64,000 nt of DNA from Capnocytophaga felis (GTDB taxonomy: Bacteria > Bacteroidota > Bacteroidia > Flavobacteriales > Flavobacteriaceae). Where the stretch lies: the NCBI RefSeq assembly GCF_009684755.1, contig NZ_BLBC01000007.1, forward strand, positions 125,482 to 189,481, read 5' to 3'. Made by a program: the position numbers and the translations under genes. Positions 1 to 64,000 of the stretch are shown piece after piece (position 1 is the stretch's first letter; every line of letters starts with the position of its first letter). The notes beneath the pieces are model-generated. The model was not told the DNA's origin. It was given only the letters and a program-made list of their open reading frames with translations, and did no database searches.

Positions 1-35
1 AAATATTTGTTGTTATATTGTCCTATACAATGTAA

Positions 36-138
36 GGGCGTATTGCATACGCCCGATACAAAATATATTTTGATCCTACAGGGATATTTCCAATCCTTTA
101 TCATAAAAATACAATGTTTGGGCGTATGCAATACGCCC
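36..138. repeat. Two copies of a 19-bp palindrome (GGGCGTATnnnATACGCCC)
   Basis: Perfect palindromes lie at 36-54 and 120-138, 84 bp apart. Related copies at 476-494 and 559-577 carry arm mutations. The sequence between the first two is AT-rich and has no gene. This is a dispersed palindromic element; the second copy directly abuts the 21-bp array that follows. Confidence 0.85.
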
Positions 139-142
139 CTAC

Positions 143-352
143 GGGGAAACACTTCATTTCATCAGGGATGTTGCTCATCCCTTTAGGGAAGTGTCCTATC
201 CCTTCAGGGAAATGCTTTGTGCCATCAGGGATATTGTTCATCCCTTTAGGGAAACGTCTTGTACCATCAGGGATATTGTTCATCCCTTTAGGGAAATGCT
301 TTGTACTATCAGGGATATTGCTCATCCCTTTAGGGAAATACTCCATCCCTGA
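143..352. repeat. 21-bp-period degenerate tandem array (about 10 units)
   Basis: The core AGGGA recurs at 164, 185, 206, 227, 248, 269, 290, 311 and 332, exactly 21 bp apart. Alternate units read ATCAGGGATATTG and CTTTAGGGAAATG, so a 42-bp super-period is also visible. Because 21 is a multiple of three, frames stay open on both strands and give spurious heptapeptide-repeat ORFs. No ribosome binding site or gene context supports translation. Confidence 0.9.
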
Positions 353-431
353 TGAAAAATACATTATTTCTGTTGTAAAAACATAATTTTATGATGAAAT
401 ATATCTTTTTTCTACACGTAAAATACAATAT

Positions 432-617
432 AAAGGTAAAAAATGTTTCGCTTCTACAATAAAAATGCAATGTACGGGCGTATGCGATACGCCTCTACAG
501 GGATAATGTAATGTAAAGGCGAAAAACGTTTCGTTTCTACAATAAAAACGCAATGTACGGACGTACGCGATACGCCCCTACAGGGATAACATAATATAAA
601 GGCGAAAAACGTTTCGC
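432..617. repeat. 83-bp tandem repeat (two copies plus a partial third)
   Basis: The starts AAAGGtaAAAAA/AAAGGCGAAAAAC fall at 432, 515 and 598, spaced 83 bp. Each full unit contains an imperfect GAAAaaCGTTTC palindrome and a copy of the GGGCGTAT palindrome (476 and 559). No coding capacity is apparent. The repeats fill the space downstream of sufB, where sufC is often found in related bacteria. Confidence 0.85.
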
Positions 618-685
618 CTTTATTGTATATCGTCTTATTATTTCTTCTTTTTGGAGAAAAATAAATTGGGTGTCGAGCCTCTCGA

Positions 686-2143
686 CTATCCGACGCTTCC
701 TTCCAAGGAGATTTCCAATAATTTCTGAGCTTCTACGGCAAATTCCATTGGGAGTTTGTTTAAAACCTCTTTGCTGAAACCGTTTACAATCAGGGCGATG
801 GCTTTTTCCGTGTCGATACCGCGTTGGTTGCAGTAGAAAATTTGGTCTTCCCCGATTTTGGAAGTTGTGGCTTCGTGTTCTATTTGAGCGGTCTTGTTTT
901 TCGCCTCGATGTACGGGAAGGTATGAGCCCCGCACTCGTTCCCCATCAAAAGGGAATCACACTGCGAGAAGTTTCGTGCATTCTCGGCATTCGGGCTAAC
1001 TTTCACCAATCCTCGGTAAGAATTCTGCGATTGTCCGGCAGAAATTCCTTTTGAAATAATAGTTGAACGCGTATTTTTCCCTAAGTGAATCATTTTCGTT
1101 CCTGTGTCCGCCTGTTGGAAGTGATTTGTTACGGCGATGGAGTAAAATTCCCCAATCGAATTATCACCTTTGAGCACACACGATGGATATTTCCAAGTTA
1201 CTGCGGAACCTGTCTCGACCTGCGTCCAAGATATTTTGGCGTTCTTTTCACATAGCCCGCGTTTGGTTACAAAATTGAAAACCCCTCCTTTACCATCTTT
1301 ATCCCCCGGGAACCAATTCTGAACGGTTGAGTATTTTATCTCGGCATTGTCTAAAGCTATCAGCTCCACTACGGCAGCGTGCAATTGGTTTTCGTCACGT
1401 TGCGGAGCGGTACATCCTTCAAGATAAGACACGTAGCTACCTTCATCGGCAATTACTAAAGTACGCTCGAACTGTCCGGTACCTGCCTGATTGATTCGGA
1501 AATACGTAGAAAGCTCCATCGGACAACGAACGCCCTTGGGTACATAACAGAAAGACCCATCGGAAAATACCGCCGAGTTCAGGGCAGCATAGAAATTGTC
1601 GGTTTTAGGTACGACAGACCCGATGTATTTTTGCACCAACTCGGGGTGTTCTTGAATGGCTTCGGAGATAGAACAGAAGATGATTCCTTTTTCTGCCAAG
1701 GTCTTTTTGAAAGTTGTCGCCACGGAAACGGAATCCATCACGATGTCCATCGCAACAGGGGCAACGCCTGTTAAACGTTTCTGCTCCTCGATGGAAATAC
1801 CTAATTTGTTAAAAGTTTCAAGAAGTTTTGGGTCTACTTCATCTAAACTTTCATACTGAGGTTTCTGCTTGGGTGCGGAATAATATGAAATATCTTGGAA
1901 ATCAGGTTTTTCATATTTTACATTTGCCCATTCGGGTTCCTCCATTTGTTTCCAAATGCGGAAAGCATCGAGCCGCCAATTGGTCATCCATTCGGGTTCG
2001 TTTTTCTTTTTGGAAATCGCAATTACAATTTCCTCATTAAGTCCCTTCGGAAAAGTTTCGGCTTCGATATCTGTATAAAAACCATAGGCGTATTCCTTGG
2101 TTTGTAATTCGTCGCGTAAATCGTCTTCTGTGTATTTTGCCAT
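686..2143 (-). CDS. sufB: Fe-S cluster assembly scaffold SufB
   Basis: A 485-residue protein of full SufB length. SufB works with SufC and SufD as the cytoplasmic scaffold on which Fe-S clusters are assembled. The SufBD core is clear, with blocks such as [21 protein letters not shown] and [16 protein letters not shown], and the C-terminus ISLEGSVG is typical of flavobacterial SufB. The frame is open further upstream, but I chose the ATG at 2143 ([13 protein letters not shown]) because the family starts there and the upstream residues look like intergenic sequence. SufA lies upstream on the same strand, separated by an inserted four-helix-bundle gene. sufC, sufD and sufS are not in the window and 650 bp of repeats follow sufB. 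Confidence 0.97.
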
Positions 2144-2234
2144 AGTTTTAGTTTTTAAGTTTAAGGTTCTATGTTTGAAGTTCAAAACTCTATTGCCAAA
2201 GTTTAGTATTTGAATTGTGAACTGAACCCTAAAA

Positions 2235-2624
2235 TTATTTGTACTTTATGCCTTTTAAATTGCTGTTAATTAAATAATTGATGAAAGTATTTATTTTCTT
2301 GCTTAAAATTTCAGTCTGATTTTTTAGTTTGATAAATTCTTCTTCGGAAATGAATCCTCTATCCAAAATTCGATACAATTGCGACCTTGTCTCTCCACAA
2401 GAAGCCTTCGCTATTGATAAAAATTGTATAAATTCCTTGTTTCCATTACGTTCAAAGCCTTCTGCGATATTATCCATTATTGATCCTGATGCACCATCAA
2501 TTTGGTTGCTTAAGCGGAAATTGTTTTTAAGTTCCGTATTTTCAATGATTTGATAAATACTTTTGCTTAGTGTTCTTGCTAATTGCCAAATCTCTAAATC
2601 TTCAAATCTTTTGATTGTAGCCAT
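2235..2624 (-). CDS. Four-helix-bundle protein (23S rRNA intervening-sequence protein family)
   Basis: A 129-residue, all-helical protein. The start [11 protein letters not shown] and the centre [20 protein letters not shown] are hallmarks of the family named after proteins encoded in 23S rRNA intervening sequences (TIGR02436 type). Its molecular function is not established; homologues are common and scattered in Bacteroidetes. It sits between sufA and sufB on the same strand. Both flanks contain short repetitive stretches of the TTTGAA/AACTTTGAAC type, so it looks like a small inserted cassette. Whether it is co-transcribed with the suf genes cannot be told from sequence alone. Confidence 0.85.
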
Positions 2625-2696
2625 AATGCATTTTAGGGTTGGACACGTAAATTTTCGGACAAAACTTTGAACATCAAACTTTGAACCTTGAATTAT

Positions 2697-3026
2697 TTAT
2701 AACGAAAAACTTTCTCCACAGCCGCAGGTTCTGTTGGCGTTAGGGTTGTTGAAAACGAATCCTTTGCCGTTGAGTCCGCCTGAATATTCGAGGGTTGTGC
2801 CCACTAAGTAGAGGAAACTTTTTTTGTTTACGGCGATTCGTATTCCGTTGTCTTCAAAGATTTTGTCGTCGGCATCGGTGGTTTTATCGAATTTGAGTTC
2901 GTAGGAAAGTCCGCTACAACCACCACTTTTTACACCTACTCGAACAAAATCGGTAGTGGGGTCAAAATCCTCCTCTTCCATTAAGGAAATCAGTTTTTTC
3001 TTAGCTTTTTCGGATACTTGAATCAT
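2697..3026 (-). CDS. sufA: A-type Fe-S carrier, HesB/IscA/SufA family
   Basis: A 109-residue protein of full A-type carrier length. The three conserved cysteines are present: Cys37 in GGCSGLSY and Cys101/Cys103 in TCGCGESF. These proteins carry a nascent Fe-S cluster from the scaffold to apo-targets in the cytoplasm. It is the first suf gene on this strand, with a -7-like element (TATTTTTG) about 70 bp upstream. sufB follows after the inserted four-helix-bundle gene. SufA is chosen over IscA or ErpA only because of the neighbouring sufB. Confidence 0.93.
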   Translation of the reverse strand: MIQVSEKAKKKLISLMEEEDFDPTTDFVRVGVKSGGCSGLSYELKFDKTTDADDKIFEDNGIRIAVNKKSFLYLVGTTLEYSGGLNGKGFVFNNPNANRTCGCGESFSL

Positions 3027-3094
3027 TATTGTTTTGTGTTTTTGATTGTGTTCTGAAAAAAAAGTAAATATGATATATGTCAGTTTTTTTGTGG

Positions 3095-3102
3095 CAAAAA
3101 TA
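3095..3102 (-). promoter_or_regulatory. Putative Bacteroidetes -7 element upstream of sufA
   Basis: Read on the minus strand this is TATTTTTG, matching TAnnTTTG, about 70 bp before the sufA start. Confidence 0.45.
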
Positions 3103-3209
3103 GTACATATAATTCAAATACCAAACCATATATAATCGAATTATGTGTATGTTGATATAAGATTTTTTTATTATTGTGATTCTGTAGATGATTGAAAAGT
3201 AATCAGAAG

Positions 3210-3761
3210 TTATTTTGAAACGGAATCCAACAAATTACGGACGGCATCACTATTCCATTTGGCGATTCTGTTGCTTTTTGCTTTGACAAAACCTTGTTTG
3301 TCAATGATATATCCGGAGGGGATTTCTTCAGGGTTGAAAGGCATTTTTTCTCCTATGATTAAGTAAGTTACTTTAAAGTCATATCCTCTTCTGTTCATCA
3401 ACTCTTCAACGGGTTCGGGTAACTCATTGGTAATTATATAGAAATCAACTTTCTCTTTATAGTCATTGTAGAGCTTTTGTATGCCAGATAAGTCGGCAAT
3501 GCTGGTAACTCTCCACGAAGACCAGAAATAAACAAAGGAAGGTTTCTTTCCTTCTGACTGAGAAAAGTTAAATTCTTTATTATCTCGGTCTTTGAGTTTC
3601 CAATCAAAGTCAATTTTATACTGTTCACCGGCAGGGAGAATTTCAACAGAGCTTGCAAATATCCTTTGTAGGATTATCTTACTCTCATATCCCAAAGGAG
3701 TTACGAAAAAAGAGAGAATCAATAAAATAAGTGCGAGATTCAAAACAGTTTTTAGTTTCAT
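3210..3761 (-). CDS. Thioredoxin-fold (TlpA-like) membrane-anchored protein lacking the CxxC motif
   Basis: A 183-residue protein with an N-terminal hydrophobic segment (about residues 7-24), a linker and a TlpA/ResA-like domain. The strand SFVYFWSSW aligns with the usual FWASWCPPC active-site block, but the two cysteines are replaced (Arg84 and Ser87 in SSWRVTS). The later IPSGYIIDKQG matches the cis-Pro region (PTxxxID). The fold should be intact but it cannot act as a thiol oxidoreductase through a CxxC. A structural, binding or chaperone role is possible; none is shown. It lies upstream of sufA on the same strand, 183 bp away, with a promoter-like element between, so it is probably a separate unit. 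Confidence 0.75.
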   Translation of the reverse strand: MKLKTVLNLALILLILSFFVTPLGYESKIILQRIFASSVEILPAGEQYKIDFDWKLKDRDNKEFNFSQSEGKKPSFVYFWSSWRVTSIADLSGIQKLYNDYKEKVDFYIITNELPEPVEELMNRRGYDFKVTYLIIGEKMPFNPEEIPSGYIIDKQGFVKAKSNRIAKWNSDAVRNLLDSVSK

Positions 3762-3868
3762 TTATGCTTAATTAAGGGGATTATTTATCAATATTATTTT
3801 TTAAAGTACAATTACTATGGTAAAGAATTTCGTAATTATTGTGTGAAAATAAACATCAGAAAATAAAA

Positions 3869-3893
3869 GCTCAAAAGGTATGTTCTTTTGAGC
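3869..3893 (-). terminator. Rho-independent terminator after odhB
   Basis: Stem GCTCAAAAG/CTTTTGAGC with a 7-nt loop. On the minus strand it is followed by TTTTATTTT, just downstream of the odhB stop codon. Confidence 0.8.
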
Positions 3894-3917
3894 CTTTATT
3901 TTGTTTGTTATTGCCTT

Positions 3918-5132
3918 TTATAACTCTAATGCAGCCTTTGCATTGCCATTCATCAAAATTTCAACGGGATTTTCAAGCGCTTCTTTCACGGCGACTAAGA
4001 AACCTACGGATTCACGTCCGTCAATGATGCGGTGGTCATACGAAAGTGCGACATACATTACCGGAGCTATCACAATTTGTCCGTTTTTAACCACAGCTCT
4101 TTCTACAACATTGTGCATTCCTAAAATACCTGATTGTGGAGGATTGATAATAGGAGTGGAAAGCATCGAACCGAAGACACCTCCGTTGGTAATGGTGAAA
4201 GTTCCTCCCGTCATTTCGTCCACGGTAATCTGACCATCGCGAGCACGTACCGCCAAACGCTTAACTTCTGCTTCAACTCCGCGGAAAGATAAGTTTTCGG
4301 CGTTGCGAATTACCGGAACCATCAACCCTTTCGGACCTGAAACGGCAATCGAGATGTCATAAAAGTTATATGTTACCTTTTCTTGTCCGTCAATCATCGA
4401 ATTTACGTCAGGATACATCTTTAAAGCCCTAACTACTGCCAAAGTAAAGAAAGACATAAAGCCTAAATTCACATTATGTTTCTCTTTAAAGACATCTTTG
4501 TACTGATTGCGAAGCTCATAAATCGAAGTCATATCTACCTCGTTGAAGGTTGTGAGCATTGCCGTTTCATTTTTGGCAGATACCAACCGCTCTGCGACTT
4601 TACGACGCAACATTGACATTTTCGTACGCGTTTCACTGCGGCTTCCTCCCGTTGGTGTGCCCATCGATGGCTTCGATGCCTTTAAAGCATCTTCTTTGGT
4701 AATACGTCCGTCCTTGCCTGTGCCTTTTACTGCCGATGCAGGGATTTCTCTTTCTTCCAATATTTTGCGAGCTGCCGGACTTGGAGTGTTAGTCGCATAT
4801 GTTGTCTTTTCAACCGACGTAGGTTTCGGTTCTTCTTTCTTAACTTCTTCTTTTTTTGGCTCTTCTTTATTTGTTGTTGCTCCGCCTGTCGGTTTGCTTG
4901 CCGATGTGTCAATCAAACAAACTACTTGTCCTACTTTTACTGCATCACCTTCCTCAGCCTGTAAGGTAATTACGCCACTGGCTTCGGCAGGAAGTTCAAG
5001 TGTTGCCTTATCTGAATCTACTTCGGCGATGGCTTGGTCTTTTTCTACGTAATCTCCTGTTTTTACCAACCAACGAGCGATTTCTACTTCCGTTATCGAC
5101 TCTCCCGGTGAGGGAACTTTCATTTCTAACAT
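3918..5132 (-). CDS. odhB: Dihydrolipoyl succinyltransferase, E2 of 2-oxoglutarate dehydrogenase
   Basis: A 404-residue E2 subunit of the TCA-cycle 2-oxoglutarate dehydrogenase complex; it transfers the succinyl group from E1 to CoA. Domains in order: lipoyl domain (1-75) with the modified lysine Lys42 in EVDSDKATLE; an Ala/Pro/Lys-Glu linker; an E3-binding domain (about 116-152, PSPAARKILEE...GKDGRITKEDAL); and a catalytic core ending with SYDHRIIDGR, with His367 and Asp371. It has its own terminator. The partner E1 gene sucA is on the same strand but 2.4 kb upstream, separated by three accessory genes, whereas the two are adjacent in many flavobacteria. The short coiled-coil gene immediately upstream may be co-transcribed. 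Confidence 0.96.
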   Translation of the reverse strand: MLEMKVPSPGESITEVEIARWLVKTGDYVEKDQAIAEVDSDKATLELPAEASGVITLQAEEGDAVKVGQVVCLIDTSASKPTGGATTNKEEPKKEEVKKEEPKPTSVEKTTYATNTPSPAARKILEEREIPASAVKGTGKDGRITKEDALKASKPSMGTPTGGSRSETRTKMSMLRRKVAERLVSAKNETAMLTTFNEVDMTSIYELRNQYKDVFKEKHNVNLGFMSFFTLAVVRALKMYPDVNSMIDGQEKVTYNFYDISIAVSGPKGLMVPVIRNAENLSFRGVEAEVKRLAVRARDGQITVDEMTGGTFTITNGGVFGSMLSTPIINPPQSGILGMHNVVERAVVKNGQIVIAPVMYVALSYDHRIIDGRESVGFLVAVKEALENPVEILMNGNAKAALEL

Positions 5133-5183
5133 AATAGTATTAGTTTTAAGTATGAATTTTTATATATTACAATTCGTTATTAT

Positions 5184-5513
5184 CTATCTTGATGTCTCAA
5201 TACCGAACTCTCTCCATCTTGGTTGCGGCATAGCCAACTTTACTACGGCATTGGCTTCTCGCATTTGCTCTTGAATTGCGTTAAGTTTCTGAACAAATTC
5301 TTCTGTTTTGGCTTTGAGTTCGGCTTTTAAGCGTTCTTGTTCGTTATTAAGGGCGATTGCCTCTTCACATTGCCTTTCAAGTAGCGTAGTAAATTCGGAA
5401 TCAATTCCTCTTTTCTGTACCTCTTGGGCATTGTTTTTCAATCCTGCTACCATTACCTGAGCTTTTGCTACAAGTTCGGCATAACTTACCTTGGGTCTGC
5501 TTGATTTTGCCAT
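5184..5513 (-). CDS. Small coiled-coil hypothetical protein
   Basis: A 109-residue charged protein with no signal peptide or membrane segment. Residues 45-90 (LERQCEEAIALNNEQERLKAELKAK) form a predicted coiled coil rich in Glu/Lys/Gln, with a short basic N-terminus (MAKSSRPK). I do not recognise a functional family. It ends 51 bp before odhB on the same strand, so the two may share a transcript. Typical codon use and a clean ATG support it as a real gene. Confidence 0.65.
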   Translation of the reverse strand: MAKSSRPKVSYAELVAKAQVMVAGLKNNAQEVQKRGIDSEFTTLLERQCEEAIALNNEQERLKAELKAKTEEFVQKLNAIQEQMREANAVVKLAMPQPRWREFGIETSR

Positions 5514-5728
5514 TTTACTTCTTTTTTAGTTACGAGTTAATTTATAATTATCGAAAGAATACGATTTTGTATTCTTAGTTTTCTGTATTTATTTCTTATT
5601 TCGGGGTGTAGTATCTTCACTTTCGGTGTCTTTTACCTTTTGTCAGAACTTTATTTTCTTACTTTTAGAAATAAATTTCTATACTCTGTCTTCTTAAAAA
5701 CTATATTCGATGTTTGTTTTTTGATGAA

Positions 5729-5896
5729 AAATATATGATTTTCTATCGGAAGCGACCTATTTCCGATATGAAGTAATCCATTTTCTGTTAGAAGCAGCTG
5801 ATTTCTGATGGGAAGCATCTTGTTTTCTATAAGAAGCAATCAGTTTCTGATATGTAGCGATGAATTCCTGATGTGAAGCAACTAATGCCCGAGATG
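5729..5896. repeat. 21-bp-period degenerate tandem array (8 units)
   Basis: Units begin at 5729, 5750, 5771, 5792, 5813, 5834, 5855 and 5876, each 21 bp, with the approximate form AAGCAAnnnnTTTCTGATATG. It occupies the gap of about 410 bp between the coiled-coil gene and vapD. The rest of that gap (5514-5728) is AT-rich with nothing recognisable. A 62-codon ORF through the array is a by-product of the period. Confidence 0.85.
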
Positions 5897-5924
5897 AAAA
5901 ATAATAAAAAGAACGTATTTTTTG

Positions 5925-6236
5925 TTATCTTGATATTTTGAAAACTACTTCCCTCATTTTTTCTTGTATTGTCGGAGTAAAGTCGTTCCAATCTTCTATT
6001 TTGAATGTTTGCACTTTTTTGACGGATAATAAAAACCAATCTTTTTTAGAAAGTGCTTCTATTGCGTTGTCGGTTTCCTGTTTTGAAGCAGTCTTTGAAA
6101 AATATACGCCCTTCTGCTCCTGATAAAAGTCATAATTTTTCAGTAATTCCTTTATGTCGTCATAGGCTTTGGGGTATGATTCTCCATAATTTTGTTTCAA
6201 TACGGAAACGTCAATATCAAAAAGGATTGCATACAT
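5925..6236 (-). CDS. vapD: VapD-family protein (Cas2-like fold, putative endoribonuclease)
   Basis: A 103-residue protein matching the virulence-associated protein D family along its length: an N-terminal MYAILFDIDVSVL strand with the conserved Asp, an AYDDIKELLKNYDF helix, QKGVYF, and the C-terminal FKIEDWNDFTPTI block, equivalent to FRIEQWSDFT in known VapD proteins. VapD proteins have a Cas2-like ferredoxin fold, and some (H. pylori, Haemophilus) are ribonucleases or toxins. No antitoxin-like ORF (VapX or other) is visible on either side. It lies in the block that separates sucA from odhB, flanked by two 21-bp arrays. Function here is inferred from family only. Confidence 0.82.
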   Translation of the reverse strand: MYAILFDIDVSVLKQNYGESYPKAYDDIKELLKNYDFYQEQKGVYFSKTASKQETDNAIEALSKKDWFLLSVKKVQTFKIEDWNDFTPTIQEKMREVVFKISR

Positions 6237-6324
6237 TTTTATTAGCTTTGTTGTTTTCTAAATAAACTTTCTTTCTTTATGAAAATTCTATTTTGTTGAA
6301 TGTCTATTCCTTTAATTGGTTGCT

Positions 6325-6387
6325 TGTCAGGCTGAGCGGAGTCGAAGCCTTTTTTGTTTCTTCCCTTCGACTTCGCTCAGGGTGACA
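6325..6387. repeat. Dispersed 62-63-bp palindromic element, copy 1
   Basis: Imperfect inverted repeat beginning TGTCAGGCTGAGCGGAGTCG and ending CGACTTCGCTCAGGGTGACA. Related copies are at 7246, 28976, 36379 and 52258. All five are intergenic. Confidence 0.9.
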
Positions 6388-6483
6388 GGTGTCTTGCTCA
6401 GGGTGACAGGTGTCTCGCTTAGGGTGACAAAAACTTCATTTAGGCTGACAAATATCTTATTAAAGGTAACACAGCAACAAAAT
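6379..6483. repeat. 21-bp-period array grown from a palindrome arm (5 units)
   Basis: AGGGTGACA-type cores start at 6379, 6400, 6421, 6442 and about 6463, spaced 21 bp. The first unit is the right arm of the palindrome at 6325-6387. Confidence 0.88.
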
Positions 6484-6563
6484 TACGTATATTATTTCAT
6501 TGTAAGTTCATTATATAACGGAAACTTTGCCAAAGCTACGAAAACTTTGTTGTTTATTTTCTT

Positions 6564-7145
6564 TTATTTGGTAAAAAATAGCTCATAATCCAAACTATAT
6601 CCTTTTGCGTAGTTATCTTGTCTCAACCAGTTGGCATTTGATGTCATTTTTAGCAGAGAATAACTACCTTTACTTGTAACGAATTTTACTTTTATGGTTT
6701 TTTGAGTTCTATTTTTGTCTATAATTTCAAAACCAATTAAATAATTTTTATTTTCTTCCAATAGTATAGGACTTGATGAAAAGTTGAAAATTACTTCTTT
6801 GGTTGTATTTTCCAAGGGAAATTGTTTGGTTAAAACAAGAACTTCTTCCATATTTTCAAATAAGATTAACGGACAGATAAAAATCACATCAGATACCAAA
6901 TCAGAAACATCAAATGTGAATTTAATGCCAACCAAGTACCCTTCTTTTCTTTGGCGATGATTGCTTACAACCGAAATGTCCTTACTGGAAAGTTTTGTGA
7001 AATACTTTTTTCCTTTGAGTTCTCTTTTTGCGTCATATTTAGGAGGTTGATGCCCCATAATGACAACTTCATCTAATAGTTCTACTTTTTCCTGTGCATT
7101 TAAAAAACTTATACCGAGAAAAATAAATAATAAAAGTTTTTTCAT
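6564..7145 (-). CDS. Secreted hypothetical protein flanked by long direct repeats
   Basis: A 193-residue protein with a clear signal peptide (MKKLLLFIFLGISFLNAQ, cleaved near residue 18). The mature part starts with VELLDEVVIMGHQPP, resembling the short LDEVVV linkers of Bacteroidetes outer-membrane proteins, followed by a beta-rich domain (for example GIKFTFDVSDLV, YLIGFEII, KVKFVTSKGS). I recognise no family. It is probably periplasmic or surface associated. It lies between two near-identical direct repeats of about 240 and 345 bp, in the block separating sucA from odhB, which suggests local duplication or insertion. Confidence 0.7.
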   Translation of the reverse strand: MKKLLLFIFLGISFLNAQEKVELLDEVVIMGHQPPKYDAKRELKGKKYFTKLSSKDISVVSNHRQRKEGYLVGIKFTFDVSDLVSDVIFICPLILFENMEEVLVLTKQFPLENTTKEVIFNFSSSPILLEENKNYLIGFEIIDKNRTQKTIKVKFVTSKGSYSLLKMTSNANWLRQDNYAKGYSLDYELFFTK

Positions 7146-7245
7146 TCTCCTATATTTTTATATGACGCCGGATAAGTCGGGCATTAAAAAAAATCTTTAA
7201 AACCAATACAAGAATTATGAAATTATATCCTCTTAATCGGTTACT

Positions 7246-7308
7246 TGTCAGGCTGAGCGGAGTCGAAGCTTTTTTTGTTTTTCCCCTTCGACTTCGCTCA
7301 GGGTGACA
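7246..7308. repeat. Dispersed 62-63-bp palindromic element, copy 2
   Basis: Same imperfect inverted repeat as copy 1, from TGTCAGGCTGAGCGGAGTCG to CGACTTCGCTCAGGGTGACA. Confidence 0.9.
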
Positions 7309-7509
7309 GTTGTCTCGTTCAGGGTAACAAGTATCCCGCCCAGGGTGACAGGTGTCTTGCTCAGGGTGACAGTTGTCTCGCTCAGGGTGACAGGTATCTC
7401 GTTCAGGGTAACAAGTATCCCGCTCAGGGTGATAGTTGTCTCGCTTAGGGTGACAAAAACTTCATTTAGGCTGACAAATGTCTTATTTAAGATAACACAG
7501 CAACAAAAT
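7300..7509. repeat. 21-bp-period array grown from a palindrome arm (10 units)
   Basis: Cores AGGGTGACA/AGGGTAACA occur at 7300, 7321, 7342, 7363, 7384, 7405, 7426, 7447, 7468 and 7489, exactly 21 bp apart. The first unit is the right arm of the palindrome at 7246-7308, so the array appears to have expanded from it. Confidence 0.92.
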
Positions 7510-7548
7510 TACGTATATTATTTCATTTTAAGTTTATTATATAACGGA

Positions 7549-7582
7549 AACTTTGCCAAAGCTACGAAAACTTTGGCAAAGT
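7549..7582 (-). terminator. Hairpin downstream of sucA
   Basis: Inverted repeat CTTTGCCAAAG/CTTTGGCAAAG with a 9-nt spacer, directly after the sucA stop. There is no long T run on the minus strand, so it may act as an RNA 3' stabiliser rather than a strong terminator. Confidence 0.5.
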
Positions 7583-7592
7583 ACACCATATA

Positions 7593-10394
7593 TTATATAT
7601 TCTTTTTTGCATTGGCGTTGCGGTCAAAAACCATTGCGACAGCCTCTGCGTGACGTTTTCTATCACGTGTGTAACTTCCGGAAGCCGGTGCCGAATACAC
7701 CGTATTTGATGCCAAACGCCAGTTTACAAAGTCGAAGAACATCAACATATATCCGTAAGCTCCCATATTTTTAGGCTCTTCTTGTGCCCAAACAAAATCG
7801 TCTGCGTTATTGTATTTGCTTATAACGGCTTTGATTTGCTCAACAGGAAGCGGGAATAACTGTTCAATGCGAACAAAGGCGACATCATCGCGTCCTAATT
7901 TCTCACGTTCGGCATAAAGGTCGTAATAAAAGCGTCCTGAACAGAAAACCAACGTTTTCACTTTTGAAGCATCGGCGATTGGGTCGTCAATTACTTCTTG
8001 GAAATGCCCATTTGCCAAATCATCAACGGTAGATACCACTTGCGGGTGGCGAAGTAGGCTCTTCGGTGTGAAAACTACGAGTGGTTTGCGGAAATTGGTT
8101 TTCATCTGTCTTCTTAATAGATGGAAGAAGTTCGCCGGAGTAGTACAATTTGCTACATACATATTTTTGTCCGAGCATAATTGCAAATACCGTTCGATAC
8201 GTGCCGAAGAGTGTTCCGAACCTTGTCCTTCATATCCGTGAGGAAGCAAAATTACTACGCCGTCTTGGGTTTTCCATTTGTCTTCTCCGCAAGAAACGTA
8301 CTGGTCAAGCATAATTTGAGCCCCGTTTGAGAAATCTCCGAACTGAGCCTCCCAAATAGTTAGCGTATTGGGGCTTGCCATTGCGTAACCATACTCATAG
8401 CCTAACACGGCATACTCTGAAAGTAGCGAATTATAGACGTAAAAGTTTCCTTTTGAGAATTTTTCGTGCTGTTTTAGGGCTTTAAGTGGCGTTATTTCCT
8501 CTTCCGTATCTTCGGTTTTTACCACCGCGTGCCGATGTGAGAAAGTTCCTCGCTGAACGTCCTGCCCTGTTAGCCGAACGTTGAAACCTTCGGAGAGTAG
8601 GGTAGCAAAGGCTAAATGCTCGGCGGTACCCCAGTCGATACTATCTTTATCGAAGAAACCTTCTTTGCGGTCGGCGATGATTTTTTTGATTTTGCTGATG
8701 AATTTCTTGTCGGAAGGTAGCTCGGTTATGATTTTAGCAATTTCGGTAAGGGCTTCTTTGTTGAAAGAAGTGTCCACTTTTTCCAACATTTTGGCACGTG
8801 ATGCGATTTCAAAGTCTTTCCATACTTCTTGCATAAATGGTTTGATGATGGTTAGCTTTTCTTTTCGCGAAGTTTCCAAATCTTTGTCCAAAAGTGCTTT
8901 ATAATCATTTTCGAGTTGGGTAACGAATTCCTGCTGAATGACTCCTTCTGCGATTAGTTTCTGAGCGTAAATATTTCTCGGATTATCGTGTTTCCCGATA
9001 GTTTTATAAAGTACCGGTTGTGTAAAACGAGGTTCGTCGCCTTCGTTATGTCCGTACTTACGATAGCCTAAAAGGTCGATAAATATGTCTCTTCCAAACT
9101 CTTGTCGGAAATCCAATGCCAAAAGGAAAGCGTGAATTACCGCTTCTGCATCATCTGAATTTACGTGTAGCACAGGCGATGAATTTACTTTGGCAATGTC
9201 TGTACAATAAATAGATGAACGTGAATCGGTATGGTTAGTGGTGAACCCAACTTGGTTATTTACTACGATATGAAGGGTGCCGCCTGTCTTAAATCCGTTA
9301 AGCTGACACATTTGCGTAATTTCATATACGACACCTTGCCCCGAAACTGCCGCATCTCCGTGAATGGCAATGGGTAAAGCCTTTTTGATGTCGTTAGGAT
9401 AGTATTTGTCTTGCTTGGCACGGGTAATTCCTTCGATAACAGCCCCAACGGTTTCCAGATGTGACGGATTGGGTGCCAAATTCAGGTTTATTTTTTTGCC
9501 TGCTTGGGTAACTCTCTCGGAAGAAATTCCTAAGTGATATTTAACATCGCCATCGAAATTGTCTTCCATTTCATAATCTTTTCCGTCAAATTCAGAAAAA
9601 ATGTCTTGTGGATTTTTATTGAAGATATTAGCCAAAACGTTTAGCCGACCTCGGTGAGCCATTCCCAAAACTATGTGTTCCACTCCCTTTTCAGCGGCTT
9701 TTTCTACTACAAAATCCAAACCGGCTACCAGAGCATCATTTCCTTCGAGCGAAAAACGCTTCTGACCTACGTACTTTGTGTGCAGAAAATTCTCAAATGA
9801 AGTGGCTTGGTTCAGTTTTTTCAGAATTTGGATTTTTTCTTCTTTTGAGAATTGCGGTTTGTTGGCATTTTTGTACAATTTATTCTCAATCCATTGCCGA
9901 ACTTCCGCCTCTCTAACGTACGTATATTCAATACCTACGGAATTGCAGTAAATGCTTTTCAATGTGCTGATAATGTTTTGCAGAGAAGTAGGCTGTAACC
10001 CGATTTCTTTGGCGGAATCAAACACAGTTTCCAAATCAGAGTCGGAAAGTCCGTAATTTTCTACGTTTAAATTCGGCAGATATGCTTCACGCTCACGAAT
10101 TGGATTGATTCTTGTAAACAAATGACCATAAGTGCGGTAGGCGTTAATCAAGTTCAATACTTTGAACTCTTTTTGTAGTTTCTCCGAAGCCACATTACCG
10201 CCCGAATCAACCTTTTGAGCCATTACCTGAACCGTGTCGTGGTACGATTGTCCGTAATTTTCTTGTGCAAAATCAAATCCTTGGAAGAAAGCTCTCCAAC
10301 TTGCTTCAACCGAGTCGGGGTTTTCTAAATATTTTTCATATAAATCTCCAAAAAATGCCGTGCTGGCAGCGTTCAAAAAAGAATATTTATCCAT
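7593..10394 (-). CDS. sucA: 2-oxoglutarate dehydrogenase E1 component
   Basis: A 933-residue protein of full length for E1 of the 2-oxoglutarate dehydrogenase complex, the thiamine-diphosphate-dependent decarboxylase that feeds OdhB. The N-terminal docking segment (YSFLNAASTAFFGDLYEKYLENPDSV, given here in part), AHRGRLNVL, IAIHGDAAVSGQGV, GYRKYGHNEGDEPRFTQP and LLPHGYEGQGSEHSSARIERYLQL are all characteristic. I chose the ATG at 10394 (MDKYSFLNAAS) over an ATG 33 bp upstream because the family begins there. A TATCTTTG promoter element lies about 30 bp upstream. Its partner odhB is displaced by accessory genes and repeats. Confidence 0.97.
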   Translation of the reverse strand: MDKYSFLNAASTAFFGDLYEKYLENPDSVEASWRAFFQGFDFAQENYGQSYHDTVQVMAQKVDSGGNVASEKLQKEFKVLNLINAYRTYGHLFTRINPIREREAYLPNLNVENYGLSDSDLETVFDSAKEIGLQPTSLQNIISTLKSIYCNSVGIEYTYVREAEVRQWIENKLYKNANKPQFSKEEKIQILKKLNQATSFENFLHTKYVGQKRFSLEGNDALVAGLDFVVEKAAEKGVEHIVLGMAHRGRLNVLANIFNKNPQDIFSEFDGKDYEMEDNFDGDVKYHLGISSERVTQAGKKINLNLAPNPSHLETVGAVIEGITRAKQDKYYPNDIKKALPIAIHGDAAVSGQGVVYEITQMCQLNGFKTGGTLHIVVNNQVGFTTNHTDSRSSIYCTDIAKVNSSPVLHVNSDDAEAVIHAFLLALDFRQEFGRDIFIDLLGYRKYGHNEGDEPRFTQPVLYKTIGKHDNPRNIYAQKLIAEGVIQQEFVTQLENDYKALLDKDLETSRKEKLTIIKPFMQEVWKDFEIASRAKMLEKVDTSFNKEALTEIAKIITELPSDKKFISKIKKIIADRKEGFFDKDSIDWGTAEHLAFATLLSEGFNVRLTGQDVQRGTFSHRHAVVKTEDTEEEITPLKALKQHEKFSKGNFYVYNSLLSEYAVLGYEYGYAMASPNTLTIWEAQFGDFSNGAQIMLDQYVSCGEDKWKTQDGVVILLPHGYEGQGSEHSSARIERYLQLCSDKNMYVANCTTPANFFHLLRRQMKTNFRKPLVVFTPKSLLRHPQVVSTVDDLANGHFQEVIDDPIADASKVKTLVFCSGRFYYDLYAEREKLGRDDVAFVRIEQLFPLPVEQIKAVISKYNNADDFVWAQEEPKNMGAYGYMLMFFDFVNWRLASNTVYSAPASGSYTRDRKRHAEAVAMVFDRNANAKKNI

Positions 10395-10739
10395 AGTAAA
10401 AACGTTATTCGTGATAAGTGAATACAAAGATATAATTAAGTTTTGTATTTTCTATTTTTTTGAAATTTTTTTAGAAGGATATTTACACGAATTTGTGAAA
10501 AATGGATATGTATTATTTGTTAGTTTGTTGATAATTAATAAACTAATTTCTTTTTTGATATGGAAATAAATTTCATTTAGTTGCTTTTTCTTTCGTTTTT
10601 AATTTCTGTTACTTTCAGAAGCAAAAACCATTTTGAGGTTTTATATTGAATTTTCTGGCAAGTCAAAACACAAAAAAAATTTGTTTATTTGATTTTTAAA
10701 TCATACCTTGCCACCTTTCAAATTTTACCTAACGGAATA
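10395..10739. other. Divergent intergenic region between sucA and the START-like gene
   Basis: About 345 bp, strongly AT-rich. The only recognisable elements are the sucA promoter at its left edge and a weak plus-strand candidate (TTG at 10681, TACCTTG at 10704-10710). No hairpin or gene was seen. Confidence 0.5.
10425..10432 (-). promoter_or_regulatory. Bacteroidetes -7 element for sucA
   Basis: TATCTTTG on the minus strand, an exact consensus match, about 30 bp before the sucA start codon. Confidence 0.65.
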
Positions 10740-11123
10740 ATGCAAAACAAAGTAAAGTACGAGTTGGAATTTGCGATTCACGCATCTCCTCAAATGTTAT
10801 ATCAATACATATCATCTCCATCGGGCTTATCGGAGTGGTATGCTGATAATGTGAACACAAGAGGGGAAATTTATACTTTTATTTGGAGTGATGCTGAAGA
10901 AAAAGCAAAATTGCTCCGAAAAAAATTAGATGAATCAATAAAATTCAGGTGGTTGAATAGCGGAAATGACACTTACTTTGAAATGAAAATCGTCGTTGAT
11001 GAAATTACCGATGATGTGTCATTAGTAATCATAGATTTTGCAACTCCTGAAGATTTGGAAGAATCTAAAATGCTGTGGGAGAATCAAGTATCGGAATTAA
11101 AGCACGTGTTAGGTTCAGTTTAA
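10740..11123 (+). CDS. START-like (SRPBCC/AHSA1-type) domain protein
   Basis: A 127-residue cytoplasmic protein. MQNKVKYELEFAIHASPQMLYQYISSPSGL (quoted in part: FAIHASPQMLYQYIS) and SEWYADNV form the start of a helix-grip START-like fold, with a long C-terminal helix (EESKMLWENQVSELKHVL). Such short START-like proteins are conserved in Flavobacteriia, usually next to a class IV aminotransferase gene, as here (18 bp apart). Binding of a hydrophobic ligand is likely from the fold but the ligand is unknown. The ATG at 10740 is chosen over an upstream in-frame ATG because the fold starts immediately after it. Confidence 0.85.
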   Translation: MQNKVKYELEFAIHASPQMLYQYISSPSGLSEWYADNVNTRGEIYTFIWSDAEEKAKLLRKKLDESIKFRWLNSGNDTYFEMKIVVDEITDDVSLVIIDFATPEDLEESKMLWENQVSELKHVLGSV

Positions 11124-11140
11124 AATTTAGATAAAAGTAA

Positions 11141-11995
11141 ATGAAAATAAATTATAAAGGGACACTTTTAGCCTCTGATGAGGCTTTTTTACCTATTGAA
11201 AGTAGGGCATTTAAGTACGGAGATGCTGTTTTTGATACCTTAAAATATACCAATCAAAAACTTCTTTTTTGGGAAGAACACTATCTTCGTTTGATGGCGG
11301 GAATGCGTATTCTTCGTATGGAGATTCCGATGTCATTTACATTGGAATTTTTGGAAGAAGAAATTCTTAAAACTATAAAAATTAATGATTTGGAAAATTC
11401 CTCTGTTCGGGTGCGGATAACAGTTTCACGAAAAATGGGAGGTTTGTACACACCTGAAACCAATGAGGTAGATTATCTTATTGAAACACAAAAACTTGAT
11501 TCTTACTTTTTTGAAATAAATGAGAACCCTTACGAAGTAGAACTTTTTAAAGATTTTTATATACAACCTGATTTGCTGGCGAATGTGAAACATACCAATC
11601 GTTTGATAAATATTGTGGGAAGTGTTTTTGCTAAAGAAAACGATTATCAGAATTGTATCCTCCTGAATTCCAATAAAAATGTTGTCGGGGCTTTGAATGG
11701 AAATTTGTTTATAGTAGAAGGAAATACACTAAAAACTCCTTTGCTTACCGATGGTTGCTTAAATGGAATTACACGTAAGATATTATTAAATATACTCAAA
11801 AAAACTTCTGATTTTGAGATAATTGAAACTTCTATTTCTCCGTTTGAACTTCAAAAAGCCGATGAATTATTTATAACTAATAGTATTGTTGGTATTCAAC
11901 CAATTACAAAATATCGCAAAAAAGAATATACAAACACAGTGGCTAAAAATTTGGTCGGAAAACTCAATACGGTTGCCCGTTTTGGAAAGGTTTAA
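11141..11995 (+). CDS. Class IV PLP-dependent aminotransferase (PabC/IlvE-like)
   Basis: A 284-residue fold-type IV PLP enzyme. Visible features are the N-terminal ESRAFKYGDAVFDTLKY, the arginine-rich strand SVRVRITVSR, the catalytic-lysine block NVKHTNRLINIV (Lys near residue 153), and TPLLTDGCLNGITRKILL with the PLP-binding loop. Family members include branched-chain aminotransferase, D-amino-acid aminotransferase and 4-amino-4-deoxychorismate lyase (PabC). The length and the GITR motif fit a PabC-like lyase or a general aminotransferase; sequence reading alone cannot decide. It probably forms a two-gene operon with the START-like gene. Confidence 0.85.
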   Translation: MKINYKGTLLASDEAFLPIESRAFKYGDAVFDTLKYTNQKLLFWEEHYLRLMAGMRILRMEIPMSFTLEFLEEEILKTIKINDLENSSVRVRITVSRKMGGLYTPETNEVDYLIETQKLDSYFFEINENPYEVELFKDFYIQPDLLANVKHTNRLINIVGSVFAKENDYQNCILLNSNKNVVGALNGNLFIVEGNTLKTPLLTDGCLNGITRKILLNILKKTSDFEIIETSISPFELQKADELFITNSIVGIQPITKYRKKEYTNTVAKNLVGKLNTVARFGKV

Positions 11996-12051
11996 AGGTA
12001 ATTTATATTCGTTCTAAATTTAGAAAGTGAGAGAACAATTTTAAAAATAAA

Positions 12052-12059
12052 TATCTTTG
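12052..12059 (+). promoter_or_regulatory. Bacteroidetes -7 element for rimO
   Basis: TATCTTTG, an exact consensus match, 27 bp upstream of the rimO start codon. Confidence 0.65.
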
Positions 12060-12085
12060 CCCCCTGAAAAATCAGTTTTTAAAAA

Positions 12086-13393
12086 ATGAGAACCAAATCG
12101 ATAAAGAAAAATGTTATCAATGTTGTGACTTTGGGATGCTCCAAAAACGTGTACGATAGCGAGGTTTTGATGGGACAATTAAAGGCAGGAGGAAAGAAAG
12201 TTGTTCACGAAAAGGAAGGTAACATTGTGGTTATCAATACGTGCGGTTTTATCAATAACGCCAAAGAGGAAAGCATAAATACCATTTTGGATTATGTACA
12301 ACGAAAGGAAGAAGGGCTTGTTGATAAAGTATATGTAATGGGCTGTTTGAGTGAACGTTATAAGCCAGATTTGGAAAAAGAAATTCCTGATGTTGACCAA
12401 TATTTTGGAACAACCGAACTTCCGGCACTATTGAAAGTTCTTGGGGCAGATTATAAGCACGAGCTTATAGGTGAGCGACTTACTACAACTCCCAAAAATT
12501 ATGCTTATCTGAAAATTGCTGAAGGTTGTGACCGTCCGTGTAGTTTTTGTGCCATTCCGTTGATGCGTGGAAGCCACCGAAGTACACCCATTGAAGATTT
12601 GGTTACCGAAGCCCAAAAACTTGCTGCTAAAGGCGTTAAAGAGTTGATTCTGATTGCTCAAGACTTAACATACTACGGATTAGACCTTTACAAAGAACGA
12701 AAATTAGCCGATTTGTTGCGTGCTTTAGTAAAAGTTGAAGGCATAGAATGGATTCGATTGCATTACGCTTTCCCGACAGGTTTCCCGATGGATGTGATTG
12801 AGGTAATGAAAGAAGAACCTAAAATCTGTAACTATTTGGATATTCCGTTGCAACATATTTCGGATTCTATTTTGAAGAGTATGCGACGTGGGACAAATAA
12901 GGAAAAGACAACCAAATTGCTGAAAGACTTTCGGGAAAAACTACCTGAAATGGCAATTCGTACCACTCTGATTGTAGGCTATCCCGGTGAAACAGAGGAG
13001 GATTTCAATACATTGAAAGAATTTGTGAAGGAAATGCGTTTTGACCGATTGGGTTGCTTTACGTACAGCCACGAGGAAAATACGCACGCTTACAATATGG
13101 TTGATGATGTTCCGGAAGAAGTGAAATTGCAGCGAGCCAATGAAATTATGGAAATCCAGTCTCAAATTTCGTGGGAATTGAATCAGGAAAAAATTGGAAA
13201 AATATTTCGATGTTTAATCGACCGAAAAGAAGGAAATTACTTTGTAGGTCGTACCGAATATGATTCTCCGGATGTTGATAATGAGGTGCTTATCGATGCC
13301 AAAAAGTACTATGTTAAAACTGGAGAATTTCTGACTGTGAAAATCACAGATGCAGCAGATTATGATTTGTATGCCGAACCAATCAATAGCTAA
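12086..13393 (+). CDS. rimO: Ribosomal protein S12 methylthiotransferase RimO
   Basis: A 435-residue radical-SAM methylthiotransferase that modifies an aspartate of ribosomal protein S12. The N-terminal MTTase domain shows the three cluster-binding cysteines Cys18 (TLGCSKN), Cys53 (NTCGF) and Cys87 (MGCLSER). The radical-SAM domain has C148-x3-C152-x2-C155 (GCDRPCSFC), followed by a C-terminal TRAM domain. TLGCSKNVYDSEVLMG and GSHRSTPIEDLV favour RimO over MiaB. It appears monocistronic, with its own promoter. Confidence 0.96.
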   Translation: MRTKSIKKNVINVVTLGCSKNVYDSEVLMGQLKAGGKKVVHEKEGNIVVINTCGFINNAKEESINTILDYVQRKEEGLVDKVYVMGCLSERYKPDLEKEIPDVDQYFGTTELPALLKVLGADYKHELIGERLTTTPKNYAYLKIAEGCDRPCSFCAIPLMRGSHRSTPIEDLVTEAQKLAAKGVKELILIAQDLTYYGLDLYKERKLADLLRALVKVEGIEWIRLHYAFPTGFPMDVIEVMKEEPKICNYLDIPLQHISDSILKSMRRGTNKEKTTKLLKDFREKLPEMAIRTTLIVGYPGETEEDFNTLKEFVKEMRFDRLGCFTYSHEENTHAYNMVDDVPEEVKLQRANEIMEIQSQISWELNQEKIGKIFRCLIDRKEGNYFVGRTEYDSPDVDNEVLIDAKKYYVKTGEFLTVKITDAADYDLYAEPINS

Positions 13394-13460
13394 TTTATAT
13401 CTAAATTGATTGTTGATTTTAAGTTAGTTACATACAAAAGTAAAAGTTTTTCCATCCTGT

Positions 13461-13493
13461 TTGGAATAATTACATAATAAAATTGTACTTTTG
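13461..13493 (+). promoter_or_regulatory. Promoter for the DUF3127 gene
   Basis: TTG at 13461-13463 and TACTTTTG at 13486-13493, separated by 22 bp, fit the Bacteroidetes -33/-7 arrangement. Confidence 0.55.
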
Positions 13494-13519
13494 TAAAATT
13501 CAGATTAAAAATAAGAAAA

Positions 13520-14002
13520 ATGGAATTACAGGGACGTATAAAATTAATATCCAATACTCAAACCTTCGGGACGAATGGTTTTCAAAAGCGTGAAGTGGTA
13601 ATTACCACCGAAGAGCAATATCCTCAACACGTTATTTTTGAATTTACGCAAGAAAAATGTGCTTTGTTGGATGCTTTTCGTGTAGGGCAGTTGGTAAAAA
13701 TAAGCTTCAATGTACGTGGTAGAGAGTGGATTAATCCTCAAGGAGAAGCTAAATATTTCAATTCATTGCAAGGTTGGCGTATTGAAAATATGGAAATGGC
13801 ACAACAAGCCTACCAACAGCAACAATATCAACAACCTTATCCAAATCAGCAGTATCAGCAACCGTATCAAACACAGCAGGCTTATGGTGGAAATCCGCCT
13901 TATTCAAATCAGGGAACTCCACCACCAATCCCACCACAACAAGGAGGTTTTGAAACCACACAAACTGCTAATACAGAGGATTTTGACGATTTACCTTTCT
14001 AA
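13520..14002 (+). CDS. DUF3127 family protein with Gln/Pro-rich tail
   Basis: A 160-residue protein. Residues 1-95 form the DUF3127 domain found across Bacteroidetes (MELQGRIKLI, KREVVITTEEQYPQ, VGQLVKISFNVRGREW). Its OB-like strand pattern suggests nucleic-acid binding, and an acidic tail resembling that of single-stranded-DNA-binding proteins (DFDDLPF) closes the protein. Residues 97-150 are low complexity, rich in Gln, Tyr and Pro. The acidic DDLPF tip is reminiscent of the SSB C-terminal peptide that recruits partner proteins. That role is inference; the function of DUF3127 is not established. aat follows after 3 bp. Confidence 0.85.
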   Translation: MELQGRIKLISNTQTFGTNGFQKREVVITTEEQYPQHVIFEFTQEKCALLDAFRVGQLVKISFNVRGREWINPQGEAKYFNSLQGWRIENMEMAQQAYQQQQYQQPYPNQQYQQPYQTQQAYGGNPPYSNQGTPPPIPPQQGGFETTQTANTEDFDDLPF

Positions 14003-14005
14003 AAG

Positions 14006-14650
14006 TTGATTTTTTTAGAAGAAAATATGCCTTTTCCTTCTCCCGAAACTGCTTCAGGAGAAGGAATTGTTGCTTATGGTTACGATTTAACATCAAAACG
14101 GTTGCTTGAGGCTTACCAAAAAGGAATTTTTCCTTGGTATAATGAGGAAGAACCCGTTTTATGGTGGTCACCCAATCCCAGATTTGTACTTTTTCCTGAA
14201 AAATTACATATTTCAAAGAATATTAGGAAGTTACTTCGGAAAAAAAGCTATGAAGTAACGTATAATGAATGTTTTGAGGAAGTAATTGCAAATTGTGCAT
14301 CTATTCAGCGTAAAGACCAAGAAGGTACGTGGATTCATCCTGAAATCATTTCGGCTTATTGCGAATTACACCGAATGGGATATGCTTTTTCGGTAGAAGT
14401 TTGGGAAGAAAATGAGCTCGTTGGCGGGCTTTATGGAATCAAAATGGGGAATATTTTCTGCGGAGAGAGTATGTTTAGCAAGAAAAATAATGCTTCACAG
14501 TACGGTTTTATTACTTTTTTGCAGCATCATCCCGAAATAAAATTAGTGGATTGCCAAGTTTACAGTGAATATTTAGAAAAACTTGGTGCAGAGGAAATTC
14601 CACGAGCTGATTTTTTGAAAATTCTTAAAAAGAATATAGAGCCTGTCTAA
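14006..14650 (+). CDS. aat: Leucyl/phenylalanyl-tRNA-protein transferase
   Basis: A 214-residue Aat, which transfers Leu or Phe from charged tRNA to proteins with N-terminal Arg or Lys and so marks them for ClpS/ClpAP degradation (N-degron pathway). Diagnostic blocks are GIFPWYNEEEPVLWWSPNPR (20 residues), GTWIHPEIISAY, SVEVWEENELVGGLYG and GESMFS. I keep the TTG start at 14006 (MIFLEENMPFP) because family members carry a short hydrophobic stretch before the FPxPE block. An ATG at 14027 would remove it. It is directly downstream of the DUF3127 gene and probably co-transcribed. Confidence 0.93.
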   Translation: MIFLEENMPFPSPETASGEGIVAYGYDLTSKRLLEAYQKGIFPWYNEEEPVLWWSPNPRFVLFPEKLHISKNIRKLLRKKSYEVTYNECFEEVIANCASIQRKDQEGTWIHPEIISAYCELHRMGYAFSVEVWEENELVGGLYGIKMGNIFCGESMFSKKNNASQYGFITFLQHHPEIKLVDCQVYSEYLEKLGAEEIPRADFLKILKKNIEPV

Positions 14651-15015
14651 TTTTTATCAAATTTTGAATGGTTTTTCTTTTCTTTGACTGATTTAATAAA
14701 TTTGATTTATGGCAGAAAGTATCAGTTTCTTCAATTAGTTTTTCTGTCTTCGGAGTTATTTTTACATAGTATTTTTCTTCAAATTATATAGAATTTTAAT
14801 TTAGCATCTTAGGAAATTAGTGTTTTATAAGATGTTATCTGTTTGTTAATTTATCGAGTTAAGTTATTCTTTGCATTATAAAAAGAAAATTATCGAAAGT
14901 GATAATCAAGTATTTTTTTTCGAAAAGAAAAAATGTTAACAGAAATTACGCAAAATTTTTTGTTATGATAAAAAGATTCGTAATTTTGTGACATTAATTT
15001 CAAAACAGTTAAAGT
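14651..15015. other. Intergenic region before the SusCD operon
   Basis: About 365 bp, very AT-rich. No gene or strong hairpin was seen. Only the promoter at the right end is recognisable. Confidence 0.5.
14960..14988 (+). promoter_or_regulatory. Promoter of the SusC/SusD operon
   Basis: TTG at 14960-14962 and TAATTTTG at 14981-14988 (18-bp spacer), 27 bp upstream of the susC start codon. Confidence 0.6.
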
Positions 15016-18000
15016 ATGTCAAAACAATTATTTTGGTTATTTGTTTGCTTCTTTTCAACTTTTTCGTTGGTAGCACAAATAAAAGTAACTGGAAAAGTTA
15101 CTGATGAAAACAATAGTCCGTTGCCCGGTGCCAGCATCGTGGTAAAAGGGACTACGCAAGGAGTGAGTTCCGATTTTGACGGGAATTATGAAATTCAAGC
15201 CAAACAGGACGACATCCTTGAAGTCTCGTTCGTTGGATTCCAAACTCAAACCAAAAAAGTAGTGGGGGGGGGTAAATCCTTAATTATCAATTTCTTGCTA
15301 AAAGAGGATGCTCAGCAACTTGATGATGTAGTAGTAGTTGGATACGGAACGCAGAAAAAAGCTAATCTTACAGGGACGGTTAATACAGTTAAAGCCGAAG
15401 CCATTGAAGGAAAAGCCACAACTTCACTTGCCAACGCACTACAAGGCGTTGCACCTGGAGTAACCATCATCTCCCGACCTGGTGATATTGGGGGCGATAT
15501 GGGAAATATCAATGTGCGTGGACGCGGAAATTTGGGAACAGCATCACCTCTTTATGTAGTTGATGGCGTGCCTGTAAGTGAAGGCGATTTTCAAAGAATT
15601 TACGCAGGAGATATTGAAAGTATTAGCATACTGAAAGATGCTGCTGCTTCAGCTATCTATGGATCGAGAGCTGCTTATGGAGTCTTCTTGGTAACCACCA
15701 AGAAAGGTAAAGAAGGAAAAGCCAGCATTTCGTATAACGGATATTATGGGTTTCAAACACCAACAGTTCTTCCTAAAAAATTAAATGCATACGATTACGC
15801 AACTCTTCTTAATGAAGCCAATATCAATGCAGGTAAAAATGCTATTTATAATCAAAATGCAATAGATAGAATCATAGCACAAGACTCTCCTGATTTATAT
15901 CCTGATAACGACTGGTATTCATTAGTTTTTAGAAAACATATTCCTATTCAAGAACACAATTTCAGCATTTCTGGAGGAGGAAAAACACGTTACTTTGTCA
16001 GCGGAACATTCTATGAGCAAGAATCTGTAGTGAAAGGACGTCTATTGGACAGATATAATTTCAGAGCCAATACCGAGCGTGATTTTACAGATAAATTCAC
16101 ATTAGGGACAAATATTTCGTATGTTCGTGATGACTACAAAAGAGACGGTAATTTTTCAATTACTGATTTAGACCGAATGACTCCGCTGACTGTAGCCCGC
16201 CATACTGATGGCAGTTGGGGAACTGTAACAGGAGGTAGCCAAAGTACCGTTTTAGCAGAAAATAACCCGCTTCGCAAAATAGCTGAATATGGACGACACG
16301 ATTACATCACTACTCGTTTCAACGGTTCGCTTAACGGAGTTTGGAAGCCTTTGAATGGATTGAGCGTTACGGGACAACTCTCATACAGAACTGTTGATAA
16401 AAGAGCCACTGACTTCGAAAACAAAGTAGAGCAATTGGTAGGATTTATTTCCAAAAAGGCAATGTCAGGAACTGATGGACAAACCATTAACAAAATGACT
16501 AAAACGTGGGAACACACTACCAACTTAATTTCACAAGTGTATGCGAATTATGATTTTGCATTGAAAAACCACGATTTTTCTATAATGGCTGGAACACAAT
16601 ATGAAGATTATAGATATGAGTGGCTTCGTGCTTCACGTAAAGATTTTCCTAATAACAATTTGAATTCCATCAATGCAGGTTCAGGAAAAGCGGAGAATTT
16701 AGGTAACGATGGAAGAATTCAGGAACGTGCTTTCTTGTCGTTCTTTGGTCGTTTGAAATACAATTACAATGGTAAATATTTATTTGAAGCCAATGTACGG
16801 GCCGATCAATCTTCACAATTCCCTAAAGGAAACCGATTGGGAGTATTTCCTTCATTTTCTGCGGCATATCGTATTTCGCAAGGAAATTTTCTGCAAAATA
16901 TTGATTGGCTTTCCGATTTAAAATTGCGAGCTTCGTGGGGGCAATTGGGTAACGTAAATAACGTAGGCTATTATGACTATTTTGATGCTTTGGGAGTTGG
17001 TTCTGCATACATTACTAATGAAGTAAAAGCTGACGGAGCTTGGCCTTCTATTCAGATAAATAAAAATATGACTTGGGAGACGGTTACAATGACCAATTTG
17101 GGAATTGATGCCTCGTTCTTCAAAAATTCATTGAATGTTCAGTTGGATCTTTTTGATAAATTAACCACAGATATTCTTTTGAAAATGCCTCAACCTTATG
17201 AATTGGGATTGGTTACAAACGACAATTATGATGAAAGAGCAGCTAAGAATGCAGGTAAAGTTTCTAACAAAGGAATTGAAGCATTGATTTCTTACCGAGG
17301 AAGCATCGGCGAGCTTAAATATGGCGTTTCAGGAAATTTCTCAAAAATATGGAATAAAATTATTGATTTGAATGGGCAAGATAATCAGATAAATGGAAAT
17401 TTCATTCTTAAAGAAGGAGAGTCAATAGGTTCTTTCTACGGTTATCAGGCACAAGGATTGTTCAGAAATAGTGAAGAGGTAGCAAATCACATCAAACAAA
17501 ATACCAATACTGCTGCTGGCGATATTAAGTATGTTGATGTTAATGGCGACGGAAAATTCGATGCAAACGATCGTACCATTTTAGGAAATGATGTTCCTTA
17601 CTTTACTTACGGATTAGGCTTTGATGTTTCTTATAAGGGATTTGACCTTTCTGTGCAAGGACAAGGCGTGAGAGATGTAATGATTTATTTATCAGGAGAG
17701 GCGTCTGAAGCATTTTTCAACGGAGCAGGAGCTAAAGAATATCATTTAGGTCGTTGGACACCACAAAATCCTGACCCCAATGCGAATTATCCTCGGTTGT
17801 TAATCACATCTGCTAACCGACACAATTCCATAGGCTCTTCTTTCTGGTTGTATGATGCCGATTATTTCCGAATCAAAAGCATTATTTTAGGATATACAAT
17901 GCCAGAGGATGTAAGCCAGTTTATGGGGTGTCAAAAAGTACGATTCTATGTGTCTGGAACAAACTTGTTTACGTTCAGGGCCGACAAAAGGATGAAAGAC

Positions 18001-18081
18001 TTTGACCCTGAAGCCCCCTCTGCACGGGGAACGTATCCTAATATGAAAAATATTACTTTTGGAGTAAATCTATCATTTTAA
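15016..18081 (+). CDS. SusC/RagA-type TonB-linked outer-membrane transporter
   Basis: A 1021-residue SusC-family protein that, with its SusD partner, imports oligosaccharides or peptides across the outer membrane using TonB energy. Order: signal peptide (to about residue 21, FSLVAQ), a carboxypeptidase-D-like regulatory domain (KVTGKVTDENNSPLPGASIV, 20 residues), a TonB box region (QLDDVVVVGYGTQ), the plug with the SusC signature (NVRGRGNLG, PLYVVDGVP, SIYGSRAAYGVFLVTTKKG), and a beta-barrel ending in GVNLSF with a terminal Phe. No TonB-dependent regulator or glycoside hydrolase is adjacent, so the substrate is unknown. The coding sequence contains a G9 tract near codons 83-86, a likely site of reversible frameshifting. 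The frame is intact here. Confidence 0.95.
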   Translation: MSKQLFWLFVCFFSTFSLVAQIKVTGKVTDENNSPLPGASIVVKGTTQGVSSDFDGNYEIQAKQDDILEVSFVGFQTQTKKVVGGGKSLIINFLLKEDAQQLDDVVVVGYGTQKKANLTGTVNTVKAEAIEGKATTSLANALQGVAPGVTIISRPGDIGGDMGNINVRGRGNLGTASPLYVVDGVPVSEGDFQRIYAGDIESISILKDAAASAIYGSRAAYGVFLVTTKKGKEGKASISYNGYYGFQTPTVLPKKLNAYDYATLLNEANINAGKNAIYNQNAIDRIIAQDSPDLYPDNDWYSLVFRKHIPIQEHNFSISGGGKTRYFVSGTFYEQESVVKGRLLDRYNFRANTERDFTDKFTLGTNISYVRDDYKRDGNFSITDLDRMTPLTVARHTDGSWGTVTGGSQSTVLAENNPLRKIAEYGRHDYITTRFNGSLNGVWKPLNGLSVTGQLSYRTVDKRATDFENKVEQLVGFISKKAMSGTDGQTINKMTKTWEHTTNLISQVYANYDFALKNHDFSIMAGTQYEDYRYEWLRASRKDFPNNNLNSINAGSGKAENLGNDGRIQERAFLSFFGRLKYNYNGKYLFEANVRADQSSQFPKGNRLGVFPSFSAAYRISQGNFLQNIDWLSDLKLRASWGQLGNVNNVGYYDYFDALGVGSAYITNEVKADGAWPSIQINKNMTWETVTMTNLGIDASFFKNSLNVQLDLFDKLTTDILLKMPQPYELGLVTNDNYDERAAKNAGKVSNKGIEALISYRGSIGELKYGVSGNFSKIWNKIIDLNGQDNQINGNFILKEGESIGSFYGYQAQGLFRNSEEVANHIKQNTNTAAGDIKYVDVNGDGKFDANDRTILGNDVPYFTYGLGFDVSYKGFDLSVQGQGVRDVMIYLSGEASEAFFNGAGAKEYHLGRWTPQNPDPNANYPRLLITSANRHNSIGSSFWLYDADYFRIKSIILGYTMPEDVSQFMGCQKVRFYVSGTNLFTFRADKRMKDFDPEAPSARGTYPNMKNITFGVNLSF
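15264..15272 (+). repeat. G9 homopolymer inside susC (putative phase-variation tract)
   Basis: Nine consecutive Gs encode VGGG at codons 83-86. Gain or loss of one base would truncate the protein soon after the regulatory domain. It is the longest G run noticed in this AT-rich window. Confidence 0.7.
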
Positions 18082-18093
18082 AAAAGAAGCATT

Positions 18094-19716
18094 ATGAAAA
18101 TAAAACATATAATACCATTATTTACAATCTTGTTTATCACAGGGTGTAATTTGGACAGAGAACCTCAAGATAAAATCTTTTCAGATAGTTTTTGGAAAAG
18201 TGAGAACGATGCAACACGTGCGTTATTAGGTTGTTACGCATATATACCTGGGAGTGTAGGTGATGCTTATTTGGACGCCTATGCGGACAATACTTTTTGT
18301 CAATATCCTTGGGAAAGTAAGGCTACTGTAGGTTCAGCAGGTGATATTACTGATAATGATGATTTCGGATACGGATTTGGCGGATTAAGACGTTTTAATT
18401 ATTTTTTGGACAATGTTGATAAAGTTCCAATGTCTGAAGAATTAAAAAAACAATACAAGTCAGAAGTAAGAACTCTTAGGGCTTGGTATTATTTCAATAT
18501 GGCTTCCAAGTTTGGAGCAGTACCACTGATTAAAAACTACATCACTGAAACTGAGGAAGGGCAAATAGCACCAACAGCCGAAAACGAAGTAATTAATTTC
18601 GTAATAAATGAACTTGCAGAAAGTATTACTGATTTACCAACCACACCTTCTGTAAAAAGCCGCTTAGGAAAGGCTGCTGCATACACAATTAAAGCTCGAG
18701 TACACTTGTTTTATGGTCAGTATCCGCAAGTGGTGGAAGCAACTCAGGCCATTATGGGAATGAATTATGAGCTTTTTAAACTGAAAGCAGAGTTAAGTAG
18801 TGAAAAAGACGATTATGCCTCCTTTGTTGATTTTGTAGATGACGCACATAAACAAAAATTCTATAACGGACTTCGTAGTTATGAAAAATTATTCTGGGAA
18901 GAGAATAAAAACAATAATGAAGTTATTTTAAATCAGGAATTTATTGAAGATAATTTCAATTGGATATCCAGACGTTTACTTTCAAGTAACATAGGTGGGG
19001 GGTGGAGTTCAATCACTCCTACTGTAGAATTAGTTGATGCTTATTGGAAAGCTGATGGTACTCCTTTCACACCTCCAACAGCTAATGAAAGAAAAGCCAA
19101 CTATAATGACGGGAAATACAAAACCGAGTATTTAAATGAGTTTAAAAATCGTGATACGCGTTTATATGCCTCTATTTTATTTCCAGGTGCGATTTGGAAT
19201 GCCGTAATGGGGGATGAAAGATTCGTATGGCAAAACAATGGAAAGGCAAGTAATACTTCAAAAACAGGCTATAATTATCGAAAACTTACCGATCCGGAAG
19301 GAACAATCACACGTAAATTAAACGATTACCCCGTTATTCGTTATGCTGAAATTTTGCTAATGTATGCCGAAGCTCAAAACGAGGTTGCCGGAGCTGATGC
19401 TTCTGTATATGATGCCCTTAATAAAATAAGAACTCGCGTAGGTATGCCTGATGTAACAGCAGGGCTTTCAAAAGAGGCAATGCGTGAAGTTATCCGTAAT
19501 GAACGCCGAATTGAATTAGCCTGTGAAGGACACCGTTGGAATGATATCCGTCGATGGGGAATTTCTTCTCAGGTAATGAAAGATATTTACAGCATTCACG
19601 GCGAATTAGCTCAAAAACGTCGTTGGGAGGATAAATTCGTGCGTATGCCTTATCCCATCTCAGCGATCGATAGAAATCCTAAATTAAAAGAGGCTCAGAA
19701 AGCAAAAGGATATTAA
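18094..19716 (+). CDS. RagB/SusD-family surface lipoprotein
   Basis: A 540-residue SusD-type lipoprotein, the surface lid that binds nutrient for the SusC channel. Its signal peptide ends in a lipobox (FITGC, Cys18). The N-terminus NLDREPQDKIFSDSFWKSENDATRALLGCY (quoted in part: SDSFWKSENDATRALLG), the TPR-like helices and the C-terminal block IRYAEILLMYAEAQNEV, NKIRTRVGMP and ELACEGHRWNDIRRWG are typical. It starts 12 bp after susC, so the two are co-transcribed. The ligand cannot be predicted. Confidence 0.95.
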   Translation: MKIKHIIPLFTILFITGCNLDREPQDKIFSDSFWKSENDATRALLGCYAYIPGSVGDAYLDAYADNTFCQYPWESKATVGSAGDITDNDDFGYGFGGLRRFNYFLDNVDKVPMSEELKKQYKSEVRTLRAWYYFNMASKFGAVPLIKNYITETEEGQIAPTAENEVINFVINELAESITDLPTTPSVKSRLGKAAAYTIKARVHLFYGQYPQVVEATQAIMGMNYELFKLKAELSSEKDDYASFVDFVDDAHKQKFYNGLRSYEKLFWEENKNNNEVILNQEFIEDNFNWISRRLLSSNIGGGWSSITPTVELVDAYWKADGTPFTPPTANERKANYNDGKYKTEYLNEFKNRDTRLYASILFPGAIWNAVMGDERFVWQNNGKASNTSKTGYNYRKLTDPEGTITRKLNDYPVIRYAEILLMYAEAQNEVAGADASVYDALNKIRTRVGMPDVTAGLSKEAMREVIRNERRIELACEGHRWNDIRRWGISSQVMKDIYSIHGELAQKRRWEDKFVRMPYPISAIDRNPKLKEAQKAKGY

Positions 19717-19747
19717 GAGATAATTGTAAAATTTAAATTAATCAAAA

Positions 19748-20218
19748 ATGAGAAAATATATACATTTCCTACTCGCAGTCTTGGTAACGGGAGTGATTTC
19801 TTGCCAGAAGGAGGAAGGGTCGTCCAAATACGAAGAAAGCAATATCGTTGCGTTACAAGGTGTTGAATATCACTACGTATTTGAGCAAACAAGTGATTCT
19901 GGAACTCAAAAAGTCGTAAAATACATTAACTTAGTTATAGACAAGTCAGATATAAACAAAGAAACAAAGGCAATAACCATCGAGGTAACTGTACCCGCAT
20001 CCAACAAATCATTTCCCGAGGAAGAAAGAGCTAAAGTTTCATTAAAGAATTTAGCAGTTGCAGTAGGAGTTTCTACAGCTGCGAAAGTTTATCCCATAGG
20101 AGAAGCTCCAAAATTAGGCATTCCTGCCGACTGGTCAAAACCTAGTAAATATCGAGTAGAGGCAGATAATGGCAACTCTTCTGAGTGGACAATCGAGGTA
20201 ACTTCTTTCAAAAAATAA
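19748..20218 (+). CDS. Small surface-type lipoprotein, third gene of the SusCD operon
   Basis: A 156-residue protein with a lipoprotein signal peptide (Cys19 in VISCQKEEGSS). The residues after Cys, QKEE, fit the lipoprotein export signal described in Capnocytophaga (a Lys/Gln plus acidic residues next to the +1 Cys), so surface exposure is likely. The C-terminus DNGNSSEWTIEVT resembles the end of Bacteroidetes beta-sandwich modules of DUF5018 type. It starts 31 bp after susD and is followed by a terminator, which makes it part of the same operon. It is probably an accessory glycan- or protein-binding lipoprotein; its exact role is unknown. Confidence 0.78.
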   Translation: MRKYIHFLLAVLVTGVISCQKEEGSSKYEESNIVALQGVEYHYVFEQTSDSGTQKVVKYINLVIDKSDINKETKAITIEVTVPASNKSFPEEERAKVSLKNLAVAVGVSTAAKVYPIGEAPKLGIPADWSKPSKYRVEADNGNSSEWTIEVTSFKK

Positions 20219-20257
20219 CAGATAATTGTTATTATACATACAAAATAAACTGTAGAA

Positions 20258-20285
20258 AAGCTGTCTTTCTTAGACAGCTTTTTTG
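20258..20285 (+). terminator. Terminator of the SusCD operon
   Basis: Stem AAGCTGTCT/AGACAGCTT with a 5-nt loop, followed by a T run. Confidence 0.88.
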
Positions 20286-20370
20286 TCTTAATACTTATTA
20301 AATGTGTATTTTTATTCAAGTGTTATCTTTATAAAGGTTAAAACAAGTTCAATAAATATTCTTGAATGAA

Positions 20371-20401
20371 TTGATTTTAAACGTCATTTTTACTATTTTT
20401 G
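20371..20401 (+). promoter_or_regulatory. Promoter of prfA
   Basis: TTG at 20371-20373 and TATTTTTG at 20394-20401 with a 20-bp spacer, 37 bp upstream of the start codon. Confidence 0.55.
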
Positions 20402-20438
20402 CAACCAATTTTCAACGAAAAAATTCAATTTCAAAAAA

Positions 20439-21512
20439 ATGCTTGACAGATTAAACATTGTAAAACAACGTTTTGACGAAATTTCGGATTTGATTATCCA
20501 ACCCGATGTTATTTCCGACCAAAAACGTTACATTCAGCTCAATAAAGAATACAAAGAACTTAAAGAACTTATCGATAAAAGAGAAGAATACATTCTGGTA
20601 ACCTCCAACATCAGTGAGGCAGAGGAAATTATCGCCAATGAAACCGACCCCGAAATGGTGGAAATGGCAAAAATGCAGCTCGACGAAGCCAAAGAAAAAC
20701 TTCCGCAGTTGGAAGAGGAAATCCGCTTTATGCTTATCCCAAAAGACCCCGAAGATGCCAAAAATGCAGTGATGGAAATCCGTGCGGGAACGGGAGGCGA
20801 CGAGGCTTCCATTTTTGCAGGAGATTTATACCGAATGTACACAAAATATTGTCAATCAAAAGGTTGGAATACGTCCGTAATGGACTACAACGAAGGAACT
20901 TCGGGCGGATATAAAGAAATTATCTTCGAAGTTACGGGCGATAACGTGTACGGAACGCTCAAATTTGAAGCCGGTGTACATCGTGTGCAACGTGTTCCGC
21001 AAACCGAAACACAAGGACGCGTACATACCTCAGCTGCAACGGTTATGGTACTTCCCGAGGCGGAAGAATTTGACGTAGAGCTTGATATGGCAGACGTTAA
21101 AATCATCAGAACGACCTCAACAGGACCTGGGGGGCAGTCGGTAAACACAACCTATTCTGCCATTCAGTTACAGCATATTCCCACAGGGATTGAAGTGCGT
21201 TGCCAAGACGAAAAATCACAGCATAAAAACTTGGATAAAGCCCTGAAAGTGTTGCGTTCGCGTTTGTATGAAATGGAATTGGCGAAAAAAATGGAAGCAG
21301 ATTCGGCACGACGAAAAAGTATGGTTTCCAGTGGGGACAGAAGTGCTAAAATCCGCACGTATAACTATCCGCAAGGGCGTGTAACCGACCACCGCATCGG
21401 GCTGACGCTCTATGATTTGCAAAACGTAATCAACGGTGATGTACAACGCCTTATCGACGAGTTACAACTTGCTGAAAACACCGAAAAACTCAAAGAAAAC
21501 GATATGTTTTAA
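20439..21512 (+). CDS. prfA: Peptide chain release factor 1
   Basis: A 357-residue class I release factor that reads UAA/UAG and triggers peptide release on the ribosome. The GGQ motif that contacts the peptidyl-transferase centre is present ([11 protein letters not shown], near residue 230). The RF1-type blocks [21 protein letters not shown] and [19 protein letters not shown] are clear (each shown in part in other members). Promoter and terminator enclose it as a single gene. It is the last clearly core gene before the restriction-modification island. Confidence 0.97.
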
Positions 21513-21520
21513 TAATGAAA

Positions 21521-21548
21521 AGACGATGCTCCAACATCGTCTTTCTTT
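21521..21548 (+). terminator. Terminator of prfA
   Basis: Stem AGACGATG/CATCGTCT with a 6-nt loop, followed by TTCTTTTA. Confidence 0.85.
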
Positions 21549-21602
21549 TATATCCGACCATAAAGCAACATAAAAATCCGTAACTTATATTGATATCTAA
21601 GA

Positions 21603-22619
21603 ATGAAAAATATACTATTGGATATAGGAACAAACTCGACAGGGTGGGCATTGGTTGATAAAACCAAATCCAAAATTGAAAGTTTGGGAGCTTTTATTAA
21701 TGGCAAGAATACAGCTAAACCCTTTCTGAAATGGGCAGGCGGAAAAACGCAACTGATTTCGGAAATAGAAAGAAATTTACCTTCAAAACTTGTGCAAGGT
21801 AATTTTACCTATATCGAACCTTTTGTAGGGAGCGGAGCGGTTTTGTTTTGGATGCTAAACAATTTTCCGAATTTGAAAAAGGCGGTGATTAATGATATTA
21901 ACCAAGACCTTATCAATACCTACAAAACAATAGCTTCGAATCCGAACGAGTTGATTTCTATTCTCGAAATTTTGCAAAGTGAATACCACGATTTAGACGG
22001 AAACGACGAAAAGAAAAAACAATATTATTACGACAAAAGAGCTTTGTACAATACTCGAAAGGAAGAAAAAACCAGTCAGTCGGCGTTGTTTATCTTCCTG
22101 AATCGCACTTGTTTCAATGGCTTATATCGTGTCAATAGGAAAAATGAATTTAATGTACCGATGGGAAGCTACAAAAAGCCCACCATTTGCGATACAGAAA
22201 ATCTTTTGGCGGTCAGTGAGGCGTTGCAGAAAGTAGAAATTTTGTGTGGCGATTTTGAGCAAACACTCCCTTATGCAGAAGAAAATACATTGTTTTATTT
22301 CGATCCACCGTATAAACCGCTTAGCGAAACCTCGAGTTTCAATTCGTATGCAAAAGATGAATTTAATGATGAGGAACAAATTCGATTGCGAGATTTTTGC
22401 AGTAAGTTGGATAAACTAAATTACCATTGGATTTTGAGCAACTCCGATGTAAAAGGAAAAAATGCAGAAGATAATTTTTTTGATGACCTTTACGCTGAAT
22501 TTTCAATACAAAGAGTAAATGCCAAACGAAGTATCAATGCCAATCCTAAAAAAAGAGGTCTATTGACTGAATTGTTAATTACAAATCAAATTACACCCGA
22601 ATATGCGAACACCCTTTAA
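21603..22619 (+). CDS. dpnM: DpnM-type adenine methyltransferase with a Cas9 RuvC-I-like N-terminus
   Basis: A 338-residue protein. Residues 39-330 form a complete Dam/DpnM-type methyltransferase that makes N6-methyladenine at GATC: KPFLKWAGGKTQL, the SAM-binding FVGSGAV (74-80), the NRTCFNGLYRVN block, catalytic DPPY (234-237), and LSETSSFNSY. Residues 1-32 are foreign to this family. They read MKNILLDIGTNS followed by TGWALVDKTK and KIESLGAFI, matching the RuvC-I start of Cas9 proteins (LDIGTNSxGWALV) including the catalytic Asp (Asp7). There is no ATG at the expected methylase start, so the Cas9-like codons supply translation initiation. The restriction gene overlaps its 3' end by 17 bp. 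No other cas gene or array was found. Confidence 0.93.
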   Translation: MKNILLDIGTNSTGWALVDKTKSKIESLGAFINGKNTAKPFLKWAGGKTQLISEIERNLPSKLVQGNFTYIEPFVGSGAVLFWMLNNFPNLKKAVINDINQDLINTYKTIASNPNELISILEILQSEYHDLDGNDEKKKQYYYDKRALYNTRKEEKTSQSALFIFLNRTCFNGLYRVNRKNEFNVPMGSYKKPTICDTENLLAVSEALQKVEILCGDFEQTLPYAEENTLFYFDPPYKPLSETSSFNSYAKDEFNDEEQIRLRDFCSKLDKLNYHWILSNSDVKGKNAEDNFFDDLYAEFSIQRVNAKRSINANPKKRGLLTELLITNQITPEYANTL

Positions 22620-23436
22620 TGAATTTCTTACTCAACTTGCTGAAACGAATGCTACATTGGATTATTTTGTTGCATTTGAAAAAATCAGTAATAATGTAGG
22701 CAAAATAGAAATGAAACTTAATCAATTGAATTATTTGATTGGGAAAGATGACTTAAAAAAGGCTGTTCAAGAACTTTTTGAAGAAAACCCAAAAGCCTTT
22801 GAAGTGTTGGATATTTTAATTGCAGTTCGGAATTCTAAATTAGCAAAAACATTTAATAGTAAGGGAGAAATAGTTTTGCTTACCACTTATTTTACTTCTT
22901 CAGAATTGATTTTAGAATACATTGAAGAAACAGGATTAGGCGAAATTTTCAGAACCAAAAAAATTACTAATTTAGTAGATTATGTTTTTGGTATCGAGGT
23001 AGGCTTAGATACCAATGCTCGAAAAAATAGAGGAGGTTCTAATATGTCAAAAGCTGTTGCTTCAATTTTTGACAAGGCAGGGATTTCGTACAAAGCGGAA
23101 GTTAATCATACAATATTTCCAGAAATTATGAGTTTGGGAACCGATGTAAAACGCTTTGATTTTGTAATTGAAACTCCCACAAAAACTTATTTGATCGAAA
23201 CCAATTTTTATAATACAGGCGGTTCAAAACTCAATGAAGTTGCCCGAGCTTACTCCGATGTTGCTATGAAAATTAATCAATATCCGCAATACGAATTTGT
23301 TTGGATTACAGACGGACAAGGTTGGCTTTCTGCAAAAAATAAATTAGAAGAAGCTTATAACCTTATCCCAAGTGTGTATAATTTGACTACGCTTGGTGAG
23401 TTTATTAAGAAAGTAAGGAAGAATATTTTAGTTTAA
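22603..23436 (+). CDS. dpnB: DpnII-type restriction endonuclease (GATC)
   Basis: A 277-residue protein related throughout to R.DpnII/MboI-type enzymes, which cut unmethylated GATC. The conserved stretch VFGIEVGLDTNARKNRGGS is followed by a PD-(D/E)xK-like core, RFDFVIETPTKTYLIETNFY (residues about 183-202), with Asp and Glu-Thr-Asn in place of the canonical ExK. Other DpnII relatives show the same ETNFY block. It starts 17 bp inside the end of the methylase gene, so the two are translationally linked. A candidate ATP-dependent nuclease gene follows 17 bp downstream. Confidence 0.92.
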   Translation: MRTPFNEFLTQLAETNATLDYFVAFEKISNNVGKIEMKLNQLNYLIGKDDLKKAVQELFEENPKAFEVLDILIAVRNSKLAKTFNSKGEIVLLTTYFTSSELILEYIEETGLGEIFRTKKITNLVDYVFGIEVGLDTNARKNRGGSNMSKAVASIFDKAGISYKAEVNHTIFPEIMSLGTDVKRFDFVIETPTKTYLIETNFYNTGGSKLNEVARAYSDVAMKINQYPQYEFVWITDGQGWLSAKNKLEEAYNLIPSVYNLTTLGEFIKKVRKNILV

Positions 23437-23453
23437 TTTTAAAGGTTTGCTAT

Positions 23454-25214
23454 ATGTTATATATTTCTAAAATCAGAATAAAAAATTTTAAATGTTTTGG
23501 GGAATTAGAGGTAGAGTTTGATCCTAACTTCAATTTAATTATTGGCGGAAATAATAGTGGTAAGTCTACAATATTTGATGCTTTAAGGCTTTGGCAACTT
23601 GCATTTCAAAAATTTTTAAAAGATAGAACAAATAATCAACAAAGCTCATTTTACGCTCATCAATATTCAAGTTTTACAATTGATGATATTTCTTTTTTAA
23701 GAATCCAAGATTTTAAAAATCTTTATAAAAATTCACGAATTAGAGATTTTGAAATATCATTGACAATTTCAAATGGAGATAATGAAGTTACTTTACCCAT
23801 TATCTTTACTCGAACAACAAAAGATCAGGTTATAAATTTTCAATTACTTAAATCTCCTAGTTTGAGAAAAGGCATATCTAAAAAATTGTCAGAAATATTA
23901 AATCTTCCTTTTGGGTCGGATTTTAAAGAGACTTTTCTTTTTACATACATAAATCCAATTTTTTTACTTCCAAATAATGAACCATTGTTTGCCAAAGGGT
24001 ATATATTAAATAAACTTAGAGAATCTAAAGCAAATGAAATAATTAGAAATCTTCTTTTTGCAATATCTCCAGAACAAAAAAAGTTAAAAAAAGAAAACAA
24101 AAATGATAAACTGATTCATATTGAAGAAGATATTAAAAAGATACTAAACATAGATGATATTTCATTTTCAAAAAGACTTGAAGATGAAGAGAGTTATATA
24201 AAAATCTTTTCTAAGAATGAAAATTTAAATACCTTAGTTGAAATTAATCAACTTGGTAGTGGAACTATTAATGTATTAAACATATTATCTGTTTTAGCTT
24301 ATGGTGATTATGAAAGATTTAAACTTAATGCTTTATTATTAGACGAACCCGATTCTCATTTACACTTTAACCACCAAAGTAGATTATATCATCACTTAAA
24401 AAAGGTATCTGAAGATACTAATAAACAAATATTCATCATTACACATAATTCAACTTTGATTTCGCAATTTGATAAAGTTTTATTTCTTGAGAATAATAAG
24501 AAAAAGATAAATACAATTCTGTTGGGTGAATATTTAGAAAATCATTTAAAAAAGATAGATGAAAGTCATTACAATGTAATGAAAGATTTGAGTGAAACTA
24601 AAAAAGAAAAAGAGAAATTAGAGAATTTATTAAGAGATAGCAATAAACCAGTAATTTTTTGTGAAGGAACTTCTGATGTTTCTATATTACAAAAGGCTTT
24701 TAAAAAATTATACAATACAGAATTATTTAACAACGAAATTAAGATCGAAGGTGGCGGAGGAGAAGGTGAAGTTGGTAATAAAGTAAAAAGCAATAAAACA
24801 GAAAATATTATTATTGGAATTTTAGATAATGATTTCGCTGGTCAGAAGCAAAGAGATAAAATTATTAAAGACCATAACTTTAATAAAATTGATGATACTT
24901 ACTGTGTAAATAGTAAAAATCACTTAGTTATTCTTCCTATTCCAGATTTTAGAAAGAGTGCCGCTGTGTATTTTGAAAAGAAAACATTTATTGAATACTT
25001 GTTTTCTGATGCAACACTAGAAGAAAAATTGGAAGTAGCATTAACTCAACACAGAGGAGAAACATTCAAACGATTTGATGACACAAAAATTGATTCTATA
25101 AAATCTCAAGTAATAAAGAATATAGATAAATTAGATAAATGTGATTTCATTCATTTTAAACCCTTATTTGAAAAAATTGCAGAAATAATAGGATATAAAT
25201 TGCCTAATGCCTAA
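23454..25214 (+). CDS. OLD-family AAA ATPase with C-terminal TOPRIM nuclease domain
   Basis: A 586-residue ABC-type ATPase fused to a TOPRIM domain. It has Walker A GGNNSGKST (31-39), an ABC-signature-like LGSGTINVLN, Walker B ALLLDEPDSHLH (about 293-304) and an H-loop ITHN. The TOPRIM part starts VIFCEGTSDVSIL (Glu about 402) and contains the metal-binding GILDNDFAG (about 455). OLD and GajA proteins of this build are DNA nucleases in anti-phage defence. No UvrD-like helicase (GajB) follows, so it fits stand-alone class 1 OLD. It lies between the restriction gene (17 bp) and the second methylase (8-bp overlap), so it belongs to the operon. The gene is visibly more AT-rich than its neighbours, a sign of separate origin. 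Confidence 0.88.
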   Translation: MLYISKIRIKNFKCFGELEVEFDPNFNLIIGGNNSGKSTIFDALRLWQLAFQKFLKDRTNNQQSSFYAHQYSSFTIDDISFLRIQDFKNLYKNSRIRDFEISLTISNGDNEVTLPIIFTRTTKDQVINFQLLKSPSLRKGISKKLSEILNLPFGSDFKETFLFTYINPIFLLPNNEPLFAKGYILNKLRESKANEIIRNLLFAISPEQKKLKKENKNDKLIHIEEDIKKILNIDDISFSKRLEDEESYIKIFSKNENLNTLVEINQLGSGTINVLNILSVLAYGDYERFKLNALLLDEPDSHLHFNHQSRLYHHLKKVSEDTNKQIFIITHNSTLISQFDKVLFLENNKKKINTILLGEYLENHLKKIDESHYNVMKDLSETKKEKEKLENLLRDSNKPVIFCEGTSDVSILQKAFKKLYNTELFNNEIKIEGGGGEGEVGNKVKSNKTENIIIGILDNDFAGQKQRDKIIKDHNFNKIDDTYCVNSKNHLVILPIPDFRKSAAVYFEKKTFIEYLFSDATLEEKLEVALTQHRGETFKRFDDTKIDSIKSQVIKNIDKLDKCDFIHFKPLFEKIAEIIGYKLPNA

Positions 25215-26010
25215 CCCCTACTACATATCAAACAACAAAGATTTTTATCTTCTGCACGGAGATACAATGGAGCTTTTGCCTCAAATCAATCGTGAGTTTG
25301 ATATGATATTTGCCGATCCGCCTTATTTTTTGTCCAATGATGGACTTTCTATCCAAAACGGACAAATTGTAAGCGTAAATAAAGGTAAGTGGGACAAATC
25401 ACAAGGATTTGAATTTATCAATGATTTCAATCGTCAGTGGCTTTCTTTGGTTCGCGAAAAAATGAAAGACGACGCTACGATATGGATTAGCGGAACGATG
25501 CACAATATTTTTTCTGTAGGGCAAATTCTCATCGAATTGGGTTTTAAAATCCTCAATATCATTACTTGGGAAAAGACCAACCCGCCACCTAACTTTTCGT
25601 GTCGCTATTTTACCCATTCTACCGAGCAAATCATTTGGGCGAGGAAACACGAGAAAGTTCCGCATTACTTCAATTACGAATTGATGAAACAACTCAACGG
25701 CAACAAACAAATGAAAGATGTTTGGAAACTTCCTGCCATTGCACCTTGGGAAAAATCGTGTGGTAAACACCCTACACAGAAGCCTCTTTCGGTTTTAACG
25801 CGATTGATTTTAGCATCTACTCACCGCAGTGCGTGGATTTTAGACCCCTTTACGGGAAGTTCTACCACGGGCATTGCCGCCAATCTTTTCGGAAGAAATT
25901 TTGTAGGCATCGACAAGGAAAAAGATTTTTTAGAACTCAGTAAAAAAAGACGAGTTGAAATAGAAAATATTACAATTAGAAATCAAATTCTTCATAAAAT
26001 AAAAACATAA
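25207..26010 (+). CDS. dpnA: DpnA-type second adenine methyltransferase
   Basis: A 267-residue beta-class methyltransferase. The catalytic motif is FADPPYFLSNDG (DPPY at about 36-39), and the SAM site is LDPFTGSSTTGIAA near residue 212. NPPPNFSCRYFTHSTEQI and GKHPTQKPLSVLTRLI are close to M.DpnA, the S. pneumoniae enzyme that methylates GATC also in single-stranded DNA. In S. pneumoniae the order is dpnM-dpnA-dpnB. Here the restriction gene and an OLD-family gene precede it. It overlaps the OLD gene by 8 bp, which points to translational coupling. Confidence 0.93.
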   Translation: MPNPYYISNNKDFYLLHGDTMELLPQINREFDMIFADPPYFLSNDGLSIQNGQIVSVNKGKWDKSQGFEFINDFNRQWLSLVREKMKDDATIWISGTMHNIFSVGQILIELGFKILNIITWEKTNPPPNFSCRYFTHSTEQIIWARKHEKVPHYFNYELMKQLNGNKQMKDVWKLPAIAPWEKSCGKHPTQKPLSVLTRLILASTHRSAWILDPFTGSSTTGIAANLFGRNFVGIDKEKDFLELSKKRRVEIENITIRNQILHKIKT

Positions 26011-26016
26011 ACCAAA

Positions 26017-26370
26017 ATGACCATCAAAAAAATCTACGCCTGTTGGGTATATGTGAGCGATTTGGTAGTTTCCAAAGCATTCTTTCAGAAATTAGGATTT
26101 GTACTGAAATTTCAGGAGGAAGATTGGGTGGAATTCGATTTGGGAGCGACTTCTTTTGCTATTCTCAAACGTCCTGCCGATAAAGGAAAGGTCAAACCGC
26201 AAAAAACAAGGGTTATGTTTGAAGTGGACGATATGGAAAACCTTTACGAAACCCTGAAAAGCCAAAATGTTCGCTTTGTTGGCACTATCCGATATGAAAC
26301 TTACGGAAAACTACTTACCTTTGAAGACCCTGATGGCAATTGGTTTGAGTTTTTTGAAGATAAAAAGTAG
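26017..26370 (+). CDS. VOC-family (glyoxalase/bleomycin-resistance fold) protein
   Basis: A 117-residue single vicinal-oxygen-chelate domain protein: VYVSDLVVSKAFFQKLGF at the start and LLTFEDPDGNWFEFFED at the end (metal-ligand Glu in the last strand). Members include antibiotic-binding proteins, dioxygenases and isomerases. The short length fits a bleomycin-resistance-like binding protein but the substrate is unknown. It starts 6 bp after dpnA and may be read through from the R-M operon, although it need not be functionally related. Confidence 0.82.
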   Translation: MTIKKIYACWVYVSDLVVSKAFFQKLGFVLKFQEEDWVEFDLGATSFAILKRPADKGKVKPQKTRVMFEVDDMENLYETLKSQNVRFVGTIRYETYGKLLTFEDPDGNWFEFFEDKK

Positions 26371-26483
26371 AAATATCAATCAATTCAACTAAAAACAATT
26401 ATCAAAATTAAAAACTTCTCTTATTAAAAACAGCTTTTATCACAAAGTTTTCACAAAAAAAAATATACATTAATTATTTTTCA

Positions 26484-26491
26484 TACCTTTG
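26484..26491 (+). promoter_or_regulatory. Bacteroidetes -7 element for the BIG2 lipoprotein gene
   Basis: TACCTTTG preceded by TTTTTCA. The paralogous gene at 37637 has the same TTTTTCATAC context around its own -7 element. Confidence 0.6.
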
Positions 26492-26589
26492 TCGCAGATT
26501 TTAAATTATCAAAAGCAAATAAAACTCATATTTATTGTTGTTTGAATTAAAATCTTAATAAATTAGAAATAACTTAAAAAATTAACAAA

Positions 26590-27777
26590 ATGAAAAAAAG
26601 TCTATTTTTATTATTATGCCTTATTTTAGGAATTGTATCGTGTTCGAAAGATAAAGAAGAACCAAAACCTATTGAACTGACACCAACAATTGTTCTTTCT
26701 GAAAATTCTCCTGTGAAATTAGTGGAGGGGCAATCCAAAGAAATTCAAGTTAGTGGAGAAAATTTGAAAGCGTTTACAGTAACTTCGTCAAATGCAGAGG
26801 TTGTAACTGTTAGTGCCAAAGAGAAGATGTTTGTCCTTGAAGCAAAATTAGCAGGAACAGCCACCATTACCGTTACTTCAAAAAATGTTTCAAAAGACCT
26901 TATTGTGGAAGTTTCGCCTAAAAATGTTTTAGTGCAACGTATTGAATTCAATGAACAAAATAAATTTCCTGTTGGAAGAAATGCCACATTGAATTTCACT
27001 ATATTTCCGGAAAATGCAACCAACAAAAAATTAAAATGGGAGTCGAATAATCCCAACGTGGTAAGGGTAGATGAAAACGGAGGCATATTTGTGTTAAATA
27101 AACCGGGGCAACAAGCAACCATAAAAGCATCAGCCACAGACGGAAGTAATGTTTCCGCAGAAATAACAATTATAGCCTTTAACATTGTCAATGAACTGAA
27201 TATTCGTATAGGAGAGGAAAAAGCTATGGCAGTAGGTAGCGAATTTGTCTTACAATATGATGCTTATGGTATTAATCGTAATGTACCTCCAACTGATAGC
27301 TCTGTTTCGTGGAAATCTGATGCTCCGGAAGTGGTATCAGTTGATGCAAATGGAAGAATAACTTGTCATAAAGAAGGACGTGCACAAATTACGGCTACTG
27401 CTAATGACGGTTTTGGAGCACAGGCACAGATTCTTATCAAATCGATTGTTCCTATTAACAAAATAAAGATTAATGGTCAGAGTAATAATGGAGCAATCTC
27501 TTTGAAAAAAGGTACAAGTCTTCCTCTTGTAATTACTACTTTTGAAGAAGATAAATTAGTAGAGACAATAAACGGAGGAAAATCCCAAAGCCAATATGTT
27601 ACGATTCATTTTTCAAAAAGAACAGAGAGTACTACTTATCTGGCACAGATAAGTCGAGAGGGACTGCTACAAGCAAATTACAAAACAGGTACTTTTATCC
27701 TCAGAGTCAGTTATGAAAATAGTTTAATTTCAAATGAATCAGTTGATTGTGAAGTAACTGTAACAATAACGGAGTAA
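26590..27777 (+). CDS. Ig-like (BIG2) repeat surface lipoprotein, copy A
   Basis: A 395-residue lipoprotein (Cys18 in GIVSCSKDKEE). The acidic/Lys-rich residues after Cys fit the Capnocytophaga surface-export signal. Three to four BIG2-type beta-sandwich repeats follow, seen as recurring LKWESNNPNVVRVDENG, VSWKSDAPEVVSVDANG and GRAQITATANDG. Such repeats are found in bacterial surface proteins and adhesins. The C-terminal 80 residues are unlike the repeats. A paralogue of nearly the same length lies 10 kb away at 37637 with a very similar promoter. It is followed by a terminator. The binding partner is unknown. Confidence 0.88.
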   Translation: MKKSLFLLLCLILGIVSCSKDKEEPKPIELTPTIVLSENSPVKLVEGQSKEIQVSGENLKAFTVTSSNAEVVTVSAKEKMFVLEAKLAGTATITVTSKNVSKDLIVEVSPKNVLVQRIEFNEQNKFPVGRNATLNFTIFPENATNKKLKWESNNPNVVRVDENGGIFVLNKPGQQATIKASATDGSNVSAEITIIAFNIVNELNIRIGEEKAMAVGSEFVLQYDAYGINRNVPPTDSSVSWKSDAPEVVSVDANGRITCHKEGRAQITATANDGFGAQAQILIKSIVPINKIKINGQSNNGAISLKKGTSLPLVITTFEEDKLVETINGGKSQSQYVTIHFSKRTESTTYLAQISREGLLQANYKTGTFILRVSYENSLISNESVDCEVTVTITE

Positions 27778-27808
27778 AGAGATAAAAAAAGAATAAAAGA
27801 AACTATAA

Positions 27809-27842
27809 AAACCCTTTGGAAGTTTTTCTGAAGGGTTTTTGT
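27809..27842 (+). terminator. Terminator after BIG2 lipoprotein A
   Basis: Stem AAACCCTT/AAGGGTTT with a 14-nt loop, followed by TTTTG. Confidence 0.8.
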
Positions 27843-27961
27843 TTTTGATGAAATAAGTAAATTTCCATAAAATACATTCGTAATTCTTCAATGAATATAA
27901 AAAATCCTCCCTAAAAATTAGGAAAATAAATCCTAAATATCTAATTTTGACTGCAAAAGAA

Positions 27962-28238
27962 AGTAACAAGTTACGGGAGACAAGTATAAAGTGTAAAGGA
28001 TAAAAGAGAAAGTAACAAAATCCAAATAGTAAGTTAGAAATAATCAAAAGTGATAATAAAATACACAAAAGTAAGTTCGCAAAACAGGAAAGTCAGTGTA
28101 AAAAACAGACGAGTCAGTACGGAAAACACAAAAGTAAGTGTAAAAAACACGCAAGTTAGTACGGAATGACCTCTTCTTTTAGTAGAAAATCAAAAAGTTA
28201 GTACGGAAAATAGAAAAGTGACTTGATAAAATAAAAAT
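27962..28238. repeat. 21-bp-period degenerate tandem array (about 12 units)
   Basis: AGTnAGT-type unit starts fall at 28028, 28049, 28070, 28091, 28112, 28133 and 28154, then in phase at 28196 and 28217 (the unit at 28175 is degenerate). Earlier units at 27962 and 27983 and at 27990 and 28011 lie in shifted registers. The consensus is roughly AGTCAGTACGGAAAACACAAA, unrelated to the other arrays. It fills most of a 513-bp gap; the rest (27843-27961) is AT-rich with nothing recognised. Confidence 0.88.
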
Positions 28239-28290
28239 CCTTGATGAAAAAATAAAAATATAATCGTTTAACTATAAAAAATATAAAATT

Positions 28291-28947
28291 ATGGCTTCTA
28301 AAATCTGTTTTACAAACGAAGAAATGCTTCAAAATGCTAAAGTCCTTTTTGAAACATTGGAAAATAATAGCAAAATTGCCGAGAAATTGGACGATTATGG
28401 CTATTCTGAATCGGAAATTGCTAAGGGAAAAGCATTATACGAAAAGGCTCAAGCTAAATATGGCTCTAACAAGAAAGAAACTGAAGAAGAACGTGTTGCG
28501 TATCTGAATTTCAAACAAAAACTGGATGAAATTTCTAAATCCTATCGCGAACATCGCAACAAAGCAAAGCTCATTTTCAAAACTAATGAGGAAGCAAAGG
28601 TAAGATTATCCTTAAAGGGAAGTCCTTCAAAGTCTATAGTCGCACTTTTGGAAGAAATGATCTTGTTTTATAAGAATTTAGCCGAGCAAGAAACCCTACG
28701 TACTCCATTAGAAAGGGTAAAAATCACCCAACAGATAATCACCGAAAAGCAATCGGAAATCGCACAAACTAAAGATTTGTACGCCATTCATTCTCAGGAA
28801 AAAAATGAAAGCGAACAAGCTACTAAAGACAAAAACAAAGCCTTTGAAGCTCTCGACAAATGGACGCGTGAGCTTTACAGCTATGCGAAATACGCCCTTG
28901 CCGATGAGCCTCAGTTTTTACAAATATTTGGCAAAACAGTACGATAA
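28291..28947 (+). CDS. Helical hypothetical protein at the head of the immunity-like cluster
   Basis: A 218-residue, strongly helical, Glu/Lys-rich cytoplasmic protein with probable coiled coils (about 75-110 and 145-195) and a C-terminal block LYSYAKYALADEPQFLQIFG. I do not recognise a named domain. It is preceded by a 21-bp repeat array and followed by a palindromic element, and stands first in a run of small unrelated genes on the same strand. A role in immunity is only suggested by the neighbours. Confidence 0.65.
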   Translation: MASKICFTNEEMLQNAKVLFETLENNSKIAEKLDDYGYSESEIAKGKALYEKAQAKYGSNKKETEEERVAYLNFKQKLDEISKSYREHRNKAKLIFKTNEEAKVRLSLKGSPSKSIVALLEEMILFYKNLAEQETLRTPLERVKITQQIITEKQSEIAQTKDLYAIHSQEKNESEQATKDKNKAFEALDKWTRELYSYAKYALADEPQFLQIFGKTVR

Positions 28948-28975
28948 CATTCAGTTGATTTTGTTAGAGTTTTTT

Positions 28976-29037
28976 TGTCAGACTGAGCGAAGTCGAAGTC
29001 TGTAACTAATAAGGCTTCGACTTCGCTCAGCCTGACA
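28976..29037. repeat. Dispersed 62-bp palindromic element, copy 3
   Basis: Inverted repeat from TGTCAGACTGAGCGAAGTCG to CGACTTCGCTCAGCCTGACA, lying between the genes at 28291 and 29059. It could also act as a terminator-like hairpin. Confidence 0.9.
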
Positions 29038-29058
29038 CTCAAAAAAAATTAAAATACT

Positions 29059-30105
29059 ATGGAAAACAATTTACTGAAAATTTACGAATATTTTGATAAT
29101 AATGACATCAGTAGGGAAAACTTTTACAGCAAATACGGTTCGTGGTTAGGCGATGTCAATTGTATGTGTTTTCCCTTCTGTTCAGCTCCTGATGATATTC
29201 CGCAAGACTATGATTATCAGGAGGAAATCAAACTTACTAATCGGATTTTTGCTATTTTCGGATTTGGTGAGCTAAATGATGAAGATATTGAAGATATCAA
29301 GCGTGGCTGCGGATATGTATTGATGCATTACTTGTTTAAAGTCCGCAGAAACATCGGATTGGCAAAAACTTACTACGTCTCGTTTTCAATGATGAAAGCA
29401 GGAGACGATTTCGTTTTTATTCACTGCAATGATGTGGATTTAGAGATGACTTATCGGGAAATGATACTAAACAGTCACTCTTTTGAGTACGAGACAGCCG
29501 ACGAAACCGAAAAATATCACTTTGATGAGCTACTGAAATTCACAGAGGAAGTCTGTAAAGCGATTAAAATCAAAACGGAGCAAAACAAAGGAGTTTTTGA
29601 AAAGGACAATACGGCTGATGAAGCGACTTTTGATGCATTAATTTCCTTATTGAATCACGATAACTATCTGTCAGACAATGAAATTTCCGATTTAAAAACC
29701 GATTGGAAGAATATTAACGAAAATCGGAAGGTTTTTGCCGAAAAGTTAATCGATGAAGGCATTTGGTTTGAGGAAGATTTGGAATATCTTGATGATTATG
29801 AAAAAGATTATCTGTTATATTGGGCATTTACAGAAAAATTTCACGTATTTAAAGACGATTGGAAGTTTGACACGAAGGAATTAAGCCGATTTATTTCGGA
29901 AAAGATAGGTCAGCCGTTCAAAGTTACCTTTAAGGAAGTGGGCAACGATTGGGGGCTTGTGCAGGAAAAGTTGGAAAATCGGTCGGATTACACCCTGCTT
30001 GATATCGCCAGCGGAAATGACGATTGCAACTTCATTGTGGTTAAAAAGAAAGATAAAGAAATTATCTATGCCTTAGCCAATGAGTTGAATGTCCCGATTG
30101 TGTGA
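29059..30105 (+). CDS. Hypothetical protein with DUF6630-like C-terminus (putative immunity protein)
   Basis: A 348-residue acidic cytoplasmic protein. The N-terminal half contains a Cys cluster (NCMCFPFC, about 34-41). The C-terminal half (about 190-348, FDALISLLNHDNYLSD to the end) ends in LLDIASGNDDCNFIVVKKKD, which resembles the DUF6630 pattern, a domain found among putative toxin-immunity proteins. The acidic, compact, signal-less character fits an immunity protein. This assignment is tentative; the family match was made by eye. Confidence 0.6.
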   Translation: MENNLLKIYEYFDNNDISRENFYSKYGSWLGDVNCMCFPFCSAPDDIPQDYDYQEEIKLTNRIFAIFGFGELNDEDIEDIKRGCGYVLMHYLFKVRRNIGLAKTYYVSFSMMKAGDDFVFIHCNDVDLEMTYREMILNSHSFEYETADETEKYHFDELLKFTEEVCKAIKIKTEQNKGVFEKDNTADEATFDALISLLNHDNYLSDNEISDLKTDWKNINENRKVFAEKLIDEGIWFEEDLEYLDDYEKDYLLYWAFTEKFHVFKDDWKFDTKELSRFISEKIGQPFKVTFKEVGNDWGLVQEKLENRSDYTLLDIASGNDDCNFIVVKKKDKEIIYALANELNVPIV

Positions 30106-30199
30106 GAAAAAAATAAGAAACAGCACTTTTAAAATACATCGTTAAATAAAAGAAAAAAGCCAAAAAAGAAATAAAATATAATCAAAAACAGGTTAAAAG

Positions 30200-30751
30200 A
30201 TGAAAGAAATGCAAAAATTAATGCAATGCTTTATCTTATTTGCATCGGCGTTAAGCATTATGAGTTGTTCGGAAGAAAAACCGGTTACATTCAGTACGTA
30301 TAGCAAAGAATATACTTTTAAATTGAGCAATCGATTTGAAAAAAACAAAAAGTTTGACGACCTTGATTTTTTTGACAACGGAAAATATCGAATTCAAATC
30401 GAAACGAATGCAAAGACTGATGTAGGTGTGCGAAAAATTTTTGAAGAATGCAGAACGAATCCTGAAAAAACGTATCGAAATAGTTCCTTTATGACGTTTC
30501 ATCACACTGAATTTCCTGCTGAAAACGAAGAAGGATACCCAACGATGGCTTTTTATGGAGGCGGAAAGGATAAAAGCAGCATATTGCCCGTATATTACGA
30601 AGGGTATTTCTTTATGATGGAAACGCCTTATCATTTTGTACGAATTACGCTAAAACATACCGCCCGAACCAGCAATGCAATGGATAAAAATGAAGCCATT
30701 AACTATCTGATACCTATGATTAAGACTTTCCGTGAAGCAACTTATCGCTAA
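30200..30751 (+). CDS. Hypothetical lipoprotein in the immunity-like cluster
   Basis: A 183-residue protein with a lipoprotein signal peptide (Cys23 in SIMSCSEEKPV). The SEEK after Cys could serve as a surface-export signal. The mature domain is mixed alpha/beta with no recognised family. A lipoprotein immunity protein would act in the periplasm or at the surface, as some toxin antagonists do; that is inference. The next small membrane-protein gene starts 34 bp after its stop. Confidence 0.65.
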   Translation: MKEMQKLMQCFILFASALSIMSCSEEKPVTFSTYSKEYTFKLSNRFEKNKKFDDLDFFDNGKYRIQIETNAKTDVGVRKIFEECRTNPEKTYRNSSFMTFHHTEFPAENEEGYPTMAFYGGGKDKSSILPVYYEGYFFMMETPYHFVRITLKHTARTSNAMDKNEAINYLIPMIKTFREATYR

Positions 30752-30785
30752 AAAGGAAACGATATTGATTAAATACGTAGGAAAA

Positions 30786-30995
30786 ATGAAATTTTTATTC
30801 AGAATACTTCCCTTTATTTCAAAAATTATAGCTTGCTTGTACATTATGTACATTTTCTTTATTGAAAAAGGCTTGCGAAGACATAGTCCCATCAATTTTG
30901 AGACGCTAATGATGCTCGGCATACTGATGTGGCTCGTAACGATTATTTCTGAAGCTTGGAAAGATATCAAAACGCAATGGCATAAGCGAAAATAA
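30786..30995 (+). CDS. Small two-helix membrane protein
   Basis: A 69-residue protein with two hydrophobic segments (ILPFISKIIACLYIMYIFFI, 20 residues, and MMLGILMWLVTIISEAW) and a basic C-terminus. A longer reading begins at a GTG at 30732 inside the previous gene, but the ATG at 30786 directly precedes the first membrane segment and avoids the overlap. It may be functionally paired with the upstream lipoprotein. No family recognised. Confidence 0.55.
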   Translation: MKFLFRILPFISKIIACLYIMYIFFIEKGLRRHSPINFETLMMLGILMWLVTIISEAWKDIKTQWHKRK

Positions 30996-31164
30996 TCCCC
31001 TGAAGGAGAGCAAGAAGCTATATTTTTCCGTATCAGAATAAGAAAAACATATTTTGTTTTTACGAGATGAGTCAAACAAATAAAAATAAAATTTTATTAA
31101 ACATCAGATTGAGGTTTTCAGTCATTTGAGTATATTTTTATAAAAAAAGACAGAATAAAAAAGT

Positions 31165-31863
31165 ATGAAATCAATGACTTCGATGCGTATTGCCAATGTG
31201 TATGTGGTGGATACCGATGAATTTAGCAAAAGAGAGAAAGTGTTTTGTGATAAAATGTATTCGGTGATTTATTTTGCCGATTTCTTTTGTAAGAATGGCA
31301 TTTCAAAAGTGATTCGTCCGCTGAATTTATATCTGACGGATGATAAATTACAAAACGGGCAACGGTTTCAATACGGCGTAAGGCTTTGGGTAGATGTGGA
31401 AAAACTCAAAAATACGCCTGATGAGCTTTTTCCGAAGGAAGCCATTTTGCAAGTAAAACAAAGTTTGATAGATATTGCTCCAATGCACGATTGGACGAAA
31501 GAAAACATCGAACTTAATTTTGAAAAAGTACTGATAACGAACTTGCAAGGCGAATGGGCAGTAACCAAAAACATCACACATAATGATGTTAAGTTTCAAT
31601 TATTAATGCGTTACGATGGTAATAAAATAATTACCAATTCATCGGATTATATGCAGTTTATAATGAAAATAAAATTGCCCAAACAAAAGGCGACATTAGT
31701 TCCCGTATCTTTAAAGGATAAGATTGCATCGGGTATTCTCGTGCCGTCAATGGTGCGTTCGTTTTCATTTCAAAATAATATTTTGATTTTAAAAATTACC
31801 GATACACAAATTAAAAAATGGAAAGTTGATTTTGATAAAATTATTACATTAACACCTATTTAA
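31165..31863 (+). CDS. Hypothetical cytoplasmic protein in the immunity-like cluster
   Basis: A 232-residue, signal-less alpha/beta protein. It starts MTSMRIANVYVVDTDEFSKREKV (given in part as MRIANVYVVDTDEFS). No named domain was recognised. There are alternative start codons at Met4 and Met7; the first ATG was kept. The ORF is long and shows normal codon use, and the neighbour begins 22 bp downstream, so it is likely real. Confidence 0.62.
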   Translation: MKSMTSMRIANVYVVDTDEFSKREKVFCDKMYSVIYFADFFCKNGISKVIRPLNLYLTDDKLQNGQRFQYGVRLWVDVEKLKNTPDELFPKEAILQVKQSLIDIAPMHDWTKENIELNFEKVLITNLQGEWAVTKNITHNDVKFQLLMRYDGNKIITNSSDYMQFIMKIKLPKQKATLVPVSLKDKIASGILVPSMVRSFSFQNNILILKITDTQIKKWKVDFDKIITLTPI

Positions 31864-31885
31864 AATTATAAAGAGATAAGAAATT

Positions 31886-32296
31886 ATGATAAAATCAATC
31901 ACAATTGATAATTTACAAACCTATTCAGATGCGTATAAAGCAGAAATTTTTCTGCACGAAAAAAAAGTACTATTGATTTTTGAACCGGACGGCTCAGCTA
32001 TTGAAGAAACTTTGAAATTTGCAAACAAATTAATTCCGAATTTAGAGGAATTTGATGATAAGGCTAAAAAATATCTTTCAAAAGAATGTCTGGGAATTTA
32101 TAATACTGAAATTAGAAAGAAAGATGAAGCTAAGATAGACAAGAATACATTTGAAATTCAGTTGGTTTTAGATGAAATATCGTTTGTAGGAGATGATTTC
32201 GTTTTATTCTTTTATAAAGGAATTGCGGAAGATTTCACTTGGGTTGCTTCTTCCTCCGATGGAGAAAACTTTGATGAATATGACATTCTTACGTAA
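31886..32296 (+). CDS. DUF2262-like hypothetical protein (putative immunity protein)
   Basis: A 136-residue protein. The arrangement FDDKAKKYLSKECLGIYN, FEIQLVLDEISFVGDDFVLFF and a terminal acidic stretch (SSDGENFDEYDILT) resembles DUF2262/DUF6985-like domains that are often found in immunity loci. The resemblance is by eye and weak. The short region 32297-32443 after it holds no convincing gene. Confidence 0.55.
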   Translation: MIKSITIDNLQTYSDAYKAEIFLHEKKVLLIFEPDGSAIEETLKFANKLIPNLEEFDDKAKKYLSKECLGIYNTEIRKKDEAKIDKNTFEIQLVLDEISFVGDDFVLFFYKGIAEDFTWVASSSDGENFDEYDILT

Positions 32297-32443
32297 TAAA
32301 ATGAGGATTTCTAAGAAGACTAAACATTTATTATCTTATTCGTTTGGGTATTTCAATATCAAAAGTATGAACAAGATATCTATGTCATTGAGAAAAAGAT
32401 TGGATTTTGATAATGAAAAATTAAACAGCAAAGTAAAAAATAT

Positions 32444-32971
32444 ATGGAAAAGGACAACTATAGACTTGTAAAAATCTGTAAATGCGGTCATAAAGAGGAA
32501 TTTCCATTGACTAAATTAGAAGCAGCTTTCGGGCTTTTTGGTAATAAGTATTGGAAAATGCCTTGTCCTAAATGTGGTGGTACAAAATCTGATTCTGTAA
32601 GTTATAATACCCCTGAAATAGATGTAGAATTGTTTAAAATTTGGAGTGAAAATGAAGATTATGAGTTTTCGGAACAAGATGAGGATTTGATTCTTGCTAA
32701 AATGGCAAATTTATCTCTTTTGCTTGAAGCCTTAGACGATGAGCAATTTCCTAAATCCAAAAAAATTGTTGTAGTCAATGCTTTATGTACATTATTATTT
32801 GATAATTTAAAGCTTTCAGGTGAAAAATATACTGAGGAAGAAAAACAACGAATGCAAAAGAACAAAGCTATTGTCTTACCAGAACTACAAAAACGCAAAG
32901 AGAAAATTTTGGAGCATCAAAGTACCATTTGGGATTATATTTGGAAGAAAATAGCCCCTTATTTGAGTTGA
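32444..32971 (+). CDS. Zinc-ribbon hypothetical protein
   Basis: A 175-residue protein with an N-terminal zinc-ribbon-like motif, CKCGHKEEF followed by MPCPKCGGTKSDS (ligands near residues 11, 13, 41 and 44). A helical, acidic C-terminal region rich in Glu and Lys follows. No signal peptide or membrane segment. No established family recognised. It may bind protein or nucleic acid through the ribbon. Its place within the immunity-like run is its only functional hint. Confidence 0.62.
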   Translation: MEKDNYRLVKICKCGHKEEFPLTKLEAAFGLFGNKYWKMPCPKCGGTKSDSVSYNTPEIDVELFKIWSENEDYEFSEQDEDLILAKMANLSLLLEALDDEQFPKSKKIVVVNALCTLLFDNLKLSGEKYTEEEKQRMQKNKAIVLPELQKRKEKILEHQSTIWDYIWKKIAPYLS

Positions 32972-33092
32972 AAATCATAGCATCATAAAAAACTAAAGTA
33001 GAAATTGTAAATATTTTAAGATGAAATTCAGATAATTAACGTTTATATGATGAATTTACCTAATTAAAATATCTAAAAAAATAAAGCATATT

Positions 33093-34151
33093 ATGGCAAA
33101 GAAAAGAGCAACACTACCCAACGATATTTATAAGATATTGGAAGAAAACGATTTTGAAGCATTTCAAAAAGTGTTTGAAAAATGTGATATCAACGCTTAT
33201 GAACGGGATTATATCAAAAAACCGGCACTTTGTTTTTACGGCATTCCAACCGAATGGATACAATGGCTCGTAGCAAATGGAGCAAACATCGAAGCGGCTG
33301 ATTCTTACGGAAGAACGGCTTTGTGGTATCATTCTTCCGTGAATAATGTGGAAAGAGTATGTACCTTATTGACATTAGGAGCAAATATTCACACTTCCGA
33401 CACGTATAAAAATGGAGTTTTGCACGCTGCGGAAGGGAGATTTGAAGTTACACAACTTTTGGTGGAGCAAGGAGCGAATATTTCTGCTAAAAATGACAGA
33501 GGTTTGACGCCTTTACAGGAAATGTTACATCGATGTCAGAATGCAAGTATTCCGAGCGTGGCAAAAAGTGCCGCTTTATTGCTCAAATCGGGTGAAAAAA
33601 TTACCAAATTTACCAAAGAACAAGTCGTTCGCATTGGTGAAAATTTTGAGTTTCATCGTGAACGCATTAATCCTGAGTTTTTGGAAGAAACTGAAAACGG
33701 ATTGCAACAGCTTTATGCCTTGTTTAAGGTAGAGCCTGTGGCAAAACGCATTCAGCACGACGGAATTTCGCCGATAATTGTCCCCGATGATGATTTTCAA
33801 AAGCAATTTGAATACCTTTGGGACTTTTTGGTGCCGGGTTCGGGTTGTGCGAAAACCATTCAAGGCGAAGTTGTTCGTATTTCAGGGAAAATCCGCGATG
33901 AAATACTGCGGAATGGAAGCGGTAATTGGGATAAACATTTCAAAAAGATGCTTTCGGCAATGATGGTTTATTTCCAAAAAGGAAATCCGCTACAAGACGA
34001 GCAAATGCAAAAAGCCAACGAGCTAAAAACACTTCTTTATGAAGGCGATGACGACGGAGAAAACTCATTTGAATTAGCAAAATTGGCTGTTTTGTGGGTA
34101 ACGCAAAACCCGAATCCTATAACTTTGGAAAAAGTGGAGTATAAAAGGTAA
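33093..34151 (+). CDS. Ankyrin-repeat protein (putative immunity protein)
   Basis: A 352-residue protein. Residues about 25-165 contain ankyrin-type repeats, seen as LVANGANIEAADSYGRTALW, LGANIHTSDTYKNGVLHAA and LVEQGANISAKNDRGLTPLQ. The C-terminal 180 residues are helical and unassigned (QFEYLWDFLVPGSGCAKTIQ, an unusual GSGCAKT loop that is not a clear Walker A). Ankyrin proteins are frequent members of bacterial polyimmunity loci, where they probably bind toxin domains. No signal peptide. Confidence 0.8.
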   Translation: MAKKRATLPNDIYKILEENDFEAFQKVFEKCDINAYERDYIKKPALCFYGIPTEWIQWLVANGANIEAADSYGRTALWYHSSVNNVERVCTLLTLGANIHTSDTYKNGVLHAAEGRFEVTQLLVEQGANISAKNDRGLTPLQEMLHRCQNASIPSVAKSAALLLKSGEKITKFTKEQVVRIGENFEFHRERINPEFLEETENGLQQLYALFKVEPVAKRIQHDGISPIIVPDDDFQKQFEYLWDFLVPGSGCAKTIQGEVVRISGKIRDEILRNGSGNWDKHFKKMLSAMMVYFQKGNPLQDEQMQKANELKTLLYEGDDDGENSFELAKLAVLWVTQNPNPITLEKVEYKR

Positions 34152-34220
34152 GTGAGGAGAAAAAATAAAAGTTTGAATGTTTGTACCGGTAGCAAGAGAA
34201 CATTTTAAGAATAAAAAAGA

Positions 34221-34874
34221 ATGGAAAAACTAACACATCATTATAATAAGGATATCAATTGCGTGGAGGTATTACCGGAATATTTGTCCAAAGGTATCAA
34301 AATGGCAAAAAATTATCATTGCGGATTGCGAATTACTGCGGATTTTGCAGGGCTTTTTGGTCAGTTTGAAGCAACCGGTGAAAAGGTCATTTTAGATTTT
34401 TCTCCTCTGAAGAATTATCCTGATTTACCGGAACTTATCATTGAAGATAATTTCAAAATAGATAAGGTTGTTGGGGTAGAAGTGCTATACACGTTACAAA
34501 AATTAACCATTCTGAATGTAAAAAAAGTGAGTAAAAAGCTGCAAATCGATGTTTCGCAGATTCCTAACTTGGTCGATTTGCGTTTTGATTTCTCTCCCTG
34601 TATTTTGGGGTTTGGCAAGGCTATAAATCTTAATCGTTTACATATTTGGTCGTACAATAAGGAAGATTTAACAGAATTAAAGGATTTAATTCATCTAACG
34701 GATTTATTATTAGTGTATCCTTCAATTCAAAGGCTGTCAGGGATTGAAAATATGACTCGTTTAGAGAAGTTTGAGATTACATACGCCCGAAAATTGGAAG
34801 ATATTTCAGCATTGAAAGAATTACAAAAGAAACATATAATCAATCATTTGGCTTTACCTCAAAAGTTTTGGTAA
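34221..34874 (+). CDS. Leucine-rich-repeat-like protein (putative immunity protein)
   Basis: A 217-residue protein. The C-terminal half has irregular leucine-rich repeats (NLVDLRFDFSP, NLNRLHIWSYN, HLTDLLLVYPSIQ, RLEKFEITYAR), about 20 residues apart. LRR-like proteins of this type occur in polymorphic-toxin immunity loci. No signal peptide, so it is cytoplasmic. The downstream DUF4375-like gene follows after 18 bp, suggesting co-transcription. Confidence 0.7.
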   Translation: MEKLTHHYNKDINCVEVLPEYLSKGIKMAKNYHCGLRITADFAGLFGQFEATGEKVILDFSPLKNYPDLPELIIEDNFKIDKVVGVEVLYTLQKLTILNVKKVSKKLQIDVSQIPNLVDLRFDFSPCILGFGKAINLNRLHIWSYNKEDLTELKDLIHLTDLLLVYPSIQRLSGIENMTRLEKFEITYARKLEDISALKELQKKHIINHLALPQKFW

Positions 34875-34892
34875 AACAAAAATAGAAAAACT

Positions 34893-35342
34893 ATGGAGGA
34901 TTTATTTTTACTTGAAGACAATGACGATTTTACCATTGCGTTATACGAAATTCTCGCAGAAAAATGCAATCATAATCCTAATTTACTAAATTCTGTACAG
35001 AAAAAAATATTTTTGTGTATATTGTTAGAAAATTTTGGGCAGGCAGATGGTATTTTGGGATTTTTACAAGAGGAATATTCTGAATATAACGACGAAGTCA
35101 TTGAAGCATTGCGAGAGATAGGAGCTGTAAAATCAGCGGAGATTATAACTAAGGCAGTTAAATTACTTCCTGCCGATGGTTCTTGGTTTTTTGACACTTC
35201 CGATGAATATTCGGAAAAGTTGATGGCTGAACTTGACAGCGAATTTTCATACTATCCCGATGGTTTTATGAGCGATTTGTATCGTAAGTATGCGGAAAAA
35301 CATAGAGAAGAATTATGTTGTATGGAAAAGGTAAACACATAA
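34893..35342 (+). CDS. DUF4375-like protein (putative immunity protein)
   Basis: A 149-residue acidic protein. The pattern EVIEALREIGAVKSAEIITKAVKLLP followed by LMAELDSEFSYYPDGFMSDLY and KYAEKHREEL (each quoted shorter than the whole block) fits the DUF4375 domain (DMP19-like), which is frequently seen in immunity loci. No signal peptide. It starts 18 bp after the LRR-like gene and precedes an SMI1/KNR4 gene by 34 bp. Confidence 0.68.
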   Translation: MEDLFLLEDNDDFTIALYEILAEKCNHNPNLLNSVQKKIFLCILLENFGQADGILGFLQEEYSEYNDEVIEALREIGAVKSAEIITKAVKLLPADGSWFFDTSDEYSEKLMAELDSEFSYYPDGFMSDLYRKYAEKHREELCCMEKVNT

Positions 35343-35376
35343 GCGGCATTTAATCGAAAAACAACAAATTCATATT

Positions 35377-35940
35377 ATGGAAATACAAATAATCTGGCAA
35401 AAAATACGTGAGGAACTTGAAAAAATGAATTCGAAAGTAGGAAAAAGTTTCAATCCACCTGCCGAAGAAGAGAAAATACATCAGTTAGAAGCAATTATAG
35501 AACAAAAATTGCCTGAGGATTTTAAAAATTATCTTCGTACGTTTAACGGACAAAATCATCAATGGTATGAAACGCTTTTTGTTGGCTATAATGCATTACT
35601 TTCTGTTGATGAAATTATTTCGGATTATGAAATGGCATTTGAGGATGAGGAAGTTATCGATTGGTTAACTCCAAATAAAATTCAGCCCAGCATTTGGAAC
35701 AAGGGGTGGATACCTTTTGCTAATTTCAACGGCACACAACGGATTTTCATCGACTTAAATCCTGCTTGCAATGGCGTTTATGGGCAAATTGTACAACTTT
35801 GGTCAGGCATTGATATGGAAAGCGATGAAGTGGTAGTGGCAGATTCCTTTTATGAGTTTTCTCAAAAAGTATTACAATCCTTAAAAGAGAAAAGTTACGA
35901 GCTTGAAGATGATGTAATTAACATAGAATGGTTGGTGTAA
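35377..35940 (+). CDS. SMI1/KNR4 (SUKH-1) family protein, putative immunity protein
   Basis: A 187-residue SUKH-superfamily protein: the N-terminal EEEKIHQLEAIIEQKLPEDF followed by KNYLRTFNGQNHQWYETLF, then IPFANFNGTQRIFIDLNPA and GQIVQLWSG, the classic SMI1/KNR4 pattern. Bacterial SUKH proteins are well known immunity proteins against polymorphic-toxin nucleases. It is cytoplasmic. This is the firmest immunity-type assignment in the cluster and anchors the interpretation of the neighbours. Confidence 0.88.
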   Translation: MEIQIIWQKIREELEKMNSKVGKSFNPPAEEEKIHQLEAIIEQKLPEDFKNYLRTFNGQNHQWYETLFVGYNALLSVDEIISDYEMAFEDEEVIDWLTPNKIQPSIWNKGWIPFANFNGTQRIFIDLNPACNGVYGQIVQLWSGIDMESDEVVVADSFYEFSQKVLQSLKEKSYELEDDVINIEWLV

Positions 35941-36001
35941 AAGTTTCACATCTCTTTAATAGAGAAATAAATTAAAGAATAGAAAAAAACAGCTGGTAAT
36001 T

Positions 36002-36301
36002 ATGAGTTTTGGAGGACATATATTAGATATGATAAAAAGGACGAATGCAAACAATGCTCTGCGTAAAAAACATCGTTCCAAAAAAGACAAAATGACTAAT
36101 GGCTTATGCAAATTAGAAAATGATTCTCCTCTGATTGATAAATCGAAATTCATTTCCAAAGAAGAATTGGAAAAAATAAAGTCAGATATAAGGCATAAGC
36201 TAAGAAAAGAACGCCAAAAAGAAGCTATTTTAATCGGTTGTATCTTTATATTATTCCTTTTACTTTTATATATTGTTCTTTATCTCTTTTTTAAAAACTA
36301 A
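36002..36301 (+). CDS. Small single-pass membrane protein
   Basis: A 99-residue protein: N-terminus MSFGGHILDMIKRTNANNAL, a highly basic middle (RKKHRSKKDK), a helix, and one C-terminal transmembrane segment (AILIGCIFILFLLLLYIVLY). Similar small MS(F/G)GG...M(I) proteins with a C-terminal membrane anchor occur in many flavobacteria; their role is unknown to me. Last gene of the immunity-like run. Confidence 0.7.
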   Translation: MSFGGHILDMIKRTNANNALRKKHRSKKDKMTNGLCKLENDSPLIDKSKFISKEELEKIKSDIRHKLRKERQKEAILIGCIFILFLLLLYIVLYLFFKN

Positions 36302-36378
36302 TTTATTTAACAGTGTAAAAAATTGGGAGGTGATGTAAAAAGTATAAAAAGTATGATGCCTTAAAAAAGAAGTGTTTT

Positions 36379-36440
36379 TGTCAGGCTGAGCGTAGTCGAA
36401 GCCTTATCATTACAAGGCTTCGACTACGCTCAGCCTGACA
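36379..36440. repeat. Dispersed 62-bp palindromic element, copy 4
   Basis: Nearly perfect inverted repeat from TGTCAGGCTGAGCGTAGTCG to CGACTACGCTCAGCCTGACA, with a loop around TTATCATTACAA. Confidence 0.92.
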
Positions 36441-36546
36441 ATCAGAACCACCACCATACTTTTTATAACACGACCAAAAATTGGTTAGAAATAAAACAAA
36501 CAAAAATAGCTAATTTTAATTAACACAAAAACCACGAAAAAACATT

Positions 36547-36554
36547 TATCTTTG
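36547..36554 (+). promoter_or_regulatory. Bacteroidetes -7 element for pyrF
   Basis: TATCTTTG, an exact consensus match, about 90 bp upstream of the pyrF start codon. Confidence 0.6.
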
Positions 36555-36645
36555 TTCGCCTAAAAAGCAATAATTTGTATTTTTTAAAGAAGAAATCATC
36601 TTAATTACAGCATTATAACACGATAAAAACAAAAAAAATCAGTAT

Positions 36646-37458
36646 ATGACACTACAAAAACTAATAGAACAAATACGAAAAAAGAAATCGCTTTTATGTG
36701 TAGGACTCGATACGGATTTGACAAAAGTTCCTGCCCATTTGTTACAAACTGAAGACCCTATTTTTGAGTTCAACAAAGCCATTATTGACGCAACGCATCC
36801 TTATACGGTGGCTTATAAACCCAATACGGCGTTCTATGAGGCTTATGGCGTGAAAGGTTGGCAATCGCTGGCGAAAACCATTGCGTATATCAATGAAAAT
36901 CACCCTGATATATTCACCATTGCCGATGCGAAACGCGGTGATATCGGTAATACGTCGGCAATGTACGCTCAGGCTTTCTTTAATGATTTACAGTTTGATA
37001 GCGTTACGGTGGCTCCGTATATGGGAAAGGATTCGGTAGAGCCTTTTTTGGCTTTTGAAGATAAAATTACTATACTTTTGGCACTAACTTCCAATGCGGG
37101 AGCTTTTGATTTTCAAACGCAAATAGTAAACGATGAAGAACTTTACAAAAAAGTATTGCAAACTTCCTTAATGTGGAAAAATAGCCAAAACCTGATGTAT
37201 GTAGTGGGGGCTACCAAAGCCGAATATCTGAAAGAAATCCGTAAAATCGTTCCGAACCACTTTTTGTTGGTTCCGGGTGTGGGGGCTCAAGGCGGTAGCT
37301 TGGACGAGGTTTGTAAGTACGGACTCAATACAGACAATGGCTTGCTGATAAACTCTTCTCGAGGAATTATTTACGCTTCCAACGGTGTCGATTTTGCCGA
37401 AAAAGCCCGCGAGGAAGCCCAAAAATTACAACAACAAATGGAAAAATGGGTGCAGTAA
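36646..37458 (+). CDS. pyrF: Orotidine 5'-phosphate decarboxylase
   Basis: A 270-residue enzyme of the longer class of OMP decarboxylase, converting OMP to UMP in pyrimidine synthesis. The start LCVGLDTDL, the catalytic [13 protein letters not shown] (Asp-Lys-Asp), and [10 protein letters not shown] with NSSRGI near the phosphate site are all present. The TIM barrel appears complete. It is transcribed alone from its own promoter. Its paralogous neighbours (BIG2 lipoproteins) are unrelated to pyrimidine synthesis. Confidence 0.95.
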
Positions 37459-37540
37459 ATGAGCTTTTCAAGTAATCTTTAATGTACGTTATTTTTATCA
37501 TAAAGTTTTATTAAAACAAATTTTGGTAATTTCTTTTTCA

Positions 37541-37548
37541 TACTTTTG
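37541..37548 (+). promoter_or_regulatory. Bacteroidetes -7 element for BIG2 lipoprotein B
   Basis: TACTTTTG preceded by TTTTTCA, the same context as at the paralogous gene upstream (26484). Confidence 0.6.
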
Positions 37549-37636
37549 CCCCGACTTTGTCAATAGAGAAAAATTATCGCTTCTTTTTTGCGAAATTAAA
37601 AAAGGTTAAACGAAATAATTAAAAATATATTATACA

Positions 37637-38818
37637 ATGAAAAAGAATGTACTATGGATACTCTGCGGCTTGTTTTTAGCTTTTGTATCGTGTTCAACAA
37701 AGGAAGAAGATATGCCTATCGTTGCGGAAAAAACTCCCGTGATTAATCTATCTGAAACTTCACCGCTTAAATTGGCAGAAGGCGAGAGTAAAGAAGTTAT
37801 TATCAGCGGAGAGCATATTGACAAGTTTGAGGTTAAATCATCAAATGTGAATGTTGCTTCGATAAATGTTGATGCCAAAGCCAAGAAGTTTGTCATTGAA
37901 GCCAAAACTTCGGGAACTGCAACTATTACAGTGAGTTCAGGAGGGAAAACCACCGAATTGGAGGTACAAGTTTCTAAGATACCTGTCGAGAGAATTGAAA
38001 TTGAAGCTCAACATAATTTTCAACCCGGAAATCAAAGGCTTACTGCAAATGTTTATCCTGAAAATGCTTCTAATAAAACATTAGTCTGGGAATCAAGTGA
38101 CACTCAAATCGTGCGTATTGTAAATCCACAAACAGGAGAAATTTATATTAATCCACGTTACGGTGCTTCGGCTACACTTACCATCAAAGCTACCGATGGC
38201 AGTGGTGTAAGTACCAAACACCTTATCAATGTTGTTAAATTAGTACAGAACATTACTATTTTAGCGATAACACAACTTGGGGTAGGAGCTAACCACAATT
38301 TACAGGCAACAATAGAGCCACACGATGCTACTAACACCACCTTAAATTGGGAATCAAGCAATCCCGATGTGGTTTCAGTGGATGGTCAGGGTAAAGTTAC
38401 AGCTTTAAAAGAAGGAAGAGCTACCATCACTGCACAAGCCACTGATGGCTCATTTGTATCACAATCTATTGAAATAAAAGTGGTTTTGGGTATCAATAAA
38501 GTTACTATAGACCAAGCCCAAGACAAAACTATGCAAATTAAAAAAGGAAAACATCCTCTAAGTGTTTCTATTTGGCATAATAATGAAAAAAAGGAACAAG
38601 GGATTATGGATAAATCAAAAAGCGGATTCGGTAGTGTAAGTTGGCAAATTGTCAGCAATAACAGTGATAAAGCGGCTGTTTTCGGTTGGAAAGACGGTGA
38701 AAAACATATTTTGGACGCTATTAAAACCGGAACAGTTACCATTAAAGCTGTATATTATGATTCATTAACTGGAGAACATATTGATAGCGATGTAATTACA
38801 GTGAATATAGAAAATTAA
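37637..38818 (+). CDS. Ig-like (BIG2) repeat surface lipoprotein, copy B
   Basis: A 393-residue lipoprotein paralogous to the one at 26590 (Cys19 in AFVSCSTKEED; KEE fits the surface-export signal). The opening PVINLSETSPLKLAEGESKE mirrors the copy A opening IVLSENSPVKLVEGQSKE. BIG2-type repeats recur as LVWESSDTQIVRIV, LNWESSNPDVVSVDGQG and GRATITAQATDG. The C-terminal about 80 residues differ from copy A in sequence. A strong bidirectional terminator follows. It is probably surface exposed; the ligand is unknown. Confidence 0.88.
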   Translation: MKKNVLWILCGLFLAFVSCSTKEEDMPIVAEKTPVINLSETSPLKLAEGESKEVIISGEHIDKFEVKSSNVNVASINVDAKAKKFVIEAKTSGTATITVSSGGKTTELEVQVSKIPVERIEIEAQHNFQPGNQRLTANVYPENASNKTLVWESSDTQIVRIVNPQTGEIYINPRYGASATLTIKATDGSGVSTKHLINVVKLVQNITILAITQLGVGANHNLQATIEPHDATNTTLNWESSNPDVVSVDGQGKVTALKEGRATITAQATDGSFVSQSIEIKVVLGINKVTIDQAQDKTMQIKKGKHPLSVSIWHNNEKKEQGIMDKSKSGFGSVSWQIVSNNSDKAAVFGWKDGEKHILDAIKTGTVTIKAVYYDSLTGEHIDSDVITVNIEN

Positions 38819-38835
38819 CTTTTAAATAAATGTTA

Positions 38836-38878
38836 AGCAGAACCGTATGATAAACATATCATACGGTTCTGCTTTTTT
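38836..38878. terminator. Bidirectional terminator between BIG2 lipoprotein B and folE
   Basis: A perfect 16-bp stem starting AGCAGAACCGTATGAT with a 6-nt loop, followed by a T run on the plus strand. The genes converge here, so it may serve both. Confidence 0.9.
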
Positions 38879-38940
38879 ACATATTATTCGCTATAAGTTG
38901 TTTTACTGTAAATCTACATTGAAGATGTAAGAGAAGAAAC

Positions 38941-39615
38941 TTAATATTTGGTATCCAGCTTAATATATTCTAAAAATTCTTTGCGAACTTCTGGATTTTT
39001 GAATTTTCCTCCAAATTCGGCAGTTACGGTGCTACTTTCAATATCCTTAATTCCTCTCGAATTAACGCATAAGTGTTTAGCATCAATCACACAAGCCACA
39101 TCTTCCGTTCCCAAAGCTCGTTGCATTTCTTGAACAATTTGTAAAGTCAAACGTTCTTGTACTTGTGGACGTTTTGCGTAATATTCAACAATGCGATTCA
39201 TTTTTGAGAGTCCGATAACTTTTCCATTGGAAATATATCCCACGTGAGCTCTTCCCACGATAGGCAAAAGATGATGCTCACAAGTGGAGTAAACCACGAT
39301 ATTTTTTTCAACCAGCATCTCTCCGTATTGGTAGTTGTTATCAAAGGTAGAAGCCGACGGACGACGTTCAGGGTGCAATCCTCCAAAAATTTCTTTAACG
39401 AACATTTTGGCAACTCGTTTTGGAGTTCCTCTTAAGCTGTCGTCGGTTAGGTCTAAGCCCAAAGTGTGCATAATCTGCCTTATGTTTTCTTCAATTATAC
39501 TTATTTTCTCAGCATCAGTTTTGTCAAAGGCATCGGCACGTAAGGGCGTTTTTGCAGAAGTACACACGTGGTTATCCCCAAATGCATCTTCTTCTGAAAT
39601 ATGTTTATCTGTCAT
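38941..39615 (-). CDS. folE: GTP cyclohydrolase I
   Basis: A 224-residue FolE that opens the GTP ring in tetrahydrofolate (and pterin) synthesis. The zinc/active-site block YSTCEHHLLPIVGRAHVGYI, RLTLQIVQEMQ and the C-terminal VIDAKHLCVNSRGI (second zinc Cys) are all present. The N-terminal 40 residues are variable. It has its own TATCTTTG element, although the SDF transporter gene lies 94 bp upstream on the same strand. Confidence 0.96.
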   Translation of the reverse strand: MTDKHISEEDAFGDNHVCTSAKTPLRADAFDKTDAEKISIIEENIRQIMHTLGLDLTDDSLRGTPKRVAKMFVKEIFGGLHPERRPSASTFDNNYQYGEMLVEKNIVVYSTCEHHLLPIVGRAHVGYISNGKVIGLSKMNRIVEYYAKRPQVQERLTLQIVQEMQRALGTEDVACVIDAKHLCVNSRGIKDIESSTVTAEFGGKFKNPEVRKEFLEYIKLDTKY

Positions 39616-39660
39616 TTCTTTTAATAATTAATTCTTAAAAAATTCGTTTTACAAAGTCTG

Positions 39661-39668
39661 CAAAGATA
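39661..39668 (-). promoter_or_regulatory. Bacteroidetes -7 element for folE
   Basis: TATCTTTG on the minus strand, about 46 bp before the folE start. Confidence 0.62.
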
Positions 39669-39709
39669 CTCTTTTAATTTGGAAAAAACCTTATTATGGT
39701 CTTTCCTTT

Positions 39710-40879
39710 TTATTCTCTTCCAGATAATGTACTGATTTTATTTACGATAAGAGCCACAGCTCCATCTCCGGTTACGTTACAAGCCGTTCCAAAACTATCC
39801 ATTGCAATGTAAAGAGCAATCATAAGAGCCTGTTGCTGAGCATCAAATCCTAACATTGATTGCAGAATTCCAAGGGCAGCCATTATCGCTCCTCCGGGAA
39901 CGCCCGGTGCGGCAACCATCATTATTCCGAGCATAAAAATCAGTCTTGAAAAAGATTCAAAGTCAACAATTTGTCCGCTCATTAGCATCAAAGCCATCGC
40001 ACAAGCCGTGATTTTCATTGTACTTCCCGAAAGATGAATTGTAGCACAAAGAGGAACCACAAAACCAGCAATACGCTCAGGAACGCCCATTTTGATAACC
40101 TGCCTTAAAGTAACAGGAATTGTTGCGGCTGAGGATTGTGTTCCGAGAGCCGTAGCATAAGCAGGCATCATCTTAAGAAGTGACCTCATTGGGCTTTTTC
40201 CAGAGATTAATCCGGCTAAAATAAATTGCAAAATAAGCAGAGCAATGTGCATTACGAAAATAATTCCGATTATTTTGAAAAAAACACTTATTACCGAAAC
40301 TACCTTTCCTCCGTAAGCAATCTCAGAGAAAATACTCATAATGTAAAAAGGCAAAAGCGGAATGATAACCTTTCCAATGACAAGAGTGATGATATCTCTA
40401 AAATCTTTTAACACTTCTCCCAAAGTTGAATTACTTTTCAGGGATAAACTAACTCCAATCATAAAAGCAAGTACCAAGGCACTCATAACATCAAGAATTG
40501 GGGGAATATTAATGGTAAAAAAGGCTTCTAAAGAACGTTCAGCTGCTTGAGCAGAGGTTACTGATGCTTGTTCGCCAATTATGGCAGGAAATAATGCACT
40601 TCCTACAAAGTAAGTGGAAAAACCAGAAAAAATAGTGAATGAATACGCAATTACAATAGTTACAAACAGTAGTTTTCCTGCATTTTTGCCAAGTTCGGCA
40701 ATGGCGGGCATTACAAGTCCCATAATAATTAACGGAATTGAAAAACCGAGAAAACTCCCAAAAAGTTTATTGAAAGTTACAAAAGTACGGTTCAGCCAAA
40801 GAGGAGCGTAAAGTCCTACAACAATCCCGACTAAAATAGACAAGAAAATCCTGAATAGTAAATTGTTAAAAAGATTCAT
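39710..40879 (-). CDS. SDF (dicarboxylate/amino acid:cation symporter) family transporter
   Basis: A 389-residue integral membrane protein with about eight transmembrane segments and two re-entrant loops. TQSSAATIPVTLRQ is the SDF-family serine-rich hairpin 1 signature (SSxxT in the usual form). PGVPGGAIMAALGILQSM and AMDSFGTACNVTGDGA fit hairpin 2 and the substrate/sodium site. Relatives import glutamate, aspartate, succinate or serine/threonine with sodium or protons. The exact substrate cannot be read from the sequence. It lies 44 bp after fabH on the same strand. Confidence 0.9.
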   Translation of the reverse strand: MNLFNNLLFRIFLSILVGIVVGLYAPLWLNRTFVTFNKLFGSFLGFSIPLIIMGLVMPAIAELGKNAGKLLFVTIVIAYSFTIFSGFSTYFVGSALFPAIIGEQASVTSAQAAERSLEAFFTINIPPILDVMSALVLAFMIGVSLSLKSNSTLGEVLKDFRDIITLVIGKVIIPLLPFYIMSIFSEIAYGGKVVSVISVFFKIIGIIFVMHIALLILQFILAGLISGKSPMRSLLKMMPAYATALGTQSSAATIPVTLRQVIKMGVPERIAGFVVPLCATIHLSGSTMKITACAMALMLMSGQIVDFESFSRLIFMLGIMMVAAPGVPGGAIMAALGILQSMLGFDAQQQALMIALYIAMDSFGTACNVTGDGAVALIVNKISTLSGRE

Positions 40880-40923
40880 AACAAGGTGTTTTTTTTATAT
40901 TTATATGTTTTTTCTTGTAAATA

Positions 40924-41934
40924 TTACCATCGGATTATGGCACTTGCCCACGTAAATCCGCTACCGAAAGCAGCCAAAACTACCAAATCACCATCTTTAA
41001 TTTTTCCTAATTGATGAGCTTCTGTTAATGCAATAGGAATGGAAGCAGCTGTGGTATTTCCGTATTTCATAATGTTGTTATAAACTTGGTTATCTGCTAA
41101 TCCGAATTTTTGTTGAATGAATTGTGAAATACGCAAATTTGCTTGATGCGGAATTAACATATCAATATCTTTTTGAGTTAGTCCGTTGGCATTGAGTCCT
41201 TCTTGAATAACTTCAGAGAAGCGAACAACAGCATTTTTGAAAACGTGTTGCCCATTCATATAAGGAAAATAGCTTACGTCATCAGGATTATTTTCAGTTA
41301 CAATGTCTGTAACCCAGCGTTTTCCGATTCCGGGAGCGATAAGAGCCAATTCTTCTGCGTGAAGTCCTTCGCTATGCAAATGAGTGGATAAAATTCCTTT
41401 TTCAGGATTTGTTTCCCGTGATACGATGGCAGCACCCGCTCCGTCTCCAAAGATAACAGAAACGTTACGCCCTCGTGTGGAAAAATCCAGCCCTGGAGAG
41501 TGTGTTTCGGAGCCGATAATTAAAATATTTTTATACATTCCTGTTTTGATGTATTGGTCAGCTATGGAAAGTGCATAAACAAACCCCGAACATTGATTCC
41601 GGATATCCAAGGCTCCCACAGTTTTTAATCCTAATTCCTTTTGAACCAACACTCCGCAACCGGGAAAGTAGTAATCAGGACTTAAGGTGGCGAAAATGAT
41701 AAAATCAATATCATTTTTGTCAATTCCTGCATTTTCAATGGCTCTCATACTTGCCTTGACTCCCATACTGGTTGTAGTGTCTTTTCCTTTGATGATATGT
41801 CTGCGTTCTTGAATTCCTGTACGTTCTTGAATCCAAGCATCACTTGTGTCCATTAATTTTGATAAATCATCATTAGTTACAATATTGTCAGGGACATAAA
41901 ACCCCAATCCTTTGATTTTTGAACGGTAAGTCAT
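40924..41934 (-). CDS. fabH: 3-oxoacyl-ACP synthase III family protein (FabH-like)
   Basis: A 336-residue thiolase-fold enzyme. The catalytic triad is seen as Cys in IRNQCSGFVYAL, His in IPHQANLRI and Asn in YGNTTAASIP. It condenses an acyl-CoA with malonyl-ACP to start fatty-acid synthesis, or serves a related pathway, since Bacteroidetes carry several FabH paralogues. I chose the ATG at 41934 (MTYRSKIKGLGFYVPDN) because the fold starts there; an upstream in-frame start at 41958 adds eight non-conserved residues. It may be co-transcribed with the SDF transporter. Confidence 0.9.
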   Translation of the reverse strand: MTYRSKIKGLGFYVPDNIVTNDDLSKLMDTSDAWIQERTGIQERRHIIKGKDTTTSMGVKASMRAIENAGIDKNDIDFIIFATLSPDYYFPGCGVLVQKELGLKTVGALDIRNQCSGFVYALSIADQYIKTGMYKNILIIGSETHSPGLDFSTRGRNVSVIFGDGAGAAIVSRETNPEKGILSTHLHSEGLHAEELALIAPGIGKRWVTDIVTENNPDDVSYFPYMNGQHVFKNAVVRFSEVIQEGLNANGLTQKDIDMLIPHQANLRISQFIQQKFGLADNQVYNNIMKYGNTTAASIPIALTEAHQLGKIKDGDLVVLAAFGSGFTWASAIIRW

Positions 41935-42079
41935 AATTTGATTATAATTTTTTACCAAAAGTATGGTTAAAAATTTTAATATCCAAAAAAGAAATATGAA
42001 ATCCTTTCGTTAATCAAAAAAATAGTAGGATATTTGCAAACAAGTAGTACAGGGATTACATTTTACAATTTTGAAAAAG

Positions 42080-43009
42080 ATGAGAAAAATAGTACAAAGC
42101 ATATTTTACGTTGTAGGAATTGCTTTCATAGCGGGATTCCTTATCAATGCTGTTGCGGTAACAAATGAGGAAAATAATATTTTTGAGTCAGATACTCTTG
42201 AAGAAGTAAAATCTGATAAGTATAACGTTTATGCTATTGATTTACCTTCGGAGATGGATTTTGCGGGAGAGAGAGTCCCGCTGGAAATTCCTGATGTTTA
42301 TGAGCGTTTGGACAGGGAGTTTTTAGTCAACACCTATTGGCAATCCAACGGTTTGCTGTTAATTAAGCGTTCCAATAAATATTTTCCTGTTATTGAGCCT
42401 ATTTTGAAACGTAATGGCATTCCTGATGATTTCAAGTATTTGGCATTGATTGAAAGCGGATTACTTGATGTGGTTTCTCCTTCGGGGGCAAGTGGTTTTT
42501 GGCAATTTATGAAGCCTGCAGCCATAGAATACGGTTTGGAGGTGAGTAGCACTGTTGATGAGCGTTATCATTTGGAAAAAGCCACGCAAGCTGCTTGTGA
42601 TTATCTGAAAAAAGCCAAGGAAAGTACAGGTAGTTGGACAATGGCAGCTGCAGCCTATAATGCGGGAATGGCAGGAATGACTCGCCAAATTGCGGCACAG
42701 CAAACCTCTGACTACTATGATTTATGGCTTAATTCCGAAACTTCGCGTTATGTTTTCCGAATTTTGGCAGTAAAAGAAATTATGAAGAACCCCAAACGTT
42801 ATGGATTTAATTTTGAGAAGAGACATCTTTATAACGAAATGCCAACCTTTAATGTTAAAGTGGATACAAACATAACGGATTTGGTGAATTTTGCTAAGAA
42901 ACACAACATTACTTACAAAGAATTGAAAATTCACAATTCTTGGCTTCGCGACCGAAAATTGGAAAATAAAAACGGAAAAACATATTATATCAAAATTCCT
43001 AAAAAATAA
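42080..43009 (+). CDS. Membrane-bound lytic transglycosylase (MltD-like) with LysM-like tail
   Basis: A 309-residue protein with an N-terminal membrane anchor (about residues 3-28), an SLT-type transglycosylase domain and a short C-terminal LysM-like region (VDTNITDLVNFAKKHNITY). The catalytic Glu sits in YLALIESGLLDVVSPSGASG, followed by GFWQFMKPAA and AAAYNAGMAGM, as in the MltD family. It cleaves peptidoglycan glycan strands in the periplasm. I prefer the ATG at 42080 to a TTG 9 bp upstream. It is single-gene and followed by a terminator. Confidence 0.88.
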   Translation: MRKIVQSIFYVVGIAFIAGFLINAVAVTNEENNIFESDTLEEVKSDKYNVYAIDLPSEMDFAGERVPLEIPDVYERLDREFLVNTYWQSNGLLLIKRSNKYFPVIEPILKRNGIPDDFKYLALIESGLLDVVSPSGASGFWQFMKPAAIEYGLEVSSTVDERYHLEKATQAACDYLKKAKESTGSWTMAAAAYNAGMAGMTRQIAAQQTSDYYDLWLNSETSRYVFRILAVKEIMKNPKRYGFNFEKRHLYNEMPTFNVKVDTNITDLVNFAKKHNITYKELKIHNSWLRDRKLENKNGKTYYIKIPKK

Positions 43010-43024
43010 AGGTTATTTAAAATT

Positions 43025-43058
43025 AAAGTCCGTTTTTTATAAAAAACGGACTTTCTTT
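43025..43058. terminator. Terminator between lytic transglycosylase and GH20 genes
   Basis: Stem AAAGTCCGTTTTTT/AAAAAACGGACTTT with a short loop, followed by CTTTTA. The genes converge, so it may act both ways. Confidence 0.85.
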
Positions 43059-43068
43059 TATGTGTGAT

Positions 43069-45069
43069 TTATTTTCCTCGGTTAGGACTAAAAATCAGAT
43101 TTTCAATTCCTTCTTTGCCGTCTGGTGTTACAAAAGCAAAATTAAAATGCCATTTTACAAGCCGAATTTCCGGTGTAGAAAAATTTCCGACAGGTAACTT
43201 TAATAGTATTTTATTCCAACCTTTTTGCAACGTTACAGCAATGGGGCTTCGCACTTCAAAATTTTCGTTGGTAAGCGGAATTTCGTTCGATTTTTCTTTA
43301 TGAGAAGAAGCCCATTTGGGAGGAAGAATTTCACTGCCGTTAATCCAAATTTTACTTTCTTTATAATCCCATTTTCCTTGCGGAGGAGGTAAATCTTTTT
43401 CGGAGCGGCTATAATTTTGAGTTGTAGCCCACAGTCCAACAGGTTGTTTCTTAGGAGAATAGACATAAGTGTAGGCGTAAGCGGTGTGATTTGGTTTTGG
43501 ATTTTCATAAAAACTTTTCACAATATTCCCCCAAACGTGACGTAAATAAACGCCCGCCCCGATGGCTGTTTTTGTGAGATATTTTTTCCCATTATAAAAA
43601 TAGCTTTTGGCAAAATTTTCTTTCTCCGGAGGGAAGACTTTTGATAAATTTCCTTCGTTGGGGAAAGCATCGGTAATTTGCCATTTTATATGTGTTTGTT
43701 TTACATAAGCAAATGGTAAATTGCTGAAATTATGTTTTTTATGCCAAAGTATTCGACGTTCAAAATCCTGAAAAGCAATAAAATTCTCATCTTTTTCAGA
43801 AAAAAGATTCGTTCCTTTTACGTCAAAATATTCTGTTCCGCCACCAAGCCAAGAACGCTCTGCCAAAGCCAACATTGACGGATAGAAATTATTTTGAATG
43901 ATGATTTCCTTTTCGTTGGGAATGAATCGGTCGTGCCAAACCGCAATAATGGCTCCTGCGTGGTTGTCATCGCCTTTTTCCACATTTAAAATCCTGCTGT
44001 TGTACAAGGCTATCAAATCCGCAAACGCATCAAAATGATTGATGTAATGCAAACGACAATCAATGGCGGGAATGCCTTTTTGTACCTTCCCTCGATAGCT
44101 CCATAATTGCGTCATATCAATTTCACCAAGTTTGTAATTCCAGCCGGGATTCCACGAAATTACTTTTTTCCCGTTTTCCCGAATGAAACGCACCATTTCG
44201 GGAACAAAATCAGGATTTGTAAATTCTACCTCATCTGTCCCGATGTGAAAGTATGGAACGTCAAAGTAAGGCATCATTTCGGTTATTAATTCTTTCAAAA
44301 TCAGCATTCCTCTTTCGGTTTGCATATCACATTTGAAAGCCTTTTGGAAAGCCAAGCTATGCCCCGGCATATCAATTTCGGGTATCAGAAGTACGTTGTG
44401 TTGCTTGCAGAAATCGACAAGTTCCTTAGCTTCTTCCAAAGTGTAGAATTTGGCGTGCATTCGTTCGTAGCTTGAGCTATCATTCAAAAGCGGGTAACGT
44501 TTGCTTTCTAATCTCCATCCTTGATTTTCAGTTAAATGCCAATGAAAAACATTGATTTTATATTGCGAAAGTATTTTTATTTCTTGCTTTAATTCTTCCA
44601 ACGAAATAAACGTACGCCCCACATCTTGCATAAATCCGCGAATACGAAACGAAGGATAGTCCACAATGGAACAGCCCTCAAAATACGATTTTTCCCCTTT
44701 GGAGGATTTAAGTTGACGAAGCGTTTGCATTGCCCAATAAACGCCTTTTTCGGTTATGGCTTCGATTTGTATTTTTTGGTTGGAAACGATTAATTTGTAC
44801 GCCTCTTCTTTATTTAGTTCTACTTGTGGAATATCGCTAACTAATTTTATTTCAATAGATTGTTTAGCTGAAGATGAAATTTCTCCGCCCATTTCCGAGA
44901 TGAATTTTTGCCATTGTTCTTGCAAAACGGGAGTTTCCAAGCGTATTTTTCCGATGCGAAATATTTCCCCATTGGGCTGAATTTGTTGCGGTTTGGGCAA
45001 TAAATTGTCAATTCCTGCATACGAAATTGAATTGAAAATCAGTATAATATAAAACAAATATTTTTTCAT
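43069..45069 (-). CDS. GH20 beta-N-acetylhexosaminidase, secreted
   Basis: A 666-residue secreted glycosidase that removes terminal GlcNAc/GalNAc from glycans. It has a signal peptide (MKKYLFYIILIFNSISYA), a GH20 N-terminal (GH20b) domain, the catalytic (alpha/beta)8 barrel with YFHIGTDEVEF (Asp-Glu pair near residue 279), WHLTENQGWRLES and the final barrel block NPGWNYKLGEID. A C-terminal beta domain follows. The frame is open for 64 more codons upstream, but the signal peptide begins at 45069 and a TATCTTTG promoter lies 20 bp before it. With the sulfatase at 53.6 kb it suits host-glycan foraging. Confidence 0.93.
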   Translation of the reverse strand: MKKYLFYIILIFNSISYAGIDNLLPKPQQIQPNGEIFRIGKIRLETPVLQEQWQKFISEMGGEISSSAKQSIEIKLVSDIPQVELNKEEAYKLIVSNQKIQIEAITEKGVYWAMQTLRQLKSSKGEKSYFEGCSIVDYPSFRIRGFMQDVGRTFISLEELKQEIKILSQYKINVFHWHLTENQGWRLESKRYPLLNDSSSYERMHAKFYTLEEAKELVDFCKQHNVLLIPEIDMPGHSLAFQKAFKCDMQTERGMLILKELITEMMPYFDVPYFHIGTDEVEFTNPDFVPEMVRFIRENGKKVISWNPGWNYKLGEIDMTQLWSYRGKVQKGIPAIDCRLHYINHFDAFADLIALYNSRILNVEKGDDNHAGAIIAVWHDRFIPNEKEIIIQNNFYPSMLALAERSWLGGGTEYFDVKGTNLFSEKDENFIAFQDFERRILWHKKHNFSNLPFAYVKQTHIKWQITDAFPNEGNLSKVFPPEKENFAKSYFYNGKKYLTKTAIGAGVYLRHVWGNIVKSFYENPKPNHTAYAYTYVYSPKKQPVGLWATTQNYSRSEKDLPPPQGKWDYKESKIWINGSEILPPKWASSHKEKSNEIPLTNENFEVRSPIAVTLQKGWNKILLKLPVGNFSTPEIRLVKWHFNFAFVTPDGKEGIENLIFSPNRGK

Positions 45070-45088
45070 AATCAGAAAATTAGACAAG

Positions 45089-45096
45089 CAAAGATA
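45089..45096 (-). promoter_or_regulatory. Bacteroidetes -7 element for the GH20 gene
   Basis: TATCTTTG on the minus strand, 20 bp before the chosen start. This supports the ATG at 45069 over the longer reading. Confidence 0.65.
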
Positions 45097-45152
45097 AATG
45101 TATTTTTCATTAAAACGATTGTTTTTTTGTTTTAATTCATATTTTTCAAAAT

Positions 45153-45183
45153 TTGTCAAATTGTTTGAAAACCTGTACTTTTG
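45153..45183 (+). promoter_or_regulatory. Promoter of ribD
   Basis: TTG at 45153-45155 and TACTTTTG at 45176-45183 with a 20-bp spacer. It is divergent from the GH20 promoter. Confidence 0.58.
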
Positions 45184-45212
45184 CATAGCGAATCTTACAG
45201 AGAAAGTTGAAG

Positions 45213-46259
45213 ATGACAAACTTTGATTGTGAAATAATGAGCCGATGTATTGATTTGGCAACTAATGGTTTAGGTTCCACTTATCCCAATCCGATGGTGG
45301 GCAGTGTCATCGTTTGTGAGAATAAAATTATTGGAGAAGGTTGGCATAGGAAATCAGGTGAACCACACGCCGAAGTGAATGCGATTAATTCAGTGGAAAA
45401 CAAAGAATTACTTTCCAAAAGTACAATTTACGTAAGTTTGGAGCCTTGTAGCCATTTCGGGAAAACACCTCCGTGTAGTGATTTGATTATCAGGCATAAA
45501 ATCCCGAAAGTAGTTATTGGAACAACAGACCCTTTCGCTAAAGTGTGTGGAAATGGAATCAAAAAACTGAAAGAGGCTGGTTGTGAGGTTATTGTAGGTG
45601 CTTTAGAAAAAGAGAGCCAGGAATTGAACAAACGATTCTTTACATTCCATCAAAAAAAGCGACCTTACATTTTTCTCAAATGGGCAGAAACCCGTGACGG
45701 ATTTATGGCTCCCAAAATTAGAAATAAAATCGCTCCTCAGTGGATAACTAATTTATATTCAAGGCAATATGTTCATAAAATGCGAAGTCAAGAGCAGGCT
45801 ATTTTGGTAGGTACAAATACGGTTTTGCACGATAATCCAAAATTGAATACAAGAGACTGGTTTGGAGAAAATCGGTTGCGTGTGGCTGTTGATAAAGATT
45901 TGAAAATACCACGAACTTTTTCTGTTTGGAATGACGAACAACCAACGTTATTTCTTTCGGAAAATATTGATAATAAGTTGTTTAAAAATACTTCTTTTGA
46001 GAGAATTGATTTTTCAGAAAGCCTGCCTCAACAAGTTTGTGATTTATTGTTTGAGAAAAATATTCAAAGCTTAATTGTTGAAGGAGGAAGAGCCATTTTA
46101 CAGCAATTTATAGAAGCGAATTTGTGGGATGAAGCATTTGTGTTTGTTGGAAATGTTTCTTTTGAGAGTGGACTGAAATCTCCTGATTTTCAACGGAAAA
46201 CATTGCAAGAAGTTAAAGATTTTGAGGAAGATAAATTGTTTATTTATAGAAATTTATAA
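45213..46259 (+). CDS. ribD: Bifunctional pyrimidine deaminase/reductase RibD
   Basis: A 348-residue riboflavin-synthesis enzyme catalysing deamination and then side-chain reduction of the pyrimidine intermediate. The N-terminal deaminase domain has the zinc site HAEVNAI and EPCSHFGKTPPCSDLI. The reductase domain starts at RPYIFLKWAETRDGFMA and contains the NADPH-binding SLIVEGGRAILQQFI. The ATG at 45213 is used; a TTG two codons upstream is less likely. The next gene starts 21 bp after it and may be co-transcribed. Confidence 0.95.
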   Translation: MTNFDCEIMSRCIDLATNGLGSTYPNPMVGSVIVCENKIIGEGWHRKSGEPHAEVNAINSVENKELLSKSTIYVSLEPCSHFGKTPPCSDLIIRHKIPKVVIGTTDPFAKVCGNGIKKLKEAGCEVIVGALEKESQELNKRFFTFHQKKRPYIFLKWAETRDGFMAPKIRNKIAPQWITNLYSRQYVHKMRSQEQAILVGTNTVLHDNPKLNTRDWFGENRLRVAVDKDLKIPRTFSVWNDEQPTLFLSENIDNKLFKNTSFERIDFSESLPQQVCDLLFEKNIQSLIVEGGRAILQQFIEANLWDEAFVFVGNVSFESGLKSPDFQRKTLQEVKDFEEDKLFIYRNL

Positions 46260-46280
46260 AATAAACAATAGCAGATTTTT

Positions 46281-46892
46281 ATGGAAGATACTTTTAAAAC
46301 GATAGAAGAGCCAGTTAAAGAAGTTATATTCAAGGAAAAAAGTAGCAAGTTTTTGGGATATGCTTTTCCTGTAAAGACGGAGGAGGAAATAAAGCGGCAT
46401 CTTGAAGCGGTAAAAAAAGAACATTATTCGGCTCGGCATTGGTGTTACGCTTGGCAATTGGGATACGGAAATTCACAACATTATCGAGCTAATGACGATG
46501 GCGAACCCAACAACTCGGCAGGGATTCCTATTTACGGGCAAATACAATCCTTTGAACTTACGGATATTTTGGTGATAGTGGTGCGTTATTTTGGTGGAAT
46601 AAAATTGGGTGTTGGCGGATTGGTACAAGCCTACAAAGCATCGGCACAACTAACATTGCAAGAAGCTAAAATTGTTGAGAAAATCATAACACAAACACTT
46701 GCCATTTCATTTGATTATAAGGATATGAATAGAGTTATGCGTGTAATCAAAGAACGTAACTTGCAGGTTGTTAGTCAAAAACTGGAAATGAATTGTACTC
46801 TTTTCATTGAAGTCCGCAATAGCGAGGCAGAGCAAATTCGGGCTGTTTTTGAGGCTATGTACGGTATTTCGCTACTTAAAAATGAGAGGTGA
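46281..46892 (+). CDS. YigZ/IMPACT family protein
   Basis: A 203-residue member of the YigZ/UPF0029 (IMPACT) family: KEKSSKFLGYAFPV at the start, HWCYAWQLG, the signature NDDGEPNNSAGIPIYGQIQ, and VRYFGGIKLGVGGLVQAY. These proteins have a ribosomal-S5-like fold; the bacterial function is uncertain, while the eukaryotic relative IMPACT modulates translational stress signalling. Its 3' end overlaps the convergent TIGR02757 gene by 21 bp. Confidence 0.92.
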   Translation: MEDTFKTIEEPVKEVIFKEKSSKFLGYAFPVKTEEEIKRHLEAVKKEHYSARHWCYAWQLGYGNSQHYRANDDGEPNNSAGIPIYGQIQSFELTDILVIVVRYFGGIKLGVGGLVQAYKASAQLTLQEAKIVEKIITQTLAISFDYKDMNRVMRVIKERNLQVVSQKLEMNCTLFIEVRNSEAEQIRAVFEAMYGISLLKNER

Positions 46893-47666
46893 TTTTTTCA
46901 AATCCAAATCATCAAAAACACCGATACCGAAGAGGGCAAAATCGTATTTTGCTGGGTCATTTGGGTCGAACTTTCGCAGGTGATTATCCAATTCCGTTAA
47001 GGCTTTTACATCATTTTGAGGGCGGGTTATGAGTCCTAAACTACGGGCTACGTTTCCTGAGTGCACATCTAACGGGCACGACAGCATTGATGGGGAGATT
47101 TGTTGCCAAATCCCGAAATCAACTCCCGAAATATCCTTGCGAACCATCCAACGCAAAAACATATTAAAACGCTTAGCAACTGAACCTTTGCGAGGGTCGG
47201 GTAGATGTTTTAGACTTCTTTCGTATTTTAAATCGTTGAAAAATAGTGTTTTGAAGTTTGAAATTCCTAATTGTAAATCGTTGTTTTCAATGCTGTTTGC
47301 AAAAGCATTTTCCAATCCATTATGATAAGTGTAGATGTTTTTTAGACTTGAAATAAATTGTTCTAAATCTTGACCGTTAAAAGTGCGGTGAACAAAATTT
47401 TGTAATCGTTCCAAGTCATTTTCAGTATGTGACATCACAAAATCATAAGGTGAGTTTCCAAACAAATTCATTAATTTCAATCCGTTAGAAATGATTGTTT
47501 TGCGTTGTCCCCAAGCGATTACAGATATCAGAAAACCTGCAATTTCGATGTCTTCCTTTGCAGAAAAATTTTTAGGGATTTGAATGGGGTCAGTTTCAAT
47601 AAATTCAGGTCGATTGTATTGTATTACTTTTTCGTCAAGAAAAGATTTTAATTCGTTGAAATTCAT
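46872..47666 (-). CDS. TIGR02757 (DUF2400) family protein
   Basis: A 264-residue protein typical of Bacteroidetes TIGR02757 members: [24 protein letters not shown], a [11 protein letters not shown] block, [20 protein letters not shown] and the C-terminal [17 protein letters not shown]. Its helical architecture resembles HhH-GPD-like folds but no activity is established. It starts 4 bp inside the end of the LolD-like gene (TATGA overlap) and completes the cmk-lolD-TIGR02757 operon. It converges with the YigZ gene. Confidence 0.9.
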
Positions 47667-48322
47667 ATAAATTTTCCGTCAAGCATCGTTAATTTTCGGT
47701 CTGCCATATTGGCAAGTTCCTCATTGTGAGTTACAATCACAAAAGTTTGATTAAATGTTTTTCGCAAATCAAAAAAGAGTTGATGCAGATTTTCAGCACT
47801 TTCCGAATCCAAATTCCCGCTGGGTTCATCGGCAAAAACCACCGAAGGATGATTCATCAACGCCCGAGCCACCGAAACGCGTTGCTGTTCTCCGCCCGAT
47901 AACGCACTGGGTTTGTGGTCAAATCTGTTTGATAAATTTAGAAAATCCAGCAACTCTTTGGCTCGTTTTTCGGCTTCCTTTTTGGGAGTTCCTTTTATAA
48001 AAGCCGGAATGCAAATGTTTTCCAAAGCCGTAAATTCAGGCAATAATTGGTGAAACTGAAAAATAAACCCGATATGCTCATTTCGGAATTTTGACAAGGC
48101 TTTCGATGATAAGTTTTTCACATCTATATCGTTGATAAACAAAGAAGTATCCTTGTCGTTGTTTGCGGAATCCAATGTTCCTAAAATATGGAGTAAGGTT
48201 GTTTTTCCAGCTCCCGAAGCTCCCACAATTGAAACGATTTCTCCTTTATTTACCTCAATATCAACACCTTTAAGGACTTCTAAATCTCCGTAGGTTTTGT
48301 GTATGTTTTTGGCTTTTATCAT
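47663..48322 (-). CDS. ABC transporter ATP-binding protein (LolD-like)
   Basis: A 219-residue ABC ATPase of MacB/LolD type. Walker A is GASGAGKTT, the signature is LSGGEQQRV and Walker B is [12 protein letters not shown], with IVTHNEELA as the H-loop. The sequence is closest to LolD-type ATPases, which with LolC/LolE release lipoproteins from the inner membrane. No permease gene is adjacent, so its partner must be encoded elsewhere. It overlaps the downstream gene by 4 bp and starts 12 bp after cmk. Confidence 0.88.
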
Positions 48323-48334
48323 AATAAAAAGGAA

Positions 48335-49072
48335 TTATTGCAAACGTTCGATTTTTTGTTTTGCCAAATTAATAATTTTACTCACCTGCTCATCAAAAGT
48401 CAGCTGTGAATTGTCAATTTCAATGGCATCTTCGGCTTTTTTTAAAGGAGATTCTTTCCGAGTAGTATCAAGAAAATCACGCTGTTGCACATTTTTAAGC
48501 ACTTCTTCCAAAGATGTTTTTTCGCCTTTTTCTTGAAGTTCTTTATAACGGCGTTCAGCACGGATTTGCTCCGATGCGGTCATAAAAATTTTGAGTTCGG
48601 CGTTGGGAAAAACCACCGTCCCAATATCGCGTCCGTCCATAACGATGCCTTTTTCTTTTCCCATTTTTCTTTGTAAATCAACCAAATAGCTTCGTATTTC
48701 TGGAATTTTAGCAATTTCACTTACCAAATTTGCAACTTCAATGCTTCGTATTTCTCGCTCAATATTTTTACCATTCAGATACATTTCTGAAAAGCCCAAT
48801 TCTGAACTGTATTTGAATGATAAATTGCTTATTTTCAGTTTTTTGAGTAATTCTTCTTTTTCAATATGAATTACATTTTTAAAATGTCCTGTTTTTTCGT
48901 TTTCTATGCCAGTGATTGCTATATATCCTTCTTTTACAGCTAAATACGTTACAGCCCGATACATCGCTCCCGTATCTACATAGACATATCCCAATTGTTG
49001 TGCTACTTTTTTGGCTGTACTGCTTTTTCCGGTTGAGGAAAATCCGTCAATGGCAATGATTATTTTCTGCAT
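48335..49072 (-). CDS. cmk: Cytidylate kinase
   Basis: A 245-residue enzyme that phosphorylates CMP/dCMP in nucleotide metabolism. The P-loop is GFSSTGKSSTAKKVA, YVDTGAMYRAVTYLA follows it, and VMDGRDIGTVVFPNAELKIF with the lid region RAERRYKEL is typical of Cmk. A TATCTTTG element lies 21 bp upstream. It heads the cmk-lolD-TIGR02757 operon. Confidence 0.96.
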   Translation of the reverse strand: MQKIIIAIDGFSSTGKSSTAKKVAQQLGYVYVDTGAMYRAVTYLAVKEGYIAITGIENEKTGHFKNVIHIEKEELLKKLKISNLSFKYSSELGFSEMYLNGKNIEREIRSIEVANLVSEIAKIPEIRSYLVDLQRKMGKEKGIVMDGRDIGTVVFPNAELKIFMTASEQIRAERRYKELQEKGEKTSLEEVLKNVQQRDFLDTTRKESPLKKAEDAIEIDNSQLTFDEQVSKIINLAKQKIERLQ

Positions 49073-49092
49073 TTTTTGTGAGTTATATTCCG

Positions 49093-49100
49093 CAAAGATA
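49093..49100 (-). promoter_or_regulatory. Bacteroidetes -7 element for cmk
   Basis: TATCTTTG on the minus strand, 21 bp before the cmk start. Confidence 0.65.
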
Positions 49101-49262
49101 CTACTATTTGTTAAATTTTGAAATAAAACAGCGTTGAATGCGGAGGTGAATCGTTGCGTTTTTGGCTGTAATGAACATAAAATTTATTAAAAAATACAAA
49201 TATTTTTTATTTTTGATGTAACAAATGAATTTGAAGTGCTACTAATACATCAAAACAAGAAA

Positions 49263-49763
49263 ATGAAGTCATTGGAAAAAGAATTTTTGGAACGCATCGA
49301 AAAGCATAAAGGCATACTGTTTAAGATTGCCAAAATGTATATGGATGATTCTGATGACCAAAAAGACCTTTTTCAAGAAATCACTTATCAGTTATGGAAA
49401 GCTTACCCGACTTTTCAGCAAAGAAGTGAGTTTTCAACTTGGATGTATCGGGTGGCACTCAACACAGCGATTGTTTTCTTGAAATCGGAAAAGAAGAAAG
49501 ATTTTATTTCGAGAGAAGATAACTTACACAATATCAAAATTAAAGACGAGGATAACTTGGAAGAAGAACATCAAATTAAAATACTATACGATGCCATTCA
49601 TTTGTTAAATCCGATTGATAAAGCATTGATATTTTATTATTTAGAAGATTACTCCGGCAAGGAAATAGCTGAGCAAATGGGACTGTCGGAAATAAATGTT
49701 CGGGTAAAACTCAGCCGAGCAAAAAATAAACTTAGTGAAATAGTCAAAAAATTAAATGTTTAA
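49263..49763 (+). CDS. ECF-type RNA polymerase sigma factor
   Basis: A 166-residue sigma-70 family factor of ECF size. Region 2 shows DDQKDLFQEITYQLWKAYPTF and FSTWMYRVALNTAI, and region 4 shows DKALIFYYLEDYSGKEIAEQM and RVKLSRAKNKL. The ATG at 49263 is preferred to the upstream start because region 2 follows directly. It directs RNA polymerase to a stress- or envelope-specific promoter set. The next gene starts 2 bp after its stop and encodes a membrane protein, as expected for a sigma/anti-sigma pair. Confidence 0.93.
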   Translation: MKSLEKEFLERIEKHKGILFKIAKMYMDDSDDQKDLFQEITYQLWKAYPTFQQRSEFSTWMYRVALNTAIVFLKSEKKKDFISREDNLHNIKIKDEDNLEEEHQIKILYDAIHLLNPIDKALIFYYLEDYSGKEIAEQMGLSEINVRVKLSRAKNKLSEIVKKLNV

Positions 49764-49765
49764 AG

Positions 49766-50542
49766 ATGGATAACTTTAAAGAACTTTGGAATAAAGACAA
49801 AATTGGTGAAACTCCTGAAATTTCGTTAGAAAAACAGCAGGAAATTCGTTTGCCTTTGGAAAAAATAAGAGCCAATATGAAAAAAGAATACAAATGGACA
49901 ATCTTGTCATTTCCGTTTCTTTTTATCTTTTTGTTTTTTTTGAAAGGAATGTATAAAATTTCTGTCTTTTTGATGTTGGTGGGGATTGGTATTTTAATTA
50001 CGGCATATTATTTCAGTAAATTTCGGGTTTTTTACAAAAAAATCAATACGCAAAGCTTTGATACATATCATAGTTTACTGAATTTAAGATATGAATTGGT
50101 GCTAAATACTGAATTGTATAAATCTTATTATTTATGCCTTGTGCCTTTGGTGTTTTCAGCCTATGTATTATTCTTTTTTGTGGAGCAAAATTTTCAGGAA
50201 GTAGCTAAAATCTTTGGTTCAATGTTGTTTTTTACTATTTTGTTTTATTTCTACGGAAAGACTATACTAAAGAATAAGTATGGAAAATATATTTTGGAAA
50301 TTTCGGAATTAGTAAATCAAATGAATAACCATCAAGATGATTTTCAATATGATAGAGCTACTATTAAAATGGAAAAATATTTTTCGTTTTTTGAAAACAC
50401 ACAGCCTTCTTTTGTTGAAAAATTTGGCAAATCGGGAAAGGTTTTGCATATCATCTTTTGGATTTTTATACTTTTTGTGGCTTTATTTATTTTGGGTTTT
50501 ATAGTAGGTTTTTTTGGAGCAATGTTTAATAATAATTTTTAG
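49766..50542 (+). CDS. Multi-pass membrane protein, candidate anti-sigma factor
   Basis: A 258-residue protein with an N-terminal cytoplasmic helix-rich segment (FKELWNKDKIGETPEISLEK, 20 residues) and about five transmembrane segments (starting near residues 44, 65, 122, 145 and 228, the last being FWIFILFVALFILGFIVGFF). Its tight spacing after the sigma gene (2 bp) suggests it controls that factor. It is not a recognised RsiW/FecR-type anti-sigma, so the role is inference from position. Confidence 0.68.
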   Translation: MDNFKELWNKDKIGETPEISLEKQQEIRLPLEKIRANMKKEYKWTILSFPFLFIFLFFLKGMYKISVFLMLVGIGILITAYYFSKFRVFYKKINTQSFDTYHSLLNLRYELVLNTELYKSYYLCLVPLVFSAYVLFFFVEQNFQEVAKIFGSMLFFTILFYFYGKTILKNKYGKYILEISELVNQMNNHQDDFQYDRATIKMEKYFSFFENTQPSFVEKFGKSGKVLHIIFWIFILFVALFILGFIVGFFGAMFNNNF

Positions 50543-50553
50543 AATATAGGTTT

Positions 50554-50811
50554 ATGAAAAGTATTTGGAAAGCGACTTATGCCTGTAATAAAATCAGAAT
50601 TGAAAACACTTGGTTTCACGGAGAGCGGTTGTACGTCAATGACGAACTTCAAGATGAACAAAGTAATATATTTAATGCTTTATTAACGGGGCATCTTTTT
50701 GATGGGGAGATGAAAAAAAACATAAAAGTCAATATTTTTTCCCATTTTGTTCGGATGAAATGTAACCTTTTTGTTGATGACAAATTTGTGGAACTTACTC
50801 AAATGAAATAA
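50554..50811 (+). CDS. Small hypothetical protein after the sigma/membrane-protein pair
   Basis: An 85-residue protein, mixed alpha/beta, with no signal peptide. It begins MKSIWKATYACNKIRIENTW. No family recognised. It follows the membrane-protein gene by 11 bp and ends at a terminator, so it belongs to the same operon. Confidence 0.62.
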   Translation: MKSIWKATYACNKIRIENTWFHGERLYVNDELQDEQSNIFNALLTGHLFDGEMKKNIKVNIFSHFVRMKCNLFVDDKFVELTQMK

Positions 50812-50843
50812 AAAAAGAGGCTATCTTCATAGCCTCTTTTTTA
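50811..50843. terminator. Bidirectional terminator between the sigma operon and eno
   Basis: Stem AAAAAAGAGGCTAT/ATAGCCTCTTTTTT with a CTTC tetraloop. Runs of A and T on either side allow function for both converging units. Confidence 0.92.
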
Positions 50844-50857
50844 TGATTTTATAAAAA

Positions 50858-52159
<1,302 letters not shown>

Positions 52160-52257
52160 TTAATTAAAACTTCTTTTTATCAATTAACAATTTTACAATT
52201 AATAATTTACAATTAATAATTTACAATGAAATTTTTTAAAGAAATGGTAGTTCTAAT

Positions 52258-52319
52258 TGTCAAGCTGATCGTAGTCGAAGCTCCATCATTATAAGGCTTC
52301 GACTACGCTCAGCCTGACA
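52258..52319. repeat. Dispersed 62-bp palindromic element, copy 5
   Basis: Inverted repeat from TGTCAAGCTGATCGTAGTCG to CGACTACGCTCAGCCTGACA between eno and carA. The left arm has accumulated a substitution that creates a GATC. Confidence 0.88.
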
Positions 52320-52356
52320 AAAAGCATTAAATTGTTATTTGTTCATTCCTTCATTG

Positions 52357-53457
52357 TTATTTATTCATCATTTCAGCAAATTGGTCAAACAGATATGTTG
52401 CATCGTTAGGTCCCGGACCCGCCTCGGGGTGGTACTGCACGCTGAAACATTTTTTACCTTTAATGCGAATTCCCATAATGGTATTGTCATTCAAGTGTGT
52501 ATGGGTAATTTCTATGTTCGGGTTGGCTTCTGCTTGTGTTCTATCCACCGCAAATCCATGATTTTGAGAGGTGATTTCCCCTTTTCCCGTTAGGAGATTT
52601 TTTACAGGATGATTGATCCCTCTGTGTCCGTTGTGCATTTTAAAAGTTGGAATGCCGTTTGCCAAAGCAATAATTTGATGACCCAAACAAATTCCGAATA
52701 GGGGCAAATTTTCATCAATCATTTGTTTTACTTTTGAAATAGCTTCGGTAAGTGGTTCGGGGTCGCCAGGTCCGTTGGAAAGAAAATAACCATCAGGATT
52801 CCATTTTTTAAGTTCTTCCAATGGAGTGTCATACGGGAAAACTTTTACGTACATATCTCGTGCAGCCATATTTCGCAAAATGTTTTTCTTAATTCCGAAA
52901 TCTAAGGCGGCTACTTTGTATTTTGCATTCTCATTACCAAAAAAATAAGGTTCAGTAACTGACACTTTCGAAGCCAATTCTAAACCTTTCATATCAGGAA
53001 TTTTGTCCAATTTTGCTTTAAGAATTTCCAAATCATCTGTTTCGGTTGAAATAACAGCATTCATCGAACCATTATCGCGAATATGGGCTACCAACGCTCG
53101 CGTATCTACCTCACAAATGGCTACTAAATTCGTACGGTCAAAAAAATCTTTTAGTGAACAAGAGGCACTGGTGCGGGAATAATTATAACTGAAATTTCTA
53201 CATACCAATCCTGCTATTTTGATATTGTCAGATTCGCTTTCGTTATCATTGACTCCGTAGTTGCCTATATGGGCGTTAGCTGTTACCATAATTTGCCCAA
53301 AATAGGAGGGGTCGGTAAAAATTTCCTGATAACCGGTCATTCCAGTATTGAAGCAAACTTCACCAAAAACAGTTCCTTCATTTCCAACACTTTTTCCATA
53401 AAATGCAGTTCCGTCGGCAAGTAAAATGACTGCTTTTTTCTTCTCTTGATACTTCAT
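52357..53457 (-). CDS. carA: Carbamoyl phosphate synthase small subunit
   Basis: A 366-residue glutaminase subunit that supplies ammonia to CarB for carbamoyl phosphate (arginine and pyrimidine synthesis). The N-terminal CPSase domain begins KKAVILLADGTAFYGKSVG. The C-terminal class I amidotransferase has the nucleophile Cys in LFGICLGHQIIAL and the His/Glu pair QYHPEAGPGP. The ATG at 53457 (MKYQEKKKAV) is chosen because a TATCTTTG element lies 25 bp upstream of it. The large subunit gene carB is not in the window. Confidence 0.96.
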   Translation of the reverse strand: MKYQEKKKAVILLADGTAFYGKSVGNEGTVFGEVCFNTGMTGYQEIFTDPSYFGQIMVTANAHIGNYGVNDNESESDNIKIAGLVCRNFSYNYSRTSASCSLKDFFDRTNLVAICEVDTRALVAHIRDNGSMNAVISTETDDLEILKAKLDKIPDMKGLELASKVSVTEPYFFGNENAKYKVAALDFGIKKNILRNMAARDMYVKVFPYDTPLEELKKWNPDGYFLSNGPGDPEPLTEAISKVKQMIDENLPLFGICLGHQIIALANGIPTFKMHNGHRGINHPVKNLLTGKGEITSQNHGFAVDRTQAEANPNIEITHTHLNDNTIMGIRIKGKKCFSVQYHPEAGPGPNDATYLFDQFAEMMNK

Positions 53458-53481
53458 TTTTTTAGCTCTGAATTTTGATGG

Positions 53482-53489
53482 CAAAGATA
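53482..53489 (-). promoter_or_regulatory. Bacteroidetes -7 element for carA
   Basis: TATCTTTG on the minus strand, 25 bp before the carA start. Confidence 0.65.
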
Positions 53490-53534
53490 ATGAAAAAACT
53501 CATAAATGAAAAGTGAAAAACAGAAAAAATGACG

Positions 53535-53578
53535 AAAGGTCTTACAAGAAAAAACTCTCTTCTCTGTAAGACCTTTTT
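53535..53578 (-). terminator. Terminator after the sulfatase gene
   Basis: Stem AAAGGTCTTACA/TGTAAGACCTTT with an 18-nt loop. Read on the minus strand the sulfatase transcript ends here. Confidence 0.78.
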
Positions 53579-53596
53579 AATTGATTTTATTTCTTT

Positions 53597-55117
53597 TTAG
53601 TTGCTGTGAAAAACGTCCAAGGCAGTTTTATCATCCAGTTTTTGGATTTCTTCCAATAGGATTTTTTTCATTCGTTTAGTGATTTTTTCGCTTGATTTTT
53701 GACCATAAATGTTATTCATTTCTTTAGGGTCTTTTTTCAAGTCATAAAGTTCCCAACCGTTGTGACGTTTGTAATAGCGAATCAGTTTATAACGTTTGTT
53801 TTTTATCCCGAAATGAGGCGAAACGGCGTGTTCTCCATTTTCATAATAGTGATAATAAACCGTTTCCCGAACTTTTTTGCAAGGTTTTTTTAGTACGGGC
53901 AGAAACGATGTTCCCTGAATATCAGAAGGGATAGTAACACCTGCCATTTCCAAAAGGGTAGGAGCGATGTCCACATTCATTACAAAACTTTCAGTGGTTT
54001 TTCCTTTTTTGATGAATTTCGGATATTTGATAACCATCGGGGTTCGGAATGATTCTTCGTACATCCAACGTTTGTCATACCAACCGTGTTCGCCCATATA
54101 AAATCCTTGGTCGGAAAGATAAATAACTATTGTGTTGTCTGATAAATTGTTTTTGTCCAAATAATCCATCATACGACCAATATTTCTGTCAAGCGATACC
54201 GCAGTAGCATAATAATCACGCATATAACGTTGGAATTTCCATTCGGTAAGAGCATTGCCTGTTAAGTTTCTCTTCTCTAAATCTGCTTGAATTGCGTGAT
54301 AAAAATCACCATAAGCTTTTCGCTGCTCGGGAGTCATTCGATTGAAATTACTGTCTTTGTCTTCTTCTCCCGAAGCGAACATTTTTAGGTCGTATCCCAT
54401 TCTTAAATCTTTGGAGATGCTCATTTCTTGCATTGAGGCAGGAATACGTCCGTTGTAATTATCATAAAAGGTATCAGGAAGAGGGAAATTAATGTTTTCA
54501 AAAGAGCCTAAATCCTGAATGTTGGGCATCCAAGTTCGGTGTGTAGCTTTATGTCCCACAATTAGGCAGAAGGGTTTGTCTGTATTTCGGTTATCGAGCC
54601 ATTTTTCGGCTTCATTTTCCACGATGTCAGTAACATATCCTTCCTCGCGAACGGTTTTTCCGCCTTCAATAATGAAATCAGGGTTAAAATAATATCCCTG
54701 ACCAATCAATATTTTAAAGAAATCAAATCCTTTCGGGTCTCTTCCTAAGTGATATTTTCCTATCCAAGCGGTTTGATAGCCGTTTTGTTGCAAAAGGTTT
54801 ACAAACTGTTGCTGACTTGAATTGTAACGAGAGGTTTCGTTATCAGTAAATCCGTTTTTGTGACTGAATTTTCCGGTGAGGATACAGGCACGGCTTGGTC
54901 CACAAATAGAATTTGCCACGTATGCTTTATTGAAAGTCAGTCCTTGGTCGGATAACTTGTCGATGTTTGGCGTGTATGAAGTTTCACCTTTATTATACGC
55001 CCCGATAGATTGGAATGAATGGTCATCTGAAATGATGATAACGATGTTTGGTTGTTTCTGTTGCCCCCAAGCGATGAGCGAAAGGAAGAAACTAAATAAA
55101 ATGGTAATTTTTTTCAT
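53597..55117 (-). CDS. Secreted S1-family sulfatase
   Basis: A 506-residue sulfatase with a signal peptide (MKKITILFSFFLSLIAWG). Metal ligands are the Asp pair in ISDDHSFQ (Asp31/Asp32). The formylglycine site is CGPSR (Cys72), matured post-translationally from cysteine. Catalytic residues follow in GKYHLG, VGHKATHRTW and SDQGFYMGEHGWYDKR. The sequence resembles N-acetylglucosamine-6-sulfatase and related heparan or mucin sulfatases; the exact substrate is inference. With the GH20 it fits growth on host glycosaminoglycans or mucin. No SusCD is adjacent. Confidence 0.92.
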   Translation of the reverse strand: MKKITILFSFFLSLIAWGQQKQPNIVIIISDDHSFQSIGAYNKGETSYTPNIDKLSDQGLTFNKAYVANSICGPSRACILTGKFSHKNGFTDNETSRYNSSQQQFVNLLQQNGYQTAWIGKYHLGRDPKGFDFFKILIGQGYYFNPDFIIEGGKTVREEGYVTDIVENEAEKWLDNRNTDKPFCLIVGHKATHRTWMPNIQDLGSFENINFPLPDTFYDNYNGRIPASMQEMSISKDLRMGYDLKMFASGEEDKDSNFNRMTPEQRKAYGDFYHAIQADLEKRNLTGNALTEWKFQRYMRDYYATAVSLDRNIGRMMDYLDKNNLSDNTIVIYLSDQGFYMGEHGWYDKRWMYEESFRTPMVIKYPKFIKKGKTTESFVMNVDIAPTLLEMAGVTIPSDIQGTSFLPVLKKPCKKVRETVYYHYYENGEHAVSPHFGIKNKRYKLIRYYKRHNGWELYDLKKDPKEMNNIYGQKSSEKITKRMKKILLEEIQKLDDKTALDVFHSN

Positions 55118-55158
55118 CTGAATAAAAATATTTGGCGTAGTTGATTATTTTAAAAAGT

Positions 55159-55935
55159 TTATATTTTAGAATCGGCTTCATCAAGATATGCTTTCCGAAC
55201 TTTCTTGAATAATTCTGAAGAATAAACGAAATCCGTAACAGCTTCGTTATCTGTTCTGAAAATAGTTTCTTTGGAGCCTTCCCATTCTTTATATCCGTTT
55301 TTAAGGAAAATGATTTTTTCTCCGATTTCCATTACAGAATTCATATCATGTGTGTTAATTACCGTTGTAATATTGAATTCTTCTGTGATTTCCTTAATAA
55401 GATTATCAATAACGATAGCGGTTTTGGGGTCAAGTCCTGAATTTGGCTCGTCGCAAAACAAATAATTTGGTCGGTTTACAATGGCACGTGCAATGGCAAC
55501 CCGTTTTTGCATTCCTCCTGAAATTTCGGACGGAAGTTTATTTTCGGCGTTTACTAAATTTACTCTATTAAGTACTATATCAGCACGTTCTCGGATTTCT
55601 TCTTTTGTTTTTGTTGAGAACATTTTTAGCGGAAACATCACATTTTCAAGCACGGTCATCGAATCGAACAAGGCACTTCCTTGAAATACCATTCCCATTT
55701 TTTGACGTAATTTTGTTCGTTCGTTGCGTTTCATTTCGGCGTATCGTACTCCGTCATAAATGATATCTCCTTCGTCCGGAGTGAAAAGACCCAATAGAGA
55801 TTTGAGGAAAACCGTTTTACCGGAACCACTTTGCCCGATAATTAAATTGGTTTTTCCTTTTTCAAAAGAAGTTGAAATTCCTTTTAAAACAGGAACTCCG
55901 TTGAACGATTTATGTAAATTATCTACCTGAATCAT
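55159..55935 (-). CDS. MlaF-like ABC transporter ATPase
   Basis: A 258-residue ABC ATPase of MlaF/Ttg2A type. Walker A is GQSGSGKTVF, the signature is ISGGMQKRVAIARA and Walker B is YLFCDEPNSGLDP. It powers the MCE-type phospholipid transporter with MlaE. It follows the MlaE gene on the same strand by 36 bp. MlaD (MCE protein) is not within the window on this strand. Confidence 0.93.
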   Translation of the reverse strand: MIQVDNLHKSFNGVPVLKGISTSFEKGKTNLIIGQSGSGKTVFLKSLLGLFTPDEGDIIYDGVRYAEMKRNERTKLRQKMGMVFQGSALFDSMTVLENVMFPLKMFSTKTKEEIRERADIVLNRVNLVNAENKLPSEISGGMQKRVAIARAIVNRPNYLFCDEPNSGLDPKTAIVIDNLIKEITEEFNITTVINTHDMNSVMEIGEKIIFLKNGYKEWEGSKETIFRTDNEAVTDFVYSSELFKKVRKAYLDEADSKI

Positions 55936-55971
55936 TTTTTATAAGATATGTGTTGCTTCATTAGGAAAAAA

Positions 55972-56709
55972 TTAAGCGTAAAACAATTGTGTTATGATTG
56001 AGTTGGAAAGAATAATTACGATACTTGTCCAAACGAAAGAAGTAGTACTTGCCTTTCCTACATCCAAAGCCCCACCTCTCATAAAATAACCGTGATAAGC
56101 CGGAATTGTGGCTAAAAAGAAAGCAAAAACAATTGTTTTAGTAAAAGCATAAATTAAACTATATACCTTAAAATCAAGCTGAACCCCTTGAATGAACTCG
56201 CTTGAAGTGGTGTATCCACTAACTACTGCTGATGTCCAGCCGCCTAAAATTCCTAAATACATTCCCATTGCTATCAAAAAAGGAAGTAGCAAAAGGGCAA
56301 TTATTTTCGGGAAAACTAAATAATTCAATGAGTTGATTCCCATCATATCAAGGGCGTCAATTTGCTCGGTTACACGCATCGTTCCTATGCTTGATGTGAT
56401 GAACGAACCTACTTTTCCTGCTAAAATAATCGCGATGAAAGTAGGGGCAAATTCCAAAATAATTGACTGACGTGTAGCAAAACCAATTAAATATTTAGGA
56501 ATGAAGGGATTGTCGATATTTAATGCCGTTTGAACAGAAACAACTCCTCCCACGAAGAAGGAAATAAAAGCAACAATACCGATGGAGCTGAAAATCAAAT
56601 CATCGATCTCCCGAAGAACTAAATCTTTCATAATTGACCAGCGAGTCCTTTTTCGGAATATGTTGTAGAGCATAATGAAATATCCTCCAATGGCTGCGAT
56701 GTGTTTCAT
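55972..56709 (-). CDS. MlaE-like ABC transporter permease
   Basis: A 245-residue permease of the MlaE/YrbE family: five to six transmembrane segments, FAPTFIAIILAGKVGSFITS, SIGTMRVTEQIDALDMMGIN (20 residues) and TIPAYHGYFMRGGALDVGKA (20 residues). It forms the channel for lipid transport between inner and outer membranes with MlaF. The ATG at 56709 (MKHIAAIGGYF) is chosen over a longer reading starting at 56766. A TACTTTTG element lies about 72 bp upstream. Confidence 0.93.
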   Translation of the reverse strand: MKHIAAIGGYFIMLYNIFRKRTRWSIMKDLVLREIDDLIFSSIGIVAFISFFVGGVVSVQTALNIDNPFIPKYLIGFATRQSIILEFAPTFIAIILAGKVGSFITSSIGTMRVTEQIDALDMMGINSLNYLVFPKIIALLLLPFLIAMGMYLGILGGWTSAVVSGYTTSSEFIQGVQLDFKVYSLIYAFTKTIVFAFFLATIPAYHGYFMRGGALDVGKASTTSFVWTSIVIILSNSIITQLFYA

Positions 56710-56780
56710 ACAAAAAATATTAATGTTGAGGCAAAATTCTGAACAATTTTCACGAATAAGCAACATTTTTAAAGTATCGG

Positions 56781-56788
56781 CAAAAGTA
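56781..56788 (-). promoter_or_regulatory. Bacteroidetes -7 element for mlaEF
   Basis: TACTTTTG on the minus strand, about 72 bp before the MlaE start. Confidence 0.5.
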
Positions 56789-56889
56789 GTAAAAAAAATA
56801 TCATCAACAAAATTTACGCTTTTTAGGCTTCGAAAAACAAATTAAACTTATGTTGATGCAATGATATTTATTTGTTTTATAAAAATCAC

Positions 56890-56897
56890 TACTTTTG
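56890..56897 (+). promoter_or_regulatory. Bacteroidetes -7 element for the HD-domain gene
   Basis: TACTTTTG on the plus strand, in the divergent gap with mlaE, about 97 bp before the start codon. Confidence 0.5.
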
Positions 56898-56993
56898 CCA
56901 AGTTTGGTCATATTGTGAAAATACGCTCTTTTGCATTCCATTCCAAACTAAGAATACTTATTTGTAAGATTAATAATTTGCTGAAAACCACTA

Positions 56994-57590
56994 ATGATGA
57001 AATTGGAAAAAGAAATACGCTTCATTTTAGCACTTGATGCACTAAAAAATATACAACGAAGAAATTATATTTTAGATGATTCCCGAAGGGAAAATTCAGC
57101 AGAACATAGCTGGCAGATAATGGTTTTCGCTCAGATTCTGTATCCGTATGCCAAGGAAAGGGAACAGATTGATTTACTTAAAGTTATCAGAATGTTATCC
57201 ATTCACGATGTGGTGGAGATTGATGCCGGCGATACGTTTATTTTTGACGAGCAAGCAATGATAGGCAAGTATGAAAGAGAGCGTGCTTCGGCAAAGCGAA
57301 TTTTTGGAATTTTAGATGAGCCGCTTCGTAGTGAGTTTCTTGATTTGTGGGAAGAATTTGAATCCGAACAAACTCCCGAAGCTATTTTTGCCTCTGCTGT
57401 GGACAGAATAATGCCTTTTGTTCTGAATACTCATACTTCGGCTAAAAGTTGGTTACAGGCTGAAGTGAGTGAGCAACAAATCAGAAAAGTGATTGAAAAT
57501 ACTGTAAAAAGAGCTTCCGATGCGATGGGAGAAACTTTTGATGTACTACTAAAGAAAGCTCTTGATGAAAATAAAATATTTAACAGATAG
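56994..57590 (+). CDS. HD-domain hydrolase (YfbR/5'-nucleotidase-like)
   Basis: A 198-residue HD-family phosphohydrolase. Metal ligands are seen as His in ENSAEHSWQIMVF, His-Asp in LSIHDVVEIDAGDTF, and Asp in ASAVDRIMPFVL. Similar proteins such as YfbR hydrolyse deoxyribonucleoside 5'-monophosphates. The substrate here is unconfirmed. Two adjacent ATG codons begin the gene; the first is listed. Confidence 0.88.
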   Translation: MMKLEKEIRFILALDALKNIQRRNYILDDSRRENSAEHSWQIMVFAQILYPYAKEREQIDLLKVIRMLSIHDVVEIDAGDTFIFDEQAMIGKYERERASAKRIFGILDEPLRSEFLDLWEEFESEQTPEAIFASAVDRIMPFVLNTHTSAKSWLQAEVSEQQIRKVIENTVKRASDAMGETFDVLLKKALDENKIFNR

Positions 57591-57729
57591 AAATTTCGAT
57601 AGCAGAAAATAGTAATATAATATATAAGGTGTAGAAAATGGAAGTTTTTATATTAGTGAAGAGCTGGCAATCATCAAAAGAAATGTTACTAAGGAATTTT
57701 TGTTTGAGTAAAATATAATTGATAAAAAT

Positions 57730-57759
57730 TTGCATATTACACAAATAGTTGTAATTTTG
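57730..57759 (+). promoter_or_regulatory. Promoter of the rplM-rpsI unit
   Basis: TTG at 57730-57732 and TAATTTTG at 57752-57759 with a 19-bp spacer, about 70 bp before rplM. Confidence 0.58.
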
Positions 57760-57829
57760 CACCCCAATTTCAGGTACTTGTGTATTTGGAATATATAATA
57801 AGGAATGTTTAATTTTTAAAACTAGTAAT

Positions 57830-58285
57830 GTGGATACATTAAGCTACAAAACAATTTCAGTAAACAAAAATACCGCTAACAAAAAGTGGGTTTTGGTAGA
57901 TGCTGAAGGACAGACATTGGGTCGTCTTGCTTCAAAAGTGGCTAAATTGCTACGTGGCAAGTACAAGCCTGAATTTACGCCACACGTTGATTGCGGGGAT
58001 AACGTAATTGTTATCAATGCTGAGAAAATCAACTTAACTGGTAACAAGTGGAACGATAAAGAATATCTTCGTTATACAGGTTACCCGGGAGGGCAGAGAG
58101 TACAAATAGCTAAGGACGTCTTAGCAAAACACCCTGAACACATAATTGAAAAAGCGGTTAAAGGTATGTTGCCTAAAAACAAATTGGGTGTAGCGATTTT
58201 ACGTAATTTGAAAGTGTATGTAGGTACAGAGCACAAACACGAAGCTCAACAACCTACTACCATTAACTTAAACGATTTGAAATAA
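57830..58285 (+). CDS. rplM: 50S ribosomal protein L13
   Basis: A 151-residue L13. It starts at GTG ([20 protein letters not shown]); the family has this N-terminus, and the overlapping ATG two bases upstream is out of frame. [18 protein letters not shown] and [13 protein letters not shown] are typical. It overlaps rpsI by the last base of its stop (TAATG). Confidence 0.97.
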
Positions 58286-58671
58286 TGGAAGTAATTCACA
58301 AAATTGGTAGAAGAAAAACTGCCGTTGCACGTATCTACTTAAAACCAGGCAACGGAACTATCAGTGTAAACAAAAGAGAGTTAAATGATTACTTTACCAC
58401 TTCAGCTCTTCAATACAAAGTGAAGCAACCATTTTTGTTGTTAGGAACAGAAGATGCTTACGATGTAAAAGTAAACGTATATGGTGGAGGAATTACAGGG
58501 CAAGCGGAAGCAATCCGTTTGGCAATTTCCAGAGCTCTTTGTGAAGTTGACGCTGAGAACAGAACTACGCTAAAACCTGAAGGATTATTAACGAGAGACC
58601 CTCGTATGGTTGAGCGTAAGAAATTCGGTCAGAAGAAAGCTCGTAAGAGATTCCAATTCTCTAAACGTTAA
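58285..58671 (+). CDS. rpsI: 30S ribosomal protein S9
   Basis: A 128-residue S9: [17 protein letters not shown] at the start, [20 protein letters not shown] in the centre and the basic C-terminus [17 protein letters not shown] that contacts P-site tRNA. It starts inside the rplM stop codon, so the pair is translationally coupled. rpsB follows after a structured leader. Confidence 0.98.
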
Positions 58672-58710
58672 TACGTTATCAGAACGATTAAAGAAAATAA
58701 AAACATTGTT

Positions 58711-58806
58711 GTCGTTGTTCCTTTTCAAAAGGAATTTAGTTTAGCATCCAAATGTTGTTGGCAAACAGGTCGTTTCCTCTTCAACATTGCTAAATCAACG
58801 GAACGT
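58711..58806 (+). promoter_or_regulatory. Candidate structured RNA leader upstream of rpsB
   Basis: Two nested pairings are visible: a hairpin TTCCTTTTCAAAAGGAA at 58718-58734, and a longer helix pairing TTTAGCA...ATGTTG (58740-58757, 5-nt bulge) with CAACATTGCTAAA (58782-58794). The region GTTGTTCC...GGAAC may close around both. Position before rpsB suggests feedback control by S2 or transcript processing. This is inference. Confidence 0.45.
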
Positions 58807-58820
58807 AAACTACTAAAGAA

Positions 58821-59549
58821 ATGGCAAATAACATAGAAATTAAAGAATTGCTAGATGCTGGTGTTCATTTTGGACACTTGACTAGAAAGTGGAATCCGAA
58901 TATGGCTCCATACATTTATATGGAACGTAATGGAATTCACGTTATTAACCTATATAAAACAGCAGCAAAAATCGAAGAAGCAAGCGAGGCTTTAAGAAAA
59001 ATCGCAGCTTCAGGAAAAAAAGTGCTTTTTGTTGCCACTAAAAAACAAGCAAAGGATGTAGTTGCTGAAAAGGCAGCTTCTGTTAAAATGCCTTACATCA
59101 CAGAAAGATGGCCAGGAGGTATGTTAACAAACTTTGTTACTATCCGTAAAGCGGTTAAAAAAATGTCTTCTATCGATAAAATGAAAAAAGATGGAACATT
59201 CGAGACCCTTTCAAAAAGAGAAAAATTACAAATCGAGCGTTTAAGAGAAAAACTTGAGAAAAACTTAGGTTCTATCGCTGATATGTCTCGCCTTCCAGGT
59301 GCTTTATTTGTAGTTGATACGATGCGTGAACACATTGCTGTGAAAGAAGCTCAAAAATTAAACATTCCTATTTTTGCAATGGTGGATACAAATTCAGACC
59401 CTCGTGAGGTGGACTATGTTATCCCAGCAAATGATGACGCTTCAAAATCAATTGAGAAAATCCTTACGTATGTAACAGAAGCTATTAACGAAGGACTTTC
59501 AGGAAGAACATCTGATAAAGAAAACAAAGAGGCAGAAACTGCTGAATAA
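58821..59549 (+). CDS. rpsB: 30S ribosomal protein S2
   Basis: A 242-residue S2: LLDAGVHFGHLTRKWNPNMA (20 residues), the coiled-coil protrusion around KREKLQIERLREKLEKNLG, PGALFVVDTMREHIAVKEA and FAMVDTNSDPREVDYVIP. The Glu-rich C-terminus is common in Bacteroidetes S2. Placed between rpsI and tsf, the usual order in this phylum. Confidence 0.98.
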   Translation: MANNIEIKELLDAGVHFGHLTRKWNPNMAPYIYMERNGIHVINLYKTAAKIEEASEALRKIAASGKKVLFVATKKQAKDVVAEKAASVKMPYITERWPGGMLTNFVTIRKAVKKMSSIDKMKKDGTFETLSKREKLQIERLREKLEKNLGSIADMSRLPGALFVVDTMREHIAVKEAQKLNIPIFAMVDTNSDPREVDYVIPANDDASKSIEKILTYVTEAINEGLSGRTSDKENKEAETAE

Positions 59550-59621
59550 TTATTGAATTGTTTGAGATTGTTCGTTTTTAATTTAAAAAATGAACTTTCA
59601 AAAACATCAAACAAAATAATA

Positions 59622-59675
59622 AAGTAATTATGTTTGCAAAGTGATATGCCTTTGAAACATAGTTACTTTGTTTTT
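59622..59675 (+). terminator. Hairpin between rpsB and tsf
   Basis: Stem AAGTAATTATGTTT (59622-59635)/AAACATAGTTACTT (59655-59668) with an inner CAAAG/CTTTG stem, followed by T7 (59669 onward, after a G). It may be a terminator or attenuator that lowers tsf expression, or a processing site. Confidence 0.7.
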
Positions 59676-59718
59676 TTATAAAATAAGTTAATTAATTCAT
59701 TAAAAACGATTAAATACT

Positions 59719-60681
59719 ATGGCAAATATTACAGCCGCAGAAGTAAACAAATTAAGACAGGCAACGGGTGCCGGTATGATGGACTGCAAAGCTGCTTTGG
59801 TTGAAGCAGAAGGAGATTTTGACAAAGCTATTGAAATCTTGCGTAAAAAAGGACAAAAAGTAGCTGCAAAAAGAGCTGATCGTGATTCAAGCGAAGGTGC
59901 TGTTATTGCAAAAGTAAATGCTGATAATACAAAAGGAGCCATCGTTTCTTTGAACTGTGAAACGGATTTCGTTGCTAAAAACGAAGCTTTTGTGGCATTG
60001 GCGAAAGATTTAGCAGAGCTAGCTTTGTCAGTAAATTCAAAAGAGGAATTGTTAGCTGCTGATTACAAAGGAATTTCAGTTGCTGATAAATTGACTGAGC
60101 AAACAGGAGTTATCGGTGAAAAAATTGAGATCGGTGCGTTCGAGAAATTAGAAGGAGCTTTTGTAGGTGGATACATTCACCACGGAAATAAAATTGCTTC
60201 ATTGGTAGGCTTGTCAGCTAGTATTTCAGATGCAAGTGATGTGTCTAAAAACTTAGCAATGCAAGTTGCTGCAATGGGGGCAGAAACCTTATCGTATAAA
60301 GATTTCTCTTCTGAATATCTTGCTAAAGAAACGGAAGCTCGTATCGCAATCATTGAAAAAGAAAATGAAGAGTTAGCACGTTTGGGCAAACCTCTTAAAA
60401 ATGTTCCTAAATTTGTTTCTTACGCTCAATTAACAGAAGAGGTGTTGAAACAAGCAGAGGAAGATGCAAAAGCAGAGTTAAAAGCAGAAGGAAAACCAGA
60501 GCAAATTTGGGATAAAATTCTTCCTGGTAAATTACAAAGATTCATCAGCGATAACACAACATTAGACCAAGAAAAAGCTTTGTTAGACCAAGTTTATATC
60601 TCTGACGAATCTAAAAAAGTATCTGAATACGTAAAATCAAAAGGTGTAGAAATCACTGGATTTAAACGTGTAGCACTATAA
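59719..60681 (+). CDS. tsf: Elongation factor Ts
   Basis: A 320-residue nucleotide-exchange factor for EF-Tu. Present are the UBA-like N-terminus (VNKLRQATGAGMMDCKAAL), the exchange motif VSLNCETDFVAKNE with the Thr-Asp-Phe-Val core, and the C-terminal PGKLQRFISDNTTLDQEKAL. Longer than the E. coli protein, as is usual in Bacteroidetes. It follows rpsB after a hairpin and is closed by its own terminator. Confidence 0.98.
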   Translation: MANITAAEVNKLRQATGAGMMDCKAALVEAEGDFDKAIEILRKKGQKVAAKRADRDSSEGAVIAKVNADNTKGAIVSLNCETDFVAKNEAFVALAKDLAELALSVNSKEELLAADYKGISVADKLTEQTGVIGEKIEIGAFEKLEGAFVGGYIHHGNKIASLVGLSASISDASDVSKNLAMQVAAMGAETLSYKDFSSEYLAKETEARIAIIEKENEELARLGKPLKNVPKFVSYAQLTEEVLKQAEEDAKAELKAEGKPEQIWDKILPGKLQRFISDNTTLDQEKALLDQVYISDESKKVSEYVKSKGVEITGFKRVAL

Positions 60682-60712
60682 TTTAGTTAAGAAGTTAAAA
60701 CTTAATATAATC

Positions 60713-60746
60713 AATCGGGTTCGTTTTTTATGAATCCGATTTTTTG
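60713..60746 (+). terminator. Terminator of tsf
   Basis: Stem AATCGGGTTC/GAATCCGATT (one G-T pair) with an AT-rich loop, followed by TTTTG. Confidence 0.85.
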
Positions 60747-60929
60747 TTTATAAAACTGTGATTTGTAGGCAATATTTTTAAATTTATTTTGTTATTTTGA
60801 GCTATTAGTGAAATGTAATTTTTCAATTAAGAAAACTAAAATTTTTTGATAGAAATATAATATTTAGTTATAAAAATATTGTTTTTTCAATAAATCTTTC
60901 TACTTTAGCCGGCAAAATTCAAAATACAG

Positions 60930-62930
60930 ATGGAAAATAGAGAATTATTTCGTTTTGTGAAAGCAGAGTCTTGGGCAAATTCATTGTCTGATGAGCAAAT
61001 CATTGAATTACTGAAAGATACAGACTTTTCTCGTGAGCAAACTGATGAAGGGCGTGATTTTTGCTACTTCTTACATAAATATTTTAAAGTAGATGAAACT
61101 CAAACTTCTGACTATGTGTTTATGGCATATACATTGACGCAGCCTGAAAATTTGGAGCGTGCCTCAATGTATGATATGGTTTTGGAAGAGAATGAATATT
61201 TTGATATTCATAGAATTAGTGTATTCAGAAATGGAAAAATAATTGATAAAACTTCTGATACAACGGTAAAAGTTTTGGATAACGAGAATCAAAGTGGGCG
61301 TGGGGTTTTGAGCAGTTCCAAAAAATTGAATTTTTCAATTAAGGATTTACATTTGAACGATATTCTTATTCTGGAGGATATGAGAACGAAAGTCTTCACA
61401 GAAAAGGAGTTTTTGCGTCGTGATTTTGTTAAAAATGTGTATGTTACGCCAGATACATATTGGGCTTATGGTAAATATCATTATAAATTTATCAATAATA
61501 GAAATAAGCGAGTGGCTTACAAAAACGTATTTTTCCGTGATGAAGATAGAAATGTACTCCCAAGCGAAGTTAAATATCTGAATCAAGGTGAGGCTTTTGA
61601 AATTCTGAAAACGGACTACATCAATCCGGTTGACCCAAGTCGTGAAATTTTTTCGTTTATAGATTTTGCCACAGAAAGCAATTGGAAGGATTTGTCAAAT
61701 TACATTTATCCGTTTTATAAGGAAGTTTTTGAAAAATCTGATTTAGAGAGTTTTGCCCCTGATTTTGTTGAGAAACTCAATGCAATACCATCACTTGACG
61801 AAAAAATTCAGTATGCAATTGAGTACGTGCAAAACAATATTTATTATGTGTACAATGCTGATGAGATGAACGGACATAAGCCACAGGAACCAGCAGTAAC
61901 ATATCAAAACAAACAAGGTGATTGTAAAGCTAAGTCAGTGTTACTCAAAACAATATTGGATTATCTCGGAGTGGAATCGTCTATTGTATTGGTAAATTAT
62001 AATTCGGATTTTTATCTGAAATACTATCTGCCTTCGTTGTTGGCGTTCAATCACGTGATTGTGAAAGTTAATTACAAGGGAGAAGAATACTTTGTTGATG
62101 CCACTGCACGCAATGAGTTTGGGCGTTTGCAGAACAGAGCCGTAATCAGTTTCTGTTTTTATATGGAAATAGCTCCAAATCAGGAGTTAAAGATACGTAA
62201 GCCAATTCGTTTTGAAAAGTATTGCATTGAAGAAAGCATCAATTTAGATGCGAAGGGAGATACAGGCAAAATAGTTCTGAATACGATATATCGTTACGGT
62301 AGAGCCAATTCAATGAGGGGGTATTTTAAATCTAAGAATAAAAAAGAAATATTGGATAGCTGGAACAGTTCGTTATTTTACAGTTTAAATTATTGTAATG
62401 ACCGAAAAGGCAAAGATTTTCGTGATATTTTTAAAAATGCCTCTTTGCAAATTGTAAGTGATAATAAGTCTGAAAATGAGTTTGTTGTTAGATATGAAGC
62501 CGACATTCAAGACCCTTATTTCACAGACCCAAAGGGAGCACGTTTCTTGATGTACTTTGACGGAGCTCTTCTTAAAAATAGCATAAGGGATTATCAACAT
62601 AGCGATTCGGGTTTTTGGCATAATTTTGATAGTGAATACTATGAAATTATACTAACAACAGACCAAAAAATTGACACAAAAGAAAAATACACTATCCAAG
62701 AGTGTGATATAAAAAATGAATTTTTCACACATAAAACAGAAAAATTTATCACAAAAAACTCAGGAAAAGTGACAATTGCTTACAATCCTTTGACAAATGT
62801 TGAGATTCCCTTAGAGAAGTTTGAAGCCGTTCGTGAAGATTATCATAAAGTGGCGGACAGCAATTTTGGAATCGGAATTGATATTATTGAAGGAGGAATT
62901 CTAAACTCGTTAAAGCGAATATTTAAATAA
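60930..62930 (+). CDS. DUF3857/transglutaminase-like protein
   Basis: A 666-residue protein. The N-terminal half fits the DUF3857 beta-sandwich (about 110-260). A transglutaminase-like core follows with the triad Cys332 (NKQGDCKAKSVLL), His375 (AFNHVIVKV) and Asp390 (YFVDATARN). A C-terminal beta-rich region of DUF2569/3857-associated type ends the protein. Such proteins are common in Bacteroidetes. Here there is no signal peptide, so it may be cytoplasmic, unlike most relatives. The triad implies a cysteine peptidase or amidase-like activity; the substrate is unknown. A weak TACTTTAG element lies 27 bp upstream. Confidence 0.85.
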   Translation: MENRELFRFVKAESWANSLSDEQIIELLKDTDFSREQTDEGRDFCYFLHKYFKVDETQTSDYVFMAYTLTQPENLERASMYDMVLEENEYFDIHRISVFRNGKIIDKTSDTTVKVLDNENQSGRGVLSSSKKLNFSIKDLHLNDILILEDMRTKVFTEKEFLRRDFVKNVYVTPDTYWAYGKYHYKFINNRNKRVAYKNVFFRDEDRNVLPSEVKYLNQGEAFEILKTDYINPVDPSREIFSFIDFATESNWKDLSNYIYPFYKEVFEKSDLESFAPDFVEKLNAIPSLDEKIQYAIEYVQNNIYYVYNADEMNGHKPQEPAVTYQNKQGDCKAKSVLLKTILDYLGVESSIVLVNYNSDFYLKYYLPSLLAFNHVIVKVNYKGEEYFVDATARNEFGRLQNRAVISFCFYMEIAPNQELKIRKPIRFEKYCIEESINLDAKGDTGKIVLNTIYRYGRANSMRGYFKSKNKKEILDSWNSSLFYSLNYCNDRKGKDFRDIFKNASLQIVSDNKSENEFVVRYEADIQDPYFTDPKGARFLMYFDGALLKNSIRDYQHSDSGFWHNFDSEYYEIILTTDQKIDTKEKYTIQECDIKNEFFTHKTEKFITKNSGKVTIAYNPLTNVEIPLEKFEAVREDYHKVADSNFGIGIDIIEGGILNSLKRIFK

Positions 62931-62940
62931 TTTTTTAAAT

Positions 62941-62976
62941 TTTTTGAGATTTTGGAATTTTTCCAAAATCTCAAAA
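62941..62976. terminator. Bidirectional terminator between the DUF3857 and M14 genes
   Basis: Stem TTTTTGAGATTTTGG/CCAAAATCTCAAAAA with a 6-nt AT loop. T-rich on both ends and lying between convergent genes. Confidence 0.88.
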
Positions 62977-62980
62977 ATTC

Positions 62981-64000
62981 TTATTCTAAAATGTAAATGG
63001 GATATCGTAAATGTGACTTCTCGTAATGAGGTGTTTGCCTATAAATCCAGTTTAGTTGTTCATAACTATCATTGGCAAAAAGTTTATTTTTCTTTTTCAT
63101 AATCTCCAGAGAATCTTTTAAATGCGGATTGTTATTTAAAAATTCTAAGGCAATTTCCTCAAAAACGTATGGAGAGAAATGTTCTTTTTGTTGCAAAATA
63201 GCATCGAAGAAATTCCAATTAAAAAAAGAATCAACAGATTCAGGTTCAAGAGTTTCTATCAAATATCTTTTTGCAGGTTGATTTACTTTCACAATCCAAT
63301 CACCCTTTTTTATTTGAATGCTATCCTTGTGTTTTGAAACTTCTGTATTGAAATGTAAGTAGTGTCCTTCAAAAGGTTTTTCAACCGTGCTATAATTTTC
63401 AATTCGGTAGTAATCAATGTACATCAAAGAATCTTTTTGAATTTCTTTTATTTCTACCTTGTTGATTTTCAGTCTTTCTATTACATTGTTCCAAGCTTTC
63501 GGAATTATATATGCTTTGGGCGTTTCTACACTTTTTTCTGCAATAAAATGTTCGTAATACGGAATTTCTTTAATGAAAGGTTTTTCTTTATTATATTTTA
63601 ATCTTGGCAAGCCTGTAACTTCACTAATCAAAGTATCAGCTTTGTATCCGTGGAATGAAATTTTTGAAACTTTTGTGCTGTCCAACTTCCACCGAATTGG
63701 AAAATCAATTTTAGCTAAATCCTCTTCAAATTGTTTGATTCTTAAATGTTTAATGTTTTTAGAATCAGAATTTAAAATATCTAAAAGACTTTTCATCATC
63801 TCATAATTGGCTTCCACTCGTTGTTTGTAAGGTTTCAGCATATGAGTTTCAATCAAAATTCCCATACAATTCCACAAATTCACATACCCTGTGGAATAAC
63901 GAGGCGAATCAATACCACTGCTATATCCTTCTGCATCAGGAGGTTTATTCCAAACATTCACATACGGAATCAAATGCCAGAAAGGTTTTGGTAGAGAATC
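62981..64000 (-). CDS. M14-family zinc carboxypeptidase-like protein (5' part outside the window)
   Basis: The C-terminal 340 residues of a larger protein that runs off the right edge; the reading frame continues to base 64000 with DSLPKPFWHLIPYVN, so no start is seen. SSGIDSPRYSTGYVNLWN and GILIETHMLKPYKQRVEANY (20 residues) match Bacteroidetes M14 metallopeptidases, where a downstream Glu is catalytic and the ETHMLKPY block closes the catalytic domain. The zinc ligands (HxxE...H) would lie upstream and are not visible. The remaining part is a C-terminal extension of unknown role. It is likely secreted but this cannot be checked here. Confidence 0.8.
   Translation of the reverse strand, partial: DSLPKPFWHLIPYVNVWNKPPDAEGYSSGIDSPRYSTGYVNLWNCMGILIETHMLKPYKQRVEANYEMMKSLLDILNSDSKNIKHLRIKQFEEDLAKIDFPIRWKLDSTKVSKISFHGYKADTLISEVTGLPRLKYNKEKPFIKEIPYYEHFIAEKSVETPKAYIIPKAWNNVIERLKINKVEIKEIQKDSLMYIDYYRIENYSTVEKPFEGHYLHFNTEVSKHKDSIQIKKGDWIVKVNQPAKRYLIETLEPESVDSFFNWNFFDAILQQKEHFSPYVFEEIALEFLNNNPHLKDSLEIMKKKNKLFANDSYEQLNWIYRQTPHYEKSHLRYPIYILE

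Follow-up and report, generated by a model that had tools for sequence, protein, structure and literature searches.

A Cas9 RuvC-I-like segment joined in frame to a DpnII-type methyltransferase in Capnocytophaga felis, and its occurrence in other proteins

The fusion gene and its operon

The window, i.e. the whole stretch of 64,000 nucleotides of Capnocytophaga felis DNA that was analysed, carries next to prfA an open reading frame that begins like Cas9 and continues as a Dam-family methyltransferase. The gene names prfA, pyrF, nqrF, recO, lysS and Mod used here are presumptive readings of the sequences. The features of the locus are:

20439..21512, + strand: peptide chain release factor 1 (prfA), the native left flank; 97-99% identity in G019, G005, G002, G003 and G014
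21603..22619, + strand: fusion ORF of 338 aa, Cas9-like N-terminus plus Dam-family methyltransferase of a DpnII-type restriction-modification (R-M) operon
21603..21671, + strand: Cas9 RuvC-I-like segment, codons 1-23, with Met start and Asp7 kept; the probably constrained part, from Cas9 profile matches and substitution counts
21672..21716, + strand: codons 24-38, which complete the Cas9-like segment (it ends near residue 32) and form the linker; near-neutral by substitution counts
21717..22619, + strand: Dam/DpnM-type N6-adenine methyltransferase domain, residues 39-338 and stop (PF02086 E=1.3e-67, TIGR00571 E=1.7e-89)
22603..23436, + strand: DpnII restriction endonuclease, overlapping the methyltransferase stop (PF04556 E=2e-95; PADLOC REase_II E=3.6e-87)
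23454..25214, + strand: AAA/OLD-like ATPase (PF13175 E=1e-21; weak OLD-like TOPRIM PF20469 E=0.003)
25207..26010, + strand: second DNA methyltransferase of the operon, N6_N4 class (PF01555 E=4.2e-57)

Positions 21603-21716 translate as MKNILLDIGTNSTGWALVDKTKSKIESLGAFINGKNTA, in frame with the methyltransferase motif KPFLKWAGGK. An earlier, sequence-only reading had described this as a Cas9 RuvC-I-like N-terminus fused to a DpnM/Dam-type methyltransferase with the catalytic aspartate kept, and had proposed that residues 1-38 alone be compared with Cas9 models; description and comparison both held up. On their own, these residues matched the NCBIfam Cas9 model TIGR01865 (E=6e-5; 21.5 bits, below the curated cut-off of 100 bits, which makes the segment a Cas9 fragment and not a Cas9), the PADLOC Cas9 model PDLC01256 (E=6.7e-6) and four further PADLOC models of Cas9. 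A profile of 13 Cas9 N-termini, two of them from incomplete cas9 genes (L092 and L106), gave the fusion 36.4 bits, against 3.6 bits for the runner-up among 1819 stop-to-stop frames of at least 20 aa in the window; among 2000 shuffled versions of residues 1-38 the highest score was 5.1 bits. When all six frames of the genome were searched with a Cas9 N-terminus profile, the fusion alone reached E <= 0.001, with E=3.4e-10.

The RuvC-I segment of Cas9 comprises the first strands of the RuvC fold, and Asp7 of the fusion aligns with Asp8 of Cas9, so that the catalytic aspartate is present. Gly6 is missing in both the genome of the window (G000) and that of its sister species (G019), and one near-invariant Cas9 position is changed in each (T13 in G000, V16 in G019). 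RuvC-II, RuvC-III and HNH are absent from the fusion; the Cas9 models cover the first ~32 residues only, and the rest is methyltransferase. A chance or convergent resemblance, in which an RNase-H-like or ASKHA-like N-terminus unrelated to Cas9 happens to look like it, could draw on the occurrence of LDIGTNS by itself in other families and on one weak PHROGs match of residues 1-38 to a Holliday-junction resolvase (E=0.014); the Pfam profile search of the same residues returned no match. We find this explanation barely credible, since the NCBIfam and PADLOC matches of the 38 residues are to Cas9 models only, the similarity runs on through GTNSxGW, GWALVD and KIxxLG, and the DNA itself matches cas9 5' ends (81% over 57 nt to L108).

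The remainder of the protein passes the cut-offs of both Dam/DpnM profiles (PF02086, 228.6 bits against 22; TIGR00571, 300.1 against 114.85) and has the motifs KPFLKWAGGK (residues 39-48) and DPPY (D234, P235, P236 and Y237), invariant in a 27-sequence alignment. GATC specificity is predicted from the endonuclease partner, which is DpnII (PF04556). AlphaFold2, run on an alignment that took in 26 of 84 viral relatives (L257, which has a stop, and L273, L276, L292 and L304 were excluded), modelled the methyltransferase domain mostly at pLDDT > 90 and residues 1-33 at pLDDT < 50 with no packing seen; the latter value says little, because the alignment had no Cas9 rows.

The DpnII endonuclease gene adjoins the fusion gene, which marks the operon as a DpnII-type R-M system, and its composition varies among relatives. 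The second methyltransferase is also present in the operons of G005, G009, G016 and G019, and the AAA/OLD-like ATPase was not found in these four operon versions (no tblastn match at E <= 1e-8 in L069, L070, L076 and L078). In G019 the partner of the methyltransferase is a MutH/Sau3AI-like endonuclease (L069:4753-5448) instead of the DpnII enzyme at 22603-23436 of the window, so that, judged from these sequences, the endonuclease is swapped beside the same methyltransferase gene. Between about codons 160 and 309 the methyltransferase genes of G019 and G005 have identical DNA, and their 5' halves differ; comparison of the sequences thus indicates that the R-M cassette undergoes exchange between genomes. 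The interval from prfA to a pyrF-like gene (window 21513-36645) is variable in close relatives, where the R-M cassette and several genes come and go.

Origin of the fusion and constraint on its first codons

A whole-protein search of 20 genomes of the genus gave a match in 15, ten of which, including G000 itself, are close full-domain homologues (at least 62% identity) while the rest are distant. Two of the ten carry the Cas9 segment, those of G000 and G019, both next to prfA; the same N-terminus is therefore not a common property of DpnM homologues, whereas its presence on many of them would have spoken against the sequence-only reading. The other eight start with a Met 7-12 residues before KPF[LI]KWAGGK, and a narrow motif scan gave one match in genome contigs, by chance, and none in viral contigs. 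G005 and G016 have the same R-M cassette without the segment, which is presumably dispensable for restriction-modification for that reason.

DNA common with G005 and G002 stops in a terminator-like repeat after prfA, at about 21550, and only G000 and G019 share the ~50 nt upstream of the fusion ATG. As dS of prfA is 0.43 between G000 and G019 and 0.59-0.67 against G005, G002 and G003, pairing the two carriers, a single fusion event before their split would be the simplest account. The start Met of the G005 homologue aligns with fusion codon 32 or, with a one-codon gap placed manually, with codon 31, and the Cas9-type residues therefore end at about the position of the old start codon.

It had been proposed from the sequence that the R-M operon displaced a cas9 locus beside prfA and kept its 5' end. 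The order of the genes, with Cas9-type residues preceding the R-M genes, fits such a replacement in place, as does the state of G000: the full Cas9 family model found nothing in it in the 20-genome search, it lacks cas1 (found in 8 of the 20 genomes), and it lacks the G019-type CRISPR repeat (found in 5 of the 20). The relatives tell otherwise. The suggested inspection of the prfA flank for an intact cas9-cas1-cas2 revealed no cas9 nearby in any of 19 relatives, four of which have a contig end within ~2.5 kb after prfA, and cas9 scored above the cut-off in 12 of the 20 genomes at places other than prfA. In G019, cas9-cas1-cas2 and 59 repeats sit between nqrF and recO, and in G005 the CRISPR-Cas locus follows the nqr operon; in G000, nqrF and recO are adjacent, ~280 nt apart, and the site is empty. 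G019 moreover has both the fusion and an intact cas9, and cas9 DNA upstream of the ATG is not recognisable in the fusion locus when compared with 11 cas9 loci of the genus. Replacement in place is thus very improbable, and this part of the sequence-only reading is not supported.

With regard to the upstream region, we also considered that a cas9 promoter was carried along with the segment and rejected the idea; similarity to the 11 genus loci starts only 5 nt before the ATG. When 58 spacers of G019 were compared with the window and the loci, the window matches among those listed were 13-17 nt long. We take Cas9 of this group to be type II-C; in G002 and G005 a gene for 218-231 aa lies between cas9 and cas1 (L122:10743-11399 and L123:11817-12512), and it is not present in G019 or G003.

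Comparison of G000 with G019 gave 7 synonymous and 2 nonsynonymous changes in codons 1-23 (dN/dS 0.053), 3 synonymous and 8 nonsynonymous in codons 24-38 (dN/dS 0.62), and dN/dS values of 0.063 for methyltransferase residues 39-328 and 0.020 for prfA. In neutral simulations without stops, the probability of so few nonsynonymous changes in codons 1-23 was 0.0002-0.003 over four transition biases, a figure that derives from two sequences with 9 changes and from a boundary at codon 23 set after inspecting the codons; the corresponding values were 0.002-0.008 for codons 1-12 and 0.003-0.04 for all 38 codons. Because codons 1-23 change mainly synonymously, the constraint acts on residues and not on nucleotides, and we conclude that these codons are probably translated and constrained and no fossil.

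The same pattern bears on where translation begins. That the Cas9-like codons supply the ATG, with none at the KPF motif, is borne out; a TTG at codon 28 lies in frame in both species. Were translation to begin there, with the Cas9-like codons as an untranslated or separate leader, the lead-in before KPF would be 11 residues, much like the 7-12 residues of the eight homologues that lack the segment. Such an internal start, named beforehand as an outcome that would overturn the fusion, predicts constraint on codons 24-38 and none on codons 1-23, the reverse of what the counts reveal, and we give it very little credence, even though the TTG itself stands. The substitution pattern fits a segment that is translated from 21603 and kept better than it fits a fossil or a start at codon 28.

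A neutral relic is the more serious competitor. Under this explanation a stray cas9 5' end supplied the start codon and a leader at the expense of a G005-type start at fusion codon 31 or 32, and its conservation reflects the needs of translation initiation. The freedom of codons 24-38 to change is in keeping with it, and residue-level constraint in codons 1-23 is not. We consider a relic doubtful, if clearly worth weighing, and the occurrences of the segment described below bear on it further.

The same segment in other proteins

Searches beyond the genus used the Cas9 N-terminus only as query and covered the order (395 genomes), the phylum (395) and the family (397). They returned mostly full Cas9 genes, together with scraps at contig ends or in broken cas9 genes; weak matches in the phylum search (E 1e-5 to 1e-3) came from G487, G570, G462, G565, G563 and, for one match, G574. 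The family search gave seven short-frame places, of which L341, L344 and L345 were read and L342, L343, L346 and L347 lie near contig ends. Outside methyltransferases of the DpnM type, the segment was found in three kinds of protein, located as follows:

G139, L204 (G139:C1:2818000-2824500), C-terminal part at 2820068-2820376, - strand: LysS with an in-frame Cas9 RuvC-I segment
Viral contig L398:2513-4576: Mod-type methyltransferase of 688 residues (PF01555 E=4.3e-38)
L168:4579-4944, L344:3464-3808, L345:3534-3839, L382-L391, L377:4001-4327 and L393:3907-4269: small Cas9-N proteins

LysS of the single-contig genome G139 has KKKILGLDLGTNSIGYALIEDDKVVDMGARVFPDG between MRPE and its C-terminal extension, and the open frame has 598 codons, compared with 566-568 in each of the 22 other congeners; the segment occurs in one of the 23 and is absent from the three relatives (G115, G153 and G168) that were aligned out of nine. 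G139 has a cas9 of its own, which differs from the segment in its LysS. The Mod-type protein has KIKGLDLGANSIGWAMIGEKRKKIEGGIRITFPDE near residue 497, and two plasmid homologues aligned with it are without the segment. The Cas9 N-terminus profile gave 52.2 bits for the LysS segment and 32.5 bits for that of Mod. The low GC of the Mod insertion was considered as proof of recent arrival and set aside, another stretch of Mod being lower.

The third kind is a family of small proteins, 15 in number and 93-121 residues long, with the Cas9 segment at the start, a linker and two hydrophobic stretches (judged by eye), which are presumably membrane proteins to go by their sequences. Eleven of the 293 genomes of G265's genus have a frame of 95-128 codons that matches the model of the whole small protein; two further members came from the family search (G921 and G1068) and two from viral contigs (L377 and L393). 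L7, D8, G10, S13, I14, G15, W16 and D20 are invariant in the 14 that were aligned, and Asp8 is also present in the fifteenth (L393); the catalytic Asp is retained in all the in-frame cases, LysS and Mod included. NCBIfam searches of five of the small proteins gave sub-threshold matches to Cas9 or RuvC only. Five of the 11 genomes have a Cas9-sized match and six have none, and the small protein therefore does not require Cas9 in its genome. The protein of the window stands outside this family, sharing the first part only before it turns into methyltransferase; as to the donor of its segment, models of Cas9 and of the small proteins score alike over ~34 residues.

Defence-type genes neighbour the small protein at 11 of 15 loci, in six contexts if near-identical loci are counted once. 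AbiEi and AbiEii lie directly upstream in L390, and an AbiEii-like gene does so in six near-identical loci (L383, L384 and L386-L389, as two ORFs in L389); it was profiled in L387 only, where it fell just below the cut-off (PF08843 E=2.5e-4) with no PADLOC match. In L168 a CBASS 4TM effector and a cyclase are found two and three genes upstream, in L385 a PDC-M04A/DUF3800 gene two genes upstream, and in L377 a weak JetD-like gene directly upstream (E=1.9e-4). In L344, LmuB/PDC-M68B-like pieces immediately precede the small protein and PDC-S15 immediately follows it; the neighbours of L344 and those of L345 were searched with PADLOC only. One profiled neighbour each of L345 and L393 was not of defence type, and none of that type showed in L382 and L391, whose neighbours were read without a profile search.

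Mobile elements and other genomes also contain Cas9 N-termini in other states. A plasmid search (60 listed of 67 records) gave mostly rows annotated as Cas9, and the three matches read were two frames (1047 and 127 codons) with a Cas9 N-terminus and, on the Arcobacter plasmid CP146529.1 (L216:3001-3126), a stand-alone ORF of 41 codons with the Cas9 N-terminus only, annotated as hypothetical protein; a short ORF of this kind is also present in G029. A phage search with the Cas9 N-terminus returned 21 records, the best at E 0.006. Among viral contigs, a first set of nine had long Cas9-like frames throughout (836-1377 codons), and a second set of eight comprised two small proteins, one Mod and five contigs already read as Cas9. 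In G544 a degenerate copy of the cas9 5' end (L251:2470-2538) lies ~200 nt upstream of the intact cas9 and looks as if left by an in-place exchange of cas9.

Such scraps, in G544, in G029 and on the Arcobacter plasmid, favour the relic in that stray cas9 5' ends evidently exist. Pairs within the small family do not prove constraint on the segment either: across 10 pairs, codons 1-20 differ by 0-3 synonymous and 0-4 nonsynonymous changes, and nonsynonymous changes outnumber synonymous ones in the pairs L382-L390 and L385-L391. What a relic does not account for are the segments inside LysS and Mod, which supply no start codon. That the segment recurs in four kinds of protein, with similar borders that run from the Cas9 start to about GVRIFPxG, argues for more than cas9 debris, with the reservation that each fusion case is known from one or two genomes and that the sequences are short. 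Together with the substitution pattern, this speaks against the preference of the sequence-only reading for a remnant over a selected fusion.

A probable kept module and its relation to known systems

We favour, at a probability of roughly 0.58, the reading that the segment is a recurrently captured and kept Cas9 RuvC-I module that was joined once to a GATC methyltransferase before the two sister species split. The joint would lie at, or close to, the start codon that an ordinary DpnII-type GATC methyltransferase originally used, translation would begin at 21603, and the segment would persist as an N-terminal module, one case of a wider in-frame grafting onto LysS, a Mod-type methyltransferase and small proteins. 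It could then serve as a short interaction tag on a flexible linker, by which some partner meets the Cas9 RuvC-I surface; the methyltransferase would go on protecting GATC sites as usual. A recognition surface may be the cause of the recurrence. Against the reading stands that G000 has no Cas9 for the segment to interact with.

An extension that we rate as improbable is that of a mobile 'integrated decoy', in which pieces of Cas9 that are seen by phage or plasmid inhibitors were copied onto proteins that are costly for an invader to disturb. Loss of methylation by the restriction methyltransferase would unleash the paired endonuclease, disturbance of lysyl-tRNA synthetase would stop translation, and the small membrane proteins would be placed near CBASS, AbiE and other defence genes, such that an inhibitor aimed at Cas9 trips a second line of defence. 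For the small proteins the mirror version is equally open, namely that mobile elements use the segment to compete with or sequester functions of Cas9.

Should the segment prove to be a functional module, a piece of Cas9 would live outside Cas9, on restriction enzymes, a synthetase and defence-linked small proteins; short Cas9 matches in genomes would not all be broken cas9 genes, and the question arises of what recognises the RuvC-I segment of Cas9. The parts are already known, and we rate the arrangement as new on the basis of a limited full-text search of the open literature, which found no report of such grafts.

Residues 39-338 correspond to the GATC methyltransferases (DpnM/Dam) of DpnII-type and also of Sau3AI/MutH-type R-M systems, and the operon shares with the DpnII type the DpnII endonuclease and a second methyltransferase; the difference lies in the start, where DpnM/Dam homologues have 7-12 residues before KPF[LI]KWAGGK and the fusion has the Cas9 segment instead. 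With Cas9 it shares the N-terminal ~32 residues, including the catalytic Asp, GTNSxGW and KIxxLG, and it differs in lacking the other parts of Cas9 and Gly6 and in residing in a genome in which no CRISPR-Cas was found. In the integrated decoys of plant NLR proteins, a copied piece of a targeted protein is fused to a defence protein. The likeness to these would be one of working only, for a decoy role that is here proposed by analogy.

Two precedents from Cas9 biology were considered. PcrIIC1, a pro-CRISPR factor encoded as an accessory protein with type II-C Cas9, has a PIN domain and reportedly binds Cas9 at its C-terminal helix (PMC13153721, PMC12669027); it was not retained as a precedent, being a PIN-domain protein and not a Cas9-derived segment. 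Shuffling of Cas9 in situ is reported in Flavobacteriales (PMC12669027) and could leave 5' scraps of cas9 near an intact cas9, as in G544. The fusion described here differs in lying away from a CRISPR locus and in belonging to a set of unrelated proteins that carry the segment in frame.
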